This document shows positions 1 to 64,000 of a stretch of DNA of 64,000 bases, one piece after another. Made by a program: the position numbers and the translations under genes. Within the stretch, counting starts at the first letter, position 1. Each line of letters begins with the position of its first letter. A model generated the notes under the pieces. That model saw nothing but the letters and a program-made list of their open reading frames with translations. It made no database searches and was not told where the DNA came from. The stretch comes from Halobacteriales archaeon QH_7_66_36 (lineage in GTDB: Archaea; Halobacteriota; Halobacteria; Halobacteriales; Haloarculaceae): assembly GCA_003021175.1 (NCBI GenBank), contig PXQV01000015.1, positions 120,170-184,169 of the forward strand, read 5' to 3'.

Positions 1-141
1 AGGGACTATCGGTCCCTCGGGCCGTGTGAGCGGCGAAGCCGCGAACAGACGGCCACCGGCCGCGAGCAGACGGTCGAGCGTCCGGGGGCTTTCTACACCC
101 TGTTGTTGGCCCATCCAACTGAAGCGCGCTTATCTGAACAC
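1..141 (+). repeat. Hairpin-rich intergenic element, copy A (right part; left part lies outside the window)
   Basis: The window opens inside an element that recurs six more times here. Three hairpins can be seen: GGGACTATCGGTCCC near the start, GCGGCGAAGCCGC around 30-42, and CGGCCACCGGCCG around 50-62. A right arm follows with GGGGGCTTTCTACAC around 83-97, and the copy ends at CTGAACA (134-140). The first 76 bases match the end of the copy at 13235-13638 almost exactly, and the right arm matches the copy at 49447-49917. No protein is credible in it. Confidence 0.8.
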
Positions 142-191
142 CACCGACTAACGGAGCGGGGTTTTACCACGGGAGGGTTCCACCGTCGGAT

Positions 192-1301
192 ATGAACGAG
201 GAGGACCCCGTCGAGGCGCGAGCGGACGGGACGCGCGACCTCTACGACATCGCGCGGTGGGAACCCCGGACGGCGCTCGACCGGCTGGCGGTGCGCGTCT
301 ATCGGACGGCGCTGGCAGTCGCACGGGTGGTGTTGATACTGCTCGCGTTAGCCATCCTGCTGGCGCAGTTCCTGCTCGGGGGGCTCGGCGCGGCGCTCGC
401 ACGGGACCCGTACGCGATTGGACTGGTCGTCCTGTCGGTGGTGCCGGCGCTCGCGCTCGTCGCCTACGTCTACGTTATCGACGCGACGACCGGCGAGCCG
501 CTGGAACTACTGGTCGGCGCGTTCGTCCTCGGCGTGCTGTTCGCCGGCTTCGCGGCCATCATCAACGGCTTCCTCTCCGCGCTGCAGGTCGTGCCGCTGG
601 TCGGCACCGTCCTCTTCTTTTATGTGGTCGTGGGACCCGTCGAGGAGTCAGTGAAACTGCTCGCGGTTCGGCTCTACCCGTATCGGGACGACCGGTTCGA
701 CGCCGTGGTCGACGGGGCCGTCTACGGTGCGGCCGCGGGCCTTGGCTTCGCCACCATCGAGAACGCACTGTACATCACGCGGCAACTCGGCGCGAGCGGC
801 GGCACGGAGGCGCTGGCGGTTCTCGGTCTCGGCGGCGTGGCGGTCGGAACGGGCGTGCTCGCACAGACCGGACTTGGCGGCTTTCTCTCACAGATAATCG
901 GAGAGGGCGGCGGCATCACGGCGGTCCGGGCGCTGGCCGGGCCGGGCCACGTCATCTACTCGGCGTTCGCCGGCTACTATCTCGGCTTGGCGAAGTTCAA
1001 CGGCGACGACGCTGGGCCAATCGTGGTGAAGGGATTGCTCATCGCCGCGTTCATTCACGGCACGTACAATCTGCTGGCCGGTCTCGTGCCCCTCGTCGTT
1101 TCGGCTTTCTTCCAGCAGGTGCCGCCGATACTCATCTTCTTCGGCTTCGTGCTCGTCTACGACGGGGTGTTCGGGGGGTTGCTCGTCCGGAAGCTCTCGC
1201 GGTATCGGTCCGCCTACCACGCGGTCGACGACGACGGACGCCCCGCCGACGTGGTCGACGCGGCGACGCTCACCCCCGAACGGACGGAGTTCGAGGACTG
1301 A
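192..1301 (+). CDS. PrsW-family intramembrane metalloprotease
   Basis: This 369-residue polytopic membrane protein has about nine hydrophobic segments after a soluble acidic N-terminus of about 35 residues. PrsW signatures are in order: EESVK at about 150-154, a FATIENALY stretch at about 185-193, GHVIYS at about 251-256 and HGTYN at about 288-292. These Glu and His residues form the presumed metal site of the family. Bacterial PrsW cleaves an anti-sigma factor, but the archaeal substrate is unknown. The ATG at 192 is the first start after the upstream repeat. A T-run follows the stop. Family assignment is strong and substrate is not inferable. Confidence 0.87.
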   Translation: MNEEDPVEARADGTRDLYDIARWEPRTALDRLAVRVYRTALAVARVVLILLALAILLAQFLLGGLGAALARDPYAIGLVVLSVVPALALVAYVYVIDATTGEPLELLVGAFVLGVLFAGFAAIINGFLSALQVVPLVGTVLFFYVVVGPVEESVKLLAVRLYPYRDDRFDAVVDGAVYGAAAGLGFATIENALYITRQLGASGGTEALAVLGLGGVAVGTGVLAQTGLGGFLSQIIGEGGGITAVRALAGPGHVIYSAFAGYYLGLAKFNGDDAGPIVVKGLLIAAFIHGTYNLLAGLVPLVVSAFFQQVPPILIFFGFVLVYDGVFGGLLVRKLSRYRSAYHAVDDDGRPADVVDAATLTPERTEFED

Positions 1302-1335
1302 GTAGGGGCACCGTCGTACACCCGCGATTGGCCGA

Positions 1336-1340
1336 TTTTT
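1336..1340 (+). terminator. T-run terminator after the PrsW gene
   Basis: Five consecutive T residues in an otherwise GC-rich spacer, about 35 nt after the PrsW stop codon, fit the U-run terminators of archaea. There is no strong hairpin just before it. Confidence 0.35.
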
Positions 1341-1358
1341 GTTCGCGTCCCGCCGGTC

Positions 1359-1566
1359 GTGTTCAGTGAAGCGATTGCTGGCGAGAGAGCCGGTTAGGGT
1401 GGGACTGGAAGGGGCTGTGCGCTCGACGAAGACGGGCAACACAAGGACCGCAGGCGGGAGCGGCGCGACCGACGAGGACCGCAGCGAGCCCATCGAGTCG
1501 AGCGTGCAGGGGCTTCCAAAATCGTCGCCGCCCCTCTCGCTGCAACTCCAAGGCCAACTAAACAGC
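1359..1566 (+). repeat. Hairpin-rich intergenic element, copy B
   Basis: It starts with GTGTTCAGT, has the core GGGTGGGACTGGAAGGGGC at about 1397-1415, and ends with AACTAAACAG at about 1556-1565. The right arm (GAGCCCATCGAG through CAGGGGCTTCC) is nearly identical to that of copy C at 9349-9622, and the left arms of B and C also align. The internal hairpin cargo is short. Together B and C define a subtype whose right end reads AAACAG rather than CTGAACA. The element sits directly upstream of the HTH-10 regulator gene. Confidence 0.75.
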
Positions 1567-1634
1567 ACCGTCTGGAGGACGACAAGCGTTATCAGCGCCG
1601 GCGAAGTATGCCTGTCACTGGCACAGGTGGAGGC

Positions 1635-2903
1635 ATGATCGAACTCACACTCGACATGGAGCAGTACGACTGCCCGTTCATCGACACGACCGTCGAGCAC
1701 GAGGTGACGTTCTCGGCGGTCCACTGGGAGTTCGACGAGACGGCGCGGTCGCTCGCCACGCGGATGTTCGTCGAGGGGGCAGACCGCGAGGCGCTCGACA
1801 ACGGTCTCTCGGCGCTGTCCGACCACGAACACATGCGGGAGGCGACGCTGCTCTCGAAACAGGACGACGTGGCCCACGTCCGGACGACCATCCACGAGAC
1901 GGCCGCGATGGCGACCATCCGGCGCAACGACGGCTACATCACGGGGCCGTTCCACATCGAGGGCGGCAGCGAACTGTGGCAGGTCGGCTTCGACCGCGCG
2001 GACACCGCCGACGGCACGCTCGCCTCGCTGGAGACCGACAACGAGTTCGCCGTCGTCGAGCGGTCCGAGATGTCGCTGGCCGACATGAACGGCTTCGTCA
2101 GCAACGTCGGCGCGGCGATGACGCTCGTCGACGGCTGTCGCGACCTCTCGGAGACGGAACGCGAGACGCTGGAGGCGGCCGTCGACGAGGGGTACTTCGA
2201 GTCGCCGCGCGACGCCACGCTGGGCGACTTGGCCGACCGGTTCGACGTGTCGAAGCCGGCCGTCTCGAAGACGCTCCGGCGCGGCGAGGGGAAACTGCTC
2301 GGCCGCGCCGTCGACGCGCTCGACGACTTTTCACATGTTAACGAGGTAATCATTGCTGGTGGCTGGCTACTCGGACGTGTGTCATGGGACGAGACAGCTA
2401 CACGCGACGGCGGATGCTCGCGAGCGCCGGCGCGGAGGGCATCGTCGCCGGCTTCACCGTCGCGACGCTCCCGCAGCTGTTCACCGCGTTCCTCAACGGC
2501 GACTACTCGTTCCGGGTGTTCGGCGGCTTCGCCACCCAGATTACGACCGGTATCGTCGGGCAGACGCTCCAGAAGGTGCTCGGCGAACCGCTCACGGCGG
2601 AGAAACTCTCGAACGCGAATCTCGGGCCGTTCACCACCCGCTACCACTGGAACCAGTACGACAACGAGATCAACAGCGCGTTCGTCGAGAGCTACACCGA
2701 CGCGTACGGCGTCGTCCCGGACCTGTTCTCCTCGGGGACGTTCACCGCGTCCTCGGCGCTCGTGCAGGCCGTCGAGGCGTCCGGCTCCACGGCGAGTGCC
2801 GACATCAGCGCCGAACTGCGCGGGATGGTCGTCGCCGACACGCCGAAGGGGGCCGACGGCTACTCCTTCCAGGAGTACAACAATCAGGCCCGCTCGCAGA
2901 TGA
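1635..2903 (+). CDS. HTH-10 (bacterio-opsin activator type) transcriptional regulator with a lost stop codon
   Basis: The conserved protein covers about 1635-2333. It begins MIELTLDMEQYDCPF, as family members usually do, and ends with an HTH-10 domain (DATLGDLADRFDVSKPAVSK, then LRRGEGKLLGRAVDALDDF). An in-frame ATG at 1608 gives nine more residues and is less family-like. The usual C-terminus would stop right after DALDDF, but the codon there (2331-2333) is TCA. The frame then stays open to 2903, running out of register across the next gene and giving about 190 low-complexity Arg/Ser-rich residues. The simplest explanation is TGA-to-TCA stop loss or a nearby indel. Members of this family usually control neighbouring operons, so the decayed liv-type operon downstream may have been its target. 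Confidence 0.75.
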   Translation: MIELTLDMEQYDCPFIDTTVEHEVTFSAVHWEFDETARSLATRMFVEGADREALDNGLSALSDHEHMREATLLSKQDDVAHVRTTIHETAAMATIRRNDGYITGPFHIEGGSELWQVGFDRADTADGTLASLETDNEFAVVERSEMSLADMNGFVSNVGAAMTLVDGCRDLSETERETLEAAVDEGYFESPRDATLGDLADRFDVSKPAVSKTLRRGEGKLLGRAVDALDDFSHVNEVIIAGGWLLGRVSWDETATRDGGCSRAPARRASSPASPSRRSRSCSPRSSTATTRSGCSAASPPRLRPVSSGRRSRRCSANRSRRRNSRTRISGRSPPATTGTSTTTRSTARSSRATPTRTASSRTCSPRGRSPRPRRSCRPSRRPAPRRVPTSAPNCAGWSSPTRRRGPTATPSRSTTIRPARR

Positions 2904-3037
2904 CCATCGCGGAGCTAACGGTCAACGACGAGGCCAACTGGAACGCCGCGATCAGGCCGAGCGCGCCCGTCACGGCGGTCGACGCCGAGCAGACCACCAT
3001 CCCGTCGGACGCCTCGGAGATGGACTGTACGCTCTAA
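2384..3037 (+). CDS. Branched-chain amino acid-type ABC transporter substrate-binding protein, internally deleted
   Basis: The 217-residue product starts with a Tat-like signal (SYTRRRMLASAGA) and then passes at about residue 16-18 straight into GIVAGFTVATLPQLFTAFLN, which belongs to the middle of type-1 periplasmic binding proteins. The rest (GGFATQITTGIVGQTLQ, YHWNQYDNEINSAFV, DTPKGADGYSFQEYNNQARS) is the normal C-terminal half. Full-length relatives are about 400-430 residues, so about 180-200 residues are missing, in frame. The first lobe and most of the ligand pocket are gone, and solute binding is unlikely. The stop overlaps the livG ATG by one base. Confidence 0.7.
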   Translation: MGRDSYTRRRMLASAGAEGIVAGFTVATLPQLFTAFLNGDYSFRVFGGFATQITTGIVGQTLQKVLGEPLTAEKLSNANLGPFTTRYHWNQYDNEINSAFVESYTDAYGVVPDLFSSGTFTASSALVQAVEASGSTASADISAELRGMVVADTPKGADGYSFQEYNNQARSQMTIAELTVNDEANWNAAIRPSAPVTAVDAEQTTIPSDASEMDCTL

Positions 3038-3819
3038 TGCTCGAGACCGCGGGACTCACGAAGGAGTTCGGCGGGTTGACGGCCGTCGACGCGGTCGACT
3101 TCACGCTCGCCGACGGCGAACTCTGCTCGCTCATCGGTCCCAACGGGGCCGGCAAGACGACCTTCTTCGACCTGCTGACGGGCGTGCTGGAGCCGACGGC
3201 CGGCACCGTCTCGCTCGCCGGTGAGGACGTGACCGACCTGTCGCCGGACGCGACGGCGCGGCGCGGTCTCCACCGCTCGTATCAGATGACGAACGTCTTC
3301 CCGACGACGAGCGTGTTAGAGAACGTCCGCGTCGCCGCACAGGCCCACGGCGAGGACTCGTTTCGGCTGTGGCGCAACGTCGGCGCGTTCGACGGCTACT
3401 ACGAGGAGGCGTATCAGATACTGGAACGGGTTGGACTCGCCGACCGGGCCGAGCGACCCGCGGAGAGTCTGAGCCACGGCGAGAAGCGGCAACTCGAAGT
3501 CGCCATCGCGCTCGCTGGCGAGCCGTCGGTGCTCCTGCTCGACGAGCCGAACGCCGGCGTCTCCTCGGAGAGCGTCGGCGACATCATCGACCTCATCGAG
3601 GACGTGGCGCGCGACCACGCCGTCCTGCTCGTGGAGCACAACATGGACATCGTGATGAACGTCTCCGACCGCATCGTCGTCCTGAATCGTGGGCGCGCCA
3701 TCGCCGACGGGCCGCCCGACGAGGTGCGGGGCGACCCGACCGTGCAGGAGGCGTATCTCGGCGGCTACGAACCCGGCCAGCTCGCCGATGACGACTCGTC
3801 GCCGGAGGGAACCGCATGA
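3037..3819 (+). CDS. livG: Branched-chain amino acid-type ABC transporter ATPase (LivG-like)
   Basis: This 260-residue ATP-binding subunit appears intact. It has Walker A GPNGAGKTT at about 33-41, a signature LSHGEKRQLEVAIAL at about 149-163, Walker B VLLLDEPNAGVS at about 170-181, and the switch His in LLVEHNMDIVM. The LSHGEKR signature is characteristic of LivG and UrtD rather than of sugar importers. It overlaps the upstream gene by 1 nt and livF by 4 nt, so the operon layout is preserved although the permease and binding-protein genes are damaged. A urea- or amide-type substrate is possible instead of amino acids. Confidence 0.85.
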   Translation: MLETAGLTKEFGGLTAVDAVDFTLADGELCSLIGPNGAGKTTFFDLLTGVLEPTAGTVSLAGEDVTDLSPDATARRGLHRSYQMTNVFPTTSVLENVRVAAQAHGEDSFRLWRNVGAFDGYYEEAYQILERVGLADRAERPAESLSHGEKRQLEVAIALAGEPSVLLLDEPNAGVSSESVGDIIDLIEDVARDHAVLLVEHNMDIVMNVSDRIVVLNRGRAIADGPPDEVRGDPTVQEAYLGGYEPGQLADDDSSPEGTA

Positions 3820-4553
3820 GCGGGGAGACGGCAGACACGTCGACGCCTGACGCTCCCGCGCCGCTGCTCGACGTGACGGACGTCCACACCTACTACGGCG
3901 AGAGCCACATCCTCGAAGGGGTGTCGCTGTCCGTCGACCGCGGTGAGGTGGTCGCGCTCATCGGGCGTAACGGCGTCGGCAAGACGACGCTCCGGAGCGT
4001 TCTCGGACTGACCCCGCCCCGCGAGGGGACGGTTCGGCTCGCCGGCGAGGACGTGACCGGCCGCCCGACGAACGAAGTCGCGCGCCGCGGCGTCGGCTGG
4101 ATTCCCGAGGAGCGACGGGTGTTCTCACAGCTCACGGTCGCGGAGAACATCCGCATCGCGGCCCCGGCAGACGCCGACACGCAGGCCGCGCTCGACCGCG
4201 CCTACGACACCTTTCCGGCGCTGGGGGAGCGACCGAACGCCAAGGCCGGCGCGCTGTCGGGCGGCCAACAGCAGATGCTCGCCATCGCGCGCGGCCTCGT
4301 CGGCGACAACGACCTGTTGCTCGTCGACGAGCCCTCGGAGGGACTCGCGCCACAGATCGTCGCCGACGTGGCCGAGGCACTCGCGGCAGTCGCCGAGGAG
4401 ACGACGATACTGCTCGTGGAACAGAACCTGCCGCTGGCGATGGACCTCGCTGACCGCTTCTACCTGCTCGACAACGGGCAGGTCGTCGCGGACGGCGAGG
4501 CGACGCGGGGCGTGACCGAAGACGAGGAGATACGGAGGTATCTGTCCGCATGA
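3816..4553 (+). CDS. livF: Branched-chain amino acid-type ABC transporter ATPase (LivF-like)
   Basis: This 245-residue second ATPase of the operon has Walker A GRNGVGKTT at about 50-58, GWIPEERRVFSQLTVAENI (typical of LivF) at about 94-112, signature LSGGQQQMLAIARGL at about 148-162, and Walker B LLLVDEPSEGLAP. It overlaps livG by 4 nt at the start (ATGA), and its TGA overlaps the ATG of the livH remnant at 4550. All catalytic motifs are present, so the reading frame is intact. Without complete permeases the pair probably has no partner. Confidence 0.85.
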   Translation: MSGETADTSTPDAPAPLLDVTDVHTYYGESHILEGVSLSVDRGEVVALIGRNGVGKTTLRSVLGLTPPREGTVRLAGEDVTGRPTNEVARRGVGWIPEERRVFSQLTVAENIRIAAPADADTQAALDRAYDTFPALGERPNAKAGALSGGQQQMLAIARGLVGDNDLLLVDEPSEGLAPQIVADVAEALAAVAEETTILLVEQNLPLAMDLADRFYLLDNGQVVADGEATRGVTEDEEIRRYLSA

Positions 4554-5535
4554 GCCTCGCCGTGCCGCTGGTCGCCTTCCTCGACGCGCTCGGGCAGTTC
4601 CTCCGGCCGTCGACGTTGGCGGAGGTGGTACTCAACGGGCTGTCGAAGGCGGCCTCTACGCGATGATCGCCGGCGGACTGACGCTCATCTTCGGGCTGAT
4701 GGGCGTGCTCAACTTCGCGCACGGCTCGCTGACGATGTTCGGCGCGTATCTGGGCGGCCTCGTGCTCGTCCTCGCCGTGGGGCAGGCGACCGGCCCGCTC
4801 GCCCGCGTCGCTTACTTCTTCGTCGCCGTCGTCGTCATCTTCGGCGCGCTGAACCCCGCCATCGGCCAACTCACCGGCGACACCGCGGAGGGGCTGTTCG
4901 GCCTGCTCTCCCTCTCGGCCCCGGAGGTGTCCTACTACATGGTCGGGGCCGTCGCCCTGCTCGCGTATCTCGCGATGCAGCGTCTCCTCCACTCGCCGTT
5001 CGGCCGCGTGATGATCGCCGTCCGCGAGAACGAGGCGCGGGCCCGCGCCGTCGGCTACGACACCTTCCGGTATAAGCTCGCGGCGTTCGCGGTCAGCGGC
5101 TTCTTCGCCGGCGTCGCGGGGGCGCTGTTCGCCGGCTTCCGGCGGTCGGTCGCGCCGGACAACTCGCTGTTCTTCCCCGTCTCCGGCGACGCGCTGTTGG
5201 CCGCTATCATCGGCGGCCTCGGGACGCTCGCCGGCCCCATCTACGGCCGCCTGCTCGACGAGACGGTGCGCGAGTTCCTCTCCAAGGAGGGTGCCGGCGG
5301 CGGCCTCCTCCCGTATCTCCGCGGTCGGCTCTCGGAGGGGACGCCCGCGGCGGAACTGTTCAACGGGCTCACCGTCCGGGAAGCCATCGCGACGTTCCTC
5401 AACGGCCACGCGAGCCTGTATCTCGGCCTACTGTTCGTCGCGTTCGTGCTGTTCGTCCCACGCGGCCTGCTAGGGACGCTCCGCGACCGGGTCGGCGACA
5501 CGCTCGCGGCCGCCGTCGCGAAGCGGCTCCGATAG
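4550..5535 (+). pseudogene. livH-livM chimeric permease remnant, frameshifted
   Basis: The ATG at 4550 overlaps the livF stop and opens a frame that reads EVVLNGLSK, then hits TGA near 4663. Adding one G to the AAGGCGGC at about 4646-4653 restores GLYAMIAGGLTLIFGLMGVL, so a one-base contraction of a G run is likely. From 4663 the open frame begins as LivH (GVLNFAHGSLTMFGAYLGG). By about codon 80-90 it has become the C-terminal half of LivM (SPFGRVMIAVRENEARARAV, IIGGLGTLAGPIYG, LFVPRGLLG). Two permease genes have therefore been fused by a deletion of more than 1 kb, in frame, and then frameshifted. A start at 4663 would give 290 residues, but the product cannot contain a complete permease. 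Confidence 0.75.
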
Positions 5536-5574
5536 AACCGACGACTTTCTTTGCGCCCACCCCTTCGATCCGGT

Positions 5575-7074
5575 ATGGCAACGCAAGACACGGTTCCGGA
5601 CGCGTACGACGATCTGCTCGACCAGTACGAGCGCGCCACCCACATCGCCGACGCCTCGACGGTACTCTCGTGGGATCAGGAGGTGATGATGCCCGAAGGC
5701 GGGACGCCGGCCCGCTCGAAGCAGACCTCTGCGCTGTCGGGCGCGCGCCACGACATCCTCACGAGCGACGAGTTCGCCGCCGCGCTCGACGAGGCGGAAG
5801 CCGCCGACCTCCCCGACCGGGAGGCCGCCGTCGCCCGCGAGATCCGGCGCGAGCACGACCGCGCCGCGAAGGTGCCCACGGCGCTCGTCGAGCGCATCTC
5901 CGAGGAGACGTCGAACGCGCTGCCCGTCTGGAAGGAGGCCAAGGCCGAGGACGACTGGGAGACGTTCGCGCCGCAGGTGGAGACGCTGCTCGACCTGAAG
6001 CGGGAGTACGCCGAACACATCGACCCTGACGCCGACCCCTACGAGGTGCTGTTCGGCGACTACGAGCCGTGGCTCGACCTGTCCGTGGCCGAGGACATCC
6101 TCGAACGCCTCCGCGATGAACTGGTGCCGCTCATCGACGAACTGAACGACGCCGACGCCGACCTCGCGGACCCCTTCGACGGCGAGTATCCGGAGGACGA
6201 CCAGTTCGTGCTCGCCGAGACGACGCTCGACCATCTCGGCTACCCCGACGACCACGGCCGGCTCGACACCGCGCCCCACCCGTTCTCGTCGGGGACGCAG
6301 TTCGACGCCCGCGTCACCACGCGCTTCGACGAGTCCGACCCCGTCGGTGCCATCGGCTCCACGATCCACGAGTTCGGTCACGCCACATACACGCTCGGCC
6401 TGCCGAAGGAGTCGTACGGCACCCCGCTCGGCCAGCATCGCGGGCTCTCGGTCCACGAGTCACAGTCGCGGCTCTGGGAGAACCATGTGGGTCGCTCGCG
6501 GGCGTTCCTCGACTCGCACGTCGGCCGCGTCAACGGCCACCTCGGCACCGACGCGTCCGGCCGCGAACTGTACGAGGCCGCCAACCAGATTTACCCGGAG
6601 AACTGTATCCGAGTCGAGGCGGACGAACTCACCTACCACATGCACATCATCCTCCGGTTCGAGATCGAGCGCGACCTGCTCGCCGGCGACCTCGACGTGT
6701 CGGAGGTGCCGGCCGTCTGGAACGAGAAGATGGACGAGTATCTGGGCGTCACGCCCGAGACGGACGCGGAGGGGTGTCTGCAGGACATCCACTGGGCGCA
6801 CGGCTCCTTCGGCTACTTCCCGACCTACTCGCTCGGGAGTGTGATGGCCGCACAGCTGTTCGACGCCGCGAGTGAGCACCTTCCCGGTCTGGAGGACGAC
6901 ATCGGCGTCGGCGAGTTCGATGCGCTCCACGACTGGCTCACGGAGAACGTCCACGCTCACGGCCGTCGCTACAAGACGAACGAACTCGTCCGTCGCGCGA
7001 CCGGCGACGACTTCAGCGCGGACGCGTTCGTCGACTACGCGACCGAGAAGTTCCGCACGCTGTACGGCGTGTAA
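5575..7074 (+). CDS. M32 (Taq-type) zinc carboxypeptidase, paralogue 1
   Basis: This 499-residue cytosolic carboxypeptidase of family M32 matches the usual family length. The zinc motif HEFGH is at 265-269, the third ligand Glu lies in HESQSR at 294-299, and the family blocks SSGTQFDARVTTRF and IRVEADELTYHMHIILRFEIE are present. It removes C-terminal residues from peptides. The ATG at 5575 (MATQDTVPDAYDDL) is chosen over an upstream in-frame ATG because it matches paralogue 2, whose start is MADTTDDAGDPYDAL. The gene converges on paralogue 2, with a small zinc-finger gene between them. Confidence 0.93.
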   Translation: MATQDTVPDAYDDLLDQYERATHIADASTVLSWDQEVMMPEGGTPARSKQTSALSGARHDILTSDEFAAALDEAEAADLPDREAAVAREIRREHDRAAKVPTALVERISEETSNALPVWKEAKAEDDWETFAPQVETLLDLKREYAEHIDPDADPYEVLFGDYEPWLDLSVAEDILERLRDELVPLIDELNDADADLADPFDGEYPEDDQFVLAETTLDHLGYPDDHGRLDTAPHPFSSGTQFDARVTTRFDESDPVGAIGSTIHEFGHATYTLGLPKESYGTPLGQHRGLSVHESQSRLWENHVGRSRAFLDSHVGRVNGHLGTDASGRELYEAANQIYPENCIRVEADELTYHMHIILRFEIERDLLAGDLDVSEVPAVWNEKMDEYLGVTPETDAEGCLQDIHWAHGSFGYFPTYSLGSVMAAQLFDAASEHLPGLEDDIGVGEFDALHDWLTENVHAHGRRYKTNELVRRATGDDFSADAFVDYATEKFRTLYGV

Positions 7075-7124
7075 CGTCCGGCCGAAACTGAACCGTCATC
7101 GAGAACGACGAGAACGCCCTCCGA

Positions 7125-7292
7125 TCAGGGCTCCCAGCCGCAGACCGAACACTCTACTGCCGACATCTCGTGGAGTCCGCCACACTCCGGACAGCGCTTC
7201 TTGTTGTAGTCCTCCTCCCAACTGGCCGTCTCGGTTTCGTGACCGTTGTCCTCGAGGAACTCGTCGAAGATGTCGTCGTTCGCGGTTGCCAT
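7125..7292 (-). CDS. HVO_0416-type small zinc-finger protein
   Basis: This 55-residue protein starts MATANDDIFDEFLEDNGHE and ends with a zinc ribbon of four cysteines, CPECGGLHEM followed by CSVCGW. That layout (acidic N-terminal helix, then CPECGG and a C-terminal CxxCGW) is the pattern of the haloarchaeal HVO_0416 family of microproteins. The function is unknown; a structural zinc site and protein or nucleic-acid contact are plausible. The start chosen is the internal ATG at 7292, because upstream residues do not look conserved. Confidence 0.78.
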   Translation of the reverse strand: MATANDDIFDEFLEDNGHETETASWEEDYNKKRCPECGGLHEMSAVECSVCGWEP

Positions 7293-7385
7293 ACGTGCCG
7301 ATCTCTGCACTACTGAGACATAAATGTGTGGCACGAGATGGCACGCGACCTGAGCGCACGACTGAAACCTCCCGACGGCGTAGCC

Positions 7386-8888
7386 TTAGAGTCCGTAGAG
7401 GTCGGTGAACTTCGCCTCGGCGTACTCGATGAACGCGTCGGCCGACAGCGGTTCGCCGGTGGCCTCCTCGACGAGTTCGTCCGCGGTGTACCGCTGGCCG
7501 TGGCGGTGGACGTGTTCCGTCTGCCACGCCCACAGCTTCTCGAACGCCTCGTCGCGGATACAGCCCGCCACGTCGAGGTCCTCCTCCATCGCCGCGGTGA
7601 GTTGGGCGGCCAGCACGCTCCCGACGGTGTAGCTCGGGAAGCCGCCGAAGCGCGTGGTCCAGTGGATATCCTGTAGCGGCCCCTCGGCGTCGCCCTCGGG
7701 CGTGACGCCCAGATACTCGTCCATCTTCTCGTTCCACCGCGCGGGGATCTCCTCGACCGGGAGGTCGCCGTCGAGATACTCCGCCTCTATCTCGTGGCGG
7801 AGGATGATGTGCATGTGGTAGGTGAGCTCGTCCGCCTCGACGCGAATACAGTTCTCGGGGTGGATGCGGTTCGCGGCCTCGTAGGCCTGCTCGGGCGTGA
7901 GATCCTCGACGCCGGAGAGATGTTCCTCGAGCGTGGGCAGGAACGTCTCCCAGAACGCCCGCGTGCGGCCGACGTGATTCTCCCAGAAGCGGGACTGCGA
8001 CTCGTGGACCTCGCCGCGTGCGCTCCCGAGCGGCGTGCCGTAGTCGTCGTCGGGTAAGCCGAGTTGGTAGGCGGCGTGACCGAACTCGTGGATCGTCGCC
8101 ATCAGGCCGTCGAGCGGATCCTTCTCCTTGTAGCGGGTGGTGATGCGGGCGTCGAACTGCGTGCCGGAGGTGAACGGGTGGGGGGAGGTGTCGAGCCGGC
8201 CGCGGTCGTCCGGATAGCCGAGGAAGTCGACGACGGCGCGGTTCAGGGACTCCTGCTCGCTCTCGGGGAACGTCTCGCCCGCGAACGGTGCCGCGAGGTC
8301 GTCACCGCGTGTCGTGATGTCGTCGATGAGCGGAATCAGCGCCGCCTTCAGGTCGTCGAATATCTCCTCGACGGTCTCCAGCGGGAGCGTCGGCATGCTC
8401 CCCTCGTACAGCGTCGGATAGACGGGGTCGTCGGGCGAGATGTGGGTCGCCCGCTCGACCCGGAGGTCGCGGAGTTCGTCCAGCGTCGGCGCGAAGGCGT
8501 CCCAGTCGCCCTCGGCCTTCGCGTCCTGCCACGTCGCCTGTGCGTCCGACGAGCGGGCGGCGTGGCGCTCCACGAGGTCGCCCGGCACGCTCGTCGCGCG
8601 GTCGTGTCGCCGTCGGAGTTCACGGACGACGGCCGCCGACTCCTCGTCGAGGTCGGCCGCCTCACAGGCGTCGAGCAGGTCCGTCATCTCGTCGTCGACC
8701 AGCATCTCGTGGGTGAGCCCCGAGATGGCCGAGAGCTGTTTCCCGCGGGCGGGTGCGCCGCCCGACGGCATCGTCACCTGTTGGTCCCAGCCGAGAACAC
8801 CGCCGGCGTCTTCCAGATGGGTGAGCCGCTCCACGCGGTCGAGGAGAGCGTCGTACGGGTCGCCCGCGTCGTCTGTCGTATCTGCCAT
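7386..8888 (-). CDS. M32 (Taq-type) zinc carboxypeptidase, paralogue 2
   Basis: This 500-residue paralogue of the protein at 5575-7074 is alignable over its whole length. The zinc motif HEFGH is at 267-271, followed by HESQSRFWENHVGRTRAFWE carrying the third ligand, and by IRVEADELTYHMHIILRHEIE. The N-terminus (LTHLEDAGGVLGWDQQVTMP) parallels the first copy. The two genes converge, so they are an old inverted duplication or two independently kept homologues. Both have all zinc ligands and are probably active, perhaps with different side-chain preferences. Confidence 0.93.
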   Translation of the reverse strand: MADTTDDAGDPYDALLDRVERLTHLEDAGGVLGWDQQVTMPSGGAPARGKQLSAISGLTHEMLVDDEMTDLLDACEAADLDEESAAVVRELRRRHDRATSVPGDLVERHAARSSDAQATWQDAKAEGDWDAFAPTLDELRDLRVERATHISPDDPVYPTLYEGSMPTLPLETVEEIFDDLKAALIPLIDDITTRGDDLAAPFAGETFPESEQESLNRAVVDFLGYPDDRGRLDTSPHPFTSGTQFDARITTRYKEKDPLDGLMATIHEFGHAAYQLGLPDDDYGTPLGSARGEVHESQSRFWENHVGRTRAFWETFLPTLEEHLSGVEDLTPEQAYEAANRIHPENCIRVEADELTYHMHIILRHEIEAEYLDGDLPVEEIPARWNEKMDEYLGVTPEGDAEGPLQDIHWTTRFGGFPSYTVGSVLAAQLTAAMEEDLDVAGCIRDEAFEKLWAWQTEHVHRHGQRYTADELVEEATGEPLSADAFIEYAEAKFTDLYGL

Positions 8889-8939
8889 GGCCGATGCAGC
8901 GCGCGTGTCGGCATCAAACCACCGACGGCGCGCCTCCGC

Positions 8940-9323
8940 TCAGAGTCCGAGTTTGCGTTTGACCCGCTCGACGGGACCGGGGTCGTCGAGGCCGAGCTCC
9001 ACGGCGATGGCGTCTATCTCCGCGTCGTCGTAGCGGTCGTCCTCGCGGGCGTCCGCGACCCACGCCTCCCACTCCGAGTCCGAGAGCACGCCGCGCGAGC
9101 GGTCGCTCCACTCCGAGACGAACGCCTCCCGCGACGGCACGGGCACGTCCATCCCGCCGCCGTTCCAGTACAGCGGCGAGAGCACGAACGCGACATCGGG
9201 GTCGTCGCTCGGCCGGAACCGGTACGGATACTCCTCGTAGTGGAACACGTCCTCGGGGGTCACCGTCTCACTGGTCGGAAGGTCGAGCGTTTCCACACGG
9301 ACTGTTAGCGCGTCGAGCCGCAA
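8940..9323 (-). CDS. Conserved haloarchaeal protein of unknown function
   Basis: I do not recognise a named family in this 127-residue acidic protein. It has no signal peptide or membrane segment. The N-terminal half is rich in beta-type residues (RLDALTVRVETLDLP, YRFRPSDDPDVAFVLSPLYW). The C-terminal half is a predicted helical acidic tail ending VERVKRKLGL. The acidic composition and codon use match neighbouring real genes, so it is likely expressed. It is transcribed toward paralogue 2 of the M32 peptidases with a 51-nt gap and may share its transcript. Confidence 0.7.
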   Translation of the reverse strand: MRLDALTVRVETLDLPTSETVTPEDVFHYEEYPYRFRPSDDPDVAFVLSPLYWNGGGMDVPVPSREAFVSEWSDRSRGVLSDSEWEAWVADAREDDRYDDAEIDAIAVELGLDDPGPVERVKRKLGL

Positions 9324-9348
9324 AGCCGTTCGGTCGCCACGGACGATG

Positions 9349-9622
9349 CTGTTTAGTTAAGCCTTGGAGTTGTCGTGAACGGGGCGACAGGGGTTCGGAA
9401 GCCCCTGCACGCTCGCCTCGATGGGCTCGTTGTCTCCAGAAACTTCGATTTCTGATGGACTGTGGAAGACGCTCCGCGTCTTCCGAACGCCCGTCGTCGT
9501 CGAGTGCGAGACCGGCGAAGCCGGCCTCGAATGGTCGCGACGGCGCAGCCGCCGCGAACGCACAGCCCTCTTCCAGTCCCACCCCGAGCGGTTCCGTCGC
9601 TAACAATCGCGTAACTGAACAC
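9349..9622 (-). repeat. Hairpin-rich intergenic element, copy C (minus orientation)
   Basis: Read on the minus strand, the copy starts at GTGTTCAGTTACGCGATTG, has the core GGGTGGGACTGGAAGAGGGC, and ends AACTAAACAG. Hairpins on the plus strand include CAGAAACTTCGATTTCTG at about 9438-9455, GGAAGACGCTCCGCGTCTTCC at about 9465-9485 and GGCCGGCTTCGCCGGTCTCG-like pairing around 9510-9530. Its right arm is nearly the same as that of copy B. It separates the 8940-9323 gene from thiL, which are divergent. Confidence 0.78.
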
Positions 9623-9670
9623 GACCCTGCCGACCGACACCGCTTTTCTTCCGGCACCCGCGGTGTCCCT

Positions 9671-10537
9671 ATGGACGAACGGGCCGCGCTCGCGCTCGTC
9701 GGCGAGAACCTTCCGGCCGCGGGCGACGACTGTGCCGTCGTCGGGTCGACCGTCGTGACGACGGACATGCTCCACGACCGGACCGACTTCCCCGACGGAA
9801 CGACCCGGTACACGGCCGGCTGGCGAGCGGTCGGCGCGTCGCTCTCGGACGTGGCCGCGATGGGTGCGGAGGCGACCGCCGCGGTCGCGGTGTACGGCGC
9901 GCCCGAGTTCGACCCCGACGAACTCCGTGCATTTCTCCGTGGTGCCGACGAGGTGTGTGATGCCGTCAGCGCCGACTACGTGGGTGGTGACCTCGACGGT
10001 CACGAGGAGTTCACCGTCGCGACGACGGCGCTCGGCGAGACGGACGCGCCGGTTCGCCGGTCCGGGGCGACGCCCGGTGATGCCGTCTGCGTGACCGGGA
10101 CGCTCGGGCGGTCGGCGGCCGCGCTCCGGCTGTTTCCCGACGCCTCGGAGCGCGCCAACGACCTGTTTCGCTTCGAACCGCGCGTCGCGACGGGGCGGGC
10201 CGTCGCTCCCCACGTGACGGCGATGATCGACTCCAGCGACGGACTCGCTCGCTCGCTCCACCAACTCGGTGAGGCCTCGAACTGCGGCTTCACGATCGAG
10301 TCCGACCGACTCCCGATCCACGAGACTGTCAGAGAGGTGGCCGACGACCCGGCCGACGAGCGGTCGCTCGCGGTCCACCTCGGCGAGGACTTCGAGTTGG
10401 TGTTCACGACGCCGGACCCGGAGCGGGCGCAGGTAGCCGCGCCGGCACCAGTGTCGGTCGTCGGCGAGGTGACGGAATCGGACGCCGGCGTTCGGCTTGA
10501 CGGCGACTCCCTTCCGGATCGGGGTTACACGCACTAA
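9671..10537 (+). CDS. thiL: Thiamine-monophosphate kinase
   Basis: ThiL phosphorylates thiamine monophosphate to the active cofactor thiamine diphosphate using ATP. The 288-residue product has the family features in order: GDDCAVVG near residue 19, TTDMLHDRTDFP, SLSDVAAMGAEATAAVAVYG, GGDLDGHEEFTV and the C-terminal IDSSDGLARSLHQL. Archaeal ThiL proteins are usually 280-310 residues. The ATG at 9671 precedes the conserved N-terminus; the upstream extension is the hairpin element. The stop codon overlaps the convergent site-2 protease gene by 4 nt. Confidence 0.9.
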   Translation: MDERAALALVGENLPAAGDDCAVVGSTVVTTDMLHDRTDFPDGTTRYTAGWRAVGASLSDVAAMGAEATAAVAVYGAPEFDPDELRAFLRGADEVCDAVSADYVGGDLDGHEEFTVATTALGETDAPVRRSGATPGDAVCVTGTLGRSAAALRLFPDASERANDLFRFEPRVATGRAVAPHVTAMIDSSDGLARSLHQLGEASNCGFTIESDRLPIHETVREVADDPADERSLAVHLGEDFELVFTTPDPERAQVAAPAPVSVVGEVTESDAGVRLDGDSLPDRGYTH

Positions 10538-11709
10538 CTGATGATCTGAAACGGAACGGGGACGAAACACAGCGCGCCGAGGACGAACGTGAGGATCCCG
10601 ATAGCGATCCGACCAGTTCCGAGCGGCCGCTCGTATATCGGGTTCGCGCTTCCGACGTAGGCGACACCGAGGGTGAACAGGCCCCAGAACCCCCAGAGGA
10701 CGGGTGCGTTGATCCCGACGTTGGCGAAGGTGTAGAGATAGCCGGCAAGCCCCAACAGCCCCACCGGGACGACCGCAGCGACCGACTCCGCTCGCTTCCC
10801 GAGCATCGCGCGGACGAGGTGGCCGCCGTCGAACTGGCCGACCGGGATGAGGTTGAGGAACGTCACGAACATCCCGACCCAGCCGCCGAACACGACCGGA
10901 TTCACCGCTCGCCGTGGGTTGGCGTACTCCAGTTGCCCGCCGGTGACGTCGGCGAGGAACTGCAGCAACAGCGGATAGCCGAAGTCGATCTCTAACGCGT
11001 TCGAACTCTGGAGCACCCGCTGTGGCACCTGTATCGGGTCGAGCGTCAGGCCGACGACGCTCACGGCGACTGCGGCAATCAGGCCGGCGAGCGGGCCGGC
11101 GACGCCGATATCGAACAGCGCCCGGCGGTCGGGGATGCGGCCGTCCATGCGGATGACGGCCCCGAGCGTCCCGATGATGCTCGGGAACGGAATAAAGTAC
11201 GGGAGCGAGGCATTCACGCCGTGGTACTGCGAGAGGGCGTAGTGGCCGAGTTCGTGGACGGCGAGCACCGACAGGACGGCGGCGCTGAACTGCCAGCTCT
11301 GCCCGGTCACCAGATCCAGCGGGCCGTTCACCGGCTCGTAGTACCACGACGAGCCGACGAACAGCGTCGTCACGACGGTCAACAGGAACATGAGCACGTT
11401 CGTCCACGGGATGCCGTCGACGCCGCCGCCGGCCGGCTGTGCCACCAGCGCGTATCGGCGGTTCCGGATCTGGACGCCGGAGACGGGGTCCGGTTCGCTG
11501 TCGGTCACGCGCGTGAGCCGCACGTCGTAGCCGGCGTCTCGGAAGGCCGGCCAGACGCGCCGCTCGATCTCCTCGGCCGGGAGCAGCGGCTCGCCGACGT
11601 ACAAGATGCGGTCGCCGTCGCGGCGACGCTCCTCGACGCGAAACGCGTCGCCGAGTGCCGCCGCGGGCGGCAGGTCGGCCGCGCCACCCACGGCGTCGCT
11701 GTCGTCCAT
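10534..11709 (-). CDS. Site-2 protease family (M50) membrane metalloprotease
   Basis: This 391-residue intramembrane zinc protease has HELGH at 152-156 in a membrane segment. The second conserved motif, NLIPVGQFDGGH, has its ligand Asp at about 294. A soluble domain of about 90 residues (EEIERRVWPAFRDAGYDVRL) precedes the first transmembrane helix, an arrangement common in haloarchaeal S2P homologues. About eight membrane segments are visible. It probably cleaves membrane-anchored regulators; no substrate is suggested by neighbours. It converges on thiL with a 4-nt overlap. Confidence 0.9.
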   Translation of the reverse strand: MDDSDAVGGAADLPPAAALGDAFRVEERRRDGDRILYVGEPLLPAEEIERRVWPAFRDAGYDVRLTRVTDSEPDPVSGVQIRNRRYALVAQPAGGGVDGIPWTNVLMFLLTVVTTLFVGSSWYYEPVNGPLDLVTGQSWQFSAAVLSVLAVHELGHYALSQYHGVNASLPYFIPFPSIIGTLGAVIRMDGRIPDRRALFDIGVAGPLAGLIAAVAVSVVGLTLDPIQVPQRVLQSSNALEIDFGYPLLLQFLADVTGGQLEYANPRRAVNPVVFGGWVGMFVTFLNLIPVGQFDGGHLVRAMLGKRAESVAAVVPVGLLGLAGYLYTFANVGINAPVLWGFWGLFTLGVAYVGSANPIYERPLGTGRIAIGILTFVLGALCFVPVPFQIIS

Positions 11710-11782
11710 TGCTCGGCAAAATGGGTTCCCCGGGATTAAATCCCCGGAGTGCGGCGAATGGAGGGCAGAAACGAGTCGGCAG

Positions 11783-12025
11783 TTACGCCGGCGCGACTCG
11801 CCACGTCGTCGCGCTCGTGTACGACCACTTCTCGATCTCGAGGTCGGTCGCGGACTCGCGCAGTTTCACCATCAGCGCGCCGATCTCCTTCGGCGAGAGT
11901 CCGACCTCGTCGGCGATGAACTTCGACTTGAAGTACATCTCGCCGTCGGACGCCTTCTGCGCGAGGTAGGACTTCAGGCGGCTCTCCTTCGTGTCGGTCT
12001 CGTTTGCGGGGGTTGTGGCGCTCAT
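11783..12025 (-). CDS. DUF7123-like small winged-helix protein
   Basis: This 80-residue protein has a helix-rich start (KESRLKSYLAQKA), then YFKSKFIADEVGLSPKEIGA, which reads as a helix-turn-helix, then a wing-like end (EIEKWSYTSATTWRV). The pattern resembles the haloarchaeal DUF7123 family. A DNA-binding role is inferred only from the fold. It has its own promoter (CATATAAAGG on the plus strand at 12060-12069), giving a short leader. Confidence 0.7.
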   Translation of the reverse strand: MSATTPANETDTKESRLKSYLAQKASDGEMYFKSKFIADEVGLSPKEIGALMVKLRESATDLEIEKWSYTSATTWRVAPA

Positions 12026-12059
12026 ACTTCGCCTCGTTTAGTCCATAGCCCTACGGGGA

Positions 12060-12069
12060 CATATAAAGG
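12060..12069 (-). promoter_or_regulatory. TATA box for the DUF7123-like gene
   Basis: On the minus strand this reads CCTTTATATG, 35-44 nt upstream of the ATG at 12025. That places transcription start about 10 nt before the start codon. Surrounding sequence is less GC-rich than the genes. Confidence 0.5.
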
Positions 12070-12297
12070 CAGGAAGCTTCGGGTCGCTTCGGCCGTTTTC
12101 GACGTGAATTGATGAAAACCGAACCTTTCACGACGAGTCTAGAGTCGCTCAGACATTTTATAATCGGATCTGATGGCGTCGTAAGCGAATCGACCCTGTT
12201 CGTTTAGATGCCGATCTCGTTCCCGCTTTTGCGCCGAGCGGCCCCTCTGTCGTCACGCGAGCGTCGGACGCTACGTGGCCCTCGCGAGCAGGCGCTA

Positions 12298-13179
12298 TCA
12301 GCCGTCGTCGCGTTCCGCCTCGTGTACCCAGAACGTCTCCTCGGCGGTGACCTCCTTCTTGAAGATGGGTACCTCGTCCTTCAGGCGGTTGATGCCGTCC
12401 CTGACGGTTTCGAACGCCTCCTCGCGGTGGCCCGCGAGCACGACGACGAAAACGATGTCTTCGCCGTCCGGGATGACGCCCTGTCGGTGGTGCATCGCGA
12501 CTTCGAGGACGCCGTCCCGCTCTTCGAGTTCGGACGCTATCGTTCGCATCGTCCGCTGGGCGACGCCGTCGTACATCTCGAACTCCAGATACTCTGTCGG
12601 CGCGTCGTCCTCGGCGTCGCGCGCCCGGACACGACCGGTGAACGTCGCGATAGCACCGGAGCGGTCGGCGCGCGGTGATGCCTTCACGCTCGCGACGAGC
12701 GACTCCAGCGTCTTCCGCTCCGGCCGGTCGTGGAGCGCGTCGATGGCCGCCTCGATATCGAGTGCGGCCGCGTCGGTGGCCGTCGCGAGCGGGTCGGGCA
12801 CCTCGACGCCGCCGAGCGCCACCTGCGGCACTCGCGCGTCCGGAAACCCGATTGCGACCGCGTAATCGTGGTCGGACGCGAGCCGGTCGAGGGTGTCGTC
12901 GAGCGTCAGGTCCGCCTCGCCGGCCGCGTCCCAACCGTCGCCGATGTCGTACGTCGTCGCGGCCCGCGCCCGGCTGCTCCCGTCCGGTCGCGCGTCCGTC
13001 TCGACCGTGCCTGCCCCTCCGATTCGGGAACCGTCACCGTTCGCTCTCGTCTGCCCGAACCGGGGGCCGTCGCCGTCCTCCACCAGATGCCGAATCACGG
13101 CGATTCGGCCGTCGAGCGCGGCCACGAACCGGTCGGCCGCCGCCGAGGCGTCCGGGCCGACGATACCGAGCGTGTACAT
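12298..13179 (-). CDS. moaE: Molybdopterin synthase large subunit (MoaE) with a degenerate MobB-like N-terminal domain
   Basis: The C-terminal 145 residues or so are MoaE, which adds sulfur to precursor Z to make molybdopterin: GAIATFTGRVRARD, MHHRQGVIPDGEDIVFVVV, and the active-site lysines in VPIFKKEVTAEETFWVHE. The N-terminal 120-150 residues resemble MobB (MYTLGIVGPDAS, RIAVIRHLVEDGDGP), as seen in other haloarchaeal MobB-MoaE fusions. However, the P-loop reads GPDASAA instead of a GxxxxGKT motif, so nucleotide binding there is doubtful. The ATG at 13179 (MYTLG) is chosen because upstream sequence falls into the hairpin element. Confidence 0.87.
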   Translation of the reverse strand: MYTLGIVGPDASAAADRFVAALDGRIAVIRHLVEDGDGPRFGQTRANGDGSRIGGAGTVETDARPDGSSRARAATTYDIGDGWDAAGEADLTLDDTLDRLASDHDYAVAIGFPDARVPQVALGGVEVPDPLATATDAAALDIEAAIDALHDRPERKTLESLVASVKASPRADRSGAIATFTGRVRARDAEDDAPTEYLEFEMYDGVAQRTMRTIASELEERDGVLEVAMHHRQGVIPDGEDIVFVVVLAGHREEAFETVRDGINRLKDEVPIFKKEVTAEETFWVHEAERDDG

Positions 13180-13234
13180 ACAAAATCGATTCGCCGCTGG
13201 CCGTTTGTAGGTGTCGCCACCGCTCGGGAGACGG

Positions 13235-13638
13235 TGTTTAAATAAACGGGTCGTCGCTCGGTCAAGACCCCGTGGTGGGTGGGACTGAAAGGGGCCGTTA
13301 TCGGCGGCTCCGCCGCCGATTGCTCGGGAGAGTTCTGCTCTCCCGGTGGGCGGTCGATCCGCCCCCGGCGTTCGGAAGCCGCGAGGCGACTGTGTCGCCT
13401 CGGCCCGCTCGCGCGGTGCAACCGCGCGAGGACACCCCAGCGAACGCAGTGAGCGAGAAGCGCAGCGAGCCGCGGACCGCGAGGTGGCGGAGCCACCTCG
13501 GACAGTCGACGCGACGCGCCGACGACAGCGTGGCGGCGACGCCGCCACGGGCCGTGCGAGCAGCGAGGGACTATCGGTCCCTCGGGCCGTGTGAGCGGCG
13601 AAGCCGCGAACAGACGGCCACCGGCCGCGAGCAGACGG
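13235..13638 (+). repeat. Hairpin-rich intergenic element, copy D (right terminus missing)
   Basis: The left end is TGTTTAAATAAAC, and the core GGTGGGACTGAAAGGGGCC is at about 13276-13294. Nine or more perfect hairpins follow, including those near 13300-13320, 13325-13345, 13347-13363, 13382-13402, 13408-13430, 13480-13500, 13530-13548, 13565-13583 and 13595-13607. Stems are 5-9 bp with loops of 3-5 nt. The copy stops abruptly after CGAGCAGACGG and lacks the right arm and the CTGAACA end present in copies A and E. It lies between divergent moaE and the DUF5812 gene. Confidence 0.85.
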
Positions 13639-13694
13639 TACTACTAGACGCGTGGACCGACGACGTGAAGCCGTCGGAGCGGCTGGGTTCGCGC

Positions 13695-14171
13695 ATGACA
13701 GACGAGACGGACGGCACGTTCGTCGTCACGCACGCGGACGCCGAGTCGGCCGTCCTCCGGGACATCGATTCCGGGCAGGTGCACACGCTCGGCGACGGCC
13801 ACGAGGTTGAGGTGGGCGACGTGCTCACGGCGACGCTCGCGCCGGAGCCGCCGCTTGAGGTGACGATGGAGGTGGTCGAGGTGACCGCGCGCCGCCACGT
13901 CACCCTCGAAGCCAGCGCCGAACCGCCGACGACACAGGAGCGAGACATCGCGGCCGAACAGGGCGTCGGCGAACTCACCAAGCGCGAGCGCGCCGGCAAA
14001 GGAGAGATTCACGTCATCACCGTTCCCGCGGCGGAGACGGCGGCGGCCGTCGAGGACGTGCTCGACGACGAGGAGACGCTCGCGCGGGCCGCACGGATAC
14101 CAGACGTGACGCGCGTCGAGGTGCGCTCCGACGACGAGGATGGCATCGTCAGCGTTCGGTATCTTCCTTAG
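13695..14171 (+). CDS. DUF5812 family protein
   Basis: This 158-residue acidic haloarchaeal protein starts MTDETDGTFVVTHADAESAV and has a small beta domain (DIDSGQVHTLGDGHEVEVGD). After that come AAEQGVGELTKRERAGKGEI and a C-terminal block with HVITVPAAETAAAVEDVL. This is the pattern of DUF5812, found next to sec and rnhB genes in haloarchaea, as here. Function is unknown. The truncated hairpin element ends only 56 nt before the ATG, so its promoter may have been affected by that element. Confidence 0.8.
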   Translation: MTDETDGTFVVTHADAESAVLRDIDSGQVHTLGDGHEVEVGDVLTATLAPEPPLEVTMEVVEVTARRHVTLEASAEPPTTQERDIAAEQGVGELTKRERAGKGEIHVITVPAAETAAAVEDVLDDEETLARAARIPDVTRVEVRSDDEDGIVSVRYLP

Positions 14172-14351
14172 GGGTCGGTCTCACTCTGCACCGTCGAGAC
14201 CACAGGCGGCCCGCTCCTCGTAGACGATGTCCGTGTCGTCGCCGAGCGGCCGGCGTCGAAGGACGAAGGATTTTCGCCGAGGAGCGGCGGGGAAACGACC
14301 CGTCGTGGCGGCGGTGAGCGGCGGCGTTTCCGTCCCATCCGTTTGAGAAGG

Positions 14352-14357
14352 CTTATT
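14352..14357 (+). promoter_or_regulatory. TATA box of secFD
   Basis: GCTTATTCGG lies about 27 nt upstream of the secF ATG, the spacing expected of a leaderless haloarchaeal transcript. It also supports the internal ATG at 14381 over an in-frame upstream one at 14360. Confidence 0.5.
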
Positions 14358-14380
14358 CGGTGGGTGGCCGCACGACGGAT

Positions 14381-15238
14381 ATGGTCGAGTTCGAGGTACC
14401 GGACGTAGATTACACCCGGTACTCAAACCGCCAGCTCGTCGCCGTGCCGCTCGCGGTGCTCGCGCTGGCGCTGCTGATAATCGCGGGCTACTTCGTCATC
14501 ACGGGCAAGCCCGTCGCGCTCGGGCTCGCCTTCACCGGCGGCACCGAGCTCCGCATCGGGACGACCGACTCCCCACAAGAGATACGCGCGACGTTCGACG
14601 CGGACGTCGAGTCGATAAATCCGGTCGGCTCTGCTGAAAACGAGTACATCGTCACCTTTCAGCCGACGGACGGCGACATCGGCCAGCAGGCGCGTGACGC
14701 CGGCTACGAGGTGATATCGAACCAAGAGCGGTCAGCTTCCTTCGGAGCCGACTCGCAGCGACAGGCGGTCATCGGCGTCGTCGTCGCGTTCCTCGGGATG
14801 AGCGTGCTCGTGTTCCTCCTCTTCCGGACGTTCGTCCCCTCCATCGCCGTCGTCGCCTCCGCCTTCTCCGATATCGTCATTCCGGTCGCGCTGATGAACG
14901 TGTTCGGCATCGAACTGTCGCTGGGGACCGTCGCGGCGCTGCTGATGCTCATCGGTTACAGCGTCGACTCGGATCTCCTGCTCAACAACCACGTCCTCCG
15001 GCGGCGCGGTGACTTCTACGAGTCGACGTATCGGGCGATGCGCACCGGCGTCACGATGACGCTCACGTCGATTTCGGCGATGACCGCGATGACCATCGTG
15101 GCGACGTTCTTCGGCATCGAACTGCTGTCGTCGATCGGGCTGATACTCGTCTTCGGCCTCGTCGCCGACCTCATGAACACGTATCTGCTCAACGTGAGCC
15201 TCCTCCGCTACTACAAGTACGAGGCGATCAGCGCATGA
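14381..15238 (+). CDS. secF: Protein-export membrane protein SecF
   Basis: This 285-residue SecF homologue has one N-terminal transmembrane helix and a short periplasm-facing domain containing LGLAFTGGTELRIG. Five C-terminal helices follow, with the RND-type motifs FSDIVIPVALMNVFGIELSL and YSVDSDLLLNNHVLRRR. The bacterial VDD/YSxND motif appears here as YSVDSDLLLNNHVL. It works with SecD to aid late steps of Sec translocation. The gene order secF-secD is usual for haloarchaea, and the stop overlaps the secD ATG by 4 nt. Confidence 0.92.
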   Translation: MVEFEVPDVDYTRYSNRQLVAVPLAVLALALLIIAGYFVITGKPVALGLAFTGGTELRIGTTDSPQEIRATFDADVESINPVGSAENEYIVTFQPTDGDIGQQARDAGYEVISNQERSASFGADSQRQAVIGVVVAFLGMSVLVFLLFRTFVPSIAVVASAFSDIVIPVALMNVFGIELSLGTVAALLMLIGYSVDSDLLLNNHVLRRRGDFYESTYRAMRTGVTMTLTSISAMTAMTIVATFFGIELLSSIGLILVFGLVADLMNTYLLNVSLLRYYKYEAISA

Positions 15239-16782
15239 TCCGCGAGAACTGGCGCATCGTCCTGCTGGTCGTCCTGCTCGTCGCCTCGTCCGTCGCGCTG
15301 TTCGCGCCGGCCGGTGGCGGAGGCAGCACTGACTCACCGACGAATCTGCAGTACGGGATCGAGCTCTCCGGCGGGACGACGGTTCGCGCGCCGCTGACGG
15401 GCTACACCGCCAAGCCGGTCGACCTGCAGGACCGCTCGCCGAGCGAGGTGCAGCGCACCGTCGCGACCGAACTCAACGTTTCGCTCGCGACAGTCCGCGT
15501 TCGCCCGCCGAGTAGGGAGGGCCTCAACGAGGGTGCCGTCGAGGTGTACACCGAGAACGTCACGCAGGAGGCCTTCGCCGCCGCGCTCGGTGAGGCGAAC
15601 GTCGACGCGACCACGGACGACATCCGGCAGGGCGTCACCGAACCCACGCGACAGGAGACCATCCGCGTCCTGAACGACAAGATCAACGAGGGCGGACTCA
15701 CCGGCGGGCGGGCCGTCATCGGCGGTGAGGGCGCACAGAAGTTCGTCATCGTCGAGGTGCCCAACGCCAACCGCTCGGAGGTGTTGGACCTCATCGGCGA
15801 GCAGGGGCGCGTGCAGGTGGTCGCGCTCCACCCGAACGCCAACAACACCGGCTACGAGCGGACGCCGCTGTTCGACCAGAGCGACCTCGACGTGGGCGGC
15901 ACCATTCCGCCACAGCGCCGGAGCGGCCCCGCAGTCAGCGTCCGGATCACGAACGGAGAAACCGCACAGCGGTTCTCGCAGGTGATGCTCGACGAGGGGT
16001 TCACCGACAACCTCGGGCAGTGCAGCCGCGACTACTACCGGCTCGGCGAGGGGCCACAGCAGTCCGGCGCGTACTGTCTGTTGACGGTCACCGACGGCAA
16101 GGTCGTGTACGCCGCCTCGATGGGTGACCTCGCGACCACCATCGAGAACGGCGAGTTCGTCAACAACCCGACGTTCATTATCGGCGCACAGAACCGGTCG
16201 GCCGCCCGCGACCTGGAGGTCAATCTCCGAGCGGGCGCGCTGCCGACGACGCTCGACACGAACAGCGGGACCATCTTCTATCTCCAGCCGTCGCTCGCAC
16301 AGGAGTTCAAGCTGCTCTCGCTCGTCACCGCGCTGATCGCCGTGCTGGCGGTCGCCGGGATAGTCTTCCTCCGCTACCGTGAGGTCGGCGTGGCGCTGCC
16401 GATGGTGATCACCGCCACCGCCGAGGTGTATCTCCTGCTCGGCTTCGCCGCGCTGGTCGGGCTGGCGCTCGACTTATCGCATATCGCCGGGTTCATCGCC
16501 GTCATCGGCACCGGCGTTGACGACCTGATCATCATCGCCGACGAGATACTGCAGGGCGAGCGCGTGGAGACGGGCCGCGTCTTCAGCTCGCGGTTCCGCA
16601 AGGCGTTCTGGGTCATCGGCGCGGCCGCGGTCACGACGATCATCGCGATGAGTCCGCTGGCGTTGCTCTCGCTGGGTGACCTGCAGGGCTTCGCTATCGT
16701 CACCATCGTCGGCGTCCTGCTCGGCGTGCTCGTGACGCGGCCCGCCTACGGGAACATCCTCCGCAACATCGTGCTGGACTGA
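15235..16782 (+). CDS. secD: Protein-export membrane protein SecD
   Basis: This 515-residue partner of SecF has an N-terminal helix, then a large extracytoplasmic domain (residues about 40-360). The D1 motif is GIELSGGTTVRAPL. A C-terminal block of membrane helices carries FIAVIGTGVDDLIIIADEIL and ITATAEVYLLLGFAAL. It probably supports protein export from the outer face of the membrane. Translational coupling with secF is indicated by the ATGA overlap. Confidence 0.93.
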   Translation: MIRENWRIVLLVVLLVASSVALFAPAGGGGSTDSPTNLQYGIELSGGTTVRAPLTGYTAKPVDLQDRSPSEVQRTVATELNVSLATVRVRPPSREGLNEGAVEVYTENVTQEAFAAALGEANVDATTDDIRQGVTEPTRQETIRVLNDKINEGGLTGGRAVIGGEGAQKFVIVEVPNANRSEVLDLIGEQGRVQVVALHPNANNTGYERTPLFDQSDLDVGGTIPPQRRSGPAVSVRITNGETAQRFSQVMLDEGFTDNLGQCSRDYYRLGEGPQQSGAYCLLTVTDGKVVYAASMGDLATTIENGEFVNNPTFIIGAQNRSAARDLEVNLRAGALPTTLDTNSGTIFYLQPSLAQEFKLLSLVTALIAVLAVAGIVFLRYREVGVALPMVITATAEVYLLLGFAALVGLALDLSHIAGFIAVIGTGVDDLIIIADEILQGERVETGRVFSSRFRKAFWVIGAAAVTTIIAMSPLALLSLGDLQGFAIVTIVGVLLGVLVTRPAYGNILRNIVLD

Positions 16783-16870
16783 CAGCACGACCGTTTTCCG
16801 CGAGAAACTGCCGGTCGGTCGTTCACGGTTCCACAATATATTTCACCTTTGCTCGCCGTACATAATATCT

Positions 16871-18244
16871 GTGTCAGATATTGACAGACGAACGTTTCTG
16901 ACCGTTAGCGGAGCGGTCCTCGGGGGTATCGCAGCGGGGACGACGGTGACGGCCGCGGAGCGGACGGATCGGTTCATCGTCGAGACGAACGGTGCCGGCG
17001 TCCCGAGCGAGGTGGAGGTTGTCCACCAGTTGCCGAGCGTCGGCTACGCCGTCGTCACCGGCAGCGAGTCGACGCTCGAGCAGTCGAAGAAGGTACAGGG
17101 GTGCGCCGCGGACATCGAGGTGCGTCTGGACGACCCCGACGTGAACGCAGAGGTTCCGGCGTTCGACGCCGCAGACTACGAGGGACAGCCGGGGGATTTC
17201 CTCCAGTGGGACAAGGCGGACCTGAACGTCGCCGAGGCACACGAGACGACGGAGGGCGACGGAAGCCGGGTCGCAGTCATCGACTCCGGCGTCCTCGAAA
17301 CCCACCCCGACCTCGCCGGACCGCTGAACGTCGACCTGTCGCTGAACTTCACCGACGACGGTGGCGACCACAATCCGGTGGGAGGTGACGACCACGGCAC
17401 CCACGTCGCGGGCATCGTCGCCGCCGACAACGGGGGCGGCATCGGCGTCAACGGCACCGCGCCACAGACAGACCTCGTCGACTGCCGCGTCTTTTCGGGG
17501 CCAACCGCGTCCTTTGCCGACATAATCGCGGCCGTCGTGTACAGCGCGACGCCCGAGAACGAGCGGATCATCGTCAACGGTGAGCGGGTCACCGGTGCGG
17601 ACGCCGACGTGGCGAATCTCTCCTTGGGTGCGTACCCGATTCCACGGCAGGGGCTGGGGGAGTTCTACGGGTCGGTCCTCAACAGCGCGATGACGTACGC
17701 GAACAACGAGGGGACGCTGCTGGTGCTGTCGGCCGGCAACGATAGCGCGAACCTCCAGCAGGACAAGAACTTCATCAGCCTCCCGAACGAGGGAGCGCAG
17801 GGACTCTCCGTGGCCGCGACCGGGCCAATCGGCTACGGCTGGGAGGCAGACGATGCCGAGTCCCCGCCCGAGAGCCCGGCGTTCTACACGAACTACGGAA
17901 CGAACGACATCGTCCTCGGCGCGCCGGGTGGCGACGTCAACCTCGACGCTATCGGGACCGAGGTGCCGTGGTTCAACGATCTCGTGTTCAATACGGTGTT
18001 CTCGTATGAGGACACCGACGGTGACGGCGAACCGGACACGCAGGTTCCCGGCTACGGCTGGAAGGCCGGCACGTCGATGGCCGCGCCGAACGTCGCCGGC
18101 GCGGCGGCACTGGTCAAGAGCGCGAACCCGGACTACAACGCGAACCAGCTCGAGAGCGCACTCAAGCGGGCCGCTGACGTCCCCGACGACTACGATAAGA
18201 AGTTCTACGGCGGCGGCTACCTGAACGTCCTCGACGCGCTGTAG
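16871..18244 (+). CDS. Secreted subtilisin-like serine protease (halolysin type, Tat signal)
   Basis: This 457-residue S8 peptidase starts at a GTG. It has a Tat signal DRRTFLTVSGAVLGGIA, then an I9-like propeptide (about residues 30-85). The catalytic triad is D138 (VAVIDSGVL), H175 (DDHGTHVAGIVAA) and S402 (GTSMAAPNVAGAAAL), with the oxyanion Asn in LLVLSAGNDS. No C-terminal extension is present, so it is shorter than classical halolysins, which carry one. It is probably exported folded and processed outside the cell. AT-rich sequence at about 16830-16840 is a likely promoter. Confidence 0.92.
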   Translation: MSDIDRRTFLTVSGAVLGGIAAGTTVTAAERTDRFIVETNGAGVPSEVEVVHQLPSVGYAVVTGSESTLEQSKKVQGCAADIEVRLDDPDVNAEVPAFDAADYEGQPGDFLQWDKADLNVAEAHETTEGDGSRVAVIDSGVLETHPDLAGPLNVDLSLNFTDDGGDHNPVGGDDHGTHVAGIVAADNGGGIGVNGTAPQTDLVDCRVFSGPTASFADIIAAVVYSATPENERIIVNGERVTGADADVANLSLGAYPIPRQGLGEFYGSVLNSAMTYANNEGTLLVLSAGNDSANLQQDKNFISLPNEGAQGLSVAATGPIGYGWEADDAESPPESPAFYTNYGTNDIVLGAPGGDVNLDAIGTEVPWFNDLVFNTVFSYEDTDGDGEPDTQVPGYGWKAGTSMAAPNVAGAAALVKSANPDYNANQLESALKRAADVPDDYDKKFYGGGYLNVLDAL

Positions 18245-18263
18245 CGTGTCCGCGTCGCCGCCC

Positions 18264-18914
18264 TCAGAAGTCGTCCAGCGCGGACTGTTCGGCCGCGGCG
18301 AGCACGTCCGCACAGGTCGACCACGACGACCGCGCACACGCCGGCAGCGCGCCGTGCTCGCGGACGTACTCGCGGAGGAACGACCGGGTCGTCTCGTCGC
18401 CCGGATAGCCGCTTCCGACCGCGCCGTACTCGGCCGCGAGGTCCGCCACGTGGGCGTCGCGGGCCACCTTGGCGACGATGGAAGCGGCGGCGACCAGCGG
18501 GTCCGCGTCGTCCGCACCGTGCTCGGCGTCGACCGTCACGTCGGGCGCACAGTCGTCGGCGACGCGGCGTGCGAACCGCGACTCCGAGGTGTCGCCGGCG
18601 TCACACAGTCCCGCGTCGCCCGGTTCGGCGGCCGCGTCGATGGCCTCGGCGTGGGCCGCGACGGTGAGCGTGTTCATATTGCCGGCGTCGATACGCGCGA
18701 CGGGAATCTCGGCAACCCCGACCCCACACGCGGCACGAATCGCCACGTCGAGTTCCTCGCGACGCGGGGCCGAGAGCCACTTCGAATCTGCGACGCCGTC
18801 CGGGAGCGCCGCCGGATCCCCGCGGACGCAGGCAGCGAACATCGACCCTAACACGGGGCCCTTGCCGGCTTCGTCGACGCCGAAGCGCACGCTCTGGCGT
18901 CGGCGCTCGCGCAC
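18264..18914 (-). CDS. rnhB: Ribonuclease HII
   Basis: This 216-residue archaeal RNase HII hydrolyses the RNA strand of RNA-DNA hybrids and single ribonucleotides in DNA. The metal-binding acidic residues are in VRFGVDEAGKGPVLGSM and in the later VTVDAEHGADD. The VAAASIVAKVARD block is characteristic of the family. It converges on the subtilase gene with a 19-nt gap and is followed upstream by an unknown acidic protein. Length and motifs are normal. Confidence 0.93.
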   Translation of the reverse strand: MRERRRQSVRFGVDEAGKGPVLGSMFAACVRGDPAALPDGVADSKWLSAPRREELDVAIRAACGVGVAEIPVARIDAGNMNTLTVAAHAEAIDAAAEPGDAGLCDAGDTSESRFARRVADDCAPDVTVDAEHGADDADPLVAAASIVAKVARDAHVADLAAEYGAVGSGYPGDETTRSFLREYVREHGALPACARSSWSTCADVLAAAEQSALDDF

Positions 18915-18933
18915 AAGTGGGTTTCGCCGTGGG

Positions 18934-19485
18934 CTACAGGTCGTCGAACAGATCCCGGAGGGAATCTCCCCCGTCGCCTGCGTCTGCGTCCGAGTCGTCG
19001 GTCTCGTCTTCTGCCGGGTCGCCCTCGTCGGTCGCCTCGGGGTCGTCTACGTCGAACTCGGGCGACTCCCCAGCGCCGTCGCCCGCCGTGTCGTGTGGCT
19101 CCCAGCCGTCCATATCGGTCACGTCGGGCGATTCGCCGTCGAACTCCTCGAAGTCGCCGAACTCATCGTCGCCGGCACCGGCGACCGATTCGACCCCGAT
19201 GGCCTCACCGTTGCCCGCCTCGCCGCACGTCTGCCAGCCGTCGAGTTCGCCGAGTTCGGTCTCGTCGCCGTCGGCCTCCGCCAGCGCGCCGTTGAACTCG
19301 TCGCCGGGCGCGTACCAGAACAGCATCCCCTCGTCGATGATTCCGTATGCAGCCTGCTCCTGATCGTGGATGACCCGGCGGTCCGAGTCGACGGCGACGT
19401 TCACCAGATCCGCGAGCGTCGACGTCTCGACGTACTGCTCGGCCGCGTACGCGGGGATGCGACTCGACGCTGGCCGCGATCGCAT
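18934..19485 (-). CDS. Highly acidic haloarchaeal protein of unknown function
   Basis: This protein has 183 residues. The first 65 are ordered and have conserved-looking blocks (IPAYAAEQYVETSTLADLVN, RVIHDQEQAAYGIIDEGMLF). The remainder is a long Asp/Glu/Gly-rich tail ending DSLRDLFDDL. I do not recognise a family. The start at 19485 (MRSRPASSRIPAY) is chosen because residues further upstream come from the AT-rich spacer. It sits 19 nt upstream of rnhB on the same strand and is probably cotranscribed with it. Confidence 0.65.
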   Translation of the reverse strand: MRSRPASSRIPAYAAEQYVETSTLADLVNVAVDSDRRVIHDQEQAAYGIIDEGMLFWYAPGDEFNGALAEADGDETELGELDGWQTCGEAGNGEAIGVESVAGAGDDEFGDFEEFDGESPDVTDMDGWEPHDTAGDGAGESPEFDVDDPEATDEGDPAEDETDDSDADAGDGGDSLRDLFDDL

Positions 19486-19750
19486 ATGCGTGTCGCTGCT
19501 CGGTCTGCTGTTCCGTTTTGGCTGGTTCGTGTAAAAGGCGTGGCTCGCTATCCGTGTCTGAAAAAGTCCGTAGAGCGGATCTGAGCCACCTTCACGGGAA
19601 ATTAGGCTAGTAAAGAATCTAATAACACTAGGGCGGTGTAGCAACCAAGCGTCGGGTGCAAGAAACGAAGGGCGAAACGGACTCTGACTCGAGCGGACGC
19701 CGCGCCGCTCCGTGAAGTCGGTCGTTCCGTGGTGGCCGACGCCGCGGCCG

Positions 19751-19972
19751 TCAGTCGTCGCTCGGCGTGGCGGCCGGTCGGCCGACCTCGTCGTCTTCGA
19801 GTTCGGGCGTGTCGACCTCGCTCTCCTCGAACTCGGGGTCGGCCATCTCGGGTTCGTCGACCTCGCGTCCCGTCATCTCCGCGGCGTAGTCAGGGCTATC
19901 CGGCTCCGACTCCATCTCATCTTCCTCGCGAGTTCCCTCCGTGTACCAGTCGCTCGTTCTGTGGTGGCACAT
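19751..19972 (-). CDS. Small acidic protein of unknown function
   Basis: This 73-residue reading frame begins MCHHRTSDWYTEGTREEDEM and continues as an almost wholly acidic, presumably disordered chain with PE repeats (DEPEMADPEFEESEVDTPEL). A second in-frame ATG near 19915 would give about 54 residues. Composition fits haloarchaeal proteins better than a chance frame. No known domain is seen, so the call rests on composition alone. Confidence 0.5.
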   Translation of the reverse strand: MCHHRTSDWYTEGTREEDEMESEPDSPDYAAEMTGREVDEPEMADPEFEESEVDTPELEDDEVGRPAATPSDD

Positions 19973-20100
19973 AGCTTGACACCGCCTCACACTACGGCTC
20001 TGCGGGCATAAGGCCGGTGCCGAACCCAAGTGGAGTTAACATTCGTGAAAGATTCGAGCGGTTTCCCGGTCGAACGCTCGACTGTCGGCGGGCCCGACAG

Positions 20101-21396
20101 TCAGTCCGCCTCGGCGTCCCGGAAGAAGTCGGGGTGTTCGAACGGCTCCTCCTCGCCTTCGACGGCCATCACGTCGAGTGCGGTGACGGTGCTCTCGACG
20201 CCGAGCAGGCCCGCGAGCGACGGCTCCGTTCGGCCCTCGTCGCCGGAGACGAGTTCCTTCACGTAGAGACCGCCGGCACCGTCGACGACCAGCGTCGCGT
20301 GGGTGTCGTCCGTCGTCGACCCGGAGATGTCGTACACCTCGCGCTCGCGGACGAGGTCGGCCCGTCGGTGGTCGACCCGCCCTGGCGTTCGCTGCTCGAC
20401 GGTGGTGCCTCGGAGTTCGTCGAGCGCGGTGGCGAGGGCAGCGTCGGTCACCGCCTCGTCGAACGCGACGGTCATCCGGTACGTCTTCCCAGCGTCGTGC
20501 TCCTTCACGCGTTCCACCATGTCGTGGGTCGCGAAGCGGAGCCCCTCGACCTCGATCATGTCGCTTGCCTCGTTGATCTCGACCTCCAGCGCGTCGAGGT
20601 CCACGTCGCGCCGGTGCGGGTGTCGCACTTCGAGCACGAACGGGCGACCGCTGCCGAGCATGAGCGCGTCCACGTCCTCGCGGCCAGCGCCGTGGAACAC
20701 CCCCTCGTCCCCGCGGAGGGCGGTCACGAGCGTCGGGGCGACCTCCTGCTCCACGCTCGTGGGATACCGGTAGCCCGTCCCGTCACACTCCGGACAGGGG
20801 CCGACGCCGTGGAGACGGCCCGACTCGCCGCAGTTCGAGCACGGCCACTCCGTCTGTGGCACGTCACGCTCCACCTTCCGGTAGCGGCCGTACACCGCGA
20901 GTGAGTTGATCGTGACCGACACCTCGTCGGCGTCCAGATCGACGAGCAACTGCACGTCCGGCCGCTCGAAGTCGACCTCCGTATCGGTGCGCGCGCCGAA
21001 CCGCCGCCCGACCTCGCGGTTGAACTCCGATTTCAGCAGTTCGCCCGCGTCCGGCGCGAGGCCCGCCTCTTCGCGGAGCAGTTCGCCGTTCTCCTCGACC
21101 AGCGGCGGCACCCGCGTCCCGACCTGATAGGTGAAGTAATCCACGTCGGCGACGGCCTCGACCGCGCGGTCGGCGAACTCGCCGTATCGACCACAGAGCC
21201 CCTCGCACACCCAGCAGTCGTCGGTCGCGGTGGCTTCGTACGGGTCGTCGGCCGCCAGCGCGAGCGTCGTCCGGAGCGCCCGCCCCCGTTCGGGGTTCGT
21301 CAGCCCGAAACTCCGCTCGGCGAACGGCCGCCCGAGACACGCGTCACAGAGCGGTCCCGTCGCCAGCAGCGCCCGGGCCTCCTCGAGTATCGTCAT
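20101..21396 (-). CDS. pus10: tRNA pseudouridine(54/55) synthase Pus10
   Basis: This 431-residue archaeal Pus10 makes pseudouridine 54 and 55 in the T-loop of tRNAs. The N-terminus has the zinc-binding cysteines CDACLGRPF and CWVCEGLCGRYG. A THUMP-like region follows, then a further cysteine cluster (CSNCGESG and CPECDGTGY). The catalytic domain contains GREDVDALMLGSGRPFVLEV with the catalytic Asp. The ATG at 21396 (MTILEEARALLATG) matches the usual start; the longer frame runs into the neighbouring hairpin element. Confidence 0.93.
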   Translation of the reverse strand: MTILEEARALLATGPLCDACLGRPFAERSFGLTNPERGRALRTTLALAADDPYEATATDDCWVCEGLCGRYGEFADRAVEAVADVDYFTYQVGTRVPPLVEENGELLREEAGLAPDAGELLKSEFNREVGRRFGARTDTEVDFERPDVQLLVDLDADEVSVTINSLAVYGRYRKVERDVPQTEWPCSNCGESGRLHGVGPCPECDGTGYRYPTSVEQEVAPTLVTALRGDEGVFHGAGREDVDALMLGSGRPFVLEVRHPHRRDVDLDALEVEINEASDMIEVEGLRFATHDMVERVKEHDAGKTYRMTVAFDEAVTDAALATALDELRGTTVEQRTPGRVDHRRADLVREREVYDISGSTTDDTHATLVVDGAGGLYVKELVSGDEGRTEPSLAGLLGVESTVTALDVMAVEGEEEPFEHPDFFRDAEAD

Positions 21397-21434
21397 TACT
21401 TCCCTTGTGCCCCGCCGCGGCAAGTGCGTGTCGG

Positions 21435-21552
21435 GTTCGAGAGGTAAGCGGGCGGGCCGACCGAGCAAGTGAGGGTGGGTGGACTGGAAGGGGCCGGCGG
21501 CTTCCAAGCTCGTCACACTGGCTGTAGCGGCTCATCCGGGCTTACCTGAACA
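21435..21552 (+). repeat. Hairpin-rich intergenic element, copy F (minimal form)
   Basis: It has the core GGGTGGGTGGACTGGAAGG at about 21473-21491, followed at once by the right arm GGCTTCCAAGCTCGTCACAC and GGCTGTAGCGGCTCATCCGG, and ends at CTGAACA (21546-21552). The right arm is close to that of copy G at 24841-25089. Essentially no hairpin cargo lies between the arms, so this is either the basic unit or a cargo-deleted form. The left boundary is approximate. Confidence 0.7.
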
Positions 21553-21604
21553 GTACCAGCCACGCGGGACAACGCTTAACAGAACTCAATTGGTAACAGT
21601 TAAC

Positions 21605-21739
21605 ATGGCCTGTCATATCCGGTGTGACGCGTGCGCGCTCGACCGGCAGTTCGAGGACTGCGTGACTGCCCACGAGCGGGCGCGAGAACACGAGGCGGAG
21701 CATCCGGAGCACTTCGTCAGCCTGCGGAATCCGGCGTAA
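21605..21739 (+). CDS. Small CxxC zinc-finger-like microprotein
   Basis: This 44-residue protein starts MACHIRCDACALDRQFEDC, with four cysteines arranged as C-x3-C-x2-C-x9-C, and continues with a helical, acidic and His-rich tail (HERAREHEAEHPEHF). Such CPxCG-like microproteins are frequent in haloarchaea. A zinc site is likely, and the function is unknown. It lies 52 nt after the minimal hairpin element and its stop abuts the stop of the convergent transporter gene. Confidence 0.7.
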   Translation: MACHIRCDACALDRQFEDCVTAHERAREHEAEHPEHFVSLRNPA

Positions 21740-22486
21740 TCAGCCGAGCGTGAGGACCACGCCGGCCGCGTCGGCGAGCGCGCCGACGAGCGACTCCCAG
21801 ACGGAGACGCCGGTCACCTGCGACTGGAGCAGGTCGACGCCAAAGAAGGCGAACAGCGCCGCGCCGACGAGGTGGGCCGCCCGCGCGTTGAACCGGTGGC
21901 TGAACCGGTGGAAGAACAGCGCGTTGACGAGGCTGACGGGGATGATGGCGGCCATCTCGCCGACCCAGATGGCGCTCCCGTGTGCGTACTGCGCCGCGAG
22001 ACCGATGGTGACCAGTTGCGTCTTGTCGCCGAACTCGCCGAAGGCCATCAGCGCGAAGATGGGGAGGAAGCCGCCCAGCGCGTTCGGCACCTGCCAGCCG
22101 ACGCCCGGGACGCGCACGTCCAACGCGCCGCCGTCAGTCAGTCCGGCCGATTCGGGCGTGTCGTCGGCGTTGGGATCGCCGTCGCCAATCCGCACGGGGT
22201 CGCTCCCCGGCGAGGGCGCACTCCGGAGGAGTAACACCGCGAACAGGAGGAACAACAGCGCCGTCCCGAGGTCGAGATACAGGCCTGGAACGGCCTCTTG
22301 GAGCAGGCTCCCGAAGGCGACTTCGAGTGCGGTCCAGCCGGCGAAGGCGGTGCCCGCGGCGGCGACGACCAACAGCGGCGGATACTGCGTCGACAGGCCA
22401 GCGATGATGAACTGGACTTTCTCGCCGGGGAGGACGGTCAACTGCGCGACGAACGCGACGGTCGCTACCTGCACCCACGGTTCCAC
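21740..22486 (-). CDS. TMEM165/GDT1 (UPF0016) family cation transporter
   Basis: This 248-residue membrane protein has six helices in two homologous halves, separated by an acidic loop (about residues 92-128). The second half carries the full signature GEFGDKTQLV at about 151-160. The first half has only TVLPGEKVQFI, lacking the E-x-G-D core. Members export Mn2+ or Ca2+ in exchange for protons. With one degenerate half the transport site may be asymmetric. It converges with the small CxxC gene. Confidence 0.85.
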   Translation of the reverse strand: MEPWVQVATVAFVAQLTVLPGEKVQFIIAGLSTQYPPLLVVAAAGTAFAGWTALEVAFGSLLQEAVPGLYLDLGTALLFLLFAVLLLRSAPSPGSDPVRIGDGDPNADDTPESAGLTDGGALDVRVPGVGWQVPNALGGFLPIFALMAFGEFGDKTQLVTIGLAAQYAHGSAIWVGEMAAIIPVSLVNALFFHRFSHRFNARAAHLVGAALFAFFGVDLLQSQVTGVSVWESLVGALADAAGVVLTLG

Positions 22487-22551
22487 GTCTCTCTCACCCC
22501 CGGCACTCCTGCAAACGAAGTCATTCGGCTCACTTACAGTTTAGACACGGC

Positions 22552-22560
22552 TAATTCTTA
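22552..22560 (+). promoter_or_regulatory. TATA box of the secreted nuclease gene
   Basis: TAATTCTTA lies about 26 nt upstream of the ATG at 22584, consistent with a leaderless transcript. A similar ATTCTTAA stands upstream of the NCS2 permease gene. Confidence 0.5.
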
Positions 22561-22583
22561 AGCGTGGGTGGTTCCGGAACGTT

Positions 22584-23555
22584 ATGACGACCGGCGTCGT
22601 GGGTCGGCGTGTGCGCTCGTCAGTCCGACCGCTCGCGCTCGCGCTGTTGCTCGTCGTCGCCGGCTGTAGCGGGGCGACGGTCGACACGCCAACTGCGGGT
22701 GACAAGACGCCCCGTGCGGCCGCGCCAGCGACCCCCGGGCCGGTCGTGACGGCGACGGTCACCCGAGTCGTCGACGGCGACACGCTGGAGATCCGGTTCG
22801 AGAACGGCACCGAAGACACCGTTCGACTCGTCGGGGTCGACACCCCCGAGGTCCACGTCGAGACACAGCCGGACGAATTCGAGGGCGTCCCGAACACGAC
22901 GGCAGGCCGCGCCTGTCTCCGGCAGTGGGGTGAGGCCGCCAGCGACCGGACGAAGCGGCTGGACGGCAAGCAGGTCGGCCTCGCCTTCGATCCGAATCTC
23001 GACCGGCGCGGCTACTACGGTCGGCTGCTCGCCTACGTCGTGTACGACAACGCGAGCCTCAACTACGGGCTGATCGCCGACGGCCTCGCCCGCGTCTACG
23101 AGTCCGACTTCACGCGACGACCAGCCTACGAGGACGCGGAAGCCACCGCCGCGAGCGCGGGCACGGGCCTGTGGGAGTGTGCCTCGGACACACCGTCGAC
23201 AGACGCCACCGGGACGGTGACCGCGAACGAAGCCGGGTTGGCCGTCAGCGTCCACGCCGACGCCGAGGGGAACGACGATGAAAACCTCAACGACGAGTAC
23301 GTGACGCTGACGAATCGAGGAGCGGAGCCGGTCGACCTCGCCGGGTGGACCGTCGTCGACGAGGCGGGCAAGACCTACGAGTTCGGCTCCCTGACGCTCA
23401 ACCCGGACGCGAGCGTCTGGCTCCACACCGGCTCCGGGACCGACACCGACACCGATGTCTACTGGGGGCGGTCGGGCGCGGTGTGGAACAACGACGGCGA
23501 CACGGTCACCGTCCGGGCCGCGAACGGGACGGTGGTCGCCGAGCGGTCGTACTAG
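22584..23555 (+). CDS. Secreted thermonuclease-like (SNase) lipoprotein with C-terminal lamin-tail (LTD) domain
   Basis: This 323-residue protein has a signal peptide ending in the lipobox VVAGCSG (Cys at about 31). The SNase domain follows, with RVVDGDTLEIRF, VRLVGVDTPEV (catalytic Arg and Glu) and RRGYYGRLLAYVVYDN (second catalytic Arg). After a linker, the C-terminal 110 residues form an LTD domain (DEYVTLTNRGAEPVDLAGWT, WLHTGSG). It is probably anchored outside the cell and degrades nucleic acids, perhaps for nutrient use. It overlaps the convergent nob1 gene by 4 nt. Confidence 0.88.
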   Translation: MTTGVVGRRVRSSVRPLALALLLVVAGCSGATVDTPTAGDKTPRAAAPATPGPVVTATVTRVVDGDTLEIRFENGTEDTVRLVGVDTPEVHVETQPDEFEGVPNTTAGRACLRQWGEAASDRTKRLDGKQVGLAFDPNLDRRGYYGRLLAYVVYDNASLNYGLIADGLARVYESDFTRRPAYEDAEATAASAGTGLWECASDTPSTDATGTVTANEAGLAVSVHADAEGNDDENLNDEYVTLTNRGAEPVDLAGWTVVDEAGKTYEFGSLTLNPDASVWLHTGSGTDTDTDVYWGRSGAVWNNDGDTVTVRAANGTVVAERSY

Positions 23556-24013
23556 CTGGGATTCTTCCGTTCGAGGTCGGCTCCGCACACCTCACACCGC
23601 TCGCGGTGGCTGTCGTAGACGCGGCCACAGCCCTGACACTGGTAGTCCCAGCTTCGTTGCTCGTCGATGCCGTCCTGCGAGATGCTCTCGGTGGCCACGT
23701 CGAGTTCGTCGGCGACGTTCTGCATCGCGTAGTCATCGGTGACCAGCGTCGCGCCGAGCTCGAAGGCGGCGGCGAGGAGTCGAACGTCGGTGTCGGAGAG
23801 TTCGGTGAAGTCGCCGGTACTGCGGGCGGCCCGCTCCACCTGCGCGAGCGGCCCTTCGCCGGGGACGTGGAGTTGCATCCCGGCACCCTCCAGCGCGTCG
23901 AAGCGGTAGCCGGAGGAGTCGTCGGTGAGTTCCTCGCGGACGGCGGGCACCGTCGCTACCGCTTCGTCGGTGGTGTAGTCGTCGATGAACGCGGAGGCGT
24001 CCAGAACGTGCAT
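23552..24013 (-). CDS. nob1: Endonuclease Nob1 (PIN domain plus zinc ribbon)
   Basis: This 153-residue ribosome-maturation nuclease trims the 3' end of 16S rRNA. The PIN domain carries acidic active-site residues in LDASAFIDDY, ELSDTDVRLLAAA and LVTDDYAMQNVA. The C-terminal zinc ribbon is CQGCGRVY followed by CEVCGADL. The size is usual for archaeal Nob1. It overlaps the PRC-barrel gene upstream by one base, so the two genes are coupled. Confidence 0.92.
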   Translation of the reverse strand: MHVLDASAFIDDYTTDEAVATVPAVREELTDDSSGYRFDALEGAGMQLHVPGEGPLAQVERAARSTGDFTELSDTDVRLLAAAFELGATLVTDDYAMQNVADELDVATESISQDGIDEQRSWDYQCQGCGRVYDSHRERCEVCGADLERKNPS

Positions 24014-24249
24014 TACCGCGCGACGACGATGTGGTCCTTCACAGCCTGTACGCGAGAGACGGGAACGAGGTAGCGCCCCCGGTCGTCCACCTCGAAGTCG
24101 GCGTCGGCGGCGTTTACTGGCTCGACGAGCAGGTTCCGGAGGCCGCCGCTCTGCACGTCCATCGTGACGTTGTACAGCCGACCGATCTCTGCGCCGTCCG
24201 TGCCGACGATGCTCTTCTCGGAGAGATTCTCGGCGAGTATCTCAGGCAT
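24013..24249 (-). CDS. PRC-barrel domain protein
   Basis: This 78-residue protein is a single PRC barrel, with EKSIVGTDGAEIGRLYNVTM, a central strand set, and VPVSRVQAVKDHIVV. Such proteins, related to RimM and photosynthetic-reaction-centre H domains, are common in archaea and may bind RNA or ribosomal components. Sharing an operon with nob1 suggests a role near ribosome maturation. The ATG at 24249 is chosen over an upstream in-frame start whose residues look like spacer. Confidence 0.85.
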   Translation of the reverse strand: MPEILAENLSEKSIVGTDGAEIGRLYNVTMDVQSGGLRNLLVEPVNAADADFEVDDRGRYLVPVSRVQAVKDHIVVAR

Positions 24250-24356
24250 GCCTCTACCTACGCGCGCCAGCACATAAACCGTGGGGCGGCGTCCGACGCA
24301 CGTCTGCCACGCACACCACCCTCAACCCATTTAGGAGAGGCGCTCCACATCCTCGT

Positions 24357-24821
24357 ATGGATCGTCGAACGTTCCTGCGTGGCGTCGCCCCGGTCGGAGC
24401 CATCGCCGTAGCCGGCTGTAGCGGCGGCGAATCGACCGAAACCGAGGCGTCGACAGACACACAGACTGCAACGGAGACGGCGACGGCCACGCCGACATCG
24501 ACGGTCGAGGAGACGGCGACGGCCACGCCGACCGCGGAACCTGACATGACGGTGACGGTGGCACCCGGCGGGAGCCTCCGGTTCGACCCGGAGACGTTCA
24601 CCGTCGCGGCCGGCGACACCGTCCAGTGGGCGTGGGAGTCGTCCGGCCACAACGTCACGCCGGGGAGCGCCCCGAGCGGGAGCGACTGGCAAGGGAAGAC
24701 CGACGACCTCTACAGTTCTGGGACGACCTACGCCCACACGTTCGAGGTCGCCGGCGAGTACGAGTACTACTGCGAGCCCCACCGCTCCTCGGGGATGGTC
24801 GGGTCGTTCACCGTCGAGTAG
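24357..24821 (+). CDS. hcp: Halocyanin (blue copper lipoprotein)
   Basis: This 154-residue plastocyanin-like protein has an RR motif (MDRRTFLRG) and lipobox AVAGCSG (Cys at about 21), so it is Tat-exported and lipid-anchored. A Thr/Glu linker of about 40 residues precedes the copper domain. The ligands are all visible: His in ESSGHNVTP, Cys in YEYYCEPH, His in the same motif and Met in SSGMVG. It carries electrons on the outer face of the membrane. A TATA-like CATTTAGG about 25 nt upstream suggests a leaderless transcript. Confidence 0.92.
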   Translation: MDRRTFLRGVAPVGAIAVAGCSGGESTETEASTDTQTATETATATPTSTVEETATATPTAEPDMTVTVAPGGSLRFDPETFTVAAGDTVQWAWESSGHNVTPGSAPSGSDWQGKTDDLYSSGTTYAHTFEVAGEYEYYCEPHRSSGMVGSFTVE

Positions 24822-24840
24822 CGGCGGAAACGCGCGGTGG

Positions 24841-25089
24841 TGTCCAAATAACAGTGACTCTGGGGAGTAGGAGGACGACGAGGTGTAGAAAGCCCCCGGG
24901 CGCTGCGGTCGCGCGGCTCGCTGTGCTCCGCAGCCTCTCTGTGGTCGGCTTGCGGTGTCCTCGCGCGGCACCGCCGCGCGAGGACACCGCAACGAAGTGA
25001 GGAGCGCAGCGAGGCCCGGAAGTCGAGCCGCCGGGGGCTTCCAAGCTCGTTACACTGGCTGTAGCGGCTCCTCCGATCTTATCTGAACA
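24841..25089 (+). repeat. Hairpin-rich intergenic element, copy G (inverted right arms, 41-nt perfect palindrome)
   Basis: The left end TGTCCAAATAACAGTGACTC and the inner GGTGTAGAAAGCCCCCGG are the reverse complement of the right arm of copy E. The right side (GGGGGCTTCCAAGCTCG through TTATCTGAACA) is the right arm type of copy F, so this copy is bounded by two right arms facing opposite ways. Between them, 24951-24991 is a perfect palindrome with 19-bp arms and a 3-nt loop. No core GGGACTGGAAGG is present. It lies between halocyanin and uvrB. Confidence 0.82.
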
Positions 25090-25170
25090 CTGCCCGCACT
25101 TCGACTCGTCTTGACACAGAACTGAGAGGTGAACGAGCGGCTGAAGTGGCCCGGACCCTTCGTGTCGGTA

Positions 25171-27225
<2,055 letters not shown>

Positions 27226-27567
27226 GTCACACTCCAACGATCCTGCAGATGTGAATGGTTGCAGAATGCGGAGGTTCAACTATCACCTACAGTTGAGGGC
27301 ATCCGGTACGAGGATTCTCAGAATACAATGACAAAAATTGAATATATTTTATCGACAGCGAGCGGCCATGCAGAACCGGATTTTCCAACGTGACGGCAGG
27401 TCGGCTGTTCGATTCTTCATCATTCAATATCTGCCCCAGTGTTCGGTCAGGACAGTACTAAGCTATAATTTCTCGGGTGAGACAACTGAGGTAACGCTTA
27501 GACGGCTTTGCTGCGCGACAGGATAATTGCCACAAGGCACTTGTTTAGAACTATTTCATTCTGAATT
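27226..27567. other. AT-rich spacer between uvrB and a membrane-protein gene
   Basis: This is a 342-nt stretch that is clearly richer in A and T than the rest of the window, for example AAAAATTGAATATATTTTAT near 27334-27353. Several TATA-like strings are present, including ones near 27540-27565 that could drive the downstream gene. No convincing protein is encoded; a 62-codon frame at 27338-27526 has no acidic bias and ends without a family match. It probably belongs to the same foreign or relaxed patch as the next gene. Confidence 0.5.
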
Positions 27568-28155
27568 ATGAATTTGAACGACCGACAGTTTGCGCTAATA
27601 TGCGGAGCGTGGGCACTCGCGTTGCTTGGTGGCGTCGGGGCTGTCGGGTATATCGAGACGAGTGGGAGTGTGGCTCCACTGTCGGTCGTTGTCGGGATCA
27701 GTGGCGTGGCTGGTGCTATTTTTCTCGGCGTGCTTGCCGTCGCGTTGGTCACCATCGAGCACAGCGACGTGACCCGACAGATTCCAGGGGCTATCGCTGT
27801 TGCTACAGGTGGATTCATCGCTATTGGGGGAATCATTGCACTGCAGCCTTGGGCGCGTACAGGGCTCGCGGGGGGTGTTGCCAGTATATTCGCAGCAATT
27901 GTCGGCGGATCTGGAGCACTGCTAGTAATCGTCGGTGGCGTCAGTATTCAGAGCCGTCGGGTCAAACCGCCTCTCTACGCGTGTGCGATCATGTGGTGCG
28001 GTGGCTGGATTTACACGGCGCAGCTCAGTACGATTATTATGACCCGGTATAGTGTACCTCTCGCTACCATCATCTTGGTAGTCACCGGAGGGCCACTAAT
28101 CGGCATCAGCACCTGGTCGCCTCCGGATAAGACTGGGCCCTCACCGGCGCAGTAG
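27568..28155 (+). CDS. Six-helix membrane protein of unknown function, low-GC
   Basis: This 195-residue protein has about six hydrophobic segments, roughly at 9-30, 36-63, 72-95, 101-127, 134-153 and 157-178. It is rich in Gly, Ala, Ile and Val, with short polar ends and no recognisable motif. Codon use is less GC3-biased than in neighbours, and the upstream spacer is AT-rich, suggesting recent acquisition. It lies between convergent uvrB and uvrC and has no functional link to them that I can see. Confidence 0.65.
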   Translation: MNLNDRQFALICGAWALALLGGVGAVGYIETSGSVAPLSVVVGISGVAGAIFLGVLAVALVTIEHSDVTRQIPGAIAVATGGFIAIGGIIALQPWARTGLAGGVASIFAAIVGGSGALLVIVGGVSIQSRRVKPPLYACAIMWCGGWIYTAQLSTIIMTRYSVPLATIILVVTGGPLIGISTWSPPDKTGPSPAQ

Positions 28156-28282
28156 CCCGAACGAGAGCTGAAGAAGGACGAGTTGCCTCAAGGTTTTCTC
28201 GCTTCACTATATCGCTGACACGGATCTGCTCGTCGGCGGTCGTCATCGGTGCGTCGACGCGACTTAGTCGTCAGATCCTGCG

Positions 28283-30010
28283 CTACAGCCGTGCGGCAAT
28301 CGTCGCGGCCGTCGCCGGCCCGACGCCGTCGACTTCGCCGAGTTCCTCCTCGCTGGCCTCGCGGACGCCGTCGACGCTGCCGAAGCGGCGGAGGAGCCGC
28401 TTCCGGAGCGCCGGGCCGACGCCGGGCAGGTCGTCGAGCGTCGTCGACACCGCGTCGCGGACCTGCTGGTGGTAGGCGACCGCGAACCGGTGGGCCTCGT
28501 CGCGGACGCGCTGGAGCAGGCGGAGGTGGTCCGCGTCGCTGGAGAAGTCGCGGACGCCGTCGGGCGTGACGACCAACTCTTCCTCCTTCGCGAGACCGAC
28601 GGCAGGCACCGACCAGCCGACCGCATCGAGCGCGTCCCGTGCGGCGGTTAGCTGTCCCTCGCCGCCGTCGATGAGCAGGAGGTCCGGGTCGGGGCGATCG
28701 TCGCGCCCCTCGACGGCGCGCTCGGCCCGCCACCGCACGAGCCGTCTCATGTTCGCGTAGTCGTCGTTCTCGTCGGTCAGTTTCTTGCGTCGATAGTCCG
28801 CCTTCGCCGCCTCGCCGTCGACGAAACAGACGTCCGACCCGACGACGGCCTTTCCGCCCGCGTGGCTCACGTCGAACCCCTCGATTCGGTCGGCGGCGTC
28901 GATGTCCAACTCCGCCGCGAGTCGCGCACACTCGTCCGACCGGCCGGTCTGTCGACGGGCGTTCTTGAGTGCGAGGTCGACCAGCGTCGCCTCGCGGCCC
29001 GCGCCGGGGACGCGCACCGCCGTCCCCTCGCGCTCCAGCCAGTCGACGACGCCGGCGTCGTCCGGGCGCTCCTGTAGGAGGACGGCGTCGGGGAGCGCTC
29101 GCTCGGCGTAGAACTGGGGCAGAAACGCCGACAGCAGCGGGGCGACCTCTCGCACCTCCGAGGCGGCGACGGAGTGGCGCTCTCGGTCGACGAGCTTGCC
29201 GCGCTCGCTCACGAGGCGGGCGACGGTCGCGTCGCTGCCCTCGATGGCGACGCCGAGCACCTCGACGCGTTCCTCGCCGTCGCCCTGTATCGCGGCCGCG
29301 CCGCTCCCGTGGAAGGACTCGACGGCTGTCAGCCGGTCGCGGAGGTTCGCCGCGCGCTCGAAGTCGCGGTCCTCGGCGGCGGCTTCCATCGCCTCACGCA
29401 TCGGGTCGGTGAGGATGCCGGTCTCGCCGTCGAGGAATCGGCGGACGCTCTCCACGTCGCTGATATACTCGTCCGCGTCGACGTAGTCGACGCAGGGGGC
29501 CGTACAGAGGCCGACCTCGTAGTCGAGACACGGGCGGTCGCGGTTCGAGAACTTGTGGTCCGAACAGCCGCGGACGCCGAACGTCTCGCGGAGCGCCTTC
29601 ACCGCCGTCTCGACGCGCCCCTTGTTCGTGTACGGGCCGAAGACGGTCGCGGCGTCGTCCGGGTCGCGCGTCACCTCGATCCGCGGAAACTCGTGGTCGG
29701 TCAACTGCACCAGCGGATAGGATTTGTCGTCCTTCAGCCGGACGTTGTACTTCGGCTGGAACCGCTTGATCAGGTTGGCTTCGAGCAGCAGCGCCTGCGT
29801 CTCCGTCTCGGTGACGGAGAAGTCGATCCGCGCTGCGCTCTCGATCATCCGTCGGATCCGCTCGCCGCGCGGGGTGGCGTACGAGCGGACGCGGTCGCGC
29901 AGATCCACCGCCTTCCCGACGTAGAGGACGCTCTCGCCCCGCTCGAACTGGTAGACGCCGGGCTTCGTCGGCAGTTCGTTCGCCCGTCGTCTCACCGCGT
30001 CGGTGTCCAC
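28283..30010 (-). CDS. uvrC: Excinuclease ABC subunit C
   Basis: This 575-residue endonuclease makes both incisions in nucleotide excision repair. The N-terminal GIY-YIG nuclease has [24 protein letters not shown] domain lies at about 200-235, and the RNase H-like domain includes [20 protein letters not shown] and [10 protein letters not shown]. Tandem helix-hairpin-helix motifs at the end read [18 protein letters not shown] and [16 protein letters not shown]. All catalytic regions look intact. It faces uvrB across the AT-rich patch. Confidence 0.95.
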
Positions 30011-30048
30011 ACCTCGGTTACGGCGCTCGGGGGTTTCAGCGTGTCGCG

Positions 30049-31564
30049 GTGGTCGTGGCTACCCCTCCTCTGGTCGACGCGTCCGTGCTCGGGACCACTC
30101 CCGCGCCCCAGCATATAGTAGATAGACGCACACTCCCGCGAGGGATCGGAGTCGCCGCGGCTGCCACCGTCGGAGCGGGAACCGCGAGCGGGGAAACGGC
30201 GGCCGAGCGCGCCCGCGGTCGGCTGTCGAAGCGCGGTCACTCGCTGCTCTCGGACCCGCCGGGCAGCTACGGCGAGGCGGCCGTCCGCGCCGACGGTCGC
30301 TACGCCGTGATGGGAAGCTTCTACGGCACCGGCGGCTCGTTCCTCGTCGACCTCTCCGACCCGGCGAATCCGACCGAGGTCCACGCCTCGAATCCGCCGC
30401 GACGACGCGCAATCCGGACGTGACCTTCGGCGCTCGCGACGGCATCTACTACCGGACGCAGGAGCCGAACGAGGAGGGCGGTGCCGGCGGGGTCGAACTC
30501 GTCGACTACGGCTTCGACGCCGGCAGTCCAACGGAGCCGGTCGTCGCCGGCCGCATCGACAGGCCAGAGGGCGTCCACAACGTCGAGGCCCACCCCACGG
30601 AACCGGTGTTGTACGTCGTCAACGGGCGGGACGGCGGCGGCGAGGTCGGACTGACCGTCTACGACACCGCCGACCCGACCGCGCCAGAACAGGTGGCGTC
30701 GGCCGTCGACGGCCGCGGCAACCACGACATCACCTTCGACGCGGAGCGCGACCTGATCCACTCGGCGTTCATCGACGGCGACTTCGTCGGCTGGATCGGG
30801 CACGACGTCTCCGACCCCACGAACCCCAAGGAGGTCGGCCGCTTCTCGTACGCCGGACGGCCGGGCTACGACTCGCTCGATACGGCCGGCTTCGGGTCGT
30901 GTCACTACGCCCGCGCCGACCCGGAGCGAGACCTGCTGTATCTCGGCGACGAGACGGCGCAGGACGTCCCGGCGGCAAACACGTCCTCGACATCGGCTAC
31001 GGCGAGGGCTCGCTCTCGGAGCCGCGCCACCTCAGTTTCGCCCGCGCGCCGAACGCACAACTCCAGGACAGCGACGACGCGCTGTACGACTGGACGACCC
31101 ACAATCACGACATCGTCCACACCGGCGACGCGAGTCTGCTCGTCGACGGCAGCTACCACGAGGGCGTCGTCGTCTTCGACGTGACCGACCCGACCGACAT
31201 CACGCCGGGCCACCAGTATCTCACGGTGGATGAGGCGCCCGATGCGCAGGGTGCCGCGTGACTCGGGAGCGCCTCGATGGTGTGGAACGCCGAGTACGAC
31301 CCGGCCAACGACGTGATCGTCGCCGCAGACATGAACACGGGCATCTACACCTTCGACGTCTCCGCCGAGCGACAACCCGTCTACAGCATCGAGGAATCCG
31401 TCGACCTGAACGGTGACGGCGACCTCCAGAAGCGGGAGTTCCAGCGCGCCATGTCCTACTGGGTCCGCGAGGAGACAGTGCTCAACACCGGGCCCGCGGG
31501 GAACAACGAGGCCATCGACGCCGCGACCGCCCGCGAGCTGATGGCGTGGTATCGCCGCTCCTGA
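30049..31564 (+). pseudogene. LVIVD-repeat (beta-propeller-like) Tat-exported protein, broken by two frameshifts and a nonsense codon
   Basis: The frame opens with a Tat-like signal (VDRRTLPRGIGVAAAATVGA). Propeller repeats of the LVIVD type follow (GGSFLVDLSDPANPTEV, LTVYDTADPTAPEQV, IGHDVSDPTNPKEVGRF, VVVFDVTDPTDITPG). The frame shifts by -1 near 30395-30420 and again near 30965-30975, where GTCCCGGCGGC would read V-P-G-G with one more C. An in-frame TGA at 31259-31261 stands where AAWLGSASMVWN would be expected. The end is MAWYRRS. The codon before VDRR is ATA, possibly a lost ATG start. A functional copy would be a surface protein of about 480 residues. Confidence 0.82.
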
Positions 31565-31609
31565 TTCCGGCGGCGACAGTCTGAACAGCCTGCCCGTCAC
31601 ACTCCGGGT

Positions 31610-31861
31610 GTGCCCAGATGCTGGCTCGTGGAGCGGTCGTACGACGACCGCGACCTCGTAACGCTCGTGTACGCCACCCCGGACGGGGAACGCGCGGTGA
31701 GGAAGGAGGTGCCGATGACCGCCATCTCACAGGGAACGATGACGGTCACCGCGGCGAAGACGGTCGATGAGGCCGACCTCAAGCCCGTCGAGACGGTCGA
31801 GCGGTATCGGCGTGAAGTTGCGCGTGTCCGCGGGAGCCACCCCCCCGACGACGAGATATAA
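31610..31861 (+). CDS. Conserved small haloarchaeal protein of unknown function
   Basis: This 83-residue protein starts at GTG (MPRCWLVERSYDDRDLVTLV). A beta-rich first half, with YATPDGERAVRKEV, is followed by a charged helix (DLKPVETVERYRREVARVRG). It has no membrane segment or known motif. It is followed closely by the ABC transporter promoter. Haloarchaeal composition supports it as real, but the function is unknown. Confidence 0.65.
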   Translation: MPRCWLVERSYDDRDLVTLVYATPDGERAVRKEVPMTAISQGTMTVTAAKTVDEADLKPVETVERYRREVARVRGSHPPDDEI

Positions 31862-31890
31862 AGCCGGCGGCCGCTGCCGTGTCTGAAACC

Positions 31891-31900
31891 ATATATAATA
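31891..31900 (+). promoter_or_regulatory. TATA box of the ABC-2 transporter operon
   Basis: ATATATAATA lies 21-30 nt upstream of ATG 31921. It is a strong archaeal TATA sequence and fixes that ATG as the start of a leaderless mRNA; an in-frame GTG at 31879 would lie upstream of transcription start. Confidence 0.65.
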
Positions 31901-31920
31901 GCACGCCGAACGGTCACTAC

Positions 31921-32829
31921 ATGACTGCTATCGAGCTGTCGAACGTCACCAAGCAGTACGGTGATGTCGTCGCCCTCCACAACCTCGACATGACGGTCGA
32001 ATCGGGAGAGGTGTACGGCTTCCTCGGGCCGAACGGCGCGGGGAAGTCGACGACCATCGACATCCTCCTCGATTTCGCCCGGCCGACCAGCGGCGAGGTG
32101 CGCGTGCTCGACCGGGACGCACGCGAGGAGAGCGTCGCCGTCCGCCAGCGGTGTGGCGTCCTGCCCGAGGGGTTCGACACCTACGAGCGGCTGACCGCGC
32201 GCAAACACGTCGAGTTCGCCGTCGAGTCGAAGGGGACCGACGACGACCCGGTCGCACTGCTCGAACGCGTCGGTCTCGGCGACGCGATCGACCGACAGGC
32301 CGGCGGCTTCTCGAAGGGGATGACACAGCGGCTCGCGCTCGCGGTGGCGCTCGTCGGCGACCCGGAGCTGCTGGTGCTCGACGAGCCGTCGACCGGGCTG
32401 GACCCGAACGGAGCCCGCGAGATGCGGACCATCGTCCGCGAGGAGGCCGACCGCGGCGCGACCGTCTTCTTCTCCTCGCACGTGCTCGGACAGGTCGAGG
32501 CCGTCTGTGACCGGGTCGGCATCCTCCGCGACGGGAAGCTCGTGGCCGTCGACTCCGTCGAGGGACTGCGCGAGGCGAGCGACACCGGCACGCGCCTCGA
32601 AATCGAGACGAGCGGCGTCGACGACGAGGCGCTCGCGGCCGTACGCGAGACCGAAGGCGTCTCCGAGGCGCGCGCCGAGGGGTCGCTCGTCGTCGCCACC
32701 TACGCCGGCGACGCGAAGATGGACGTGGTGAACGCGCTGGAGGACGCCGGTGCCGACGTGGCCGACTTCTCCACGAGCGAGGCGTCGCTCGAAGACGTGT
32801 TCGCCGCCTACACGGAGGGGGAGCGATGA
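31921..32829 (+). CDS. ABC-2 type transporter ATP-binding protein
   Basis: This 302-residue ATPase of the DrrA/NatA type has Walker A GPNGAGKST at about 39-47, signature FSKGMTQRLALAVAL at about 132-146 and Walker B LLVLDEPSTGLDP. After a switch His in FFSSHVLGQVEAV there is a C-terminal domain of about 80 residues (LREASDTGTRLEIETSGVDD) typical of exporters. It forms a pair with the next gene, which it overlaps by 4 nt. Substrates of such haloarchaeal pairs are mostly unknown; copper (NosF/NosY) is one known case but there is no nos context here. Confidence 0.88.
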   Translation: MTAIELSNVTKQYGDVVALHNLDMTVESGEVYGFLGPNGAGKSTTIDILLDFARPTSGEVRVLDRDAREESVAVRQRCGVLPEGFDTYERLTARKHVEFAVESKGTDDDPVALLERVGLGDAIDRQAGGFSKGMTQRLALAVALVGDPELLVLDEPSTGLDPNGAREMRTIVREEADRGATVFFSSHVLGQVEAVCDRVGILRDGKLVAVDSVEGLREASDTGTRLEIETSGVDDEALAAVRETEGVSEARAEGSLVVATYAGDAKMDVVNALEDAGADVADFSTSEASLEDVFAAYTEGER

Positions 32830-33728
32830 CGAGTCTCGACCCCGACTCCGTCCGCGCGGTCGCGCGGAAGGACTTCGAGGACGCGGTCCGGTCGCGCACG
32901 CTGCTCCTGCTCGGGGGCGTCTTCGTCGTGTTCTTCCTCGCGGCCGCCTTCTTCTTCACTGACCTGCTCGGCACTGCGGGCGGTCAGGGACAGGGGCCAC
33001 AGCTCACCTCAAACAGCTTCCTGCGGTCGCTGTCGAACGTGACGCGGCTGCTCGTCCCGCTGACGGGCGCGGTCGTCGCGTACGCGTCGGTAATCAGGGA
33101 GCGGGAGTCTGGCTCGCTGAAGCTCCTGCTGTCGCTGCCGCACTCGCGGCTGGACGTGCTCGCCGGGAAGCTGCTCGGCCGGGGAGCCGTGCTCACCCTG
33201 CCGGTGGTGCTCGGGCTGTTAGTCGCGGTGCCGCTGTTCCCGGTCGCCGACATCCCGTTCGACGCGGGCACCTATCTCTTCTTCACGGCGCTGACCGTCC
33301 TCGTCGGACTGACGTTCGTCGGTATCGGACTGGGTGCGAGTGCCGCCGCGACGACCGAACGCCGGGCCGTCGTCGGCACGTTCGTCCCGTACGTCCTCTT
33401 CAGCCTGCTGTGGGGACAGATCCTCAACCGCGCCACACAGCGGCTCTCGGAGGCGCTCGACCTCCAGCAGCAGGGAACCCTCGAGGCGTACTTCCTACTG
33501 CGGGCGCTCAACCCGCTGGCCGCGTACAAGATGGTCGCTTCGAACATCGGCTCGCCGCAGGCCCAGCTCCAGCTGTTCGGCCCGCCCTCACGCCAGCAAG
33601 CGTACGTCCAGCAGTTCGGCGAGCTGCCGTGGTATCTCACCGACGGCGCGCTGATCGGCGTCCTCGTTCTGTGGATCGTCGTCCCGGTCGCGCTCGGCTA
33701 TCTCGTCTTCGAGCAAACGGACCTGTAA
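32826..33728 (+). CDS. ABC-2 type transporter permease
   Basis: This 300-residue integral membrane partner of the preceding ATPase has about six helices. They start with RTLLLLGGVFVVFFLAAAFF after the typical cytoplasmic opening VRAVARKDFEDAVRSR. A large loop between the first two helices precedes the conserved VIRERESGSLKLLLSLPHSR segment seen in NosY/ABC-2 permeases. A second extracytoplasmic stretch lies at about 200-270. It is probably one half of a homodimeric exporter. Confidence 0.87.
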   Translation: MTSLDPDSVRAVARKDFEDAVRSRTLLLLGGVFVVFFLAAAFFFTDLLGTAGGQGQGPQLTSNSFLRSLSNVTRLLVPLTGAVVAYASVIRERESGSLKLLLSLPHSRLDVLAGKLLGRGAVLTLPVVLGLLVAVPLFPVADIPFDAGTYLFFTALTVLVGLTFVGIGLGASAAATTERRAVVGTFVPYVLFSLLWGQILNRATQRLSEALDLQQQGTLEAYFLLRALNPLAAYKMVASNIGSPQAQLQLFGPPSRQQAYVQQFGELPWYLTDGALIGVLVLWIVVPVALGYLVFEQTDL

Positions 33729-33800
33729 TCCACGCTCGTGTGTATTCTGGCTCGAATCGAGAACCGAAACCACCATACTCGCACAACTCCGGGTAGACGC

Positions 33801-34511
33801 ATGAACCGAGCCGAGAAGGCCGCCCTCCAGCTGCAGGCCGTCGACGTGTTGCGGACGCTGAAGGAGACGCGCACCTACGAGGAACTCGCCGAGGAGACCG
33901 GCTTGCCGGCCGGCGATCTCAACCGCTACGTGAACGGGCACGTCCTGCCGGGCGTCGACCGCGCGGAGGCCGTCGTCAGCGGCGTCGGCCGCGAGACGCT
34001 CGCCGCGGAACTGCGAGCGCGCGTCGAACTGGACGCCGACGGCTACATCGACAACTCGCGGGTCGTCTTCGACCAGTCGCTTTTAGACCTCGTCGCGCCG
34101 GTGGCGTCCAGTAGCTTCGGCTTCGACCAGCCGGACATCGTCCTCACGGCGGCGACGGACGGCATCACGCTCGCGGCCGCGATGGCATCACACTTCGGCG
34201 CGACCGTCGCCTACGCCAAGCAGTCGAAGGAGACGGCCGTCGAGGAGTTCATCGAGTCGCGCCAGCGACTGGATTCGGGCATCGAACTTACCTACTATCT
34301 CCCGGCCGAGGCCGTCGACACCGGTCAGCGCGTGCTCGTCGTCGACGACCTCATCCGCTCGGGCGAGACGCAGGAGCTCCTCCTCGACATCGCCGATCGG
34401 GCCGGCGCGGAGTTGGCCGGCGTCTTCACGCTCATCGCGGCCGGCGAGGAGGGGATCGGTCGCGCCGAGGAACGGGTCGACGCGCCGGTCGGTGCGCTCG
34501 TCACGCTCTGA
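33801..34511 (+). CDS. GfcR-like HTH-phosphoribosyltransferase transcriptional regulator
   Basis: This 236-residue protein has an N-terminal helix-turn-helix (TYEELAEETGLPAGDLNRYV). A phosphoribosyltransferase-type domain carries the PRPP loop VLVVDDLIRSGET at about 176-188. Regulators of this design, including GfcR of haloarchaea, use the PRTase fold as a ligand sensor. The NCS2 purine permease 81 nt downstream suggests a role in purine or PRPP-dependent control. The ATG at 33801 is used because the upstream in-frame extension is spacer-like. Confidence 0.82.
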   Translation: MNRAEKAALQLQAVDVLRTLKETRTYEELAEETGLPAGDLNRYVNGHVLPGVDRAEAVVSGVGRETLAAELRARVELDADGYIDNSRVVFDQSLLDLVAPVASSSFGFDQPDIVLTAATDGITLAAAMASHFGATVAYAKQSKETAVEEFIESRQRLDSGIELTYYLPAEAVDTGQRVLVVDDLIRSGETQELLLDIADRAGAELAGVFTLIAAGEEGIGRAEERVDAPVGALVTL

Positions 34512-34554
34512 CGTAGTTTCACTTTCTTGCATATATCTGCGCTCTCAGAGGGCA

Positions 34555-34562
34555 ATTCTTAA
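34555..34562 (+). promoter_or_regulatory. TATA-like box of the NCS2 permease gene
   Basis: ATTCTTAA lies about 31-38 nt before ATG 34593. A second TATA-like ATATAT at 34531-34536 is further upstream. Either could place transcription start within the 40 nt before the gene. Confidence 0.4.
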
Positions 34563-34592
34563 CACGACCCTGCACGCAGGACCGTCCACGCC

Positions 34593-36053
34593 ATGGGTGT
34601 AACAGCGAGGCTCGCCGACTACTTCGGCTTCGAGGAGCACGGGACGGACCTCGCGACGGAGGTCCGTGCGGGGGTGACCACGTTCCTGACGATGAGCTAC
34701 ATCGTCGTCGTGAACCCGGCGATCATGGTCGACCAGCCCGGCACCGAGTTCCTCGACGGCATCGCCGTCGAAGGCGTGTCCGCCGCACAGCTCGAACAGA
34801 AACTCGCCGTCATCACCATCCTCGCGGCGTTCACGGCCACGCTCATCATGGCGCTGTACGCGAACCGGCCGTTCGCGCAGGCACCGGGACTGGGGCTGAA
34901 CGCCTTCTTCGCGTTCACCGTCGTCGGGGCGCTCGGCGTCCCGTGGCAGACGGCGCTCGCGGCCGTCGTCGTCGAGGGAGTCATCTTCCTGCTGTTGACC
35001 GTCGCCGGCGCGCGGAAGTACATCATCGAGGCGTTTCCCGAACCGGTGAAGTTCGCCGTCGGCGCGGGGATCGGTGCGTTCCTCGCCATCATCGGACTGG
35101 AGGCGATGGGCATCGTCGTGTCGGACCCAGCGACGTACGTGACGCTCGGCTCCGTCGCCTCCGACCCGGTCGCGATCCTCTCGGTTGTCGGGCTGTTCTT
35201 CACGCTGGCACTGTACGCGCGCGGCGTCCGCGGGTCGATCATCATCGGCATCGTGGCGACGACGCTCGCGGGCGCCGTCGTCACCTTCCTCGGACTGGTT
35301 GACCCGGGCGTCGTCGCGTCGCCGGCCGTCCAGAACGGCGGCTTCGACGCGAGCCAACTCACCTCGCCGGACTACAACATCGCGCCGCTCGGCGGGGCGT
35401 TCGTCTCGGGGCTCGTCGGCGCTCCGGCGGCGAACCTCGACGCGTTCGCCTTCGGTCTCATCGTCTTCACATTCTTCTTCGTCGACTTCTTCGACACCGC
35501 CGGCACGCTCACCGGCGTCGGGCAGGCGGCCGGCTTCCTCGACGGGGAGGGGAACCTTCCGGAGATAGAGAAGCCGCTGCTCTCCGACGCGGTCGGCACC
35601 ACCTTCGGCGGGATGCTCGGCACGTCGACGGTGACGACGTACGTCGAATCCGCGACGGGCGTCGAAGAGGGCGGCCGGACGGGGATGACGGCGCTCGTCG
35701 TCGCGGGGCTGTTCCTCGCCTCGCTTGCGCTCGTCCCGCTGGCGGCCACCATCCCGCTGTACGCGAGCCACATCGCGCTCGTCGTCGTCGCGGTGATCAT
35801 GCTCGGCAACCTCACCGACATCGACTGGGACGACGTGACGCAGGCCGCGCCGGCCGGGATGACCGTCCTCATCATGCCGTTCACGTTCAACATCGGCTAC
35901 GGCATCGCCGCGGGCATCATCACCTACCCGATCGTGAAGGCCGCGACGGGCGAGTTCGAGGACATTCGCCCGCTGCAGGTGGTGCTCGCCGCGCTGTTCG
36001 TCGTCTACTTCTTCGTCCGCACGGGCGGGGTCCTCTCCGGCATCGGGGGGTGA
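34593..36053 (+). CDS. NCS2 family purine permease (AzgA/PbuG type)
   Basis: This 486-residue transporter has about 13 hydrophobic segments. Motifs of the AzgA branch are present: GVTTFLTMSYIVVVNPAIM near the N-terminus, APGLGLNAFFAFTVV at about 94-108, FFVDFFDTAGTLTGVGQAAG and GTSTVTTYVESATGVEEGGR. That branch moves hypoxanthine, guanine or adenine by proton symport. It follows the PRTase-type regulator, which is likely to control it. Confidence 0.92.
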   Translation: MGVTARLADYFGFEEHGTDLATEVRAGVTTFLTMSYIVVVNPAIMVDQPGTEFLDGIAVEGVSAAQLEQKLAVITILAAFTATLIMALYANRPFAQAPGLGLNAFFAFTVVGALGVPWQTALAAVVVEGVIFLLLTVAGARKYIIEAFPEPVKFAVGAGIGAFLAIIGLEAMGIVVSDPATYVTLGSVASDPVAILSVVGLFFTLALYARGVRGSIIIGIVATTLAGAVVTFLGLVDPGVVASPAVQNGGFDASQLTSPDYNIAPLGGAFVSGLVGAPAANLDAFAFGLIVFTFFFVDFFDTAGTLTGVGQAAGFLDGEGNLPEIEKPLLSDAVGTTFGGMLGTSTVTTYVESATGVEEGGRTGMTALVVAGLFLASLALVPLAATIPLYASHIALVVVAVIMLGNLTDIDWDDVTQAAPAGMTVLIMPFTFNIGYGIAAGIITYPIVKAATGEFEDIRPLQVVLAALFVVYFFVRTGGVLSGIGG

Positions 36054-36090
36054 CCCTCCCACGCGTCGGAAATCCCGACGGGTATCAGTA

Positions 36091-36097
36091 GGTTAAA
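36091..36097 (+). promoter_or_regulatory. TATA-like box of the AstE-like gene
   Basis: GGTTAAAG lies about 28-33 nt upstream of ATG 36124, consistent with leaderless transcription. Confidence 0.4.
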
Positions 36098-36123
36098 GCG
36101 GGTTTGGACCCCCGGTTTCGCTA

Positions 36124-37080
36124 ATGACGACCCTCGGAACGGCGACGGCCGCCCCCGGTGAGCAGGCGGTGGGCCAGCTGCCGGTGGGCGAGGCCCGCGA
36201 CGGCTCCGAGGTGTCTCTCCCCGTCTGTGTCGTCAACGGCGAGCGCGACGGGAAGACGCTCTACGTGCAGGCGGTCTCGGACGGCGACGAACTCAACGGA
36301 CTCGGCGTCGTGCAGCAGCTCGTTCCCCGCCTCGACCCCACACAGATCGCCGGCGAGATTCGTATCGTCGGCATCGCCAACTGGTACGGCTTCCAGATCG
36401 CCGAGCATCGCAACCCCATCGACGACACGAAGCTCAACCGCGCGTACCCCGGCGACGAGAACGGCACCGCCAGCGAGCGCATCGCCGCCGCCACCTTCTC
36501 CGCGGCCGTCGATGCCGACCTCGCCTTGGACATGCATCAGGGCTCTACCAGCCGGATGATCGACGAGGTGCGGGTCCGCTGTGGCCGCCGCCACCGCCTC
36601 CACCGCGACTGTCTCGACCTCGCGAAGACGTTCGACGCCGGCCACGTCCTCGATCAAAAGGGCCCCGACGGCCAACTCGCCCGCGCGCTCCCCGACGAGG
36701 GCGTCCCCGTCATCGACCCGGAACTCGGCGGCTCAGTCGGCTGGGACGAGGAGTCGATTCGGCTGGGCGTCCGCGGGACGATGAACGTCCTCACGGCGTA
36801 CGGCTTCCTCGACGGGAGCGTCACCGCCGGCGAGCAGACGCGCGCCGGCAGCTTCGACCAGTACGGTTCCCCCGCGGGCGGTCTCGTCGACTTCCACGTC
36901 GGGTTGGGCGACGAAATCAGCCGCGGCGACACGCTGTTCGAGGTGACGGACGCGTTCGGCACCGTCGAGGAGACGGTCACCGCCGACGGCGACGGCCTCT
37001 TCTGGCGGTCGCGACGACTCCCGCAGGTCGCCACCGGCGAGTACGTCTGCTCTGTTGGCACCGACATCGACCAATACTGA
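36124..37080 (+). CDS. Succinylglutamate desuccinylase/aspartoacylase-family protein
   Basis: This 318-residue protein belongs to the AstE/AspA branch of M14-like zinc hydrolases: NPIDDTKLNRAYPGDENGT, ADLALDMHQGSTSR (zinc His) and a C-terminal beta domain with FEVTDAFGTVEE. In well-studied members the first zinc motif is H-G-x-E. Here the equivalent stretch reads VSDGDELNG, so the first His seems to be replaced by Ser, although Glu is kept. Activity is therefore uncertain. It probably acts on an N-acylated amino acid or related amide. Confidence 0.8.
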   Translation: MTTLGTATAAPGEQAVGQLPVGEARDGSEVSLPVCVVNGERDGKTLYVQAVSDGDELNGLGVVQQLVPRLDPTQIAGEIRIVGIANWYGFQIAEHRNPIDDTKLNRAYPGDENGTASERIAAATFSAAVDADLALDMHQGSTSRMIDEVRVRCGRRHRLHRDCLDLAKTFDAGHVLDQKGPDGQLARALPDEGVPVIDPELGGSVGWDEESIRLGVRGTMNVLTAYGFLDGSVTAGEQTRAGSFDQYGSPAGGLVDFHVGLGDEISRGDTLFEVTDAFGTVEETVTADGDGLFWRSRRLPQVATGEYVCSVGTDIDQY

Positions 37081-37149
37081 GCCGGCCACCGTCCCGGCGG
37101 CCTGTTCTGAGGCCAAACGCACTTGCCCGCGGCCCGCGTTCGTGTCGCT

Positions 37150-37527
37150 ATGGAGTGTGAGCGCTGTGGCGGGCCGATGACGCGGTATCAGGTGCCCTTC
37201 GACCTCCGGAGCCACGTCGAGACGGACCACGCGGCGACGTGTACGCGGTGTCTCGCCGGCCACCCGGCGGAGGCCGGCGGCGAGCCGGACTTCTCGACGA
37301 TCTCAGACGAGTTTCCGGACGGGACGGCCGGCGCGGCGATGGCGCTCGCGCTCGGCAAACTCGACTCGCTCGCGCTCAACCGGGACGACATCGAGGCGCT
37401 GTTCGCCGCCGTCGAGGCGGCCGGCGTGGACCCGCTGTTGGTACTCGACCGGCTGGCGACACAGGGAAACGTCCGGCTCCACTTCGACGCGGACCGGCGA
37501 CGCCGACAGCTCGAACAGCTGCTCTAG
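37150..37527 (+). CDS. DUF6276 family protein
   Basis: This 125-residue haloarchaeal protein opens with a zinc-ribbon-like [10 protein letters not shown], and CTRCL follows at about residue 31-35. Next come [20 protein letters not shown] and [21 protein letters not shown], typical of DUF6276. Its function is unknown. Its stop overlaps that of the convergent lrp gene by 4 nt. The start chosen is the ATG immediately before the first CxxC. Confidence 0.8.
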
Positions 37528-37976
37528 ACGTCTAACTCGAACTGTTCGCCCTCGACGACGGCGTTGAGGACGACACTGGTGTTCGACTCCATGATGTCCG
37601 GGTCGACGAGCAGTTCCTTGATCTGTTCGTTCATGTGGTCCGTGTCGGTGAACTTCCCGATGGCGATGATGTCGTGGTCGCCAGTCACCTCGTAGACGGA
37701 GGTCATCCGCTCGTGTTTCTGCAACCGGTCAGTGATCTCCGTGAGCGCCGAGCCTTCGCATTTCAGCTGGATGATCGCCGTCACGTCGTAGCCGAGTTCG
37801 CCGTAGTCGACGACCGGGGTGTAGCCGTCGATGATCCCCGCCTCCTCCAGATCCGAGATGTGGTTCGACACTGTGGTGACGCTCACGTCGAGCTCCTCCG
37901 CGAGCGAGCGGAGCGAGGCGCGACCGTCCCGCAGGAGTGCGTTCACTAGCTTCCGGTCGAGGTTTTCGTACGTCAT
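37524..37976 (-). CDS. lrp: Lrp/AsnC family transcriptional regulator
   Basis: This 150-residue regulator has an N-terminal HTH ([20 protein letters not shown]) and a C-terminal RAM/AsnC ligand-binding domain ([20 protein letters not shown]). It is divergent from glnA across a 127-nt spacer. Haloarchaeal Lrp proteins next to glnA are known to regulate glutamine synthetase, so control of glnA in response to amino acids is the likely job. The ATG at 37976 ([14 protein letters not shown]) is preferred to one three codons upstream. Confidence 0.9.
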
Positions 37977-38064
37977 TACACTCACCCTCGCCAGCCACCT
38001 ACTACAAGTTTACGAATATCCAGTTCTCTGGCAACCATGGCGGCTTTTGCGAGGATGGATAGGG

Positions 38065-38075
38065 TTTTAATAATT
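38065..38075 (+). promoter_or_regulatory. TATA box of glnA in the lrp-glnA divergent spacer
   Basis: TTTTAATAATT lies about 29-39 nt before the glnA ATG at 38104. Next to it, GTTCGAAATAGGTGTTCCAA at about 38081-38100 is an imperfect repeat of GTTC motifs that might be an Lrp contact site. The latter is inference only. Confidence 0.5.
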
Positions 38076-38103
38076 CGGATGTTCGAAATAGGTGTTCCAA
38101 ACG

Positions 38104-39465
38104 ATGACAGCGAAACGTACACCCGACGGCGGCCTCTCGACCGAGGCACAGCGCGTCCTCGACGAAATCAACGAAGAGAACGTAGAGTTCCTGCGGCTCC
38201 AGTTCACCGACATCCTCGGCACGACGAAGAACGTCTCCATCCCCGCCGAGCAGGCGGAGAAGGCGTTCACCGAAGGTATCTACTTCGACGGCTCCTCCAT
38301 CGAGGGGTTCGTCCGGATTCAGGAGTCGGACATGCGGCTCAAGCCGGACCCGACCACGTACGCGGTGCTTCCGTGGCGGGACGGTCGTTCCGCGCGGCTC
38401 ATCTGCGACGTGATCAACACCTCGACCGACGAGCCGTTCGAGGGTGACCCGCGGCGCGTCCTGCAGAACGCGCTCGACCGGGCCGCGGAACACGGCCTCA
38501 CGGTCAACGCCGCGCCCGAACCGGAGTTCTTCCTCTTCGAAGAGGACGAGGACGGCCGCGCGACGACGAAGACGAACGACGCGGGCGGCTACTTCGACCT
38601 CGCGCCGAAGGATCTCGCGAGCGATGTCCGGCGTGACATCATCTACGGGCTCGAAGACATGGGACTCGACGTCGAGGCGAGCCACCACGAGGTCGCACAG
38701 GGGCAACACGAGATCAACTTCACCTACGACGACGCCCTGACGACGGCCGACAACGTCAGCACCTTCCGGACGGTCGTTCGCGCCATCGCGGCCCAACACG
38801 ACCTCCACGCGACGTTCATGCCCAAGCCCATCCCGCGGGTCAACGGCTCCGGAATGCACACCCACATCTCGCTGTTCACCGAGGACGGCGAGAACGCCTT
38901 CCACGACGAGGACGACGAGTTCAACCTGAGCGAGACGGCAAAGCAGTTCACCGCCGGCATCCTCGAACACGCGCCTGCACTCGCGGCCGTCACGGACCCG
39001 ACCGTGAACAGCTACAAGCGGCTCGTCCCCGGCTACGAGGCACCCGTCTACGTCGCGTGGTCCGACCGGAACCGCTCGGCGCTCATCCGCAAGCCCGCCG
39101 CGCGCGTCCCGGCCGCCTCCCGCATCGAGGCGCGCTTCCCCGACCCGTCGTGTAACCCGTATCTCGCCTTCGCCGTGCTGATTCACGCCGGTCTCGACGG
39201 CATCGAGAAGGGGCTCGACTGCCCCGACCCGATCCGAGAGAACATCTACGAGTTCGACGAGCAGAAGCGCGAGGAGTACGGCATCAACACGCTGCCGACG
39301 AACCTCGGTGAGGCCGTCGACGCGCTGAAGGAAGACGAGGTCGTCCTCGACGCGCTCGGCTCGCACGTCAGCGAGAAGTTCATCGAGGCGAAGGAGTCCG
39401 AGTTCGAGGACTACCTCGTCGACGTCTCCGACTGGGAGCTCGACCGCTACCTCGAGACGTTCTAA
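38104..39465 (+). CDS. glnA: Glutamine synthetase (type I)
   Basis: This 453-residue enzyme makes glutamine from glutamate, ammonia and ATP. Family signatures in order: [57 protein letters not shown], and [20 protein letters not shown] with the catalytic Arg residues. The length matches haloarchaeal GlnA. The adjacent divergent lrp suggests regulation by amino-acid status. A T-run follows the stop. Confidence 0.95.
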
Positions 39466-39481
39466 GCCCCGACCAGCGCTC

Positions 39482-39486
39482 TTTTT
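39482..39486 (+). terminator. T-run terminator after glnA
   Basis: CTCTTTTTCC lies 16 nt after the glnA stop. A run of five T residues in a GC-rich spacer is a reasonable archaeal terminator. Confidence 0.45.
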
Positions 39487-39540
39487 CCGAAGCGACCCCG
39501 CGCGGCGTACATTTATACCCGAGAACGCGGCCAGCGGTCC

Positions 39541-39638
39541 CGTGCTCTGACGACGAGCGTGGAGCGGCCAAGACGGGAGCCCCGCGGCTCGACCGCCGCG
39601 TGCGATGCACCGCTCCACGAACGGCCACGCGTCGCCTG
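39541..39638 (+). ncRNA. Candidate small structured RNA between glnA and the PAP2 gene
   Basis: A TATA-like ATTTATAC (39511-39518) stands about 25 nt before a stretch with strong pairing potential and no open frame of note. CGTGGAGCGG (39558-39567) is the exact complement of CCGCTCCACG (39610-39619), a 10-bp stem closing a loop of about 42 nt. Inside it CGCGGC and GCCGCG form a nested hairpin around 39583-39600. I cannot assign it to H/ACA, C/D, SRP or RNase P. It may be an untranslated regulatory RNA or chance structure. Confidence 0.3.
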
Positions 39639-40526
39639 TTAGCTATGCTGTCGTGCGATGAGCGGCGCAGCGAGTATCGCCGCGAGCGCGAGCGCGTTCC
39701 CGAGGAACCCCGCGACCGGCGTCTCGATGGCGACGCCGGCGGCGAAGAACGCGCCACCACCGACGAGGCCGAGTAGCGTCGCGACTGCCCCCTCGCGACG
39801 CGTATCTGGGCCGGCGAGTCGGCCACCGACGACCGTCCACGTCAGTCGCCCGCCGAGCGCGCCGCCGAGCGCCGCGGCCGTCTCGAAGTCGAAGTGCGTC
39901 GCGACCCCGACCAGCGCGACGACGAGCGCGAGCGAGAACGCCCGCTTGACCCGCTCGCCGGCCGCGAGTCGCCAGACGAGCGCGAGATACGCGCCGCCGA
40001 CGACGAGGCCGACGACCACGTCGCCGAGATAGTGGACGCCGATGACGACCCGAGAGAACGCCACGAGCGCGACGATGCCGGCCGCGACCGCGTAGCGGAC
40101 GCGCCGGCGACCGATCCGGAGGCCGAGAGCGGCAGCACCGTAGACGGCTGCGCTTCCGGTCGCGTGGCCCGACGGGAGCGCGAACCCGTCGCCGGTCGCC
40201 ACGCTCTCCCAGACGGGCACGAGAAGCTCTGGAAGCCACGCGAGTTCGCGGGCGGTTTCCGCACCCGGTGGTCGCGGGTGCGCGAACAGCTCTTTCAGTC
40301 CCGTCGTGAGCGCGATGACGCCGAGCGCGACCGCGATGACGAAGCCGATCCGCTCGCGCGTCACCCTGTCGCCGACTCGCGGCAGCGTGCCCGCGAAGCA
40401 GTACGCGACCGCGAGCGTGACGAGATAGAACCACACGTCGCCGAGCTGTGTGACGAGCGCGAAGAACACGACGACGGCGTCGGGCAGATCACGGAGCGAT
40501 GCCGTGACGCCGATGCCGTGGCTCAT
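39639..40526 (-). CDS. PAP2-family membrane phosphatase
   Basis: This 295-residue phosphatidic-acid-phosphatase-like protein has about eight membrane segments. The three catalytic motifs are present: KELFAHPRP (motif 1), LPSGHATGSA (motif 2) and SRVVIGVHYLGDVVVG (motif 3, with the catalytic His). It may dephosphorylate prenyl or lipid phosphates. The ATG at 40526 lies within a 4-nt overlap with the BrkB-like gene upstream, so the two are cotranscribed. Confidence 0.9.
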   Translation of the reverse strand: MSHGIGVTASLRDLPDAVVVFFALVTQLGDVWFYLVTLAVAYCFAGTLPRVGDRVTRERIGFVIAVALGVIALTTGLKELFAHPRPPGAETARELAWLPELLVPVWESVATGDGFALPSGHATGSAAVYGAAALGLRIGRRRVRYAVAAGIVALVAFSRVVIGVHYLGDVVVGLVVGGAYLALVWRLAAGERVKRAFSLALVVALVGVATHFDFETAAALGGALGGRLTWTVVGGRLAGPDTRREGAVATLLGLVGGGAFFAAGVAIETPVAGFLGNALALAAILAAPLIARQHS

Positions 40527-41749
40527 CGGTTCCGGAACTCGGAGAGCCGGTCGCGGAGAGTGCCGGGAATCCCCAGCGCGGAGACGCCGGCACCGACGAG
40601 CAACATCAGCGCGTACAGCCCCAGCGTCGAGAGCCAGACGACCAGCATCGCAAGCACCGCCCATCCGCCGGACAGGAAGTAGAACGCGCCGAGCGTCATC
40701 CCCGTGCCGTACAGGAGCACGAGATACGGGCCCCAGCCGCGGGCCTTCCCGCGACGGCTCCGACGCCGGACGTACTGTTTCAGGTCACGCTCCAGCGCCT
40801 CACGAGAGACGGTTCGCTCCTCGACCTCGGCGAGTCGCCGGCGGAGCTCGCGCACCTCCGCGTCCGTGTCGTCGTCCGTCACGTGCGAGTCGATGGAGCC
40901 GCCGGGTGATAAGCCCGACTGCTTCGGATCGCTGTCGACGTCTTCGGTACCCTCGACCCGTCCTGCCAACACCGCGTTGAGCACGGCCCCGATGAGCAGC
41001 AGCAGGCCCGCAAGGTAGAGAAAGGTGACGAGCAGCAGGATACCGCCGAGCACGCCGTAGGCCTCGTAACTCCCTGCGGTGCCGGCGTAAATGCGGAAGA
41101 CCGTCTGGAGAACGGTCCAACCAATCGCGGCGAACACCGCACCGGGAACCGCCTCTCGCACGCCGACCCCTCGGTCGGGGAACACGAGATACAGCGGGAG
41201 AAACACGAGCGACAGGCCGACGACGGAGAGGAGCACGCCGAGGACGTCCGTCACGTCGACGCCGGCGACGAGCCGGTCGATCCGAGCTGTCGCGACGCCG
41301 ATAGCGAGCGTGACTGCGATCCCGAGGCCGACGCCGACGAGCGCGACGAGGCCGTCGCGTAGCTGATCCACCAGCGTCTGGCTCGCGGCGGTTCCGTAGA
41401 CGAGGGAGAAGGCGACGTCGAGGCCGCGGAACACCTTCAGCCCCGACCACAGCAGCACGGCCGTTCCAGCGACCGTCGCGCCGCCGCTGCCGGTCGCGCT
41501 CTGGAGGGCGTTCTCGACGAGCGTACTCGCCTCCGGGCCGAACGTCTCCGTCGCCGTTTGCCCGACCGACGCGGCCAGCTCGGATCCGCCGAGGACGCTC
41601 GCCGCGACGACGGCCAGCAGGAGCAGCGGCAGCAGCGAGATGAACGCGTAGTAGGCCAAACTGGCGGCGATGAAGGTGATCCGGTCCGACTGGACGGCGA
41701 CGACCACCGCGCGAACGACGCCGCCGAGCATCGAGATCCGGCGATTCAC
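40523..41749 (-). CDS. YihY/BrkB-family membrane protein
   Basis: This 408-residue protein starts at GTG. The first 270 residues contain six helices of the YihY/BrkB type: ITFIAASLAYYAFISLLPLL near the start, KVFRGLDVAFSLVYG, and YEAYGVLGGILLLVTFLYLA near the end of the domain. A charged region with predicted coiled coil (DDDTDAEVRELRRRLAEVEE) follows, and two more helices close the protein. Members were once called ribonuclease BN, but they are probably membrane transport or envelope proteins. Confidence 0.88.
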   Translation of the reverse strand: MNRRISMLGGVVRAVVVAVQSDRITFIAASLAYYAFISLLPLLLLAVVAASVLGGSELAASVGQTATETFGPEASTLVENALQSATGSGGATVAGTAVLLWSGLKVFRGLDVAFSLVYGTAASQTLVDQLRDGLVALVGVGLGIAVTLAIGVATARIDRLVAGVDVTDVLGVLLSVVGLSLVFLPLYLVFPDRGVGVREAVPGAVFAAIGWTVLQTVFRIYAGTAGSYEAYGVLGGILLLVTFLYLAGLLLLIGAVLNAVLAGRVEGTEDVDSDPKQSGLSPGGSIDSHVTDDDTDAEVRELRRRLAEVEERTVSREALERDLKQYVRRRSRRGKARGWGPYLVLLYGTGMTLGAFYFLSGGWAVLAMLVVWLSTLGLYALMLLVGAGVSALGIPGTLRDRLSEFRNR

Positions 41750-41795
41750 GACGACCGATTCGGTGACGGGCTACAAATAAGCCGCGGGACGCCGG

Positions 41796-42920
41796 TCAGG
41801 AGACGGCGTCGCGTATCTCGGCGACCGACGCGGGCGTCTTGAACGTCGTTCCGCCGTAGTGGGTCCGCGAAGCCGGATGACCCGCGTCGCGGAGCGCGGC
41901 GAGGAACTCGTCCATTCCGATCGCCGGCTCGCCCCAGTTCCCGTACAGCTCGTGTTGGTCGTAGTGCGTCGGGTCGTGGCGCTCGGCTTCGAGGCGGTCG
42001 CAGAGCCGTTCGGCCTTCGTCGCCTCGCCCATCGACTCGTCGACTCGCTTCCCGACCGCCGCCACGAAGTCGGCGTCGTGGATCGTCCCGAGCCACAGCG
42101 GTCCCGCGGTGACCGCGTCGTGCCCGCAGTTCGGACACGCGTCGGTGGGGTCGGCGATCAGCCCCCGCTCGTGGTCGCGCCAGTAACAGCGGCGACACCA
42201 GTCGACGTGGCCGAGGTCGTCAATTCGCTCGTTGGCGACGGTCGCGCTCGACTCGACCGCGAGATATGTCCGGACGTAGTGGCTCGTCGCGTGGGTGAAC
42301 ACGGGCGTGGCCGCCACGTCGTGGCGCGCGGCCGTCTGGACGCACGCGGACAGCAGCACGCGGACGCCCATCTCCGGGTGGAACTCCGTGTTGCGCGGGA
42401 CGGTGCCGTACTTCCGGACGCCGCTCTCGAAGTGTGCGCCACACAGCGGCGCGGTGTCGGTCGCGGTCAGACAGAGCAGCTCGGCCGTGCCGTCGAACGC
42501 CGCGTCCAGAAACGGGGCGACGGTGCCGAACGGATCGAGGTCGACCACGTCGTAGTGGTGCCGGTAGAGATGCGGGTTCACGTCGGCCCGCTCGCAGGTG
42601 CCGTCGAGGCCGTTGCGGTTCAGATTCCGTTCCGCGAGCGCCGCCGCGTCCTCGTCGATGTCCGTACACGTCACGTCCCAGCCGGCGTTTGCTGCCCGCA
42701 CGCCACGGACGCCGGAGGCGCACATCGCGTCGAGATACGTCCCCCTGCCCCCGCCGCGGTCGCCGTAGCCGCGCTCGGCCCACGTCCGCAGGACGGCGAC
42801 GGTGAGGTCCCTGTTAAGTTCCTGTTCGGGGTTGAAGAAGACGCCCTCGCCGGTCCCCTCGCTGGCACCGTGGCGCGTCTCTGGCACCTCGACCGTCACG
42901 TCCCCCTCCGTTACCTCCAT
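41796..42920 (-). CDS. trm1: tRNA (guanine(26)-N(2))-dimethyltransferase
   Basis: This 374-residue Trm1 methylates G26 of tRNAs with S-adenosylmethionine. It has [19 protein letters not shown] near the start, the SAM-binding [18 protein letters not shown], and the catalytic motif [17 protein letters not shown]-terminal zinc motif reads CRRCYWRDH and CPNCGHD. The ATG at 42920 ([12 protein letters not shown]) is chosen over an upstream in-frame ATG. Length is normal for archaeal Trm1. Confidence 0.94.
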
Positions 42921-42981
42921 ACCCCGACTCCCGGCGCGGCGGCGAAAAGCCACACGGATGTTCGTGGCGCGGACCAGTCGT

Positions 42982-44865
42982 CTAATCGTCGTCGCTCGCC
43001 GCGACGCGCTCGCGGAACGTCTCCGGCAGCGAATCCAAGTCGCCGGCCTGTACGCTCCAGAGGTCGGCGTACAGCCCGTCCCGCTCCAGCAGGTCGGTGT
43101 GAGTGCCGCGCTCGGTGACGCGGCCGTCCTCTAACACGAGCGTCTCGTCGGCGTCTTTCACCGTCGAGAGCCGGTGGGCGATGGCGAAGGTGGTCCGCTC
43201 TGCCGAGAGCGCGTCCAGCGACTTCTGGATGAGATACTCCGTCTCCGTGTCCACGGCGGAGGTGGCTTCGTCGAGGACGAGAATCGCGGGGTCCTGCAGG
43301 ACGACCCGTGCGATGGCGACGCGCTGGCGCTGGCCGCCGGAGAGCTTGACGCCGCGCTCGCCGACGCGGGTGTCGTAGCCGTCCGCGAGATTCGTGATGA
43401 ACTCGTGGGCCTCCGCCGCCTTCGCGGCCTCGCGGACGGCCGCGTCCGAGGCGTCGAAGTCGCCGTAGCGGATGTTGTCGGCGATGGTGCCGTCGAAGAG
43501 GAACGTCTCCTGACCGACGTAGCCGACGTGCGAGCGAAGCGACGCCATGGACACGTCACGCAGGTCGTGATCGTCGACGCGCACCGCGCCGTCGGTCACG
43601 TCGTATATCCGAAGCAGGAGCTTCAGGAGCGTGGATTTGCCGGCTCCGGTCGGACCGACGAGCGCGACCGTCTCGCCGGGCTCCGCGACGAAGGAGACGC
43701 CGTCGATGACCGTCTCGGAGCCGCCGTACGCGAAGTGAACGTCGTCGTACTCGACGCGGCCCTCCACGGAATCGAGCGTGACGGCGTCCGGGTCGTCGTC
43801 GACGTGGACCGGGATGTCCATCAGCCCGAAGACGCGCTCGCTGGACGCCAACGCGTTCTCGTACTGGTCGATGATGTTCGACACCTCCGCGAGCGGCGTG
43901 GCGAACCGCTGAGACAAGAACAGGAACGTGACGAGCGTCCCCGCGCCGAGTTGTCCGCTCGCGCCCGGCGGCGGGCCGACGAACAGCCAGTAGCCGCCGA
44001 CGAGGAAGGTGAGCGTGAAGGAGACGCCGGCGAGCAGTTCCATCCCCGGCCGGTAGAAGTACGACAGCCGGAGCATCGCCATCGTGTCGTCGAACAGCCG
44101 CTTCGAGGAGCCGCGCACGCGCTCCGTCTCGTAGTCCTCGCTCGCGGTGGTCTTCGTCAGCTCGACGCCGGAGATCGCGTTTTCGAGTCGCGTGTTGAGC
44201 TTTCCGACCGCGGACCGGCGGGCGGCGTACAGCGGCTCGGCCCGCTTCATGAACCAGCGGGTGAACGCGACCATCACCGGCGCGACCAACAGCGTGACGA
44301 CAGCGAGATACACGTTCTGCAGGAAGAGGACGACGCCGATGCCGAACAGCATCGCGCCGAGCCGCACGGAGTTGGACAGCGCGTTGTCGAGGAAGGATTC
44401 GAGGTTCTCCGTGTCCGACGAGAGGATGGACATCACCTCGCCGGTCTGCTTGTCGTCGAAGAAGCTCATGTCGAGCTGGCTCATCTTCTCGAAGCAGTCC
44501 ACGCGGACGGCGTGCATCACGCCGTGGGCGAACTCGTTGGCGGCGACGCCGTACAGATACGTGAAGACGGCCGTGGCGACGAACGACCCCGCGATGAGCG
44601 CGACCGATAGCTCGAACGCGGCGGTGCCGCTGGCCGGAAGCCACGCGTCGGGAACCGCCGGCAGGGTGAACGCGCCGCCGTCGAGCGTGTTGACGGCCGC
44701 GCCGAGCACGACAGGGGGGACCAGCGACGCGAACTGCGCGAACAGGTTGGCGACGACGCCGAGCGCGAACCAGCCGTATCGCGGCTCGCCGTAGGCGGAA
44801 AAGAGCCGGCGCATCGGCCGCCGTACGTCCGCGCGGTAGCGGTCGAAGACGCTCTCTTCGGTCAT
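42982..44865 (-). CDS. ABC transporter, fused permease-ATPase (MsbA/MdlB type exporter)
   Basis: This 627-residue half-transporter has six membrane helices in the first 350 residues ([20 protein letters not shown] with the coupling helix, and [20 protein letters not shown]). The ATPase domain follows: Walker [11 protein letters not shown], signature [14 protein letters not shown] and Walker [13 protein letters not shown]. It likely works as a homodimer exporting lipids or drugs. The ATG at 44865 ([18 protein letters not shown]) is chosen; the longer frame upstream is Arg-rich spacer read-through. Confidence 0.92.
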
Positions 44866-44912
44866 TGCCACGGCTCCGTGACGCGCCAGTATATGTGTTC
44901 GGCTCGCACGGC

Positions 44913-45143
44913 TCAGTCGGTCACGCGGCGCGCAACGGCGAGCGCGACGGCCATGCCGACGCCGACCAGCCTGACGCGTCGCGGTGCGGCCTCGGCCGGC
45001 TCGAACTCGACGGCCAGCCCGAGTCGGTACGCGCGGGTCGCGAGTCCCAACAGCAGTCGCGGCGCGAGCAGATGGACGAGCGCGGCGACGGCGACGAGGA
45101 ATCCGCCGAGTCGCCGCTCCCGGTCGGTGAGACGGATCTCCAT
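44913..45143 (-). CDS. Small two-helix membrane protein of unknown function
   Basis: This 76-residue protein begins MEIRLTDRERRLGGFLVAVA and has two hydrophobic segments (about 15-40 and 58-72) separated by a charged loop. No motif is known to me. It stands between the exporter and the iron transporter ATPase on the same strand, 47 nt from each, and may be part of either transcript. The start codon chosen is the ATG at 45143. Confidence 0.6.
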   Translation of the reverse strand: MEIRLTDRERRLGGFLVAVAALVHLLAPRLLLGLATRAYRLGLAVEFEPAEAAPRRVRLVGVGMAVALAVARRVTD

Positions 45144-45190
45144 ACCGCAACGAGGGCCGGGGCGGACAAACGCTCCGGGGTCGCGGCGAC

Positions 45191-46084
45191 TCACTCCAGC
45201 GGGCGATGCGGGACGATCTCCGGACCCTCGCGGACGGTGGCGGCGACGCCGAACACCTCCGCGAGCAGTTCCTCCGTCACCACGTCTTCCGGCGGACCCC
45301 AGTCGTAGGGAGTGCCGTCGCGCAGCGCGACCAGATTGTCGGCGTAGCGGGCCGCCTGTGCGATGTCGTGGAGCACGACGCCGACCGTCACCTCGTGGTC
45401 GCGGTTGAGTTCGCGCACGGCGTCGAGCACGCCGAGCTGGTGACGTAAGTCGAGGAACGTCGTCGGTTCGTCGAGTAAGAGTACGTCCGGTTCCTGTGCG
45501 AGCGTCATCGCGATGCGGGCGAGCTGCTGCTGGCCGCCGGAGAGGCTGCCCAACTCGGTCTCGCGCAGCTGTTCGATGCCGGTGACGGCCAGCGCCCGGT
45601 CGACCGCGTCGTGGTCGGACTCGGAGAGCGTTTCGAGGAAGCCGCGATGCGGGTAGCGGCCGTGTCGGACGAGTTCCTCGACGGTCAGGGAGCCGGGCGT
45701 GTCACCGTCCTGTGTGAGCAGCGCGAGCGAGCGGGCGAGCGACTTCGCGCCCATCTCGTACACGTCGTCGCCGTCGAACCGGACCGACCCGGTCCACGGT
45801 TCGAGCTGGCCCGCCAGCGCCTTCAGCAGCGTCGACTTCCCGGAGCCGTTCGGCCCGACGAGCGCCGTCATCTCGCCCGTCGGCAACACTACGTGGTCGC
45901 ACGTCACGACCGGCTCGTCGGTGGTCGCGTAGCCGACGGTCAGGTCGTCGCCGACGAGTGCGGCCGCGGTCGCTGCGTCGGTCGTCGTCGTCGCGTCTCC
46001 GGCCGTCGCAGCTTCTGTCTCCACGTCGGCTGGCCCGCGCTCCGTCCGCTCCGAGTCGGGCGTCGGTCCCACGTCAGAGCTCAC
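45191..46084 (-). CDS. Iron-siderophore/cobalamin-type ABC transporter ATP-binding protein (FepC/BtuD-like)
   Basis: This 297-residue ATPase has an unusual Ala/Thr/Asp-rich N-terminal extension of about 45 residues. Walker A GPNGSGKSTLLKALAG is at about 76-91, LTQDGDTPGSLTVEELVRHG follows, the signature is LSGGQQQLARIAMTL, and Walker B is VLLLDEPTTFLDLRHQ. The TTFLD variant is typical of siderophore importers. It starts at GTG and overlaps the permease gene by 11 nt. It probably energises uptake through that permease. Confidence 0.9.
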   Translation of the reverse strand: MSSDVGPTPDSERTERGPADVETEAATAGDATTTTDAATAAALVGDDLTVGYATTDEPVVTCDHVVLPTGEMTALVGPNGSGKSTLLKALAGQLEPWTGSVRFDGDDVYEMGAKSLARSLALLTQDGDTPGSLTVEELVRHGRYPHRGFLETLSESDHDAVDRALAVTGIEQLRETELGSLSGGQQQLARIAMTLAQEPDVLLLDEPTTFLDLRHQLGVLDAVRELNRDHEVTVGVVLHDIAQAARYADNLVALRDGTPYDWGPPEDVVTEELLAEVFGVAATVREGPEIVPHRPLE

Positions 46085-47219
46085 CCAGCTGTTGGCGTTT
46101 CCGCATCAGGTACAGGAAGTAGGGACCGCCGACGAGACCGGTGACGATACCGACCGGCAGTTGTGTCGGCGAGCCGAACACGACCGGGAAGAACAGCCGC
46201 GCGACGGTGTCCGCGACGACGACCAGCGCGGGACCGGCGAACGCACAGCCGACGAGCAGCCGCTTGTGGTCGGTGCCGACGACCGTCCGCACCATGTGCG
46301 GGACGATGAGGCCGACGAAGCCGACGATTCCCGCGACGGCGACGGAGGCGGCGGCGGCGACGATGCCGATCCCCGAGAGGAGAAACCGGGTGCGCTCGAC
46401 GCGCATCCCGAGCGCGCTGGCGGTCGATTCCCCGAGCAGGAGGACGTTGAGCTGGCGCGCGCCCAGCGCCGTCCCCGGGAGGACGACGAGGACGACCCAC
46501 GGGAGGAGCATCCGGACCTGCTCCCAGTCGACGCCGGTGAGCGAGCCGGTCGTCCACGCCACGGCCTGCTGGACCGTCCCCACGTCACCGGCGAAAAAGA
46601 ATAGGGCCGTCTGCAGCGAGTTGAGTACCGTGCCGACGATGACGCCAGCGAGCACGAGCCGGACGGGCGAGGTGCCGCCCTTCCACGCGATGGCGTAGAC
46701 GACGAGGAAGGCGAGCGTCCCGCCGACCGCCGCCGTCACCGGGAGCAGCGTCGAGAGCGCCGGAAAGGCGACGAGCGTCAGCAGGATAGCCAGTCCCGCC
46801 CCCGAAGAGACGCCGAGGATGAACGGGCTGGCGAGTTCGTTCTTCGTGACGGCCTGAAAGATAGCCCCCGACAGCGCCAGCGAGAGGCCGACCAGCATCG
46901 CCACGAGGACGCGCGGGAGCCGGATCGACCAGACGATGAGCGTGGGCTTCGCGAGGTCGTACGCCGTCGTGAAGCCGAGCGCGCTCGCCGCGCCCTCGCC
47001 GAGCAGCAGCGTCGCCAATACGTTCGGTCGGAGCCAGACGGCAGGGTCGGACACCGCCGCCCACGCCGTCGCGAACGACATCGGAAAGGTTCCGAAGCGA
47101 ACCTGTATCAGCCCGGCAAGAATGGTTAGCGCGACCGAGACGGCACAGAAGCCGACGAGCGTCGGGTCGAGCCAGCCGAGTCGCCTGAGGGAGGCGACGC
47201 TGTCCGTCTTAGCCGCCAC
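46074..47219 (-). CDS. Iron-siderophore ABC transporter permease (FecCD/BtuC family)
   Basis: This 381-residue permease has about ten helices, starts at a GTG, and has FecCD motifs: RLPRVLVAMLVGLSLALSGA, ASPFILGVSSGAGLAILL, GIVGFVGLIVPHMVR and LPVGIVTGLVGGPYFLYLM. It would work as a homodimer with the ATPase and the Tat-exported binding protein. A perfect TTAGGTCTACCTAA operator lies in the spacer just upstream. Confidence 0.92.
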   Translation of the reverse strand: MAAKTDSVASLRRLGWLDPTLVGFCAVSVALTILAGLIQVRFGTFPMSFATAWAAVSDPAVWLRPNVLATLLLGEGAASALGFTTAYDLAKPTLIVWSIRLPRVLVAMLVGLSLALSGAIFQAVTKNELASPFILGVSSGAGLAILLTLVAFPALSTLLPVTAAVGGTLAFLVVYAIAWKGGTSPVRLVLAGVIVGTVLNSLQTALFFFAGDVGTVQQAVAWTTGSLTGVDWEQVRMLLPWVVLVVLPGTALGARQLNVLLLGESTASALGMRVERTRFLLSGIGIVAAAASVAVAGIVGFVGLIVPHMVRTVVGTDHKRLLVGCAFAGPALVVVADTVARLFFPVVFGSPTQLPVGIVTGLVGGPYFLYLMRKRQQLGEL

Positions 47220-47248
47220 GCCCGACTCCCTCCGCGTGCATCTTGATT

Positions 47249-47262
47249 TTAGGTCTACCTAA
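47249..47262. promoter_or_regulatory. DtxR/IdeR-like iron operator upstream of the permease gene
   Basis: TTAGGTCTACCTAA is a perfect inverted repeat (7 + 7) located 30-43 nt before the permease start on the minus strand. It matches the TTAGGYNNNCCTAA type of element bound by DtxR-family iron regulators, including those of haloarchaea. It overlaps the expected TATA region (CCTAAAATC on the minus strand), so binding would repress transcription. Confidence 0.75.
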
Positions 47263-47291
47263 GTTCCCAAAAGGCGTTCGATTCGCGGCGG

Positions 47292-48401
47292 CTACAGGTC
47301 GCCGTTGACGATGTCGCTCACGCGCTGGCGGTCGAACAGGTCCGCGTCGCTGTCGTACAGATCGCCTGCCAGCCGTTCGGTCACCACGAGGTTCGTGATC
47401 GGACCCTGATACAGCCCGCCGGCGCGGTGCACGTCGCCGTTCGCCACGGCGGTGAGTTCGCTCGCAACGTCGTGGTCTCGCATGAACTGGACGACCGTCT
47501 CCTCGAACTCCGCGGCGGATTTCCCCTCCTGTCCGCGGACGAGGAGCACGTCCGGATCGACCTTCACCAGCGTCTCGTAGTCGACTGCGCCGCGACTGGT
47601 GTGGAAGTCCCTGACGTTCGAGTTCGCGAGGGCGTCCCGGAGCTTCAGGTCGCGGAGGTGTTTGAAGCTCGTTCCCGAGCCGATGGTGTACGGATAGAAC
47701 TGCTCCGGCTCGTCCCCGCCGCCCCATACCACTGCCGCCGACGGTCGCTCGCTCCGACCGGGGACGACCGGCGCGAGGTTCGTCCGGAACTGCTCGTGGA
47801 CCGACTCGAACGCCTCGTACCGCTCCCGCTCTCGGAACACCGCCGCGAGTTTCTCGAAGGCCTCCATCATGGAGTAGTAGCGGTACTCCTCGTGCCACGG
47901 ATACCCCGTCGAGAAGCTACTGTTCCCGAAGAACGGGCCGGCGTCCTCACGCACGTCGTCGATGTCCGCCTGCTCCCACCCCTTGAACCGGTTCATGAGG
48001 AAGTTCGGGTCGATGGTGTGGAGGTCCGCATCGAGCGAGTAGAACAGTTCCTTGCTCACGCTCCCGCTCTGTGAGAGCGACACCATGTCGCCTTTGTCGA
48101 CGCTGACCCCCGGAATCGGATCGTAGTACTGCGTGTGATACCGCGACGTGAGCCAGACACCTTTCGGCGGTACCTGTCCGAGCGCGATCCCCATGTCGGC
48201 CCAGCTCCCGTTGTTAGCGACCCAGGTCTCCGGCACGCCGTCGAAGGTCACCTCGCCGACCGGCACCATCGAGACGGTGTAGCTCGGGTCCGAAGTCGGC
48301 GTTGCGGTGTCGGTAGTCGTCGCCGTCTCTGCCTCCTCGTTACAGCCGGCCAGCAGCGCCGCGCCCGCGGCGGCCCCCGTCAGGAAGTCGCGTCGTCGCA
48401 T
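47292..48401 (-). CDS. Iron-siderophore-type ABC transporter substrate-binding protein
   Basis: This 369-residue Tat-exported lipoprotein opens MRRRDFLTGAAAGAALLAGC (Cys at 20). A Thr-rich linker leads into a type III periplasmic-binding fold (YTVSMVPVGEVTFDGVPETW, SADLHTIDPNFLMNR-like region, TLVKVDPDVLLVRGQEG). It would deliver an iron chelate to the permease encoded downstream on the same strand. Two DtxR-like operators lie in its promoter region. Ligand identity is not clear from sequence. Confidence 0.88.
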   Translation of the reverse strand: MRRRDFLTGAAAGAALLAGCNEEAETATTTDTATPTSDPSYTVSMVPVGEVTFDGVPETWVANNGSWADMGIALGQVPPKGVWLTSRYHTQYYDPIPGVSVDKGDMVSLSQSGSVSKELFYSLDADLHTIDPNFLMNRFKGWEQADIDDVREDAGPFFGNSSFSTGYPWHEEYRYYSMMEAFEKLAAVFRERERYEAFESVHEQFRTNLAPVVPGRSERPSAAVVWGGGDEPEQFYPYTIGSGTSFKHLRDLKLRDALANSNVRDFHTSRGAVDYETLVKVDPDVLLVRGQEGKSAAEFEETVVQFMRDHDVASELTAVANGDVHRAGGLYQGPITNLVVTERLAGDLYDSDADLFDRQRVSDIVNGDL

Positions 48402-48415
48402 ACCTCTCCCGTCAT

Positions 48416-48432
48416 TTTTGGCTTGCCTAAAA
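48416..48432. promoter_or_regulatory. DtxR/IdeR-like operator 1 between the binding-protein gene and the SDR gene
   Basis: TTTTGGCTTGCCTAAAA is a near-palindrome of the TTTAGGCnnGCCTAAA form with one mismatch. It starts 15 nt upstream of the binding-protein ATG and overlaps the expected TATA region of that gene. Confidence 0.65.
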
Positions 48433-48441
48433 GCATCGATC

Positions 48442-48457
48442 TTTCGGCGCGCCTAAA
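48442..48457. promoter_or_regulatory. DtxR/IdeR-like operator 2 between the binding-protein gene and the SDR gene
   Basis: TTTCGGCGCGCCTAAA repeats the same form with one mismatch, 26 nt (start to start) from operator 1. This suggests two dimers on nearby faces of the DNA. A TATA-like GATATA at 48486-48491 serves the divergent SDR gene. Confidence 0.62.
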
Positions 48458-48516
48458 TCCAAGCGGGTTCACATATTTCGCCGGGGATATAGGATTCCGG
48501 GGTGCCGACACCGGGT

Positions 48517-49389
48517 ATGGCCGACATGAGCGTCGACGGCGCGCTGGCGAAGTACGGACCGAGCGAGATCAGCCGCGAGGACATCCTCGAACTCGACGAC
48601 CCGAACTACGAACCCGGGAACGTCGCGGTCGTGACGGGGGCCGCGAGCGGCATCGGCCGCGCCACCGCGCTGTGTCTGGCGGGCAACGGACTTACGATCG
48701 CTGGCATCGACGTGGACGAGGACGGACTCGCCGAGGTGCGCGAACGCGCCGCAGAACTCGACCTTCCCGGCTCCGTCAAGCCGGTCACGGCCGATCTCAC
48801 GGACGAAGACGACATCGAGGCCGCGGTCGCCGAGGCCGCCGAGTTAGGCGACCTTCGTTATCTCGCCAACATCGCCGGTCTCCAGACCATCGCGCCCATC
48901 GCCGAGTTTCCCGTCGAGAAGTACGACCTGATGCACGACGTGATGCAGCGCGCGCCGCTCCTCCTGACGAAGGCCTGCTGGCCCCACTTCGAGGAGAACG
49001 GCGCGGGCGTCGTCGGCAACATGTGTTCCGTCCACGGCCACATCGTCACGAAGGAGAAGGTCGCCTACAACACCGTGAAGTTCGGACTGCGCGGCCTCAC
49101 GCAGTCCATCGCGGCGGAGGGCGACGGTTCGATCCGCGGCTTCTCGGTGTCGACCGGCTACGTGAAGACCGAGCTCGTCGCCGAGCAACTTCCGGATTCC
49201 GCCGACTCTCGCGACCTCACCGTCGACAAGACGGTCCAACAGGTGATGCTCGGGCACACGCGCGCGACGGAGATGATGGAGCCGTACGAGGTCGGGAATC
49301 TGTTCGTGCAGGGGTTCTCGGAACACGCCTCCCACCTCAACGGCGGCGACATGACCCACGACGGCGGGATGAGTCTGACCTACGAGTAG
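48517..49389 (+). CDS. Short-chain dehydrogenase/reductase (3-hydroxybutyrate dehydrogenase-like)
   Basis: This 290-residue SDR has about 35 residues before the Rossmann motif VTGAASGIGRATAL. Classical motifs are present: LANIAG in place of NNAG, a catalytic Ser in NMCSVHGH, and YNTVKFGLRG with catalytic Tyr and Lys. The C-terminus GGMSLTYE is typical of 3-hydroxybutyrate dehydrogenases. A TATA box at 48486-48491 makes ATG 48517 a leaderless start; an in-frame GTG is at 48502. Divergence from the iron operon and shared operators suggest it might be iron-controlled. Confidence 0.82.
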   Translation: MADMSVDGALAKYGPSEISREDILELDDPNYEPGNVAVVTGAASGIGRATALCLAGNGLTIAGIDVDEDGLAEVRERAAELDLPGSVKPVTADLTDEDDIEAAVAEAAELGDLRYLANIAGLQTIAPIAEFPVEKYDLMHDVMQRAPLLLTKACWPHFEENGAGVVGNMCSVHGHIVTKEKVAYNTVKFGLRGLTQSIAAEGDGSIRGFSVSTGYVKTELVAEQLPDSADSRDLTVDKTVQQVMLGHTRATEMMEPYEVGNLFVQGFSEHASHLNGGDMTHDGGMSLTYE

Positions 49390-49446
49390 ACGCCGCGAAC
49401 CTTCTTGATATCCTACTGCTCGCTGCTATTGATTCGCCACGGCGTG

Positions 49447-49917
49447 TGTTCATATTGGCGGGTCGTTGCTCAACTGTGCAACTACGGTGGATGGGACTGA
49501 GAGGGGCCGTTATCGGCGGCTTCGCTGCCGATTGCTCGGGAGAGCGTCGCTCTCCCGGTGGGCGGTCGATCCGCCCCCGGCGTTCGGAAGACGCTCCGCG
49601 TCTTCCGCAGCCCAGCAGCAATCTGCGATTTCTGCGGACGACGCAAGCCGCGAGGTGACTGTGTCGCCTCGGCCCGCTCGCGCGGGGCAACCGCGCGAGG
49701 ACACCGCAGCGAACGCAGTGAGCGAGAAGCGCAGCGAGCCGCGGACAGCGAGGTGGCGGAGCCACCTCGGACAGTCGACGCGACGCGACGACGACAGCGT
49801 GGCGGCGAAGCCGCCACGGGCCGTGCGAGCGGCACAGCCGCGAGCAGACGGGCGAGCGACCGGGGGCTTTCTACACTTCTTGTCCCAATAGTCCCCAGAG
49901 CCACTCTCAGCTGAACA
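49447..49917 (+). repeat. Hairpin-rich intergenic element, copy E (longest complete copy)
   Basis: It begins at TGTTCATATTGG, has the core GGTGGATGGGACTGAGAGGGG near 49489-49508, and ends at CTGAACA (49911-49917). It shares most hairpins with copy D in the same order. It adds GGAAGACGCTCCGCGTCTTCC (about 49586-49606) and GCAGCAATCTGCGATTTCTGC (about 49616-49636), which are found as hairpins in copy C but not in D. It has the right arm GGGGGCTTTCTACAC. The 138 nt after it, up to the GCS2-like gene, hold nothing I can identify. Confidence 0.85.
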
Positions 49918-50055
49918 CTACCCCCGGCGTGCCGTGTGAAGATTCAAATACGGAGGGGGGAACCACACAGTCCGTGACGTAACGACTGCGGCGATGGGCC
50001 TCGACGGTTGTGCGGCCCACCTGTCGTCGCTCGACCACGGGCCGCCTGTTCGCCT

Positions 50056-51561
50056 CTACAGCCAGTCGGCGAAACAGCCGTCGACGAGGGTGTCTCGCTG
50101 GTTTCGGATGTACTCCGCCTGCATCCCCCAGACAGCCTCGGTGAACGGCTCGCCGGCGTCGAACCGCTCGCGAACCTCCCTGCGCTTCCACGAGGCCGGG
50201 GTTACCTCGCGGTCGACGCGTTCGCGCAGCGGGCGGAGATAGCGGTTGGCGTCTTCGGGGGTGACGCCCCGCGCTTCCAGTCCGTCGCGAGCGTACTCGA
50301 ACAGCTCCGAGTAGAGCACATCGGGGTCTGTCGTCTCGTCGCCGTCGGCGGTGATCCACCGGAGGTCGGCGTCGAGACCATCCACGGCGGCGGCGTAGAA
50401 GTTCGCCTCCGCCGTCTCCCACGACTGCCCGTACACCGGATGTTCGAACCGGGTGAGCGACTCCATCAGCCCGGCGAACGCCGCGAGGAAGCCGATGCTG
50501 TCACGGACGGTCGGCTGGCCGGCGATGGGTCGAAACTCGATGCGGGCGTTCGCGCTCGACCGCGACGCCCCCTCGATGACCGGCCGGACCCACCGCCAGT
50601 AGGAGCCGTGCTTGTGCCGGTAGTGGGCGAACCGGCCGTCGAACCGGCCCCCTTCGCGGCTCTGCAACTCCGGTACGACGGTCGTGTCAGCCGCCACGCG
50701 ATCGACCGCATCCTCGACGGTGTCGAGGTCGCGAGGAAACCGCACCTTTGGATCGTCGTCTGGATTGAGCACCGACTCGAACACGTGGATCCGGGCCTCG
50801 TCGGGCGAGTTCGCGAGCACCGTCTCGGGGTCGTCGACGTAGAGTTGCGGCGGGAACACCGGTGAGTTGACCCCGAGCGCCAGCAGTGGCCCGGCGATCC
50901 GAAGCGCGTACTGGAAGTACGTCGGCAGGTCGTCGGCCTGTGGCACCTGATAATGCGGCTGGATAGAGGTGATGAGACTCTCCGGCATCACCGTCTGTGC
51001 GTCCAATCTGACCCCCGGCGCGTCCAGCGACATGTCGTCGCTGAACGGCGTGTTCGCCATCGCCTGATACCGGACGGCGTTGCTCATGTTCGTCGCCAGC
51101 CGGACGCCGTCTTCCTCAATGCTGTCGGCGAGATACGAGTCGGGAGTTTCGCCGACGGGCGGGTGGGTCCACATCGCGTCTGAAACCAGTCGTAGTCCCT
51201 CCGCGACCGCGACTCTCTGTGCGGCCGCGAGCCGCGCCTGTACCTCCGCCTCTTGGGCTCGGAGTCCGTAGCCGGACAGCGGCTGTGGCGAAGTCTGCAT
51301 CTCGGCGTTGTGGAGTCCCAACTCCTTCTCGAAGCCGACGTACTCCAGCAGTCGCCGCGGCACTCGCGCCAGCGCGTCCGTCTCGGCGTCGACGGCGTAG
51401 AACTCGTACTCCAAGCCGACGACGCCCTGCGGGTTGTTGAACGTCCCGTCGGAGAGCTCGCGTTTCAGCTCTGCTACCTCGCGCTCGACGCGGTCGGCAA
51501 ACTCCTCGGAATCCGTCTCAAGTATCTCCTGAACGCGGGCAGCGAGCTCCGAGCCTGCCAT
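50056..51561 (-). CDS. GCS2-type glutamate-cysteine ligase-like protein
   Basis: This 501-residue protein has the carboxylate-amine ligase fold of the GCS2 family. VVGLEYEFYAVDAETDALAR carries the metal-binding Glu pair near the start. After it come HNAEMQTSPQPLSGYG, VMPESLITSIQPHYQVP, and ANARIEFRPIAGQPTVRDSI with the conserved Arg and Glu. It is clearly longer than known haloarchaeal GshA (about 360 residues), so it is a paralogue that may join another amino acid pair. The C-terminal 100 residues are extra helices. Confidence 0.8.
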   Translation of the reverse strand: MAGSELAARVQEILETDSEEFADRVEREVAELKRELSDGTFNNPQGVVGLEYEFYAVDAETDALARVPRRLLEYVGFEKELGLHNAEMQTSPQPLSGYGLRAQEAEVQARLAAAQRVAVAEGLRLVSDAMWTHPPVGETPDSYLADSIEEDGVRLATNMSNAVRYQAMANTPFSDDMSLDAPGVRLDAQTVMPESLITSIQPHYQVPQADDLPTYFQYALRIAGPLLALGVNSPVFPPQLYVDDPETVLANSPDEARIHVFESVLNPDDDPKVRFPRDLDTVEDAVDRVAADTTVVPELQSREGGRFDGRFAHYRHKHGSYWRWVRPVIEGASRSSANARIEFRPIAGQPTVRDSIGFLAAFAGLMESLTRFEHPVYGQSWETAEANFYAAAVDGLDADLRWITADGDETTDPDVLYSELFEYARDGLEARGVTPEDANRYLRPLRERVDREVTPASWKRREVRERFDAGEPFTEAVWGMQAEYIRNQRDTLVDGCFADWL

Positions 51562-51602
51562 ACATGGTCGGACGCCCGCTACCTGTTAAAACCGTGGCCC
51601 GA

Positions 51603-52526
51603 TCAGGGGAGCAGTGACCGAATCTGATCGCGGTGAAACCGAACGGCGGCTTCGCCGGTTCGCTCGGGATAGCCCGGTCGCGTCACCTCGCCGCGCGAGT
51701 CGACCGCGGACCGCACGACCGCGGTCAGCCGATCCGCTCGCGAGGGAGCCGGCCACGAGCGGATCGTCTGGTAACCGGCCCGAAACGCGGCCCGGAGGGG
51801 TTCGGGCTCCTTGACGTACCAGTCGCAGACGAGATGCTCGGTCTTCGCCGCCGACAGCGCCGGCGTCGCGGCGAGCGGCTCCCCCCAGTCGAGCACCGCC
51901 GTGACGCCTGCTCCGTCGTCGTACAGCGTATTTCCCGGGCGAAGATCCCACGGGAACAGGCCCGACGGCGGCGATGACGGCAGGTCGACCGCCTCGACGA
52001 CGGCCTCGATGTCGCCGCGCAGGTCGGCCAACGGCTTGGACAGCGCGTCGAGTCCGGCCGCGAGATACGCGTCGCGCCACGCACGCCACTCCGTTGCCGT
52101 TGCGGCGAGGTCGCCATCGTCGAGCGCGAGTGGCCCGTAGCCGTCGAACGCGAATGCGTCGTGACACGCGGCGAGCCACCGGCCGAACGACCGGGCGACC
52201 GCCCCCTGCTCTGCGTCGGGAAGACCGACGAATCGCTCGTGGAGGTCAGCACCGCCGGCGCGTTCGACGACGGCGTATCCCTGCTCACCGACGGTGCCGG
52301 TCGCGAGCACCGCCGGTACCGGCACGCTCGTGCGCTCGCGAACGGCCCGCGCGAGCGTGGTCTCGACGCGGAGATCCTCAATTCGCGGGGAGAGCTGTAC
52401 CACGAGGCTGTCGTCCGCGAAATCGACGAGTACGGTCCGCTTGCGGTTCCCCCGCGGCACCGGCTCGACCGTCTGCGGCTCGCGGTCGGGGAACTCGCGG
52501 GCGAGCGCGGTCGCGACCGGATCCAT
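51603..52526 (-). CDS. Aminoglycoside phosphotransferase-family (APH-like) kinase
   Basis: This 307-residue protein has an APH/choline-kinase fold. The N-lobe reads DDSLVVQLSPRIEDLRVETT. A hinge reads YAVVERAGGADLHERF, the catalytic loop is FPWDLRPGNTLYDDG, and the metal motif is VTAVLDWGEPLA. The catalytic loop has WDLRPGN where H-x-D-x-x-x-x-N is usual, so the HxD His is replaced by Trp or shifted. The substrate is unknown. Confidence 0.82.
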   Translation of the reverse strand: MDPVATALAREFPDREPQTVEPVPRGNRKRTVLVDFADDSLVVQLSPRIEDLRVETTLARAVRERTSVPVPAVLATGTVGEQGYAVVERAGGADLHERFVGLPDAEQGAVARSFGRWLAACHDAFAFDGYGPLALDDGDLAATATEWRAWRDAYLAAGLDALSKPLADLRGDIEAVVEAVDLPSSPPSGLFPWDLRPGNTLYDDGAGVTAVLDWGEPLAATPALSAAKTEHLVCDWYVKEPEPLRAAFRAGYQTIRSWPAPSRADRLTAVVRSAVDSRGEVTRPGYPERTGEAAVRFHRDQIRSLLP

Positions 52527-52563
52527 ACGACGCGTACGCCGTCGGCCGCCAAGGAATCGACGG

Positions 52564-53229
52564 TTATCCGCGCAACACCGACGACAGTTCGCCGACGGTC
52601 CGAAGCGTGTGGTCCGGGGCGTGGTCGCCGGGTGACGCGTCGTCGGTGATCCACGCGACGGGGAGCCCGGCCCCGCGAGCCCCGGCCACGTCGTGCTCCA
52701 GCGAGTCGCCGACGTACAGCGTCTCATCGGCGGCGATTTCGAGGTCGGCGACCGTCCGCTCGAACGGGTCCGGATGTGGCTTTCGGCGGCGCATGTCGCC
52801 GGCGTAGACGACGGCGTCGAAGGCGTTCCCGAGGCCGAGCGCGGCGAGTTTCGTCGACTGTCTCGACTCGGGACCGTTCGTCAGGAGACCGACCGGGCCG
52901 TTGGCACGGGCGACCGAAAGCGCCGCCTCCGCGCCCGGCAGCAGCGACACGTCGGTCCAGTCGAGTCGCGCGACGAACGCCTCGGCCCACGCCTCGGCGT
53001 CGAGTCCGCGGCCGCGCTCGGCCGCCAGCCGCCCCATCGCGTCGGCGAGTTGCGCGGTCTCGGAGTCGTACGCCGTTATCGGCTCCATCGTGCCCCAGAA
53101 TGCCCGTGGCTCGCTGATCGGGTCGTGACCCACGTCCCGGAACGCGGCGTGAAACGCCGCCTCGACGTCCTGATCGTGGCTACACAGGGTGTTGTCGAGG
53201 TCGAAAACGGTCGCGGCGTATCGGCTCAC
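52564..53229 (-). CDS. HAD-superfamily hydrolase
   Basis: This 221-residue hydrolase has all HAD motifs: motif I VFDLDNTLCSHD (nucleophile Asp), motif II LLTNGPES, motif III KPHPDPF and motif IV YVGDSLEHDVAGARGAG. An alpha-helical cap lies between motifs I and II. The start is GTG at 53229 (VSRYAATVFDLDNT). It is probably a phosphatase of a small metabolite. It follows the APH-like gene's upstream side with a 37-nt gap, possibly in one transcript. Confidence 0.88.
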   Translation of the reverse strand: MSRYAATVFDLDNTLCSHDQDVEAAFHAAFRDVGHDPISEPRAFWGTMEPITAYDSETAQLADAMGRLAAERGRGLDAEAWAEAFVARLDWTDVSLLPGAEAALSVARANGPVGLLTNGPESRQSTKLAALGLGNAFDAVVYAGDMRRRKPHPDPFERTVADLEIAADETLYVGDSLEHDVAGARGAGLPVAWITDDASPGDHAPDHTLRTVGELSSVLRG

Positions 53230-53319
53230 ACGCCCACGAGGGGCGCGGCGGGCAAGAGGCGTTCGGCGCTCGGTCCATCCCCACGGTGCTTTAGTATGAG
53301 GGAGCGATGATACCAGATA

Positions 53320-54408
53320 ATGAGTGACACGCCGGGTGAGCACCCGTCGCTGGAGGGGGCCGTCTCGGCATCGGCCGCCGACCGAGCGTGGACGTTCGAG
53401 GCAGTCCACTCCGTCTCCCGGACGTTCACGCTGACGATCGAACTGCTGGAACCGCCCGTCGACGCGTGGGTCTGCACCGGCTATCTGCTCTGTCGCATCG
53501 CCGACACGGTCGAGGACGACCCGTCGATTCCGCCGCGCGAGCGCGCCCGGCTCCTCGAACTGTACGACGCCGTCCTCGCGCCCGACGACCCCACGACGGC
53601 CGACGAGTTCCTCGACGCCGTCGAGCCGTACCGTCCCGCCGACGGCGGCCCCGACTGGGAGGTCGTCGACGAGACGGAGCGCGTGTTCCGCGTGTTCGCC
53701 TCCTTCGACCCGTCGGTGCAGGAGGCGATGCGTGCCGTCGTCCGCGAGATGGCCACCGGCATGGCGGAGTTCCTGCGCGAACACGCCGACGACGGCGGGC
53801 TTCGGCTCCGCACCGTCGAGGAATTAGAGGAGTACTGCTGGTACGTCGCCGGGACGGTCGGCAAGCTCCTCTCGAATCTGTTCCGCGTTTACGGGGCCGA
53901 CGAGGCCGACCCCGAGGACGCCCGACAGTTCGCGCTCCTGCTCCAGCTCGTCAACATCGCGAAGGACGTGCGCGACGACTACGAGACGGAGAACAACGTG
54001 TATCTCCCCGGCGAGTGGCTCGCGGAGGAGGGCATCGACCACGAGGCGGTCGACGACGCCGGCGCCGTCGCGAGCGTCGCGAGCGTCGTCCGCCGGGTCG
54101 TCGACAGAGCGGCCGACTACGCCGGCGGAGCCCGCCGCTATCTCCGCACGCTCCCCGAGGACGAGGTCGGCATTCTCCCGGGGATGGCGATGCCGTATCT
54201 GCTGGCGCTGGCGACTATCCGCGAGCTCGACGAGCGCGCCCGCGAGGCCGTCACGCAGATCGACACCGTGAAGATGAGCCGCGAGGAAGTCGAGGCGCTG
54301 TACGCCGAGATGGCAGCCGGCCCCTCCCACGACGACGTGGAACGGCTCGCCGCCGCCGTCCGCGAGGGATCCTACCAGCCCGCGGTGCGACCAGAAGCCG
54401 ACGACTGA
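53320..54408 (+). CDS. Squalene/phytoene synthase-family protein (probable squalene synthase)
   Basis: This 362-residue prenyltransferase condenses two C15 or C20 diphosphates head to head. Substrate motifs are present: VSRTFTLTIELL, first Asp-rich motif CRIADTVEDD, the helix YCWYVAGTVGKLLSNLFRVY, and second Asp-rich motif IAKDVRDDYETENNVYLP. The DTVED and DVRDDYE forms match squalene synthases better than phytoene synthases, so squalene for membranes or menaquinone-associated lipids is likely. Upstream on the other strand is the HAD gene. Confidence 0.87.
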   Translation: MSDTPGEHPSLEGAVSASAADRAWTFEAVHSVSRTFTLTIELLEPPVDAWVCTGYLLCRIADTVEDDPSIPPRERARLLELYDAVLAPDDPTTADEFLDAVEPYRPADGGPDWEVVDETERVFRVFASFDPSVQEAMRAVVREMATGMAEFLREHADDGGLRLRTVEELEEYCWYVAGTVGKLLSNLFRVYGADEADPEDARQFALLLQLVNIAKDVRDDYETENNVYLPGEWLAEEGIDHEAVDDAGAVASVASVVRRVVDRAADYAGGARRYLRTLPEDEVGILPGMAMPYLLALATIRELDERAREAVTQIDTVKMSREEVEALYAEMAAGPSHDDVERLAAAVREGSYQPAVRPEADD

Positions 54409-54777
54409 CGCGCTCGACTGCCGGGCGCGAGGCGCACGCAAACGCCAGCCGCCTCCGAGGGCTACCGCTTCTCGACCTGCGCAGGACAAGAAAGAGATTG
54501 TCGCTATCTGCGCCGCTTCGGCTGTGGCCCGTGGCGCGGCTGGAGAGGAATCATCCGAGCGTCGGTGGCGTCGTCAGTTCGGGTCGGGTCGGTACGTGCG
54601 CTGTGTGTGCGTCGTGTCGTCATCTGTGTCGTGTGTTCGGTAGTGAGCGAGCGATGCTGGCGACCTATGCGCGACGTACCGAGTGTACCATACCCACCCT
54701 GATGCACTGATTTATAATAAACTTTCATGTTTGATACGGCGGGACGGGTTCATGTAGCCGGCGGCCCTACGACGCTC
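54409..54777. other. Spacer between squalene synthase and FAD oxidoreductase genes
   Basis: This 369-nt spacer has a TATA box for the next gene near its end and runs of TGTG/CGTG repeats around 54595-54650. A 39-codon Arg-rich frame on the minus strand (about 54504-54623) is the only conspicuous open frame and is not convincing. No hairpin element of the family is present. Confidence 0.45.
54711..54720 (+). promoter_or_regulatory. TATA box of the FAD oxidoreductase gene
   Basis: TTTATAATAA is a strong TATA sequence. Transcription would start about 25 nt downstream, near 54740. The ATG at 54727 would then be outside the mRNA, which supports the ATG at 54778 as the translation start. Confidence 0.6.
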
Positions 54778-55821
54778 ATGCCCGAAATCGGAGCTATCGG
54801 TGCCGGTGCCGGCACCGCCGCCGCCGTCCACGCTCTCGACGACGCCGTGCCGGACGCGAACGTCACCGTTCTGGAGAAGTCCGGCGGCGTCTGTGGCCGC
54901 GCGGCGACGCGCCGGCGCGACGACGGCCGCTACCTGTACGACTACGGCGCCAACTACGTGAAGTCCGACGACGAGCGCGTCGTCGACCTGCTGACCGAGA
55001 CGCTCGACGACGAGAGCCTCGTCGACGCGAGCGAACCGGTGTACGTCTTCGACGAGTCGGGGTCCGTCTCCGAGGGGCGGGACGCCGACGACCACAAGTG
55101 GAGCTACCGGCAGGGGCTCACCCAGATAGCCAAGCGACTGTTCGACGGCACCCATGCGACGATCCAACGGCGGACGCGCGTCGAAACCATCGAGCGCGAC
55201 GGCGACGCGTGGCGGCTGACCGACACCGACGGCGACACGTGGGGTCCGTTCGAGTATCTCCTGCTCAACCCGCCGGCGCCACAGAGTGCTGCTCTCCTGC
55301 GCGGTGCCGACTGGGACGCGTCGGTCCGATCCGAACTGGCAGAGGCCGCCGAAACCGTCGACTACCGGACCATCTGGACGGCCGTGCTCGGCTACGAGTT
55401 CCGCCTCGATCGCCCCTACTACGGCCTCGTCAACGTCGACAAGAGCCACGAACTGGGGTGGATATCCCGCGAGGAGTGCAAGTCGGGACACGTCCCCGCC
55501 GGCGAGAGCGTGCTCGTCGCGCAGGCGAACCACGAGTGGTCGTGCGACCGCTACGACGCGGACCCCGCGCGGAACGTCGCGGCGCTCGCCGACCACGTCG
55601 CCGACATCATCGGCGACGACCGGCTCCGCGACCCCGACTGGACGGACCATCAGGGGTGGCGGTACGCGCTCCCCGACTCCGGCGTCGACACCGCGCCCGT
55701 CGCCGCCGCGAACGAGCACGGACTCTACCCGGTCGGCGACTGGGTGGCCGGCGAGGCCCGACTACACGCTGCCCTCCGCAACGGCCTCGAAACCGGCGAA
55801 CAGATCGCGGACGCGGTCTGA
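54778..55821 (+). CDS. FAD-dependent oxidoreductase (renalase-like)
   Basis: This 347-residue flavoprotein has the nucleotide-binding stretch IGAIGAGAGTAAAVHAL at the N-terminus, then VTVLEKSGGVCGRAATRR and YDYGANYVKSD, as in renalase-like amine oxidoreductases. The C-terminal FAD motif is LYPVGDWVAGEARLHAALRNG. Starting at 54778 (MPEIGAIGAGAGT) fits both the family and the TATA box. The substrate is unknown; terpenoid or NAD(P)H metabolite oxidation are options. Confidence 0.85.
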   Translation: MPEIGAIGAGAGTAAAVHALDDAVPDANVTVLEKSGGVCGRAATRRRDDGRYLYDYGANYVKSDDERVVDLLTETLDDESLVDASEPVYVFDESGSVSEGRDADDHKWSYRQGLTQIAKRLFDGTHATIQRRTRVETIERDGDAWRLTDTDGDTWGPFEYLLLNPPAPQSAALLRGADWDASVRSELAEAAETVDYRTIWTAVLGYEFRLDRPYYGLVNVDKSHELGWISREECKSGHVPAGESVLVAQANHEWSCDRYDADPARNVAALADHVADIIGDDRLRDPDWTDHQGWRYALPDSGVDTAPVAAANEHGLYPVGDWVAGEARLHAALRNGLETGEQIADAV

Positions 55822-55892
55822 TGAGGGGAACTGCCCCCGAACGTGGGGAACTCATAAGCAACGCCCACGCGAAGGGCACGTGAGTCACGGCA

Positions 55893-56243
55893 ATGAGTGA
55901 CACACGATCCGTCTTCGAGCATCACGTTGACGCGTTCGGCGAGCAGGACCTCGAGGAGACGATGGCCGACTACACCGACGAGTCGGTCGTCGTCACGAAC
56001 GCGGGCACGTTCCGCGGTCTCGACGAGATAGAGGAACTGTTCACGGGGCTGTTCGCGGAGTTCTCACAGGAGCACACGTCGGTCACTGTCGACGAGATGA
56101 TAGTCGAGGGTGAGTTCGGCTATCTGCTGTGGCACGGGGAGACGCCGGACAACGTCTACGACTTTTGCACCGACACGTTCCACATCCCCGACGGCACCAT
56201 CCAGTTCCAGACGTACGCGGGGAAGACGGAGCCGAAGGGTTAG
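55893..56243 (+). CDS. NTF2-like (SnoaL-type) protein
   Basis: This 116-residue single-domain protein has the NTF2 fold pattern: an N-terminal helix pair (FEHHVDAFGEQDLEETMADY), then curved-sheet strands (SVVVTNAGTFRGLDEIEELF, YLLWHGETPDN). Such proteins may be small enzymes or ligand-binding proteins. The stop overlaps the stop of the convergent PhaB-like gene by 4 nt. Confidence 0.82.
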   Translation: MSDTRSVFEHHVDAFGEQDLEETMADYTDESVVVTNAGTFRGLDEIEELFTGLFAEFSQEHTSVTVDEMIVEGEFGYLLWHGETPDNVYDFCTDTFHIPDGTIQFQTYAGKTEPKG

Positions 56244-56977
56244 AGATCCTTCCCGCCGTTCGCGTCGATGACCTCGCCGGTGATGAACGACGAGCGGTCG
56301 CTCGCGAGAAAGTCGACAACCTCGGCTATCTCCTCGACGGTGCCGAGACGGCCGAGCGGGGTGTCCTCGCGCAGGGTGTCCTTGACGTGCTCGGGGAGTC
56401 CCTCGACCATGTCGGTCCCGATGAAGCCCGGCGCGACGCAGTTGGCGGTCGTTCCCTCCGGAGCCAACTCCAGCGCGAGCGTCCGCGTGAACCCGAAGAT
56501 GCCCGCCTTGGCGGTCGCGTAGTTCGCCTGCCCGAAGTTGCCGCCCTTACCGATGAGACTGGAGATGTTGACGAGGCGGCCCTCCTCCGCCGCGGCGAGG
56601 TCGTCGTAGAACGTCCGCGTGCAGTGGAACGCGCCGTCGAGATGCACGTCGAGCACGGTGTCCCACTCCTCGTGGCTCATCTCCGTGAACCGGACGTCCT
56701 GTGTGATCCCCGCGTTGTTCACCAGCACGTCCACCGCGCCGAAGGCGTCGTGGACCTCGTCGCGCATCCGCTCGACCTCGTCGGTCATCGTCACGTCCGC
56801 CTGCACCGCGACGCCCGACCCGCCGGCGGCCTCAACCCGGTCGACCGTCTCCTCGGCCGCCGCGCGCGACGACCGGTAGTTGACCGCGACCTCCCACCCG
56901 TTCTCCGCGAACCGCTCTGCGATACCGCGTCCGATACCAGTAGACGACCCCGTGACAACGCAGGTCTTCGACTCCAT
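56240..56977 (-). CDS. phaB: Acetoacetyl-CoA/3-oxoacyl reductase (PhaB/FabG-type SDR)
   Basis: This 245-residue classical SDR has Rossmann motif GSSTGIGRGIAERF, the structural NNAGITQDV, catalytic Ser in NISSLIGKGG and YATAKAGIFGF with catalytic Tyr and Lys. The end is SFITGEVIDANGGKDL, typical of FabG and PhaB. In haloarchaea such enzymes usually supply (R)-3-hydroxybutyryl-CoA for polyhydroxyalkanoate. No pha synthase gene is nearby, so FabG-like function is equally possible. ATG 56977 (MESKTCVVTGSS) is used. Confidence 0.87.
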   Translation of the reverse strand: MESKTCVVTGSSTGIGRGIAERFAENGWEVAVNYRSSRAAAEETVDRVEAAGGSGVAVQADVTMTDEVERMRDEVHDAFGAVDVLVNNAGITQDVRFTEMSHEEWDTVLDVHLDGAFHCTRTFYDDLAAAEEGRLVNISSLIGKGGNFGQANYATAKAGIFGFTRTLALELAPEGTTANCVAPGFIGTDMVEGLPEHVKDTLREDTPLGRLGTVEEIAEVVDFLASDRSSFITGEVIDANGGKDL

Positions 56978-57038
56978 ACTAGCGGTGGTTGTCAACAAGT
57001 AGCAAAAGTTCTTGGTCGCCGTTCGGCCCGTGATCACC

Positions 57039-58086
57039 CTACCGCGCGGGGAGCCGGACGACGGCGGCGATACCACCGACCGCGAGCAGGCCGCCGAAGC
57101 CGAACGCTGCCGTCCACGAGAGGGTTCCGACGAGCCACCCGGCCGCGACCGGCGCGACGAGCGAGCCGGCGATGGACAGCGTCATCAACACCGCGAGGCT
57201 CGTCCCGCCGGATTCGGGCGGTGACACCTCCTCGACGTAGACGTAGAACACGCCGGTTCCCAACTGCGTGCCGACGCCGGCGAGCAGCAGTGCCGCCGCG
57301 AACCCCCACGTGGAGGTGGCCGTGGCGGCGACGACGAGCGCCGGCACGACGAGCAGGAACGCGCCGACGATGACCGGGCGCCGTCTACGTCGGCATCCAC
57401 GAGTTGAAGAACACGAACAGCGAGTAGGCACAGAAACTGCTGGTCGCGATGGCCAGCACGCGCCGGTCGGTCAACGCCGCGCCGAAGTTCGACAACGAGA
57501 GCTGCGTCTCGTTGCGCACGGGCTCGTCGAGCACGATCACGAACGGCACCAGCCCGACGACGGTGATGCTCGCGTACGCGGCCACCGCCGCCTGCCAGCC
57601 GAGCGCGCCCGCGAGCGACGACCCGGCGACCTGCGCGAGCGTCACCCCTGCGGGCGCGCTCGTCACGAACAGGCTCGTCCCCACCGCTCGCCGCGCCGGC
57701 GGAAACGACTGCCCGACGATGTTCGCGTTCGCCGTCCAGAGCACCACCGCCGCGGCCCCGCCCACGAACCGCGTGAGGAGATACGTCGGATACGTCGACG
57801 CAACGGTCCCCGCGAGCGCGGCGACCACGAACACCACCACGCCGCCCCACACGAGCACCCGGTTGTCGTACCGGTCCATCAGGAAGCCGCCGGGGATCTG
57901 CAACAGCACCCACCCGAGGAAGACGACGCTGATCGACAGCCCCGCGGCCGGTTTGTCGATGCCGAACGCATCGACCACCAGCGGCAGGATGCTCGCCGGC
58001 CCGAACAGGTAGGCGTTGAACCCGGTAGAGACAAGGAAACACGCGGCGAGGACGAGCCACGCCCGCCGCATCGACGTCTCGTTCAT
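57039..58086 (-). pseudogene. MFS transporter broken by an out-of-frame internal deletion
   Basis: The first 230 codons (58086 to about 57390) read as an intact MFS N-terminal half: MRRAWLVLAACFLVSTGFNA, FLMDRYDNRVLVWGG and FCAYSLFVFFNSWMPT. A stop follows at once. In another frame the sequence resumes as the last five helices or so (RRRPVIVGAFLLVVPALVVA to AVVRLPAR). Helix 8 and its loop, about 30-40 residues, are missing at the junction near 57385-57400. A deletion whose length is not a multiple of three is the simplest cause. Organic anion or nitrate/nitrite-type substrates cannot be resolved. Confidence 0.83.
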
Positions 58087-58193
58087 GCGCGCCCTCCTTC
58101 CGGGGCGGACAAAATCTCGGCGGTCGCGGTGATAGACGCGTGGCTGGTACAAGTAGCGCAACAAGTATGAGCCACGCACCTGTAAAGTCGCGT

Positions 58194-58462
58194 ATGGCAA
58201 CGCAGGAGCCTCCAGAAAAACAAAGGTGAGCGACAGCGGCGTCGTCACGGTTCCGGCTTCGCTCCGGCGGCGGCTCGACATCGAACCCGGCGACAAGCTC
58301 CGGTGGAGTACCGACGACGACGGTAATCTGACCGTGGAGATCGTCCGGCAGCGTTACGGCGCCTTCGAGGACTTCGAGCCGGTTCCGATGGGCGGCGACG
58401 GAAGCGAGACGCACGACGTCACCGGTCACGGAAACGACCCGGCGTTCACCGAGGACCCGTAG
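58194..58462 (+). pseudogene. VapB/AbrB-type antitoxin, frameshifted at an A run
   Basis: The ATG at 58194 reads MATQEPPEKQR and stops at TGA after about 12 codons. One extra A in the run CCAGAAAAACAAAGG (about 58214-58228) would join it to VSDSGVVTVPASLRRRLDIE, an AbrB/SpoVT swapped-hairpin domain. The remainder reads DKLRWSTDDDGN and ends with an acidic tail that would bind the toxin. A GTG at 58226 could still start a shorter 78-residue protein, so partial function is not excluded. Confidence 0.72.
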
Positions 58463-58894
58463 ATGCCGGCTGCCGTCGTCGATACCGGCGTCCTCATCGG
58501 TGCTGCCGACGCCTCCGACCACAACCACGACGCCGCGCTCGAAATCGTCAACGCCATCGACCGCGGAGACTTCCCGACGGGCGGCGTCACGAACTACGTC
58601 GTCCTCGAAGCGCTCAACTGAATTCACGAGCGCAAACGACACGTCACCGCCGTCGACTTCTACCGGCGGCTCACCGACTCCCCTGGCTTCGAGGTGGTCC
58701 ACTGTGCCCGGAAGAACTACCAACGAGCCGTGGAGCTGTTCGAGGCCCACGACACCCCTGCCTTCGGCGACGCCGCCACCGCTGCGTACATGCAGCGAAC
58801 CGATACTGAATACCTCTACTCGTTCGACGACGACGATTCCGGTCCCTTCGGGTGGGTGACGCGGCTCAACACCGCCGACAACCCGTTTTCGTGA
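58463..58894 (+). pseudogene. VapC-type PIN toxin with an in-frame TGA
   Basis: It begins 1 nt after the antitoxin stop with MPAAVVDTGVLIGAADASDH (PIN Asp residues), then VTNYVVLEALN. Codon 53 (58619-58621) is TGA where IHERKRH continues in frame, so Trp-to-stop is likely. The rest (FYRRLTDSPGFEVVHCARKN, FGDAATAAYMQRTD) completes a PIN domain of about 143 residues. With the antitoxin frameshift this is a dead or dying vapBC module. Confidence 0.78.
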
Positions 58895-58958
58895 CTTTCA
58901 GATGGAACGATTCAGCACTGTCCGCGCCGGCTTCTACAGGATTCGAGCGTCGGGAGGA

Positions 58959-59031
58959 TAGTCCATCCTGGATTCGAACCAGGGTCGTAGCCCCCAGAAG
59001 GCTACATGATTGGCCACTACACCAATGGACT
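58959..59031 (-). tRNA. tRNA-Gln (anticodon CUG)
   Basis: On the minus strand it folds as a complete cloverleaf. The 7-bp acceptor AGTCCAT/ATGGACT is perfect. The D-arm has GGTGTAGTGGCC, and the anticodon stem TAGCC/GGCTA closes the loop TTCTGGG with CTG at 34-36. The T-arm is CCTGGTTCGAATCCAGG. The discriminator is A. CCA is not encoded. It is flanked by an HNH gene upstream and a decayed vapBC pair downstream of its 3' end. Confidence 0.92.
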
Positions 59032-59121
59032 GACACGTTTGGTGGTTCTACAACTCGTCGCAGCTACTGATAGACGGTTGTCTGGTATCAATATTGCGAA
59101 ACCGCGATGAATCCGGCCGGT

Positions 59122-59937
59122 TCAGTCACCGTCGGCGTGGTGTTCCCTCCTATGACAGTTCGCACAGAGCAGTTCACAGCGGTCGAGTTCACGGCGAATA
59201 GCGTCTCGTGGCTGCGTGTCCGCGACCATTCGTGCGATCCCGGCGGCCTTCCCGTCCGGATGATGGAAGTCGAGACATCTCGGATCGGTCGCATCACACC
59301 TGTTGCAGCCACCGAGGTCCTGCTTCCGTCTCAGGACCAGCATTCGCCGGTCGAGTGGGGGTTCGGAGTCGGTGCGTTGAGTCGGGTAATCCTCCGCGTG
59401 TAGCTTCCGGTGACAGTTAGCACAGATAGGTGTACAACGCCCTATCTCGGATAATATTCGCTTCTTGGAGCAGCCGTGGTTTACCATCCGGGTGACATCG
59501 AGGGTTTTCTCGTCTGTGTGGTGAAAATCGAGACACTCCGGGCGTGACTCACCACATCTCTCACAGTCGTAATTGTTCTGCTTGTGTCCAGTGAACCACC
59601 GACGAAGCGATCGCCGTCGCTCTTCCTTCTGTTGGATGCGGTTCTCCCTGTTCTTGTAGTACCATCGCTGTTGGGATGTGAGTTCTCCCCAGTCGTCCTC
59701 GGTTGGGAGTTCGAGCCACTCGGGTTTCGGTTCGACGGCCGTTCCACCGCTTTCCGCTTGCGTGTACGTCTCCAAGCCGGCCTGCTCTTTCGCCTCGTTC
59801 CAACTCCCAACAAGACGAACTATTGTCGTTGAGGACGGATTGAAACCCGACGCGTCGTACTGCGCTTTCGTCGGCGACTCCCCGAATCGTGCCGCTGCCT
59901 CGCGGAGGGCGTCGAGACACGTCTCGACCGTGGCCAT
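59122..59937 (-). CDS. Homing-endonuclease-like protein with two tandem HNH zinc modules
   Basis: This 271-residue protein has an N-terminal homing-endonuclease-associated repeat (REAAARFGESPTKAQYDASG, then RLVGSWNEAKEQAGL). Two HNH units follow. The first spans CERCGESRPECLDFHH to ICANCHRKLH, the second CNRCDATDPRCLDFHH to LLCANCHRREHH. Both keep the CxxC, the DFHH metal and catalytic His, and the CANCHR zinc pair. It is next to tRNA-Gln and in an eroded patch, which fits a selfish or defence nuclease. Confidence 0.83.
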   Translation of the reverse strand: MATVETCLDALREAAARFGESPTKAQYDASGFNPSSTTIVRLVGSWNEAKEQAGLETYTQAESGGTAVEPKPEWLELPTEDDWGELTSQQRWYYKNRENRIQQKEERRRSLRRWFTGHKQNNYDCERCGESRPECLDFHHTDEKTLDVTRMVNHGCSKKRILSEIGRCTPICANCHRKLHAEDYPTQRTDSEPPLDRRMLVLRRKQDLGGCNRCDATDPRCLDFHHPDGKAAGIARMVADTQPRDAIRRELDRCELLCANCHRREHHADGD

Positions 59938-59973
59938 GCTTCTGATGTCGCGGCATCCACAATAAACATCCGC

Positions 59974-60975
59974 TCACTCCCGGAACCGCTCGTAGGCCGC
60001 CCACGAGGGGTCGGTTCCCGGATGGTCGAGCCGTTCGCCGCCGGCGTACAGCCCGTCACCGTCGCGGACCCGTCCGGCGACGGCTGCGCGCGTTCCGCGG
60101 TCGCGGAGGGCATCGACCACAGCCTCGGCGTCGTCGGGCGCGACCGCAATGAGGAGCGTCCCCGACGAGGTGACTTGCAGCGGGTCGACGCCGATAGCGT
60201 CACAGACGGCGCGGACGCCGTCGCCGTACGGGAGCGCGTCGGGGTCGAGGGCGATCTGGACGCCTGCGCTCGCCGCCATCTCCGCGAGGCCGCCCTGCAC
60301 GCCACACTCGGTGGCGTCGTGCATCGCATGAACCGCGCCGCCGTTGGCGGCGGCAAGCGCGTCTTCGACACACCCCGTCTCGTCGAGCTGTTCCTGTGCC
60401 GTCGCGACGGTTGCGGCGTCCAGTCCGAGCGCGTCGGGGAACATGGTCGCGAACAGGCCCGCCGTCTCTGCCGCAGGTCCGGTGGCGACGACGAGCGCGT
60501 CGCCCGGCTCGGCACCGTCGGGCCGGATCACGTCTTCGTGGTCGCCGACGCCGAGTGCGGTCGCCGCACCGACCCACGGGAACTCGACGCCCGCGTACCG
60601 GGCCGTGTGGCCGGTTGCGACGCTCACGCCGAGTTCGCGGGCGCGTTCGTCAATCGCCCGCCACGCCGCGGCGAACTGCTCGTCCGTCATCGCCGGCGGC
60701 AGCGAGAATCCCACCGCGACGTGTGAGGGCGCGATACCCGACACGGCCACGTCCGCGAGACAGATGTCCAGCGCGAACCGACCGGCGCGCTCGAAGCCGA
60801 GTCCCGGCGGGAGCGACAGCGGGTCGGTGGCGATGACGAGCGCCTGTCCATCCACGTCGAGGACGCCGAAGTCGACGCCGGCCGTCGGCCCGACGCGCAC
60901 GTCCTCCCGGTCCGCGCCCAGACGCGGGTAGACGGTTTCGCGGAGGAACTCGCCGTCGACCTTGCCGAGATCCAT
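59974..60975 (-). CDS. AIR synthase-related (HypE/SelD/ThiL fold) protein
   Basis: This 333-residue protein has the PurM-like fold: DFGVLDVDGQALVIATDPLS, FALDICLADVAVSGIAPSHV, and HDATECGVQGGLAEMAASAG. This arrangement resembles the archaeal HypE-like group rather than PurM itself. No hydrogenase genes are in view. It may be an ATP-dependent enzyme of unknown role. It starts at ATG 60975 (MDLGKVDGEFLRETV). Confidence 0.82.
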   Translation of the reverse strand: MDLGKVDGEFLRETVYPRLGADREDVRVGPTAGVDFGVLDVDGQALVIATDPLSLPPGLGFERAGRFALDICLADVAVSGIAPSHVAVGFSLPPAMTDEQFAAAWRAIDERARELGVSVATGHTARYAGVEFPWVGAATALGVGDHEDVIRPDGAEPGDALVVATGPAAETAGLFATMFPDALGLDAATVATAQEQLDETGCVEDALAAANGGAVHAMHDATECGVQGGLAEMAASAGVQIALDPDALPYGDGVRAVCDAIGVDPLQVTSSGTLLIAVAPDDAEAVVDALRDRGTRAAVAGRVRDGDGLYAGGERLDHPGTDPSWAAYERFRE

Positions 60976-61058
60976 GAGCTAGGCTCGATCGTCGGTGGCA
61001 AAGGTCTCCCGCTCCGGGCCATCGGCACCGCTAAGAGGCGACCGTCGCAAGCGCGTGT

Positions 61059-61634
61059 ATGTACATCGGACGTTTCGTCGTCGTCTCGCCGTCGGTCGCC
61101 GCCTACCGCGTCTCCTCGCGGTCGTTCCCGAACCGACACGTCTACGAGCGGGACGGCGCGCTCGTCGTCGGCCCGACCGACGACGCCCCGGAGACGGACA
61201 ACCCCTACATCGCCTACAACTGTTCGCGAACCGCGGGCGGGACTGCCGTCGTTGGCAACGGGTCCCACGTCGACCCGATCACGGAGAAACTGTCGCTCGG
61301 CTACCCGGCCCGCGACGCGCTCGTGACCGCGCTCCACGCGCTCGACTTCGAGAAGGACGACTACGACACGCCCCGCGTCGCGGCCACCGTCTCGACCGAC
61401 GGCGAGGCGTACGTCGGCTGTGTCCGCCGGGACGCACTCCACGTCCAGCGGGCCGAGGAGCCGACGCTCGTCGCCACCTACGAGAAGAACACACCCGAAT
61501 CGTTCGCGTTCGACGCGACGACCGCGAGCCGGGCCGCCCGCGAGGCGTACGACCTCGACTTCGAACACGCCGTCTGTGCCGCGGCCGTCGCGCCCACCGA
61601 CGACGGCTTCGAGACCGCGTTCGTCAACGACTGA
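61059..61634 (+). CDS. purO: IMP cyclohydrolase (archaeal PurO type)
   Basis: This 191-residue enzyme closes FAICAR to IMP, the last step of purine synthesis. It has the PurO N-terminus [20 protein letters not shown], then [30 protein letters not shown] and NGSHVDPI. Length is close to the 200 residues of known PurO. Divergent from the HypE-like gene across 83 nt; the phosphoesterase gene follows 39 nt after its stop. Confidence 0.9.
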
Positions 61635-61673
61635 GCCGCCGATACTAAACGGGTCGCGGCCCTACGTACTGGC

Positions 61674-62327
61674 ATGCTCGTCGGCGTGCTCTCGGACATC
61701 CACGGCAACAAGCCCGCGCTCGACGCCGTCCTCGCCGACATGCCGGACGTAGACGCACTCGTGTGTGCCGGTGACGTGGTCGGCTACAATCCGTGGCCGG
61801 CGGAGTGCGTCGACGCGCTCCGCGACCGCGAGGTGCCGACCGTCGTGGGGAACCACGACCGCGCGGTCGTGACGGACACCGGCTTCGGCTTCAACTCGAT
61901 GGCCGGCGCGGGCGTCCGCTACGCCCGCGAGCAGCTGAGCGACGCCCAGCTCGCGTGGCTCGACGCGCTCCCGACCGAACGCACCGTCGACGGGATCAAA
62001 CTCGTCCACGGCCACCCCGACGACCCCGACCGGTACACGTATCCCCGGATGTTCTCGGCGTCGCTGCTCGGCGACGAGGACGCACTCGTCACGGGCCACA
62101 CCCACGTGCAACACCACGAGCGCTACGATGCGGGCGTCGTCTGCAACCCCGGCAGCGTCGGCCAGCCACGCGACGGCGACCCGGACGCGGCGTACGCGCT
62201 ACTCGATACCGAGACGCTCGACGTGACGGAGCGGCGTGTCCCGTACGATGTCGAGGCGGTCGTGGAACGGGTTGAATCGGTCGATCTGCCCGCCGAAATC
62301 GGGACGCGGCTCCGGAAGGGTCGTTAA
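61674..62327 (+). CDS. Metallophosphoesterase (YfcE/MJ0936 type)
   Basis: This 217-residue calcineurin-like phosphoesterase has the metal motifs LSDIHGNKPALDAV, CAGDVVGYNPWP, VVGNHDRAV, KLVHGHPDDP and VTGHTHVQHH in order. It probably hydrolyses phosphodiesters or phosphoproteins. The stop codon overlaps that of the convergent aspartate kinase gene by 4 nt. Confidence 0.92.
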   Translation: MLVGVLSDIHGNKPALDAVLADMPDVDALVCAGDVVGYNPWPAECVDALRDREVPTVVGNHDRAVVTDTGFGFNSMAGAGVRYAREQLSDAQLAWLDALPTERTVDGIKLVHGHPDDPDRYTYPRMFSASLLGDEDALVTGHTHVQHHERYDAGVVCNPGSVGQPRDGDPDAAYALLDTETLDVTERRVPYDVEAVVERVESVDLPAEIGTRLRKGR

Positions 62328-63511
62328 AACTCGACCGACTGGATCAGCTCCAGCGCCTTCTCGCGCTCGTCCCAGTCGACGAAGACGCCGACTGAGGTGG
62401 CCGAGCTGATCACGTCGTGGACGGTGAGGCGGTTCTCCGCGAGCGGGGTGAGCGTCCGGTAGATGGTACCAGGTTCGGTGGGGAGCCCCCCGCCGGTGAC
62501 GCGGACGACGGCGAGACCGTCGTCGACAGTCACCGACGAGAGCACGTCGTCGGTGACGACGGCGTCATGGAGGATCGTCTCGGCCTCCTCGGCGTGGGCG
62601 GCGTCGACGTAGAAGGTGACGGAGTCCATCCCGCTGGAGACGGCGTCGATGTTGATGTTTGCCTCGGCGAGGGGTGCCGACAGCTCCGAGAGCACGCCCG
62701 GCTGGTTGCGGACGGCGCGGCCGGCGACGGTGATACACGACAACTGGCCGTCGCGGAGGTCGATGAGGTTCTCGAACTGCCCCTCGATGTGGGTGCCGCC
62801 GGTCAACAGGTCGCCGTGCTGGTAGTGGACGACGCGAACGTCCATTCCCTCGGTCTTGTACGCGAGCGCGGAGGGAGCGATGACCTCTGCCCCTCGAAAG
62901 GAGAGGTTGCGGAGTTCGTCGACGGTGATCTCCCCGACGTTGCGGGCCCCCTCGACGACCGTCGGGTCGCCGGTCATCACGCCCTCCACGTCGGTGACGA
63001 TGACGACCTCGTCGGCGTCCATGTAGTTGCCGAGCATGACGGCCGTCGTGTCGGAGCCGCCGCGGCCGAGCGTCGTCACGTTGCCCGCGTGGTCCTGTGC
63101 GAGAAAGCCGGTCACGACGGGGACGAAGCCCTCCTGTGACATCGCGTCGGCCAGCGCCTTCGAGCGGCCCGTCGTCTCGTCCACGTCCACCTCGCCGCGC
63201 TCGTCCGTGACGACCGGCCACTCGCCGTGGCCCGGTTCGAAGAAGCGGGCGTCGACATCGCGGGCGGCCAGCGCCGCCTTCAGCATGCGAACGGCGGTTC
63301 GTTCGCCCATCGAGACGATCTCGGCGCGGTCTGCCTGCTCGGCGTCGAAGCTGATCGCGTCGAGCAGGAAGTCGGTCGTCGACCCCATCGCGCTCGCGAC
63401 GACGGTCACTTCGTGGCCGGCCTCCACCGCCGCGGCGATGGAGTCGGCCGCCCGGTTGACGCGGTCACCGTTCCCGAGCGACGTGCCGCCGAACTTGGCT
63501 ACGACGCGCAT
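62324..63511 (-). CDS. lysC: Aspartate kinase
   Basis: This 395-residue enzyme phosphorylates aspartate at the start of the threonine, methionine and lysine pathway. The N-terminal kinase domain has KFGGTSLGNGDRVNRAAD, VVTGFLAQDHAGNVTTLGRG and GSDTTAVMLGNYMDADEVVI. Two C-terminal ACT domains (about residues 265-395) probably mediate feedback control. Nested palindromes stand upstream (63537-63586) and may be an operator. Confidence 0.94.
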   Translation of the reverse strand: MRVVAKFGGTSLGNGDRVNRAADSIAAAVEAGHEVTVVASAMGSTTDFLLDAISFDAEQADRAEIVSMGERTAVRMLKAALAARDVDARFFEPGHGEWPVVTDERGEVDVDETTGRSKALADAMSQEGFVPVVTGFLAQDHAGNVTTLGRGGSDTTAVMLGNYMDADEVVIVTDVEGVMTGDPTVVEGARNVGEITVDELRNLSFRGAEVIAPSALAYKTEGMDVRVVHYQHGDLLTGGTHIEGQFENLIDLRDGQLSCITVAGRAVRNQPGVLSELSAPLAEANINIDAVSSGMDSVTFYVDAAHAEEAETILHDAVVTDDVLSSVTVDDGLAVVRVTGGGLPTEPGTIYRTLTPLAENRLTVHDVISSATSVGVFVDWDEREKALELIQSVEF

Positions 63512-63536
63512 TCGATCACCCGAACTGCCGTACGGT

Positions 63537-63586
63537 CGTGCATGGGAGCCTTACCCTACCGGACGGGATAATCCCTTCCATGCACG
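63537..63586. promoter_or_regulatory. Nested inverted repeats upstream of aspartate kinase
   Basis: CGTGCATGG (63537-63545) and CCATGCACG (63578-63586) form a perfect 9-bp inverted repeat 32 nt apart. Inside it GGGATAATCCC (63565-63575) is a perfect palindrome with one central base. The group lies 26-75 nt before the lysC start codon, over the promoter region, and may be an operator or an mRNA-leader structure. Confidence 0.5.
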
Positions 63587-63597
63587 GAAGCGTTGCC

Positions 63598-64000
63598 TCA
63601 CCCGTCCGAGGGCGAGGGCGTCGAATCCGCAGCCGCGCCGTCGCCCACCGGCGTCGTCTTGCTCGCCGTCGCGTCCGACGAGGGGGCCTCGGTTTCGGGA
63701 TCCGTCTCGTCGGCCGGCTCTGCGGGCGGTTCCGTTGCCGTCTCTCCCTCCTCGGCGGGTTCCTCCTCCGCTGCCATCTGCGCCTTCGGGTCGAAGGTGA
63801 CCATCCCGGTGCCGGCGGTGTACTCGTAGGCGCGCCACTCCGGCACCACCAGCGCGCCGTTGAGCTTCCGGATGCGCGCCTGTTTGATCAGCGCGTCCGG
63901 CACGATCTCGTCGTTGAGCCGGAGTTCCACTAGCCCGTCCATCACGTACGCCAAGTCGTGGGGGAACTGGTCGCCGCCGCCACCGCCGCCACCCAGCGCG
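63598..64000 (-). CDS. HTR-like RecA-superfamily ATPase, C-terminal part (5' end outside the window)
   Basis: The stop is at 63598 and the frame is open through the edge of the window. Visible residues begin with a Gly run, then FPHDLAYVMDGLVELRLNDE, ALIKQARIRKLNGALVVPEW and AYEYTAGTGMVTFDPKAQ. These match the end of haloarchaeal KaiC/RAD55-like 'HTR-like' ATPases. A low-complexity acidic tail of about 55 residues (EEEPAEEGETATEPPAEPAD) follows. The ATP-binding core would be upstream of the window. Confidence 0.7.
   Translation of the reverse strand, partial: ALGGGGGGGDQFPHDLAYVMDGLVELRLNDEIVPDALIKQARIRKLNGALVVPEWRAYEYTAGTGMVTFDPKAQMAAEEEPAEEGETATEPPAEPADETDPETEAPSSDATASKTTPVGDGAAADSTPSPSDG

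Follow-up and report, generated by a model that had tools for sequence, protein, structure and literature searches.

The stretch of DNA analysed here (the window, 64,000 nucleotides) carries a 259-bp element, which we call element G, between a halocyanin-like gene (24357..24821, plus strand; Pfam Copper-bind) and uvrB (25171..27225, plus strand; the listed open reading frame opens at 25129). A conserved gene that we take to be Nob1-like (23552..24013, minus strand) lies to the left of the halocyanin-like gene; its match to NCBIfam PRK12496 falls below the cut-off.

Element G (24836-25094, plus strand) is complete and bounded by terminal inverted repeats (TIRs) close to GGTAGTGTTCAGATAAG. The left repeat, GGTGGTGTCCAAATAAC (24836..24852, plus strand), has four mismatches to this sequence, and the right repeat, GGCAGTGTTCAGATAAG (25078..25094, minus strand), has one; both were found in the TIR scan, and the right one is also among the TIR matches of the genome. 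The repeats extend the element slightly beyond 24841-25089, the bounds given in an earlier note on this DNA that had recognised the copy. Between them lie an L1-type arm (24853..24959, plus strand), a 23-nt hairpin module consisting of CTCGCGCGG-CACCG-CCGCGCGAG (24960..24982) and an L2-type arm in reversed orientation (24983..25077, minus strand). The hairpin lies within a perfect palindrome of 43 nt (24950..24992) with a 20-bp stem and a 3-nt loop; the same note had seen the perfect pairing and the loop correctly, and had put the stem at 19 bp and the whole at 41 nt. The element is flanked by the 8-bp sequences AAACGCGC on the left (24828..24835, plus strand) and CGCACTTC on the right (25095..25102, plus strand).

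The two sides of the element are opposed, as had been described. The left side (24885-24959) contains GTAGAAAGCCCCCGG, with which copies at 82-96 and 49860-49874 end in the opposite orientation, and the right side contains the reverse complement of CTTGGAAGCCCCCG; positions 25030-25097 are 87% identical to 21493-21560. Both had been called right arms. In the polarity of the family, they are left-type arms of two different kinds, L1 and L2, that point toward each other.

No other perfect stem of at least 12 bp with a loop of 0-12 nt was found in the window, which makes that of the palindrome the longest there. Besides that of element G, the 936,971 bases of redundant, overlapping loci contain one perfect stem of 14 bp or more whose loop is 3-8 nt long. 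Folded as DNA, the whole element reaches -82.7 kcal/mol (z = -7.6, 200 dinucleotide shuffles), which is far from chance. When 16 elements were folded and compared with mononucleotide shuffles, z was -8.0 for element G and -8.2 for a second chimera of the same form (its twin, described below); ordinary family members mostly gave values of +0.9 to -4.2, with three at -5.8 to -8.4. An RNA gene was rejected, as the seven Rfam matches to the element all lie far under the gathering scores. The palindrome had also been held to be unstable in replication. This argument is weak, since palindromes known to be problematic for replication are far longer than 43 nt with a 20-bp stem.

The repeat family and its IS6 relative

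We compared the genome that carries element G (G000; 2.6 Mb in 18 contigs) with four outgroup congeners (G001-G004) and a sister genome (G005). With up to three mismatches, the terminal repeat has 155 matches in G000 and 193 in G005, compared with none for the reversed control in either genome, and between zero and seven matches in the four other congeners. The loci analysed gave 66 TIR-bounded candidates of up to 750 bp, a set that includes overlapping calls of one element and from which we left out those without both terminal repeats, without the family signature, or too near the end of a locus. Agreement between the two flanks of these candidates is 0.50 at length 8 compared with 0.295 when the pairings are shuffled, and among lengths of 4-11 it exceeds the shuffles at length 8 only. 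The family therefore transposes with 8-bp target duplications. In 23 of the 66 candidates the 8-bp flanks match at six or more of the eight positions.

Ordinary members of the family are polar and consist of an L arm, a hairpin and an R arm. Classification of the arms gave 41 L1/R and six L2/R candidates, two L1/L2 candidates (element G and its twin) and no R/R candidate, with one arm unclassified in the remaining 17 of the 66. Minimal members are 128-129 bp, and in longer ones the centre holds inserted hairpin modules; the longest candidate listed is 611 bp. Element G contains no transposase gene. The family is also mosaic: after 11 of 81 candidates without a recognisable TIR had been dropped, the comparison of arms yielded 44 pairs with an inner identity of at least 0.9 and an outer identity of 0.51-0.91.

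A relative with a broken transposase gene is present in the congener G003 (L227). This 694-bp element is bounded by the terminal repeats GGTAGTGTTCAGATACG and GGCGGTGTTCAGATAAG, which differ from the family consensus at one to two positions, and its 8-bp duplication, CTTCAGCT, is perfect. The broken transposase inside it matches NF033587, the NCBIfam model for IS6, at 2e-40, above the cut-off. A second copy in G003, of 697 bp, has flanks that agree at three of eight positions and no perfect duplication, and its transposase fragment matches the same model at 4.9e-31, below the cut-off. A review of IS6 elements lists 8-bp duplications, GG tips, ends of about 17 bp and a TGTT motif, and gives archaeal members as about 700-750 bp and two known IS6 MITEs as 227 and 336 bp (PMC7986276). 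On these grounds we file the family as IS6-type MITEs, an assignment that is highly probable.

A search of G000 with PF13610, the one model used there, gave no IS6 transposase match. Open reading frames beside a TIR at C15:232-235 kb (L009) were considered as transposase candidates and look, by eye, like ordinary genes. A virus-borne element was rejected, as the hairpin pattern occurs in no stretch of viral contigs; the exact TIR occurs in four (L223-L226). Plasmid-borne relatives were likewise rejected: only six short matches were obtained, with a query coverage of 20-29%.

The hairpin junction, the twin and the gene order

In ordinary members, a left arm ending in GGTGTC is followed by CTCGCGCGG, 5 nt and CCGCGCGAG, and then, toward the R arm, by CGGGCC, or by CGGCCC or a close variant. 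In element G, L1 is joined to reversed L2 exactly at the common 23-nt hairpin. The boundary is evident when the element is used as a query against its own genome: L1-type matches that reach the hairpin stop at query position 112-113, L2-type matches that reach it begin at position 91, and the overlap (91-113) is exactly the hairpin, which is crossed by the twin only. The L003 element continues to the end of the hairpin with 93% identity over query 1-113, its outer and inner parts being 0.87 and 0.96 identical to the L1-type arm of element G (pair L031/L037). The L009 element starts at the hairpin with 98% identity over query 91-151, and L006, L019 and L023 are also similar to the L2-type arm. 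TTGCGGTGTC adjoins the hairpin in parental arms of either type (L003 for L1, L009 for L2), and the growth of the stem from 9 to 20 bp therefore needs no further change. Element G is very probably a chimera of L1 and L2 arms joined at the hairpin.

Of the 146 family genomes, nine contain polar hairpins, with 102 matches in total. For the head-to-head form there are two matches, both in a single one of these genomes, and its absence from the 145 others agrees with the first of the two alternatives in the earlier note, a recent or a maintained palindrome. The hairpin stretches of named uncultured Halobacteriales MAGs, a set of 37 that overlaps partly with the 146 genomes, are all polar; in none does the stem exceed 9 bp, and no second left arm occurs. 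In other Halobacteriales MAGs (L119-L155, for example L139, L141 and L148) the always polar hairpin module is found in repeats whose outer parts look different, and the module therefore seems to be common to several element families.

The twin is located at C15:319582-319839, 174 kb from element G (C15:145005-145263), and is inverted relative to it. The cores of the two are 98% identical over 178 bases and share about 100 identical consecutive bases; the outer ends are 0.68 (L1) and 0.91 (L2) identical, and the L1 outer end of element G is closer to that of L003 (0.87) than to that of the twin. A recent origin also accords with the 98% identity of the cores, given that the divergence from the sister genome at the DNA level is 5.3% for uvrB and 3.8% for recJ (alignments shorter than 300 bases dropped).

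The neighbours of the twin are recJ and a gene that, judged from its sequence, is probably infB. The gene order in G000 is thus halocyanin-element-uvrB and, at the far end, infB-twin-recJ. Comparison with the spacers of relatives, which the earlier note had proposed, fits an inversion: in G001, G002 and G003 the Nob1-like gene, a small open reading frame, the halocyanin-like gene and infB are adjacent, G004 has the same arrangement minus the halocyanin-like gene, and recJ adjoins uvrB in the sister genome, which is 67% complete and has neither infB nor the halocyanin orthologue. The order and orientations in G000 are therefore those that one 174-kb inversion between the two elements would leave. 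The apparently inverted segment (C15:145264-319581) would occupy 25095..64000 of the window and continue past it to the twin. By tblastn coordinates, the halocyanin-infB spacers of G001-G003 are about 55-64 nt and have no room for an element; the spacer of G000, rebuilt minus the element, is 65 nt.

The 8-bp flanks point the same way. Those of element G agree with each other at one of eight positions and those of the twin at three, and each flank pairs with one of the other copy: the halocyanin-side flank with the infB-side flank at six of eight positions, and the uvrB-side flank with the recJ-side flank at five. The probability of a summed match of at least 11 among random flank pairs of the MITE family is 0.0018, a value for flanks that had been compared by eye before the formal test. 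The 174-kb chromosomal inversion is probably genuine.

Proposed origin of the chimera and of the probable inversion

At the orthologous place, the sister genome contains a convergent pair in the order recJ-[L1-R]-8 bp-[R-L2]-uvrB, an arrangement that resembles a precursor of element G (the gap is counted as 7 bp when the element start is matched one base further in). Read from the sequence, the members of this tandem have no hairpin module, so that the pair is to be regarded as a relative of the supposed precursor and not as the precursor itself. Pairs with an 8-bp gap are also present in G000, as R/R at L018 and L024, as L1/L2 at L201 and, judged from coordinates, as another R/R in L169. A plausible route to element G is the loss of the DNA that separates the hairpins of two elements in convergent order.

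Our best account, which we hold at a little under even probability, is that a hairpin-mediated chimera underwent replicative inversion of the IS6 type in trans. The starting point would have been two convergent elements between recJ and uvrB, one L1-hairpin-R and the other R-hairpin-L2. As the hairpin is self-complementary, its two copies can act as direct repeats for deletion, and loss of the R halves between them would have left L1-hairpin-reverse(L2). An IS6 transposase, presumably supplied in trans, would then have worked on the chimera. With the halocyanin-infB spacer as its target, a single replicative transposition within the same molecule would have produced a second copy of the element, inverted the intervening 174 kb and given each copy one flank from the original site and one from the target. 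Intramolecular attack in trans by IS6 elements is described as inverting a segment and bracketing it with inverted copies, each with one original and one target flank (PMC7986276). The apparently inverted segment in G000 is bracketed by inverted copies in just this way, and the head-to-head form at only two places would be explained in one event.

Several observations do not fit this account readily. The chief one concerns the ends: a fresh copy should match its source throughout, and the outer ends of element G and its twin are only 0.68 and 0.91 identical, so that the replicative model needs a later turnover of the ends. Turnover of this kind is seen in the family at conserved sites of G000 and G005, for example at L007/L053. 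The target duplications, at six and five of eight positions, fall short of perfect, and the PF13610 search found no IS6 transposase in G000. A transposase in the same genome is helpful for a MITE and does not define one; the supply may be past or external. Whether the inversion arose by the replicative IS6 mechanism rather than by recombination is, in our judgement, about evenly balanced.

Homologous (ectopic) recombination is a less likely explanation. It supposes that an L1-L2 element already lay in the halocyanin-infB spacer, inverted relative to the one at recJ-uvrB, and that a break at a palindrome repaired by crossover produced both the inversion and conversion of the core. Opposite orientation of the copies and exchange of the 8-bp flanks are in keeping with this, as are the 98% core and diverged outer ends, which are roughly symmetrical about the palindrome, and the mosaic nature of the family as a whole. 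The same features are described for Galileo in Drosophila (PMC2775673), and inversion by recombination between IS copies is reported for Haloferax volcanii (PMC6063281). However, recombination presupposes that another L1-L2 element, of a form absent from the rest of the 146 genomes, stood where three outgroups have no insertion. If this second copy had transposed from the first, the diverged outer ends would be just as unexplained as under replicative inversion.

An assembly artefact, in which both L1-L2 elements are real and their flanks misjoined (the true order being halocyanin-element-infB and recJ-element-uvrB), is improbable. It too predicts exchanged flanks, and the run of about 100 identical bases common to both copies, the division of the assembly into 18 contigs and the fact that the arrangement is known here from the assembly alone all speak for it. 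Assemblers usually break at such repeats instead of crossing them. The earlier note had named an artefact as what would undo the palindrome; misassembly could account for the inversion, but it leaves the palindrome unexplained, which is present at two loci with sequence differences both outside and inside the core.

Least probable is the version of the earlier note, in which an inversion within one element would have given rise to a duplicate of an arm in the opposite orientation. Two left-type arms do face each other across the palindrome. However, a snap-back duplication would yield two identical arms, and the arms are the distinct subtypes L1 and L2, each with close relatives elsewhere that break off precisely at the hairpin. 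The presence of two arm types contradicts this version. What is supported of the note's proposal is recombination at the element and an inversion, the latter apparently of a 174-kb segment.

Known systems and turnover at conserved sites

Among known systems, IS6 (IS26) elements and their MITEs are similar in their GG-tipped ends of about 17 bp, their 8-bp duplications and the trans inversion bracketed by inverted copies (PMC7986276). Element G differs in having no transposase, with none detected in G000 by PF13610, in the high copy number of its family, and in being a head-to-head chimera with a 20-bp palindrome and nested hairpin modules inside. The inversions described so far for IS6 elements chiefly involve full-length IS26 on resistance plasmids. 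If our reading is true, this would be a MITE version in a haloarchaeon, in which non-autonomous copies, present by the dozen in a genome, can reorder chromosomes. The odd palindrome would then be a readable record of two events, the formation of a foldback by fusion at a self-complementary hairpin and its link to a large inversion, and the sister genomes would provide a natural before-and-after series for testing a MITE-linked inversion.

The foldback transposon Galileo of Drosophila resembles the present case in the two inverted copies at the breakpoints and the exchanged target duplications, and its foldback structure is proposed to invite breaks (PMC2775673). In contrast, element G is a 259-bp archaeal MITE associated with another transposase family. 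Numerous transposase-free mobile repeats (MITEs, PATEs and SMRs) occur in the haloarchaeon Haloquadratum walsbyi, where some MITEs lack a functional partner transposase and elements target other elements (PMC3119063). As characterised there, PATEs have neither terminal inverted repeats nor target duplications, and SMRs have no target duplication (PMC3119063), whereas the family of element G has TIRs and 8-bp duplications; element G is for this reason not a PATE. The two H. walsbyi strains are described in that context as completely syntenic, with no inversion (PMC3119063). Mitochondrial double-hairpin elements and GC clusters are similar as short mobile DNA made of GC-rich hairpins. To our knowledge, they have no IS terminal repeats and no 8-bp duplications. 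A search of open-licence papers on haloarchaeal and archaeal MITEs, palindromes and inversions found none that describes the G element or an archaeal inversion made by a MITE.

The history of the family may be read more widely, though here we are more tentative than on the replicative account itself: a MITE would have turned into a foldback by hairpin-mediated fusion of arms and then into an inversion machine, copying itself and flipping 174 kb in one step, in a family whose sites are fixed between species while the bodies are exchanged, flipped and hollowed out. At orthologous sites of G000 and G005 bounded by single elements, the identity of the bodies is about 0.75-0.85 and that of the flanks mostly 0.87-0.97, falling to 0.77 where a neighbouring element abuts. 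At one such site (L007/L053) the core is near-identical by eye and the outer ends are visibly diverged. As this decoupling of core and outer parts recurs at orthologous sites and throughout the family, the sharp boundary in element G and its twin is not diagnostic, and we do not take it as proof of core conversion specific to the pair. Similarity of the outer ends to the sister genome was likewise rejected as proof of chimerism between parental copies. The recJ-side end of G005 matches the twin at 36 of 55 positions and element G at 35 of 55, and the uvrB-side end matches element G at 38 of 60 and the twin at 36 of 53, which does not discriminate.

Other sites show further changes. L177 (G000, C14:207 kb) and L049 (G005) occupy the same site with flanks 94-97% identical and elements in opposite orientation (element identity 0.81 inverted compared with 0.69 direct). 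L176 (1441-1569) is a minimal element of 129 bp, and its orthologue L055 in G005 is 323 bp with a hairpin core. At L007/L053 and L185/L046, the subterminal 30-45 bp are much more divergent than the flanks, a pattern that looks like replacement or rapid mutation of the ends. A 267-bp stretch with terminal repeats at L192 (2050-2316) in G000 corresponds to 11 bp in L131 (G005) and is likely a recent insertion. Element pairs 8 bp apart (L018, L024, L169 and L201, and L064 in G005) comprise four R-to-R and one L-to-L, with none in direct orientation; possibly the duplication of an existing element served as the target.

The window also contains long arrays of hairpin modules that lie within the MITE family. 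Two copies with 74 identical nucleotides are located at 1-74 and 13566-13639, and 13373-13564 is 96% identical to 49642-49833 over 192 nt. The copy at 13.2-13.6 kb has no terminal repeat in the TIR scan.
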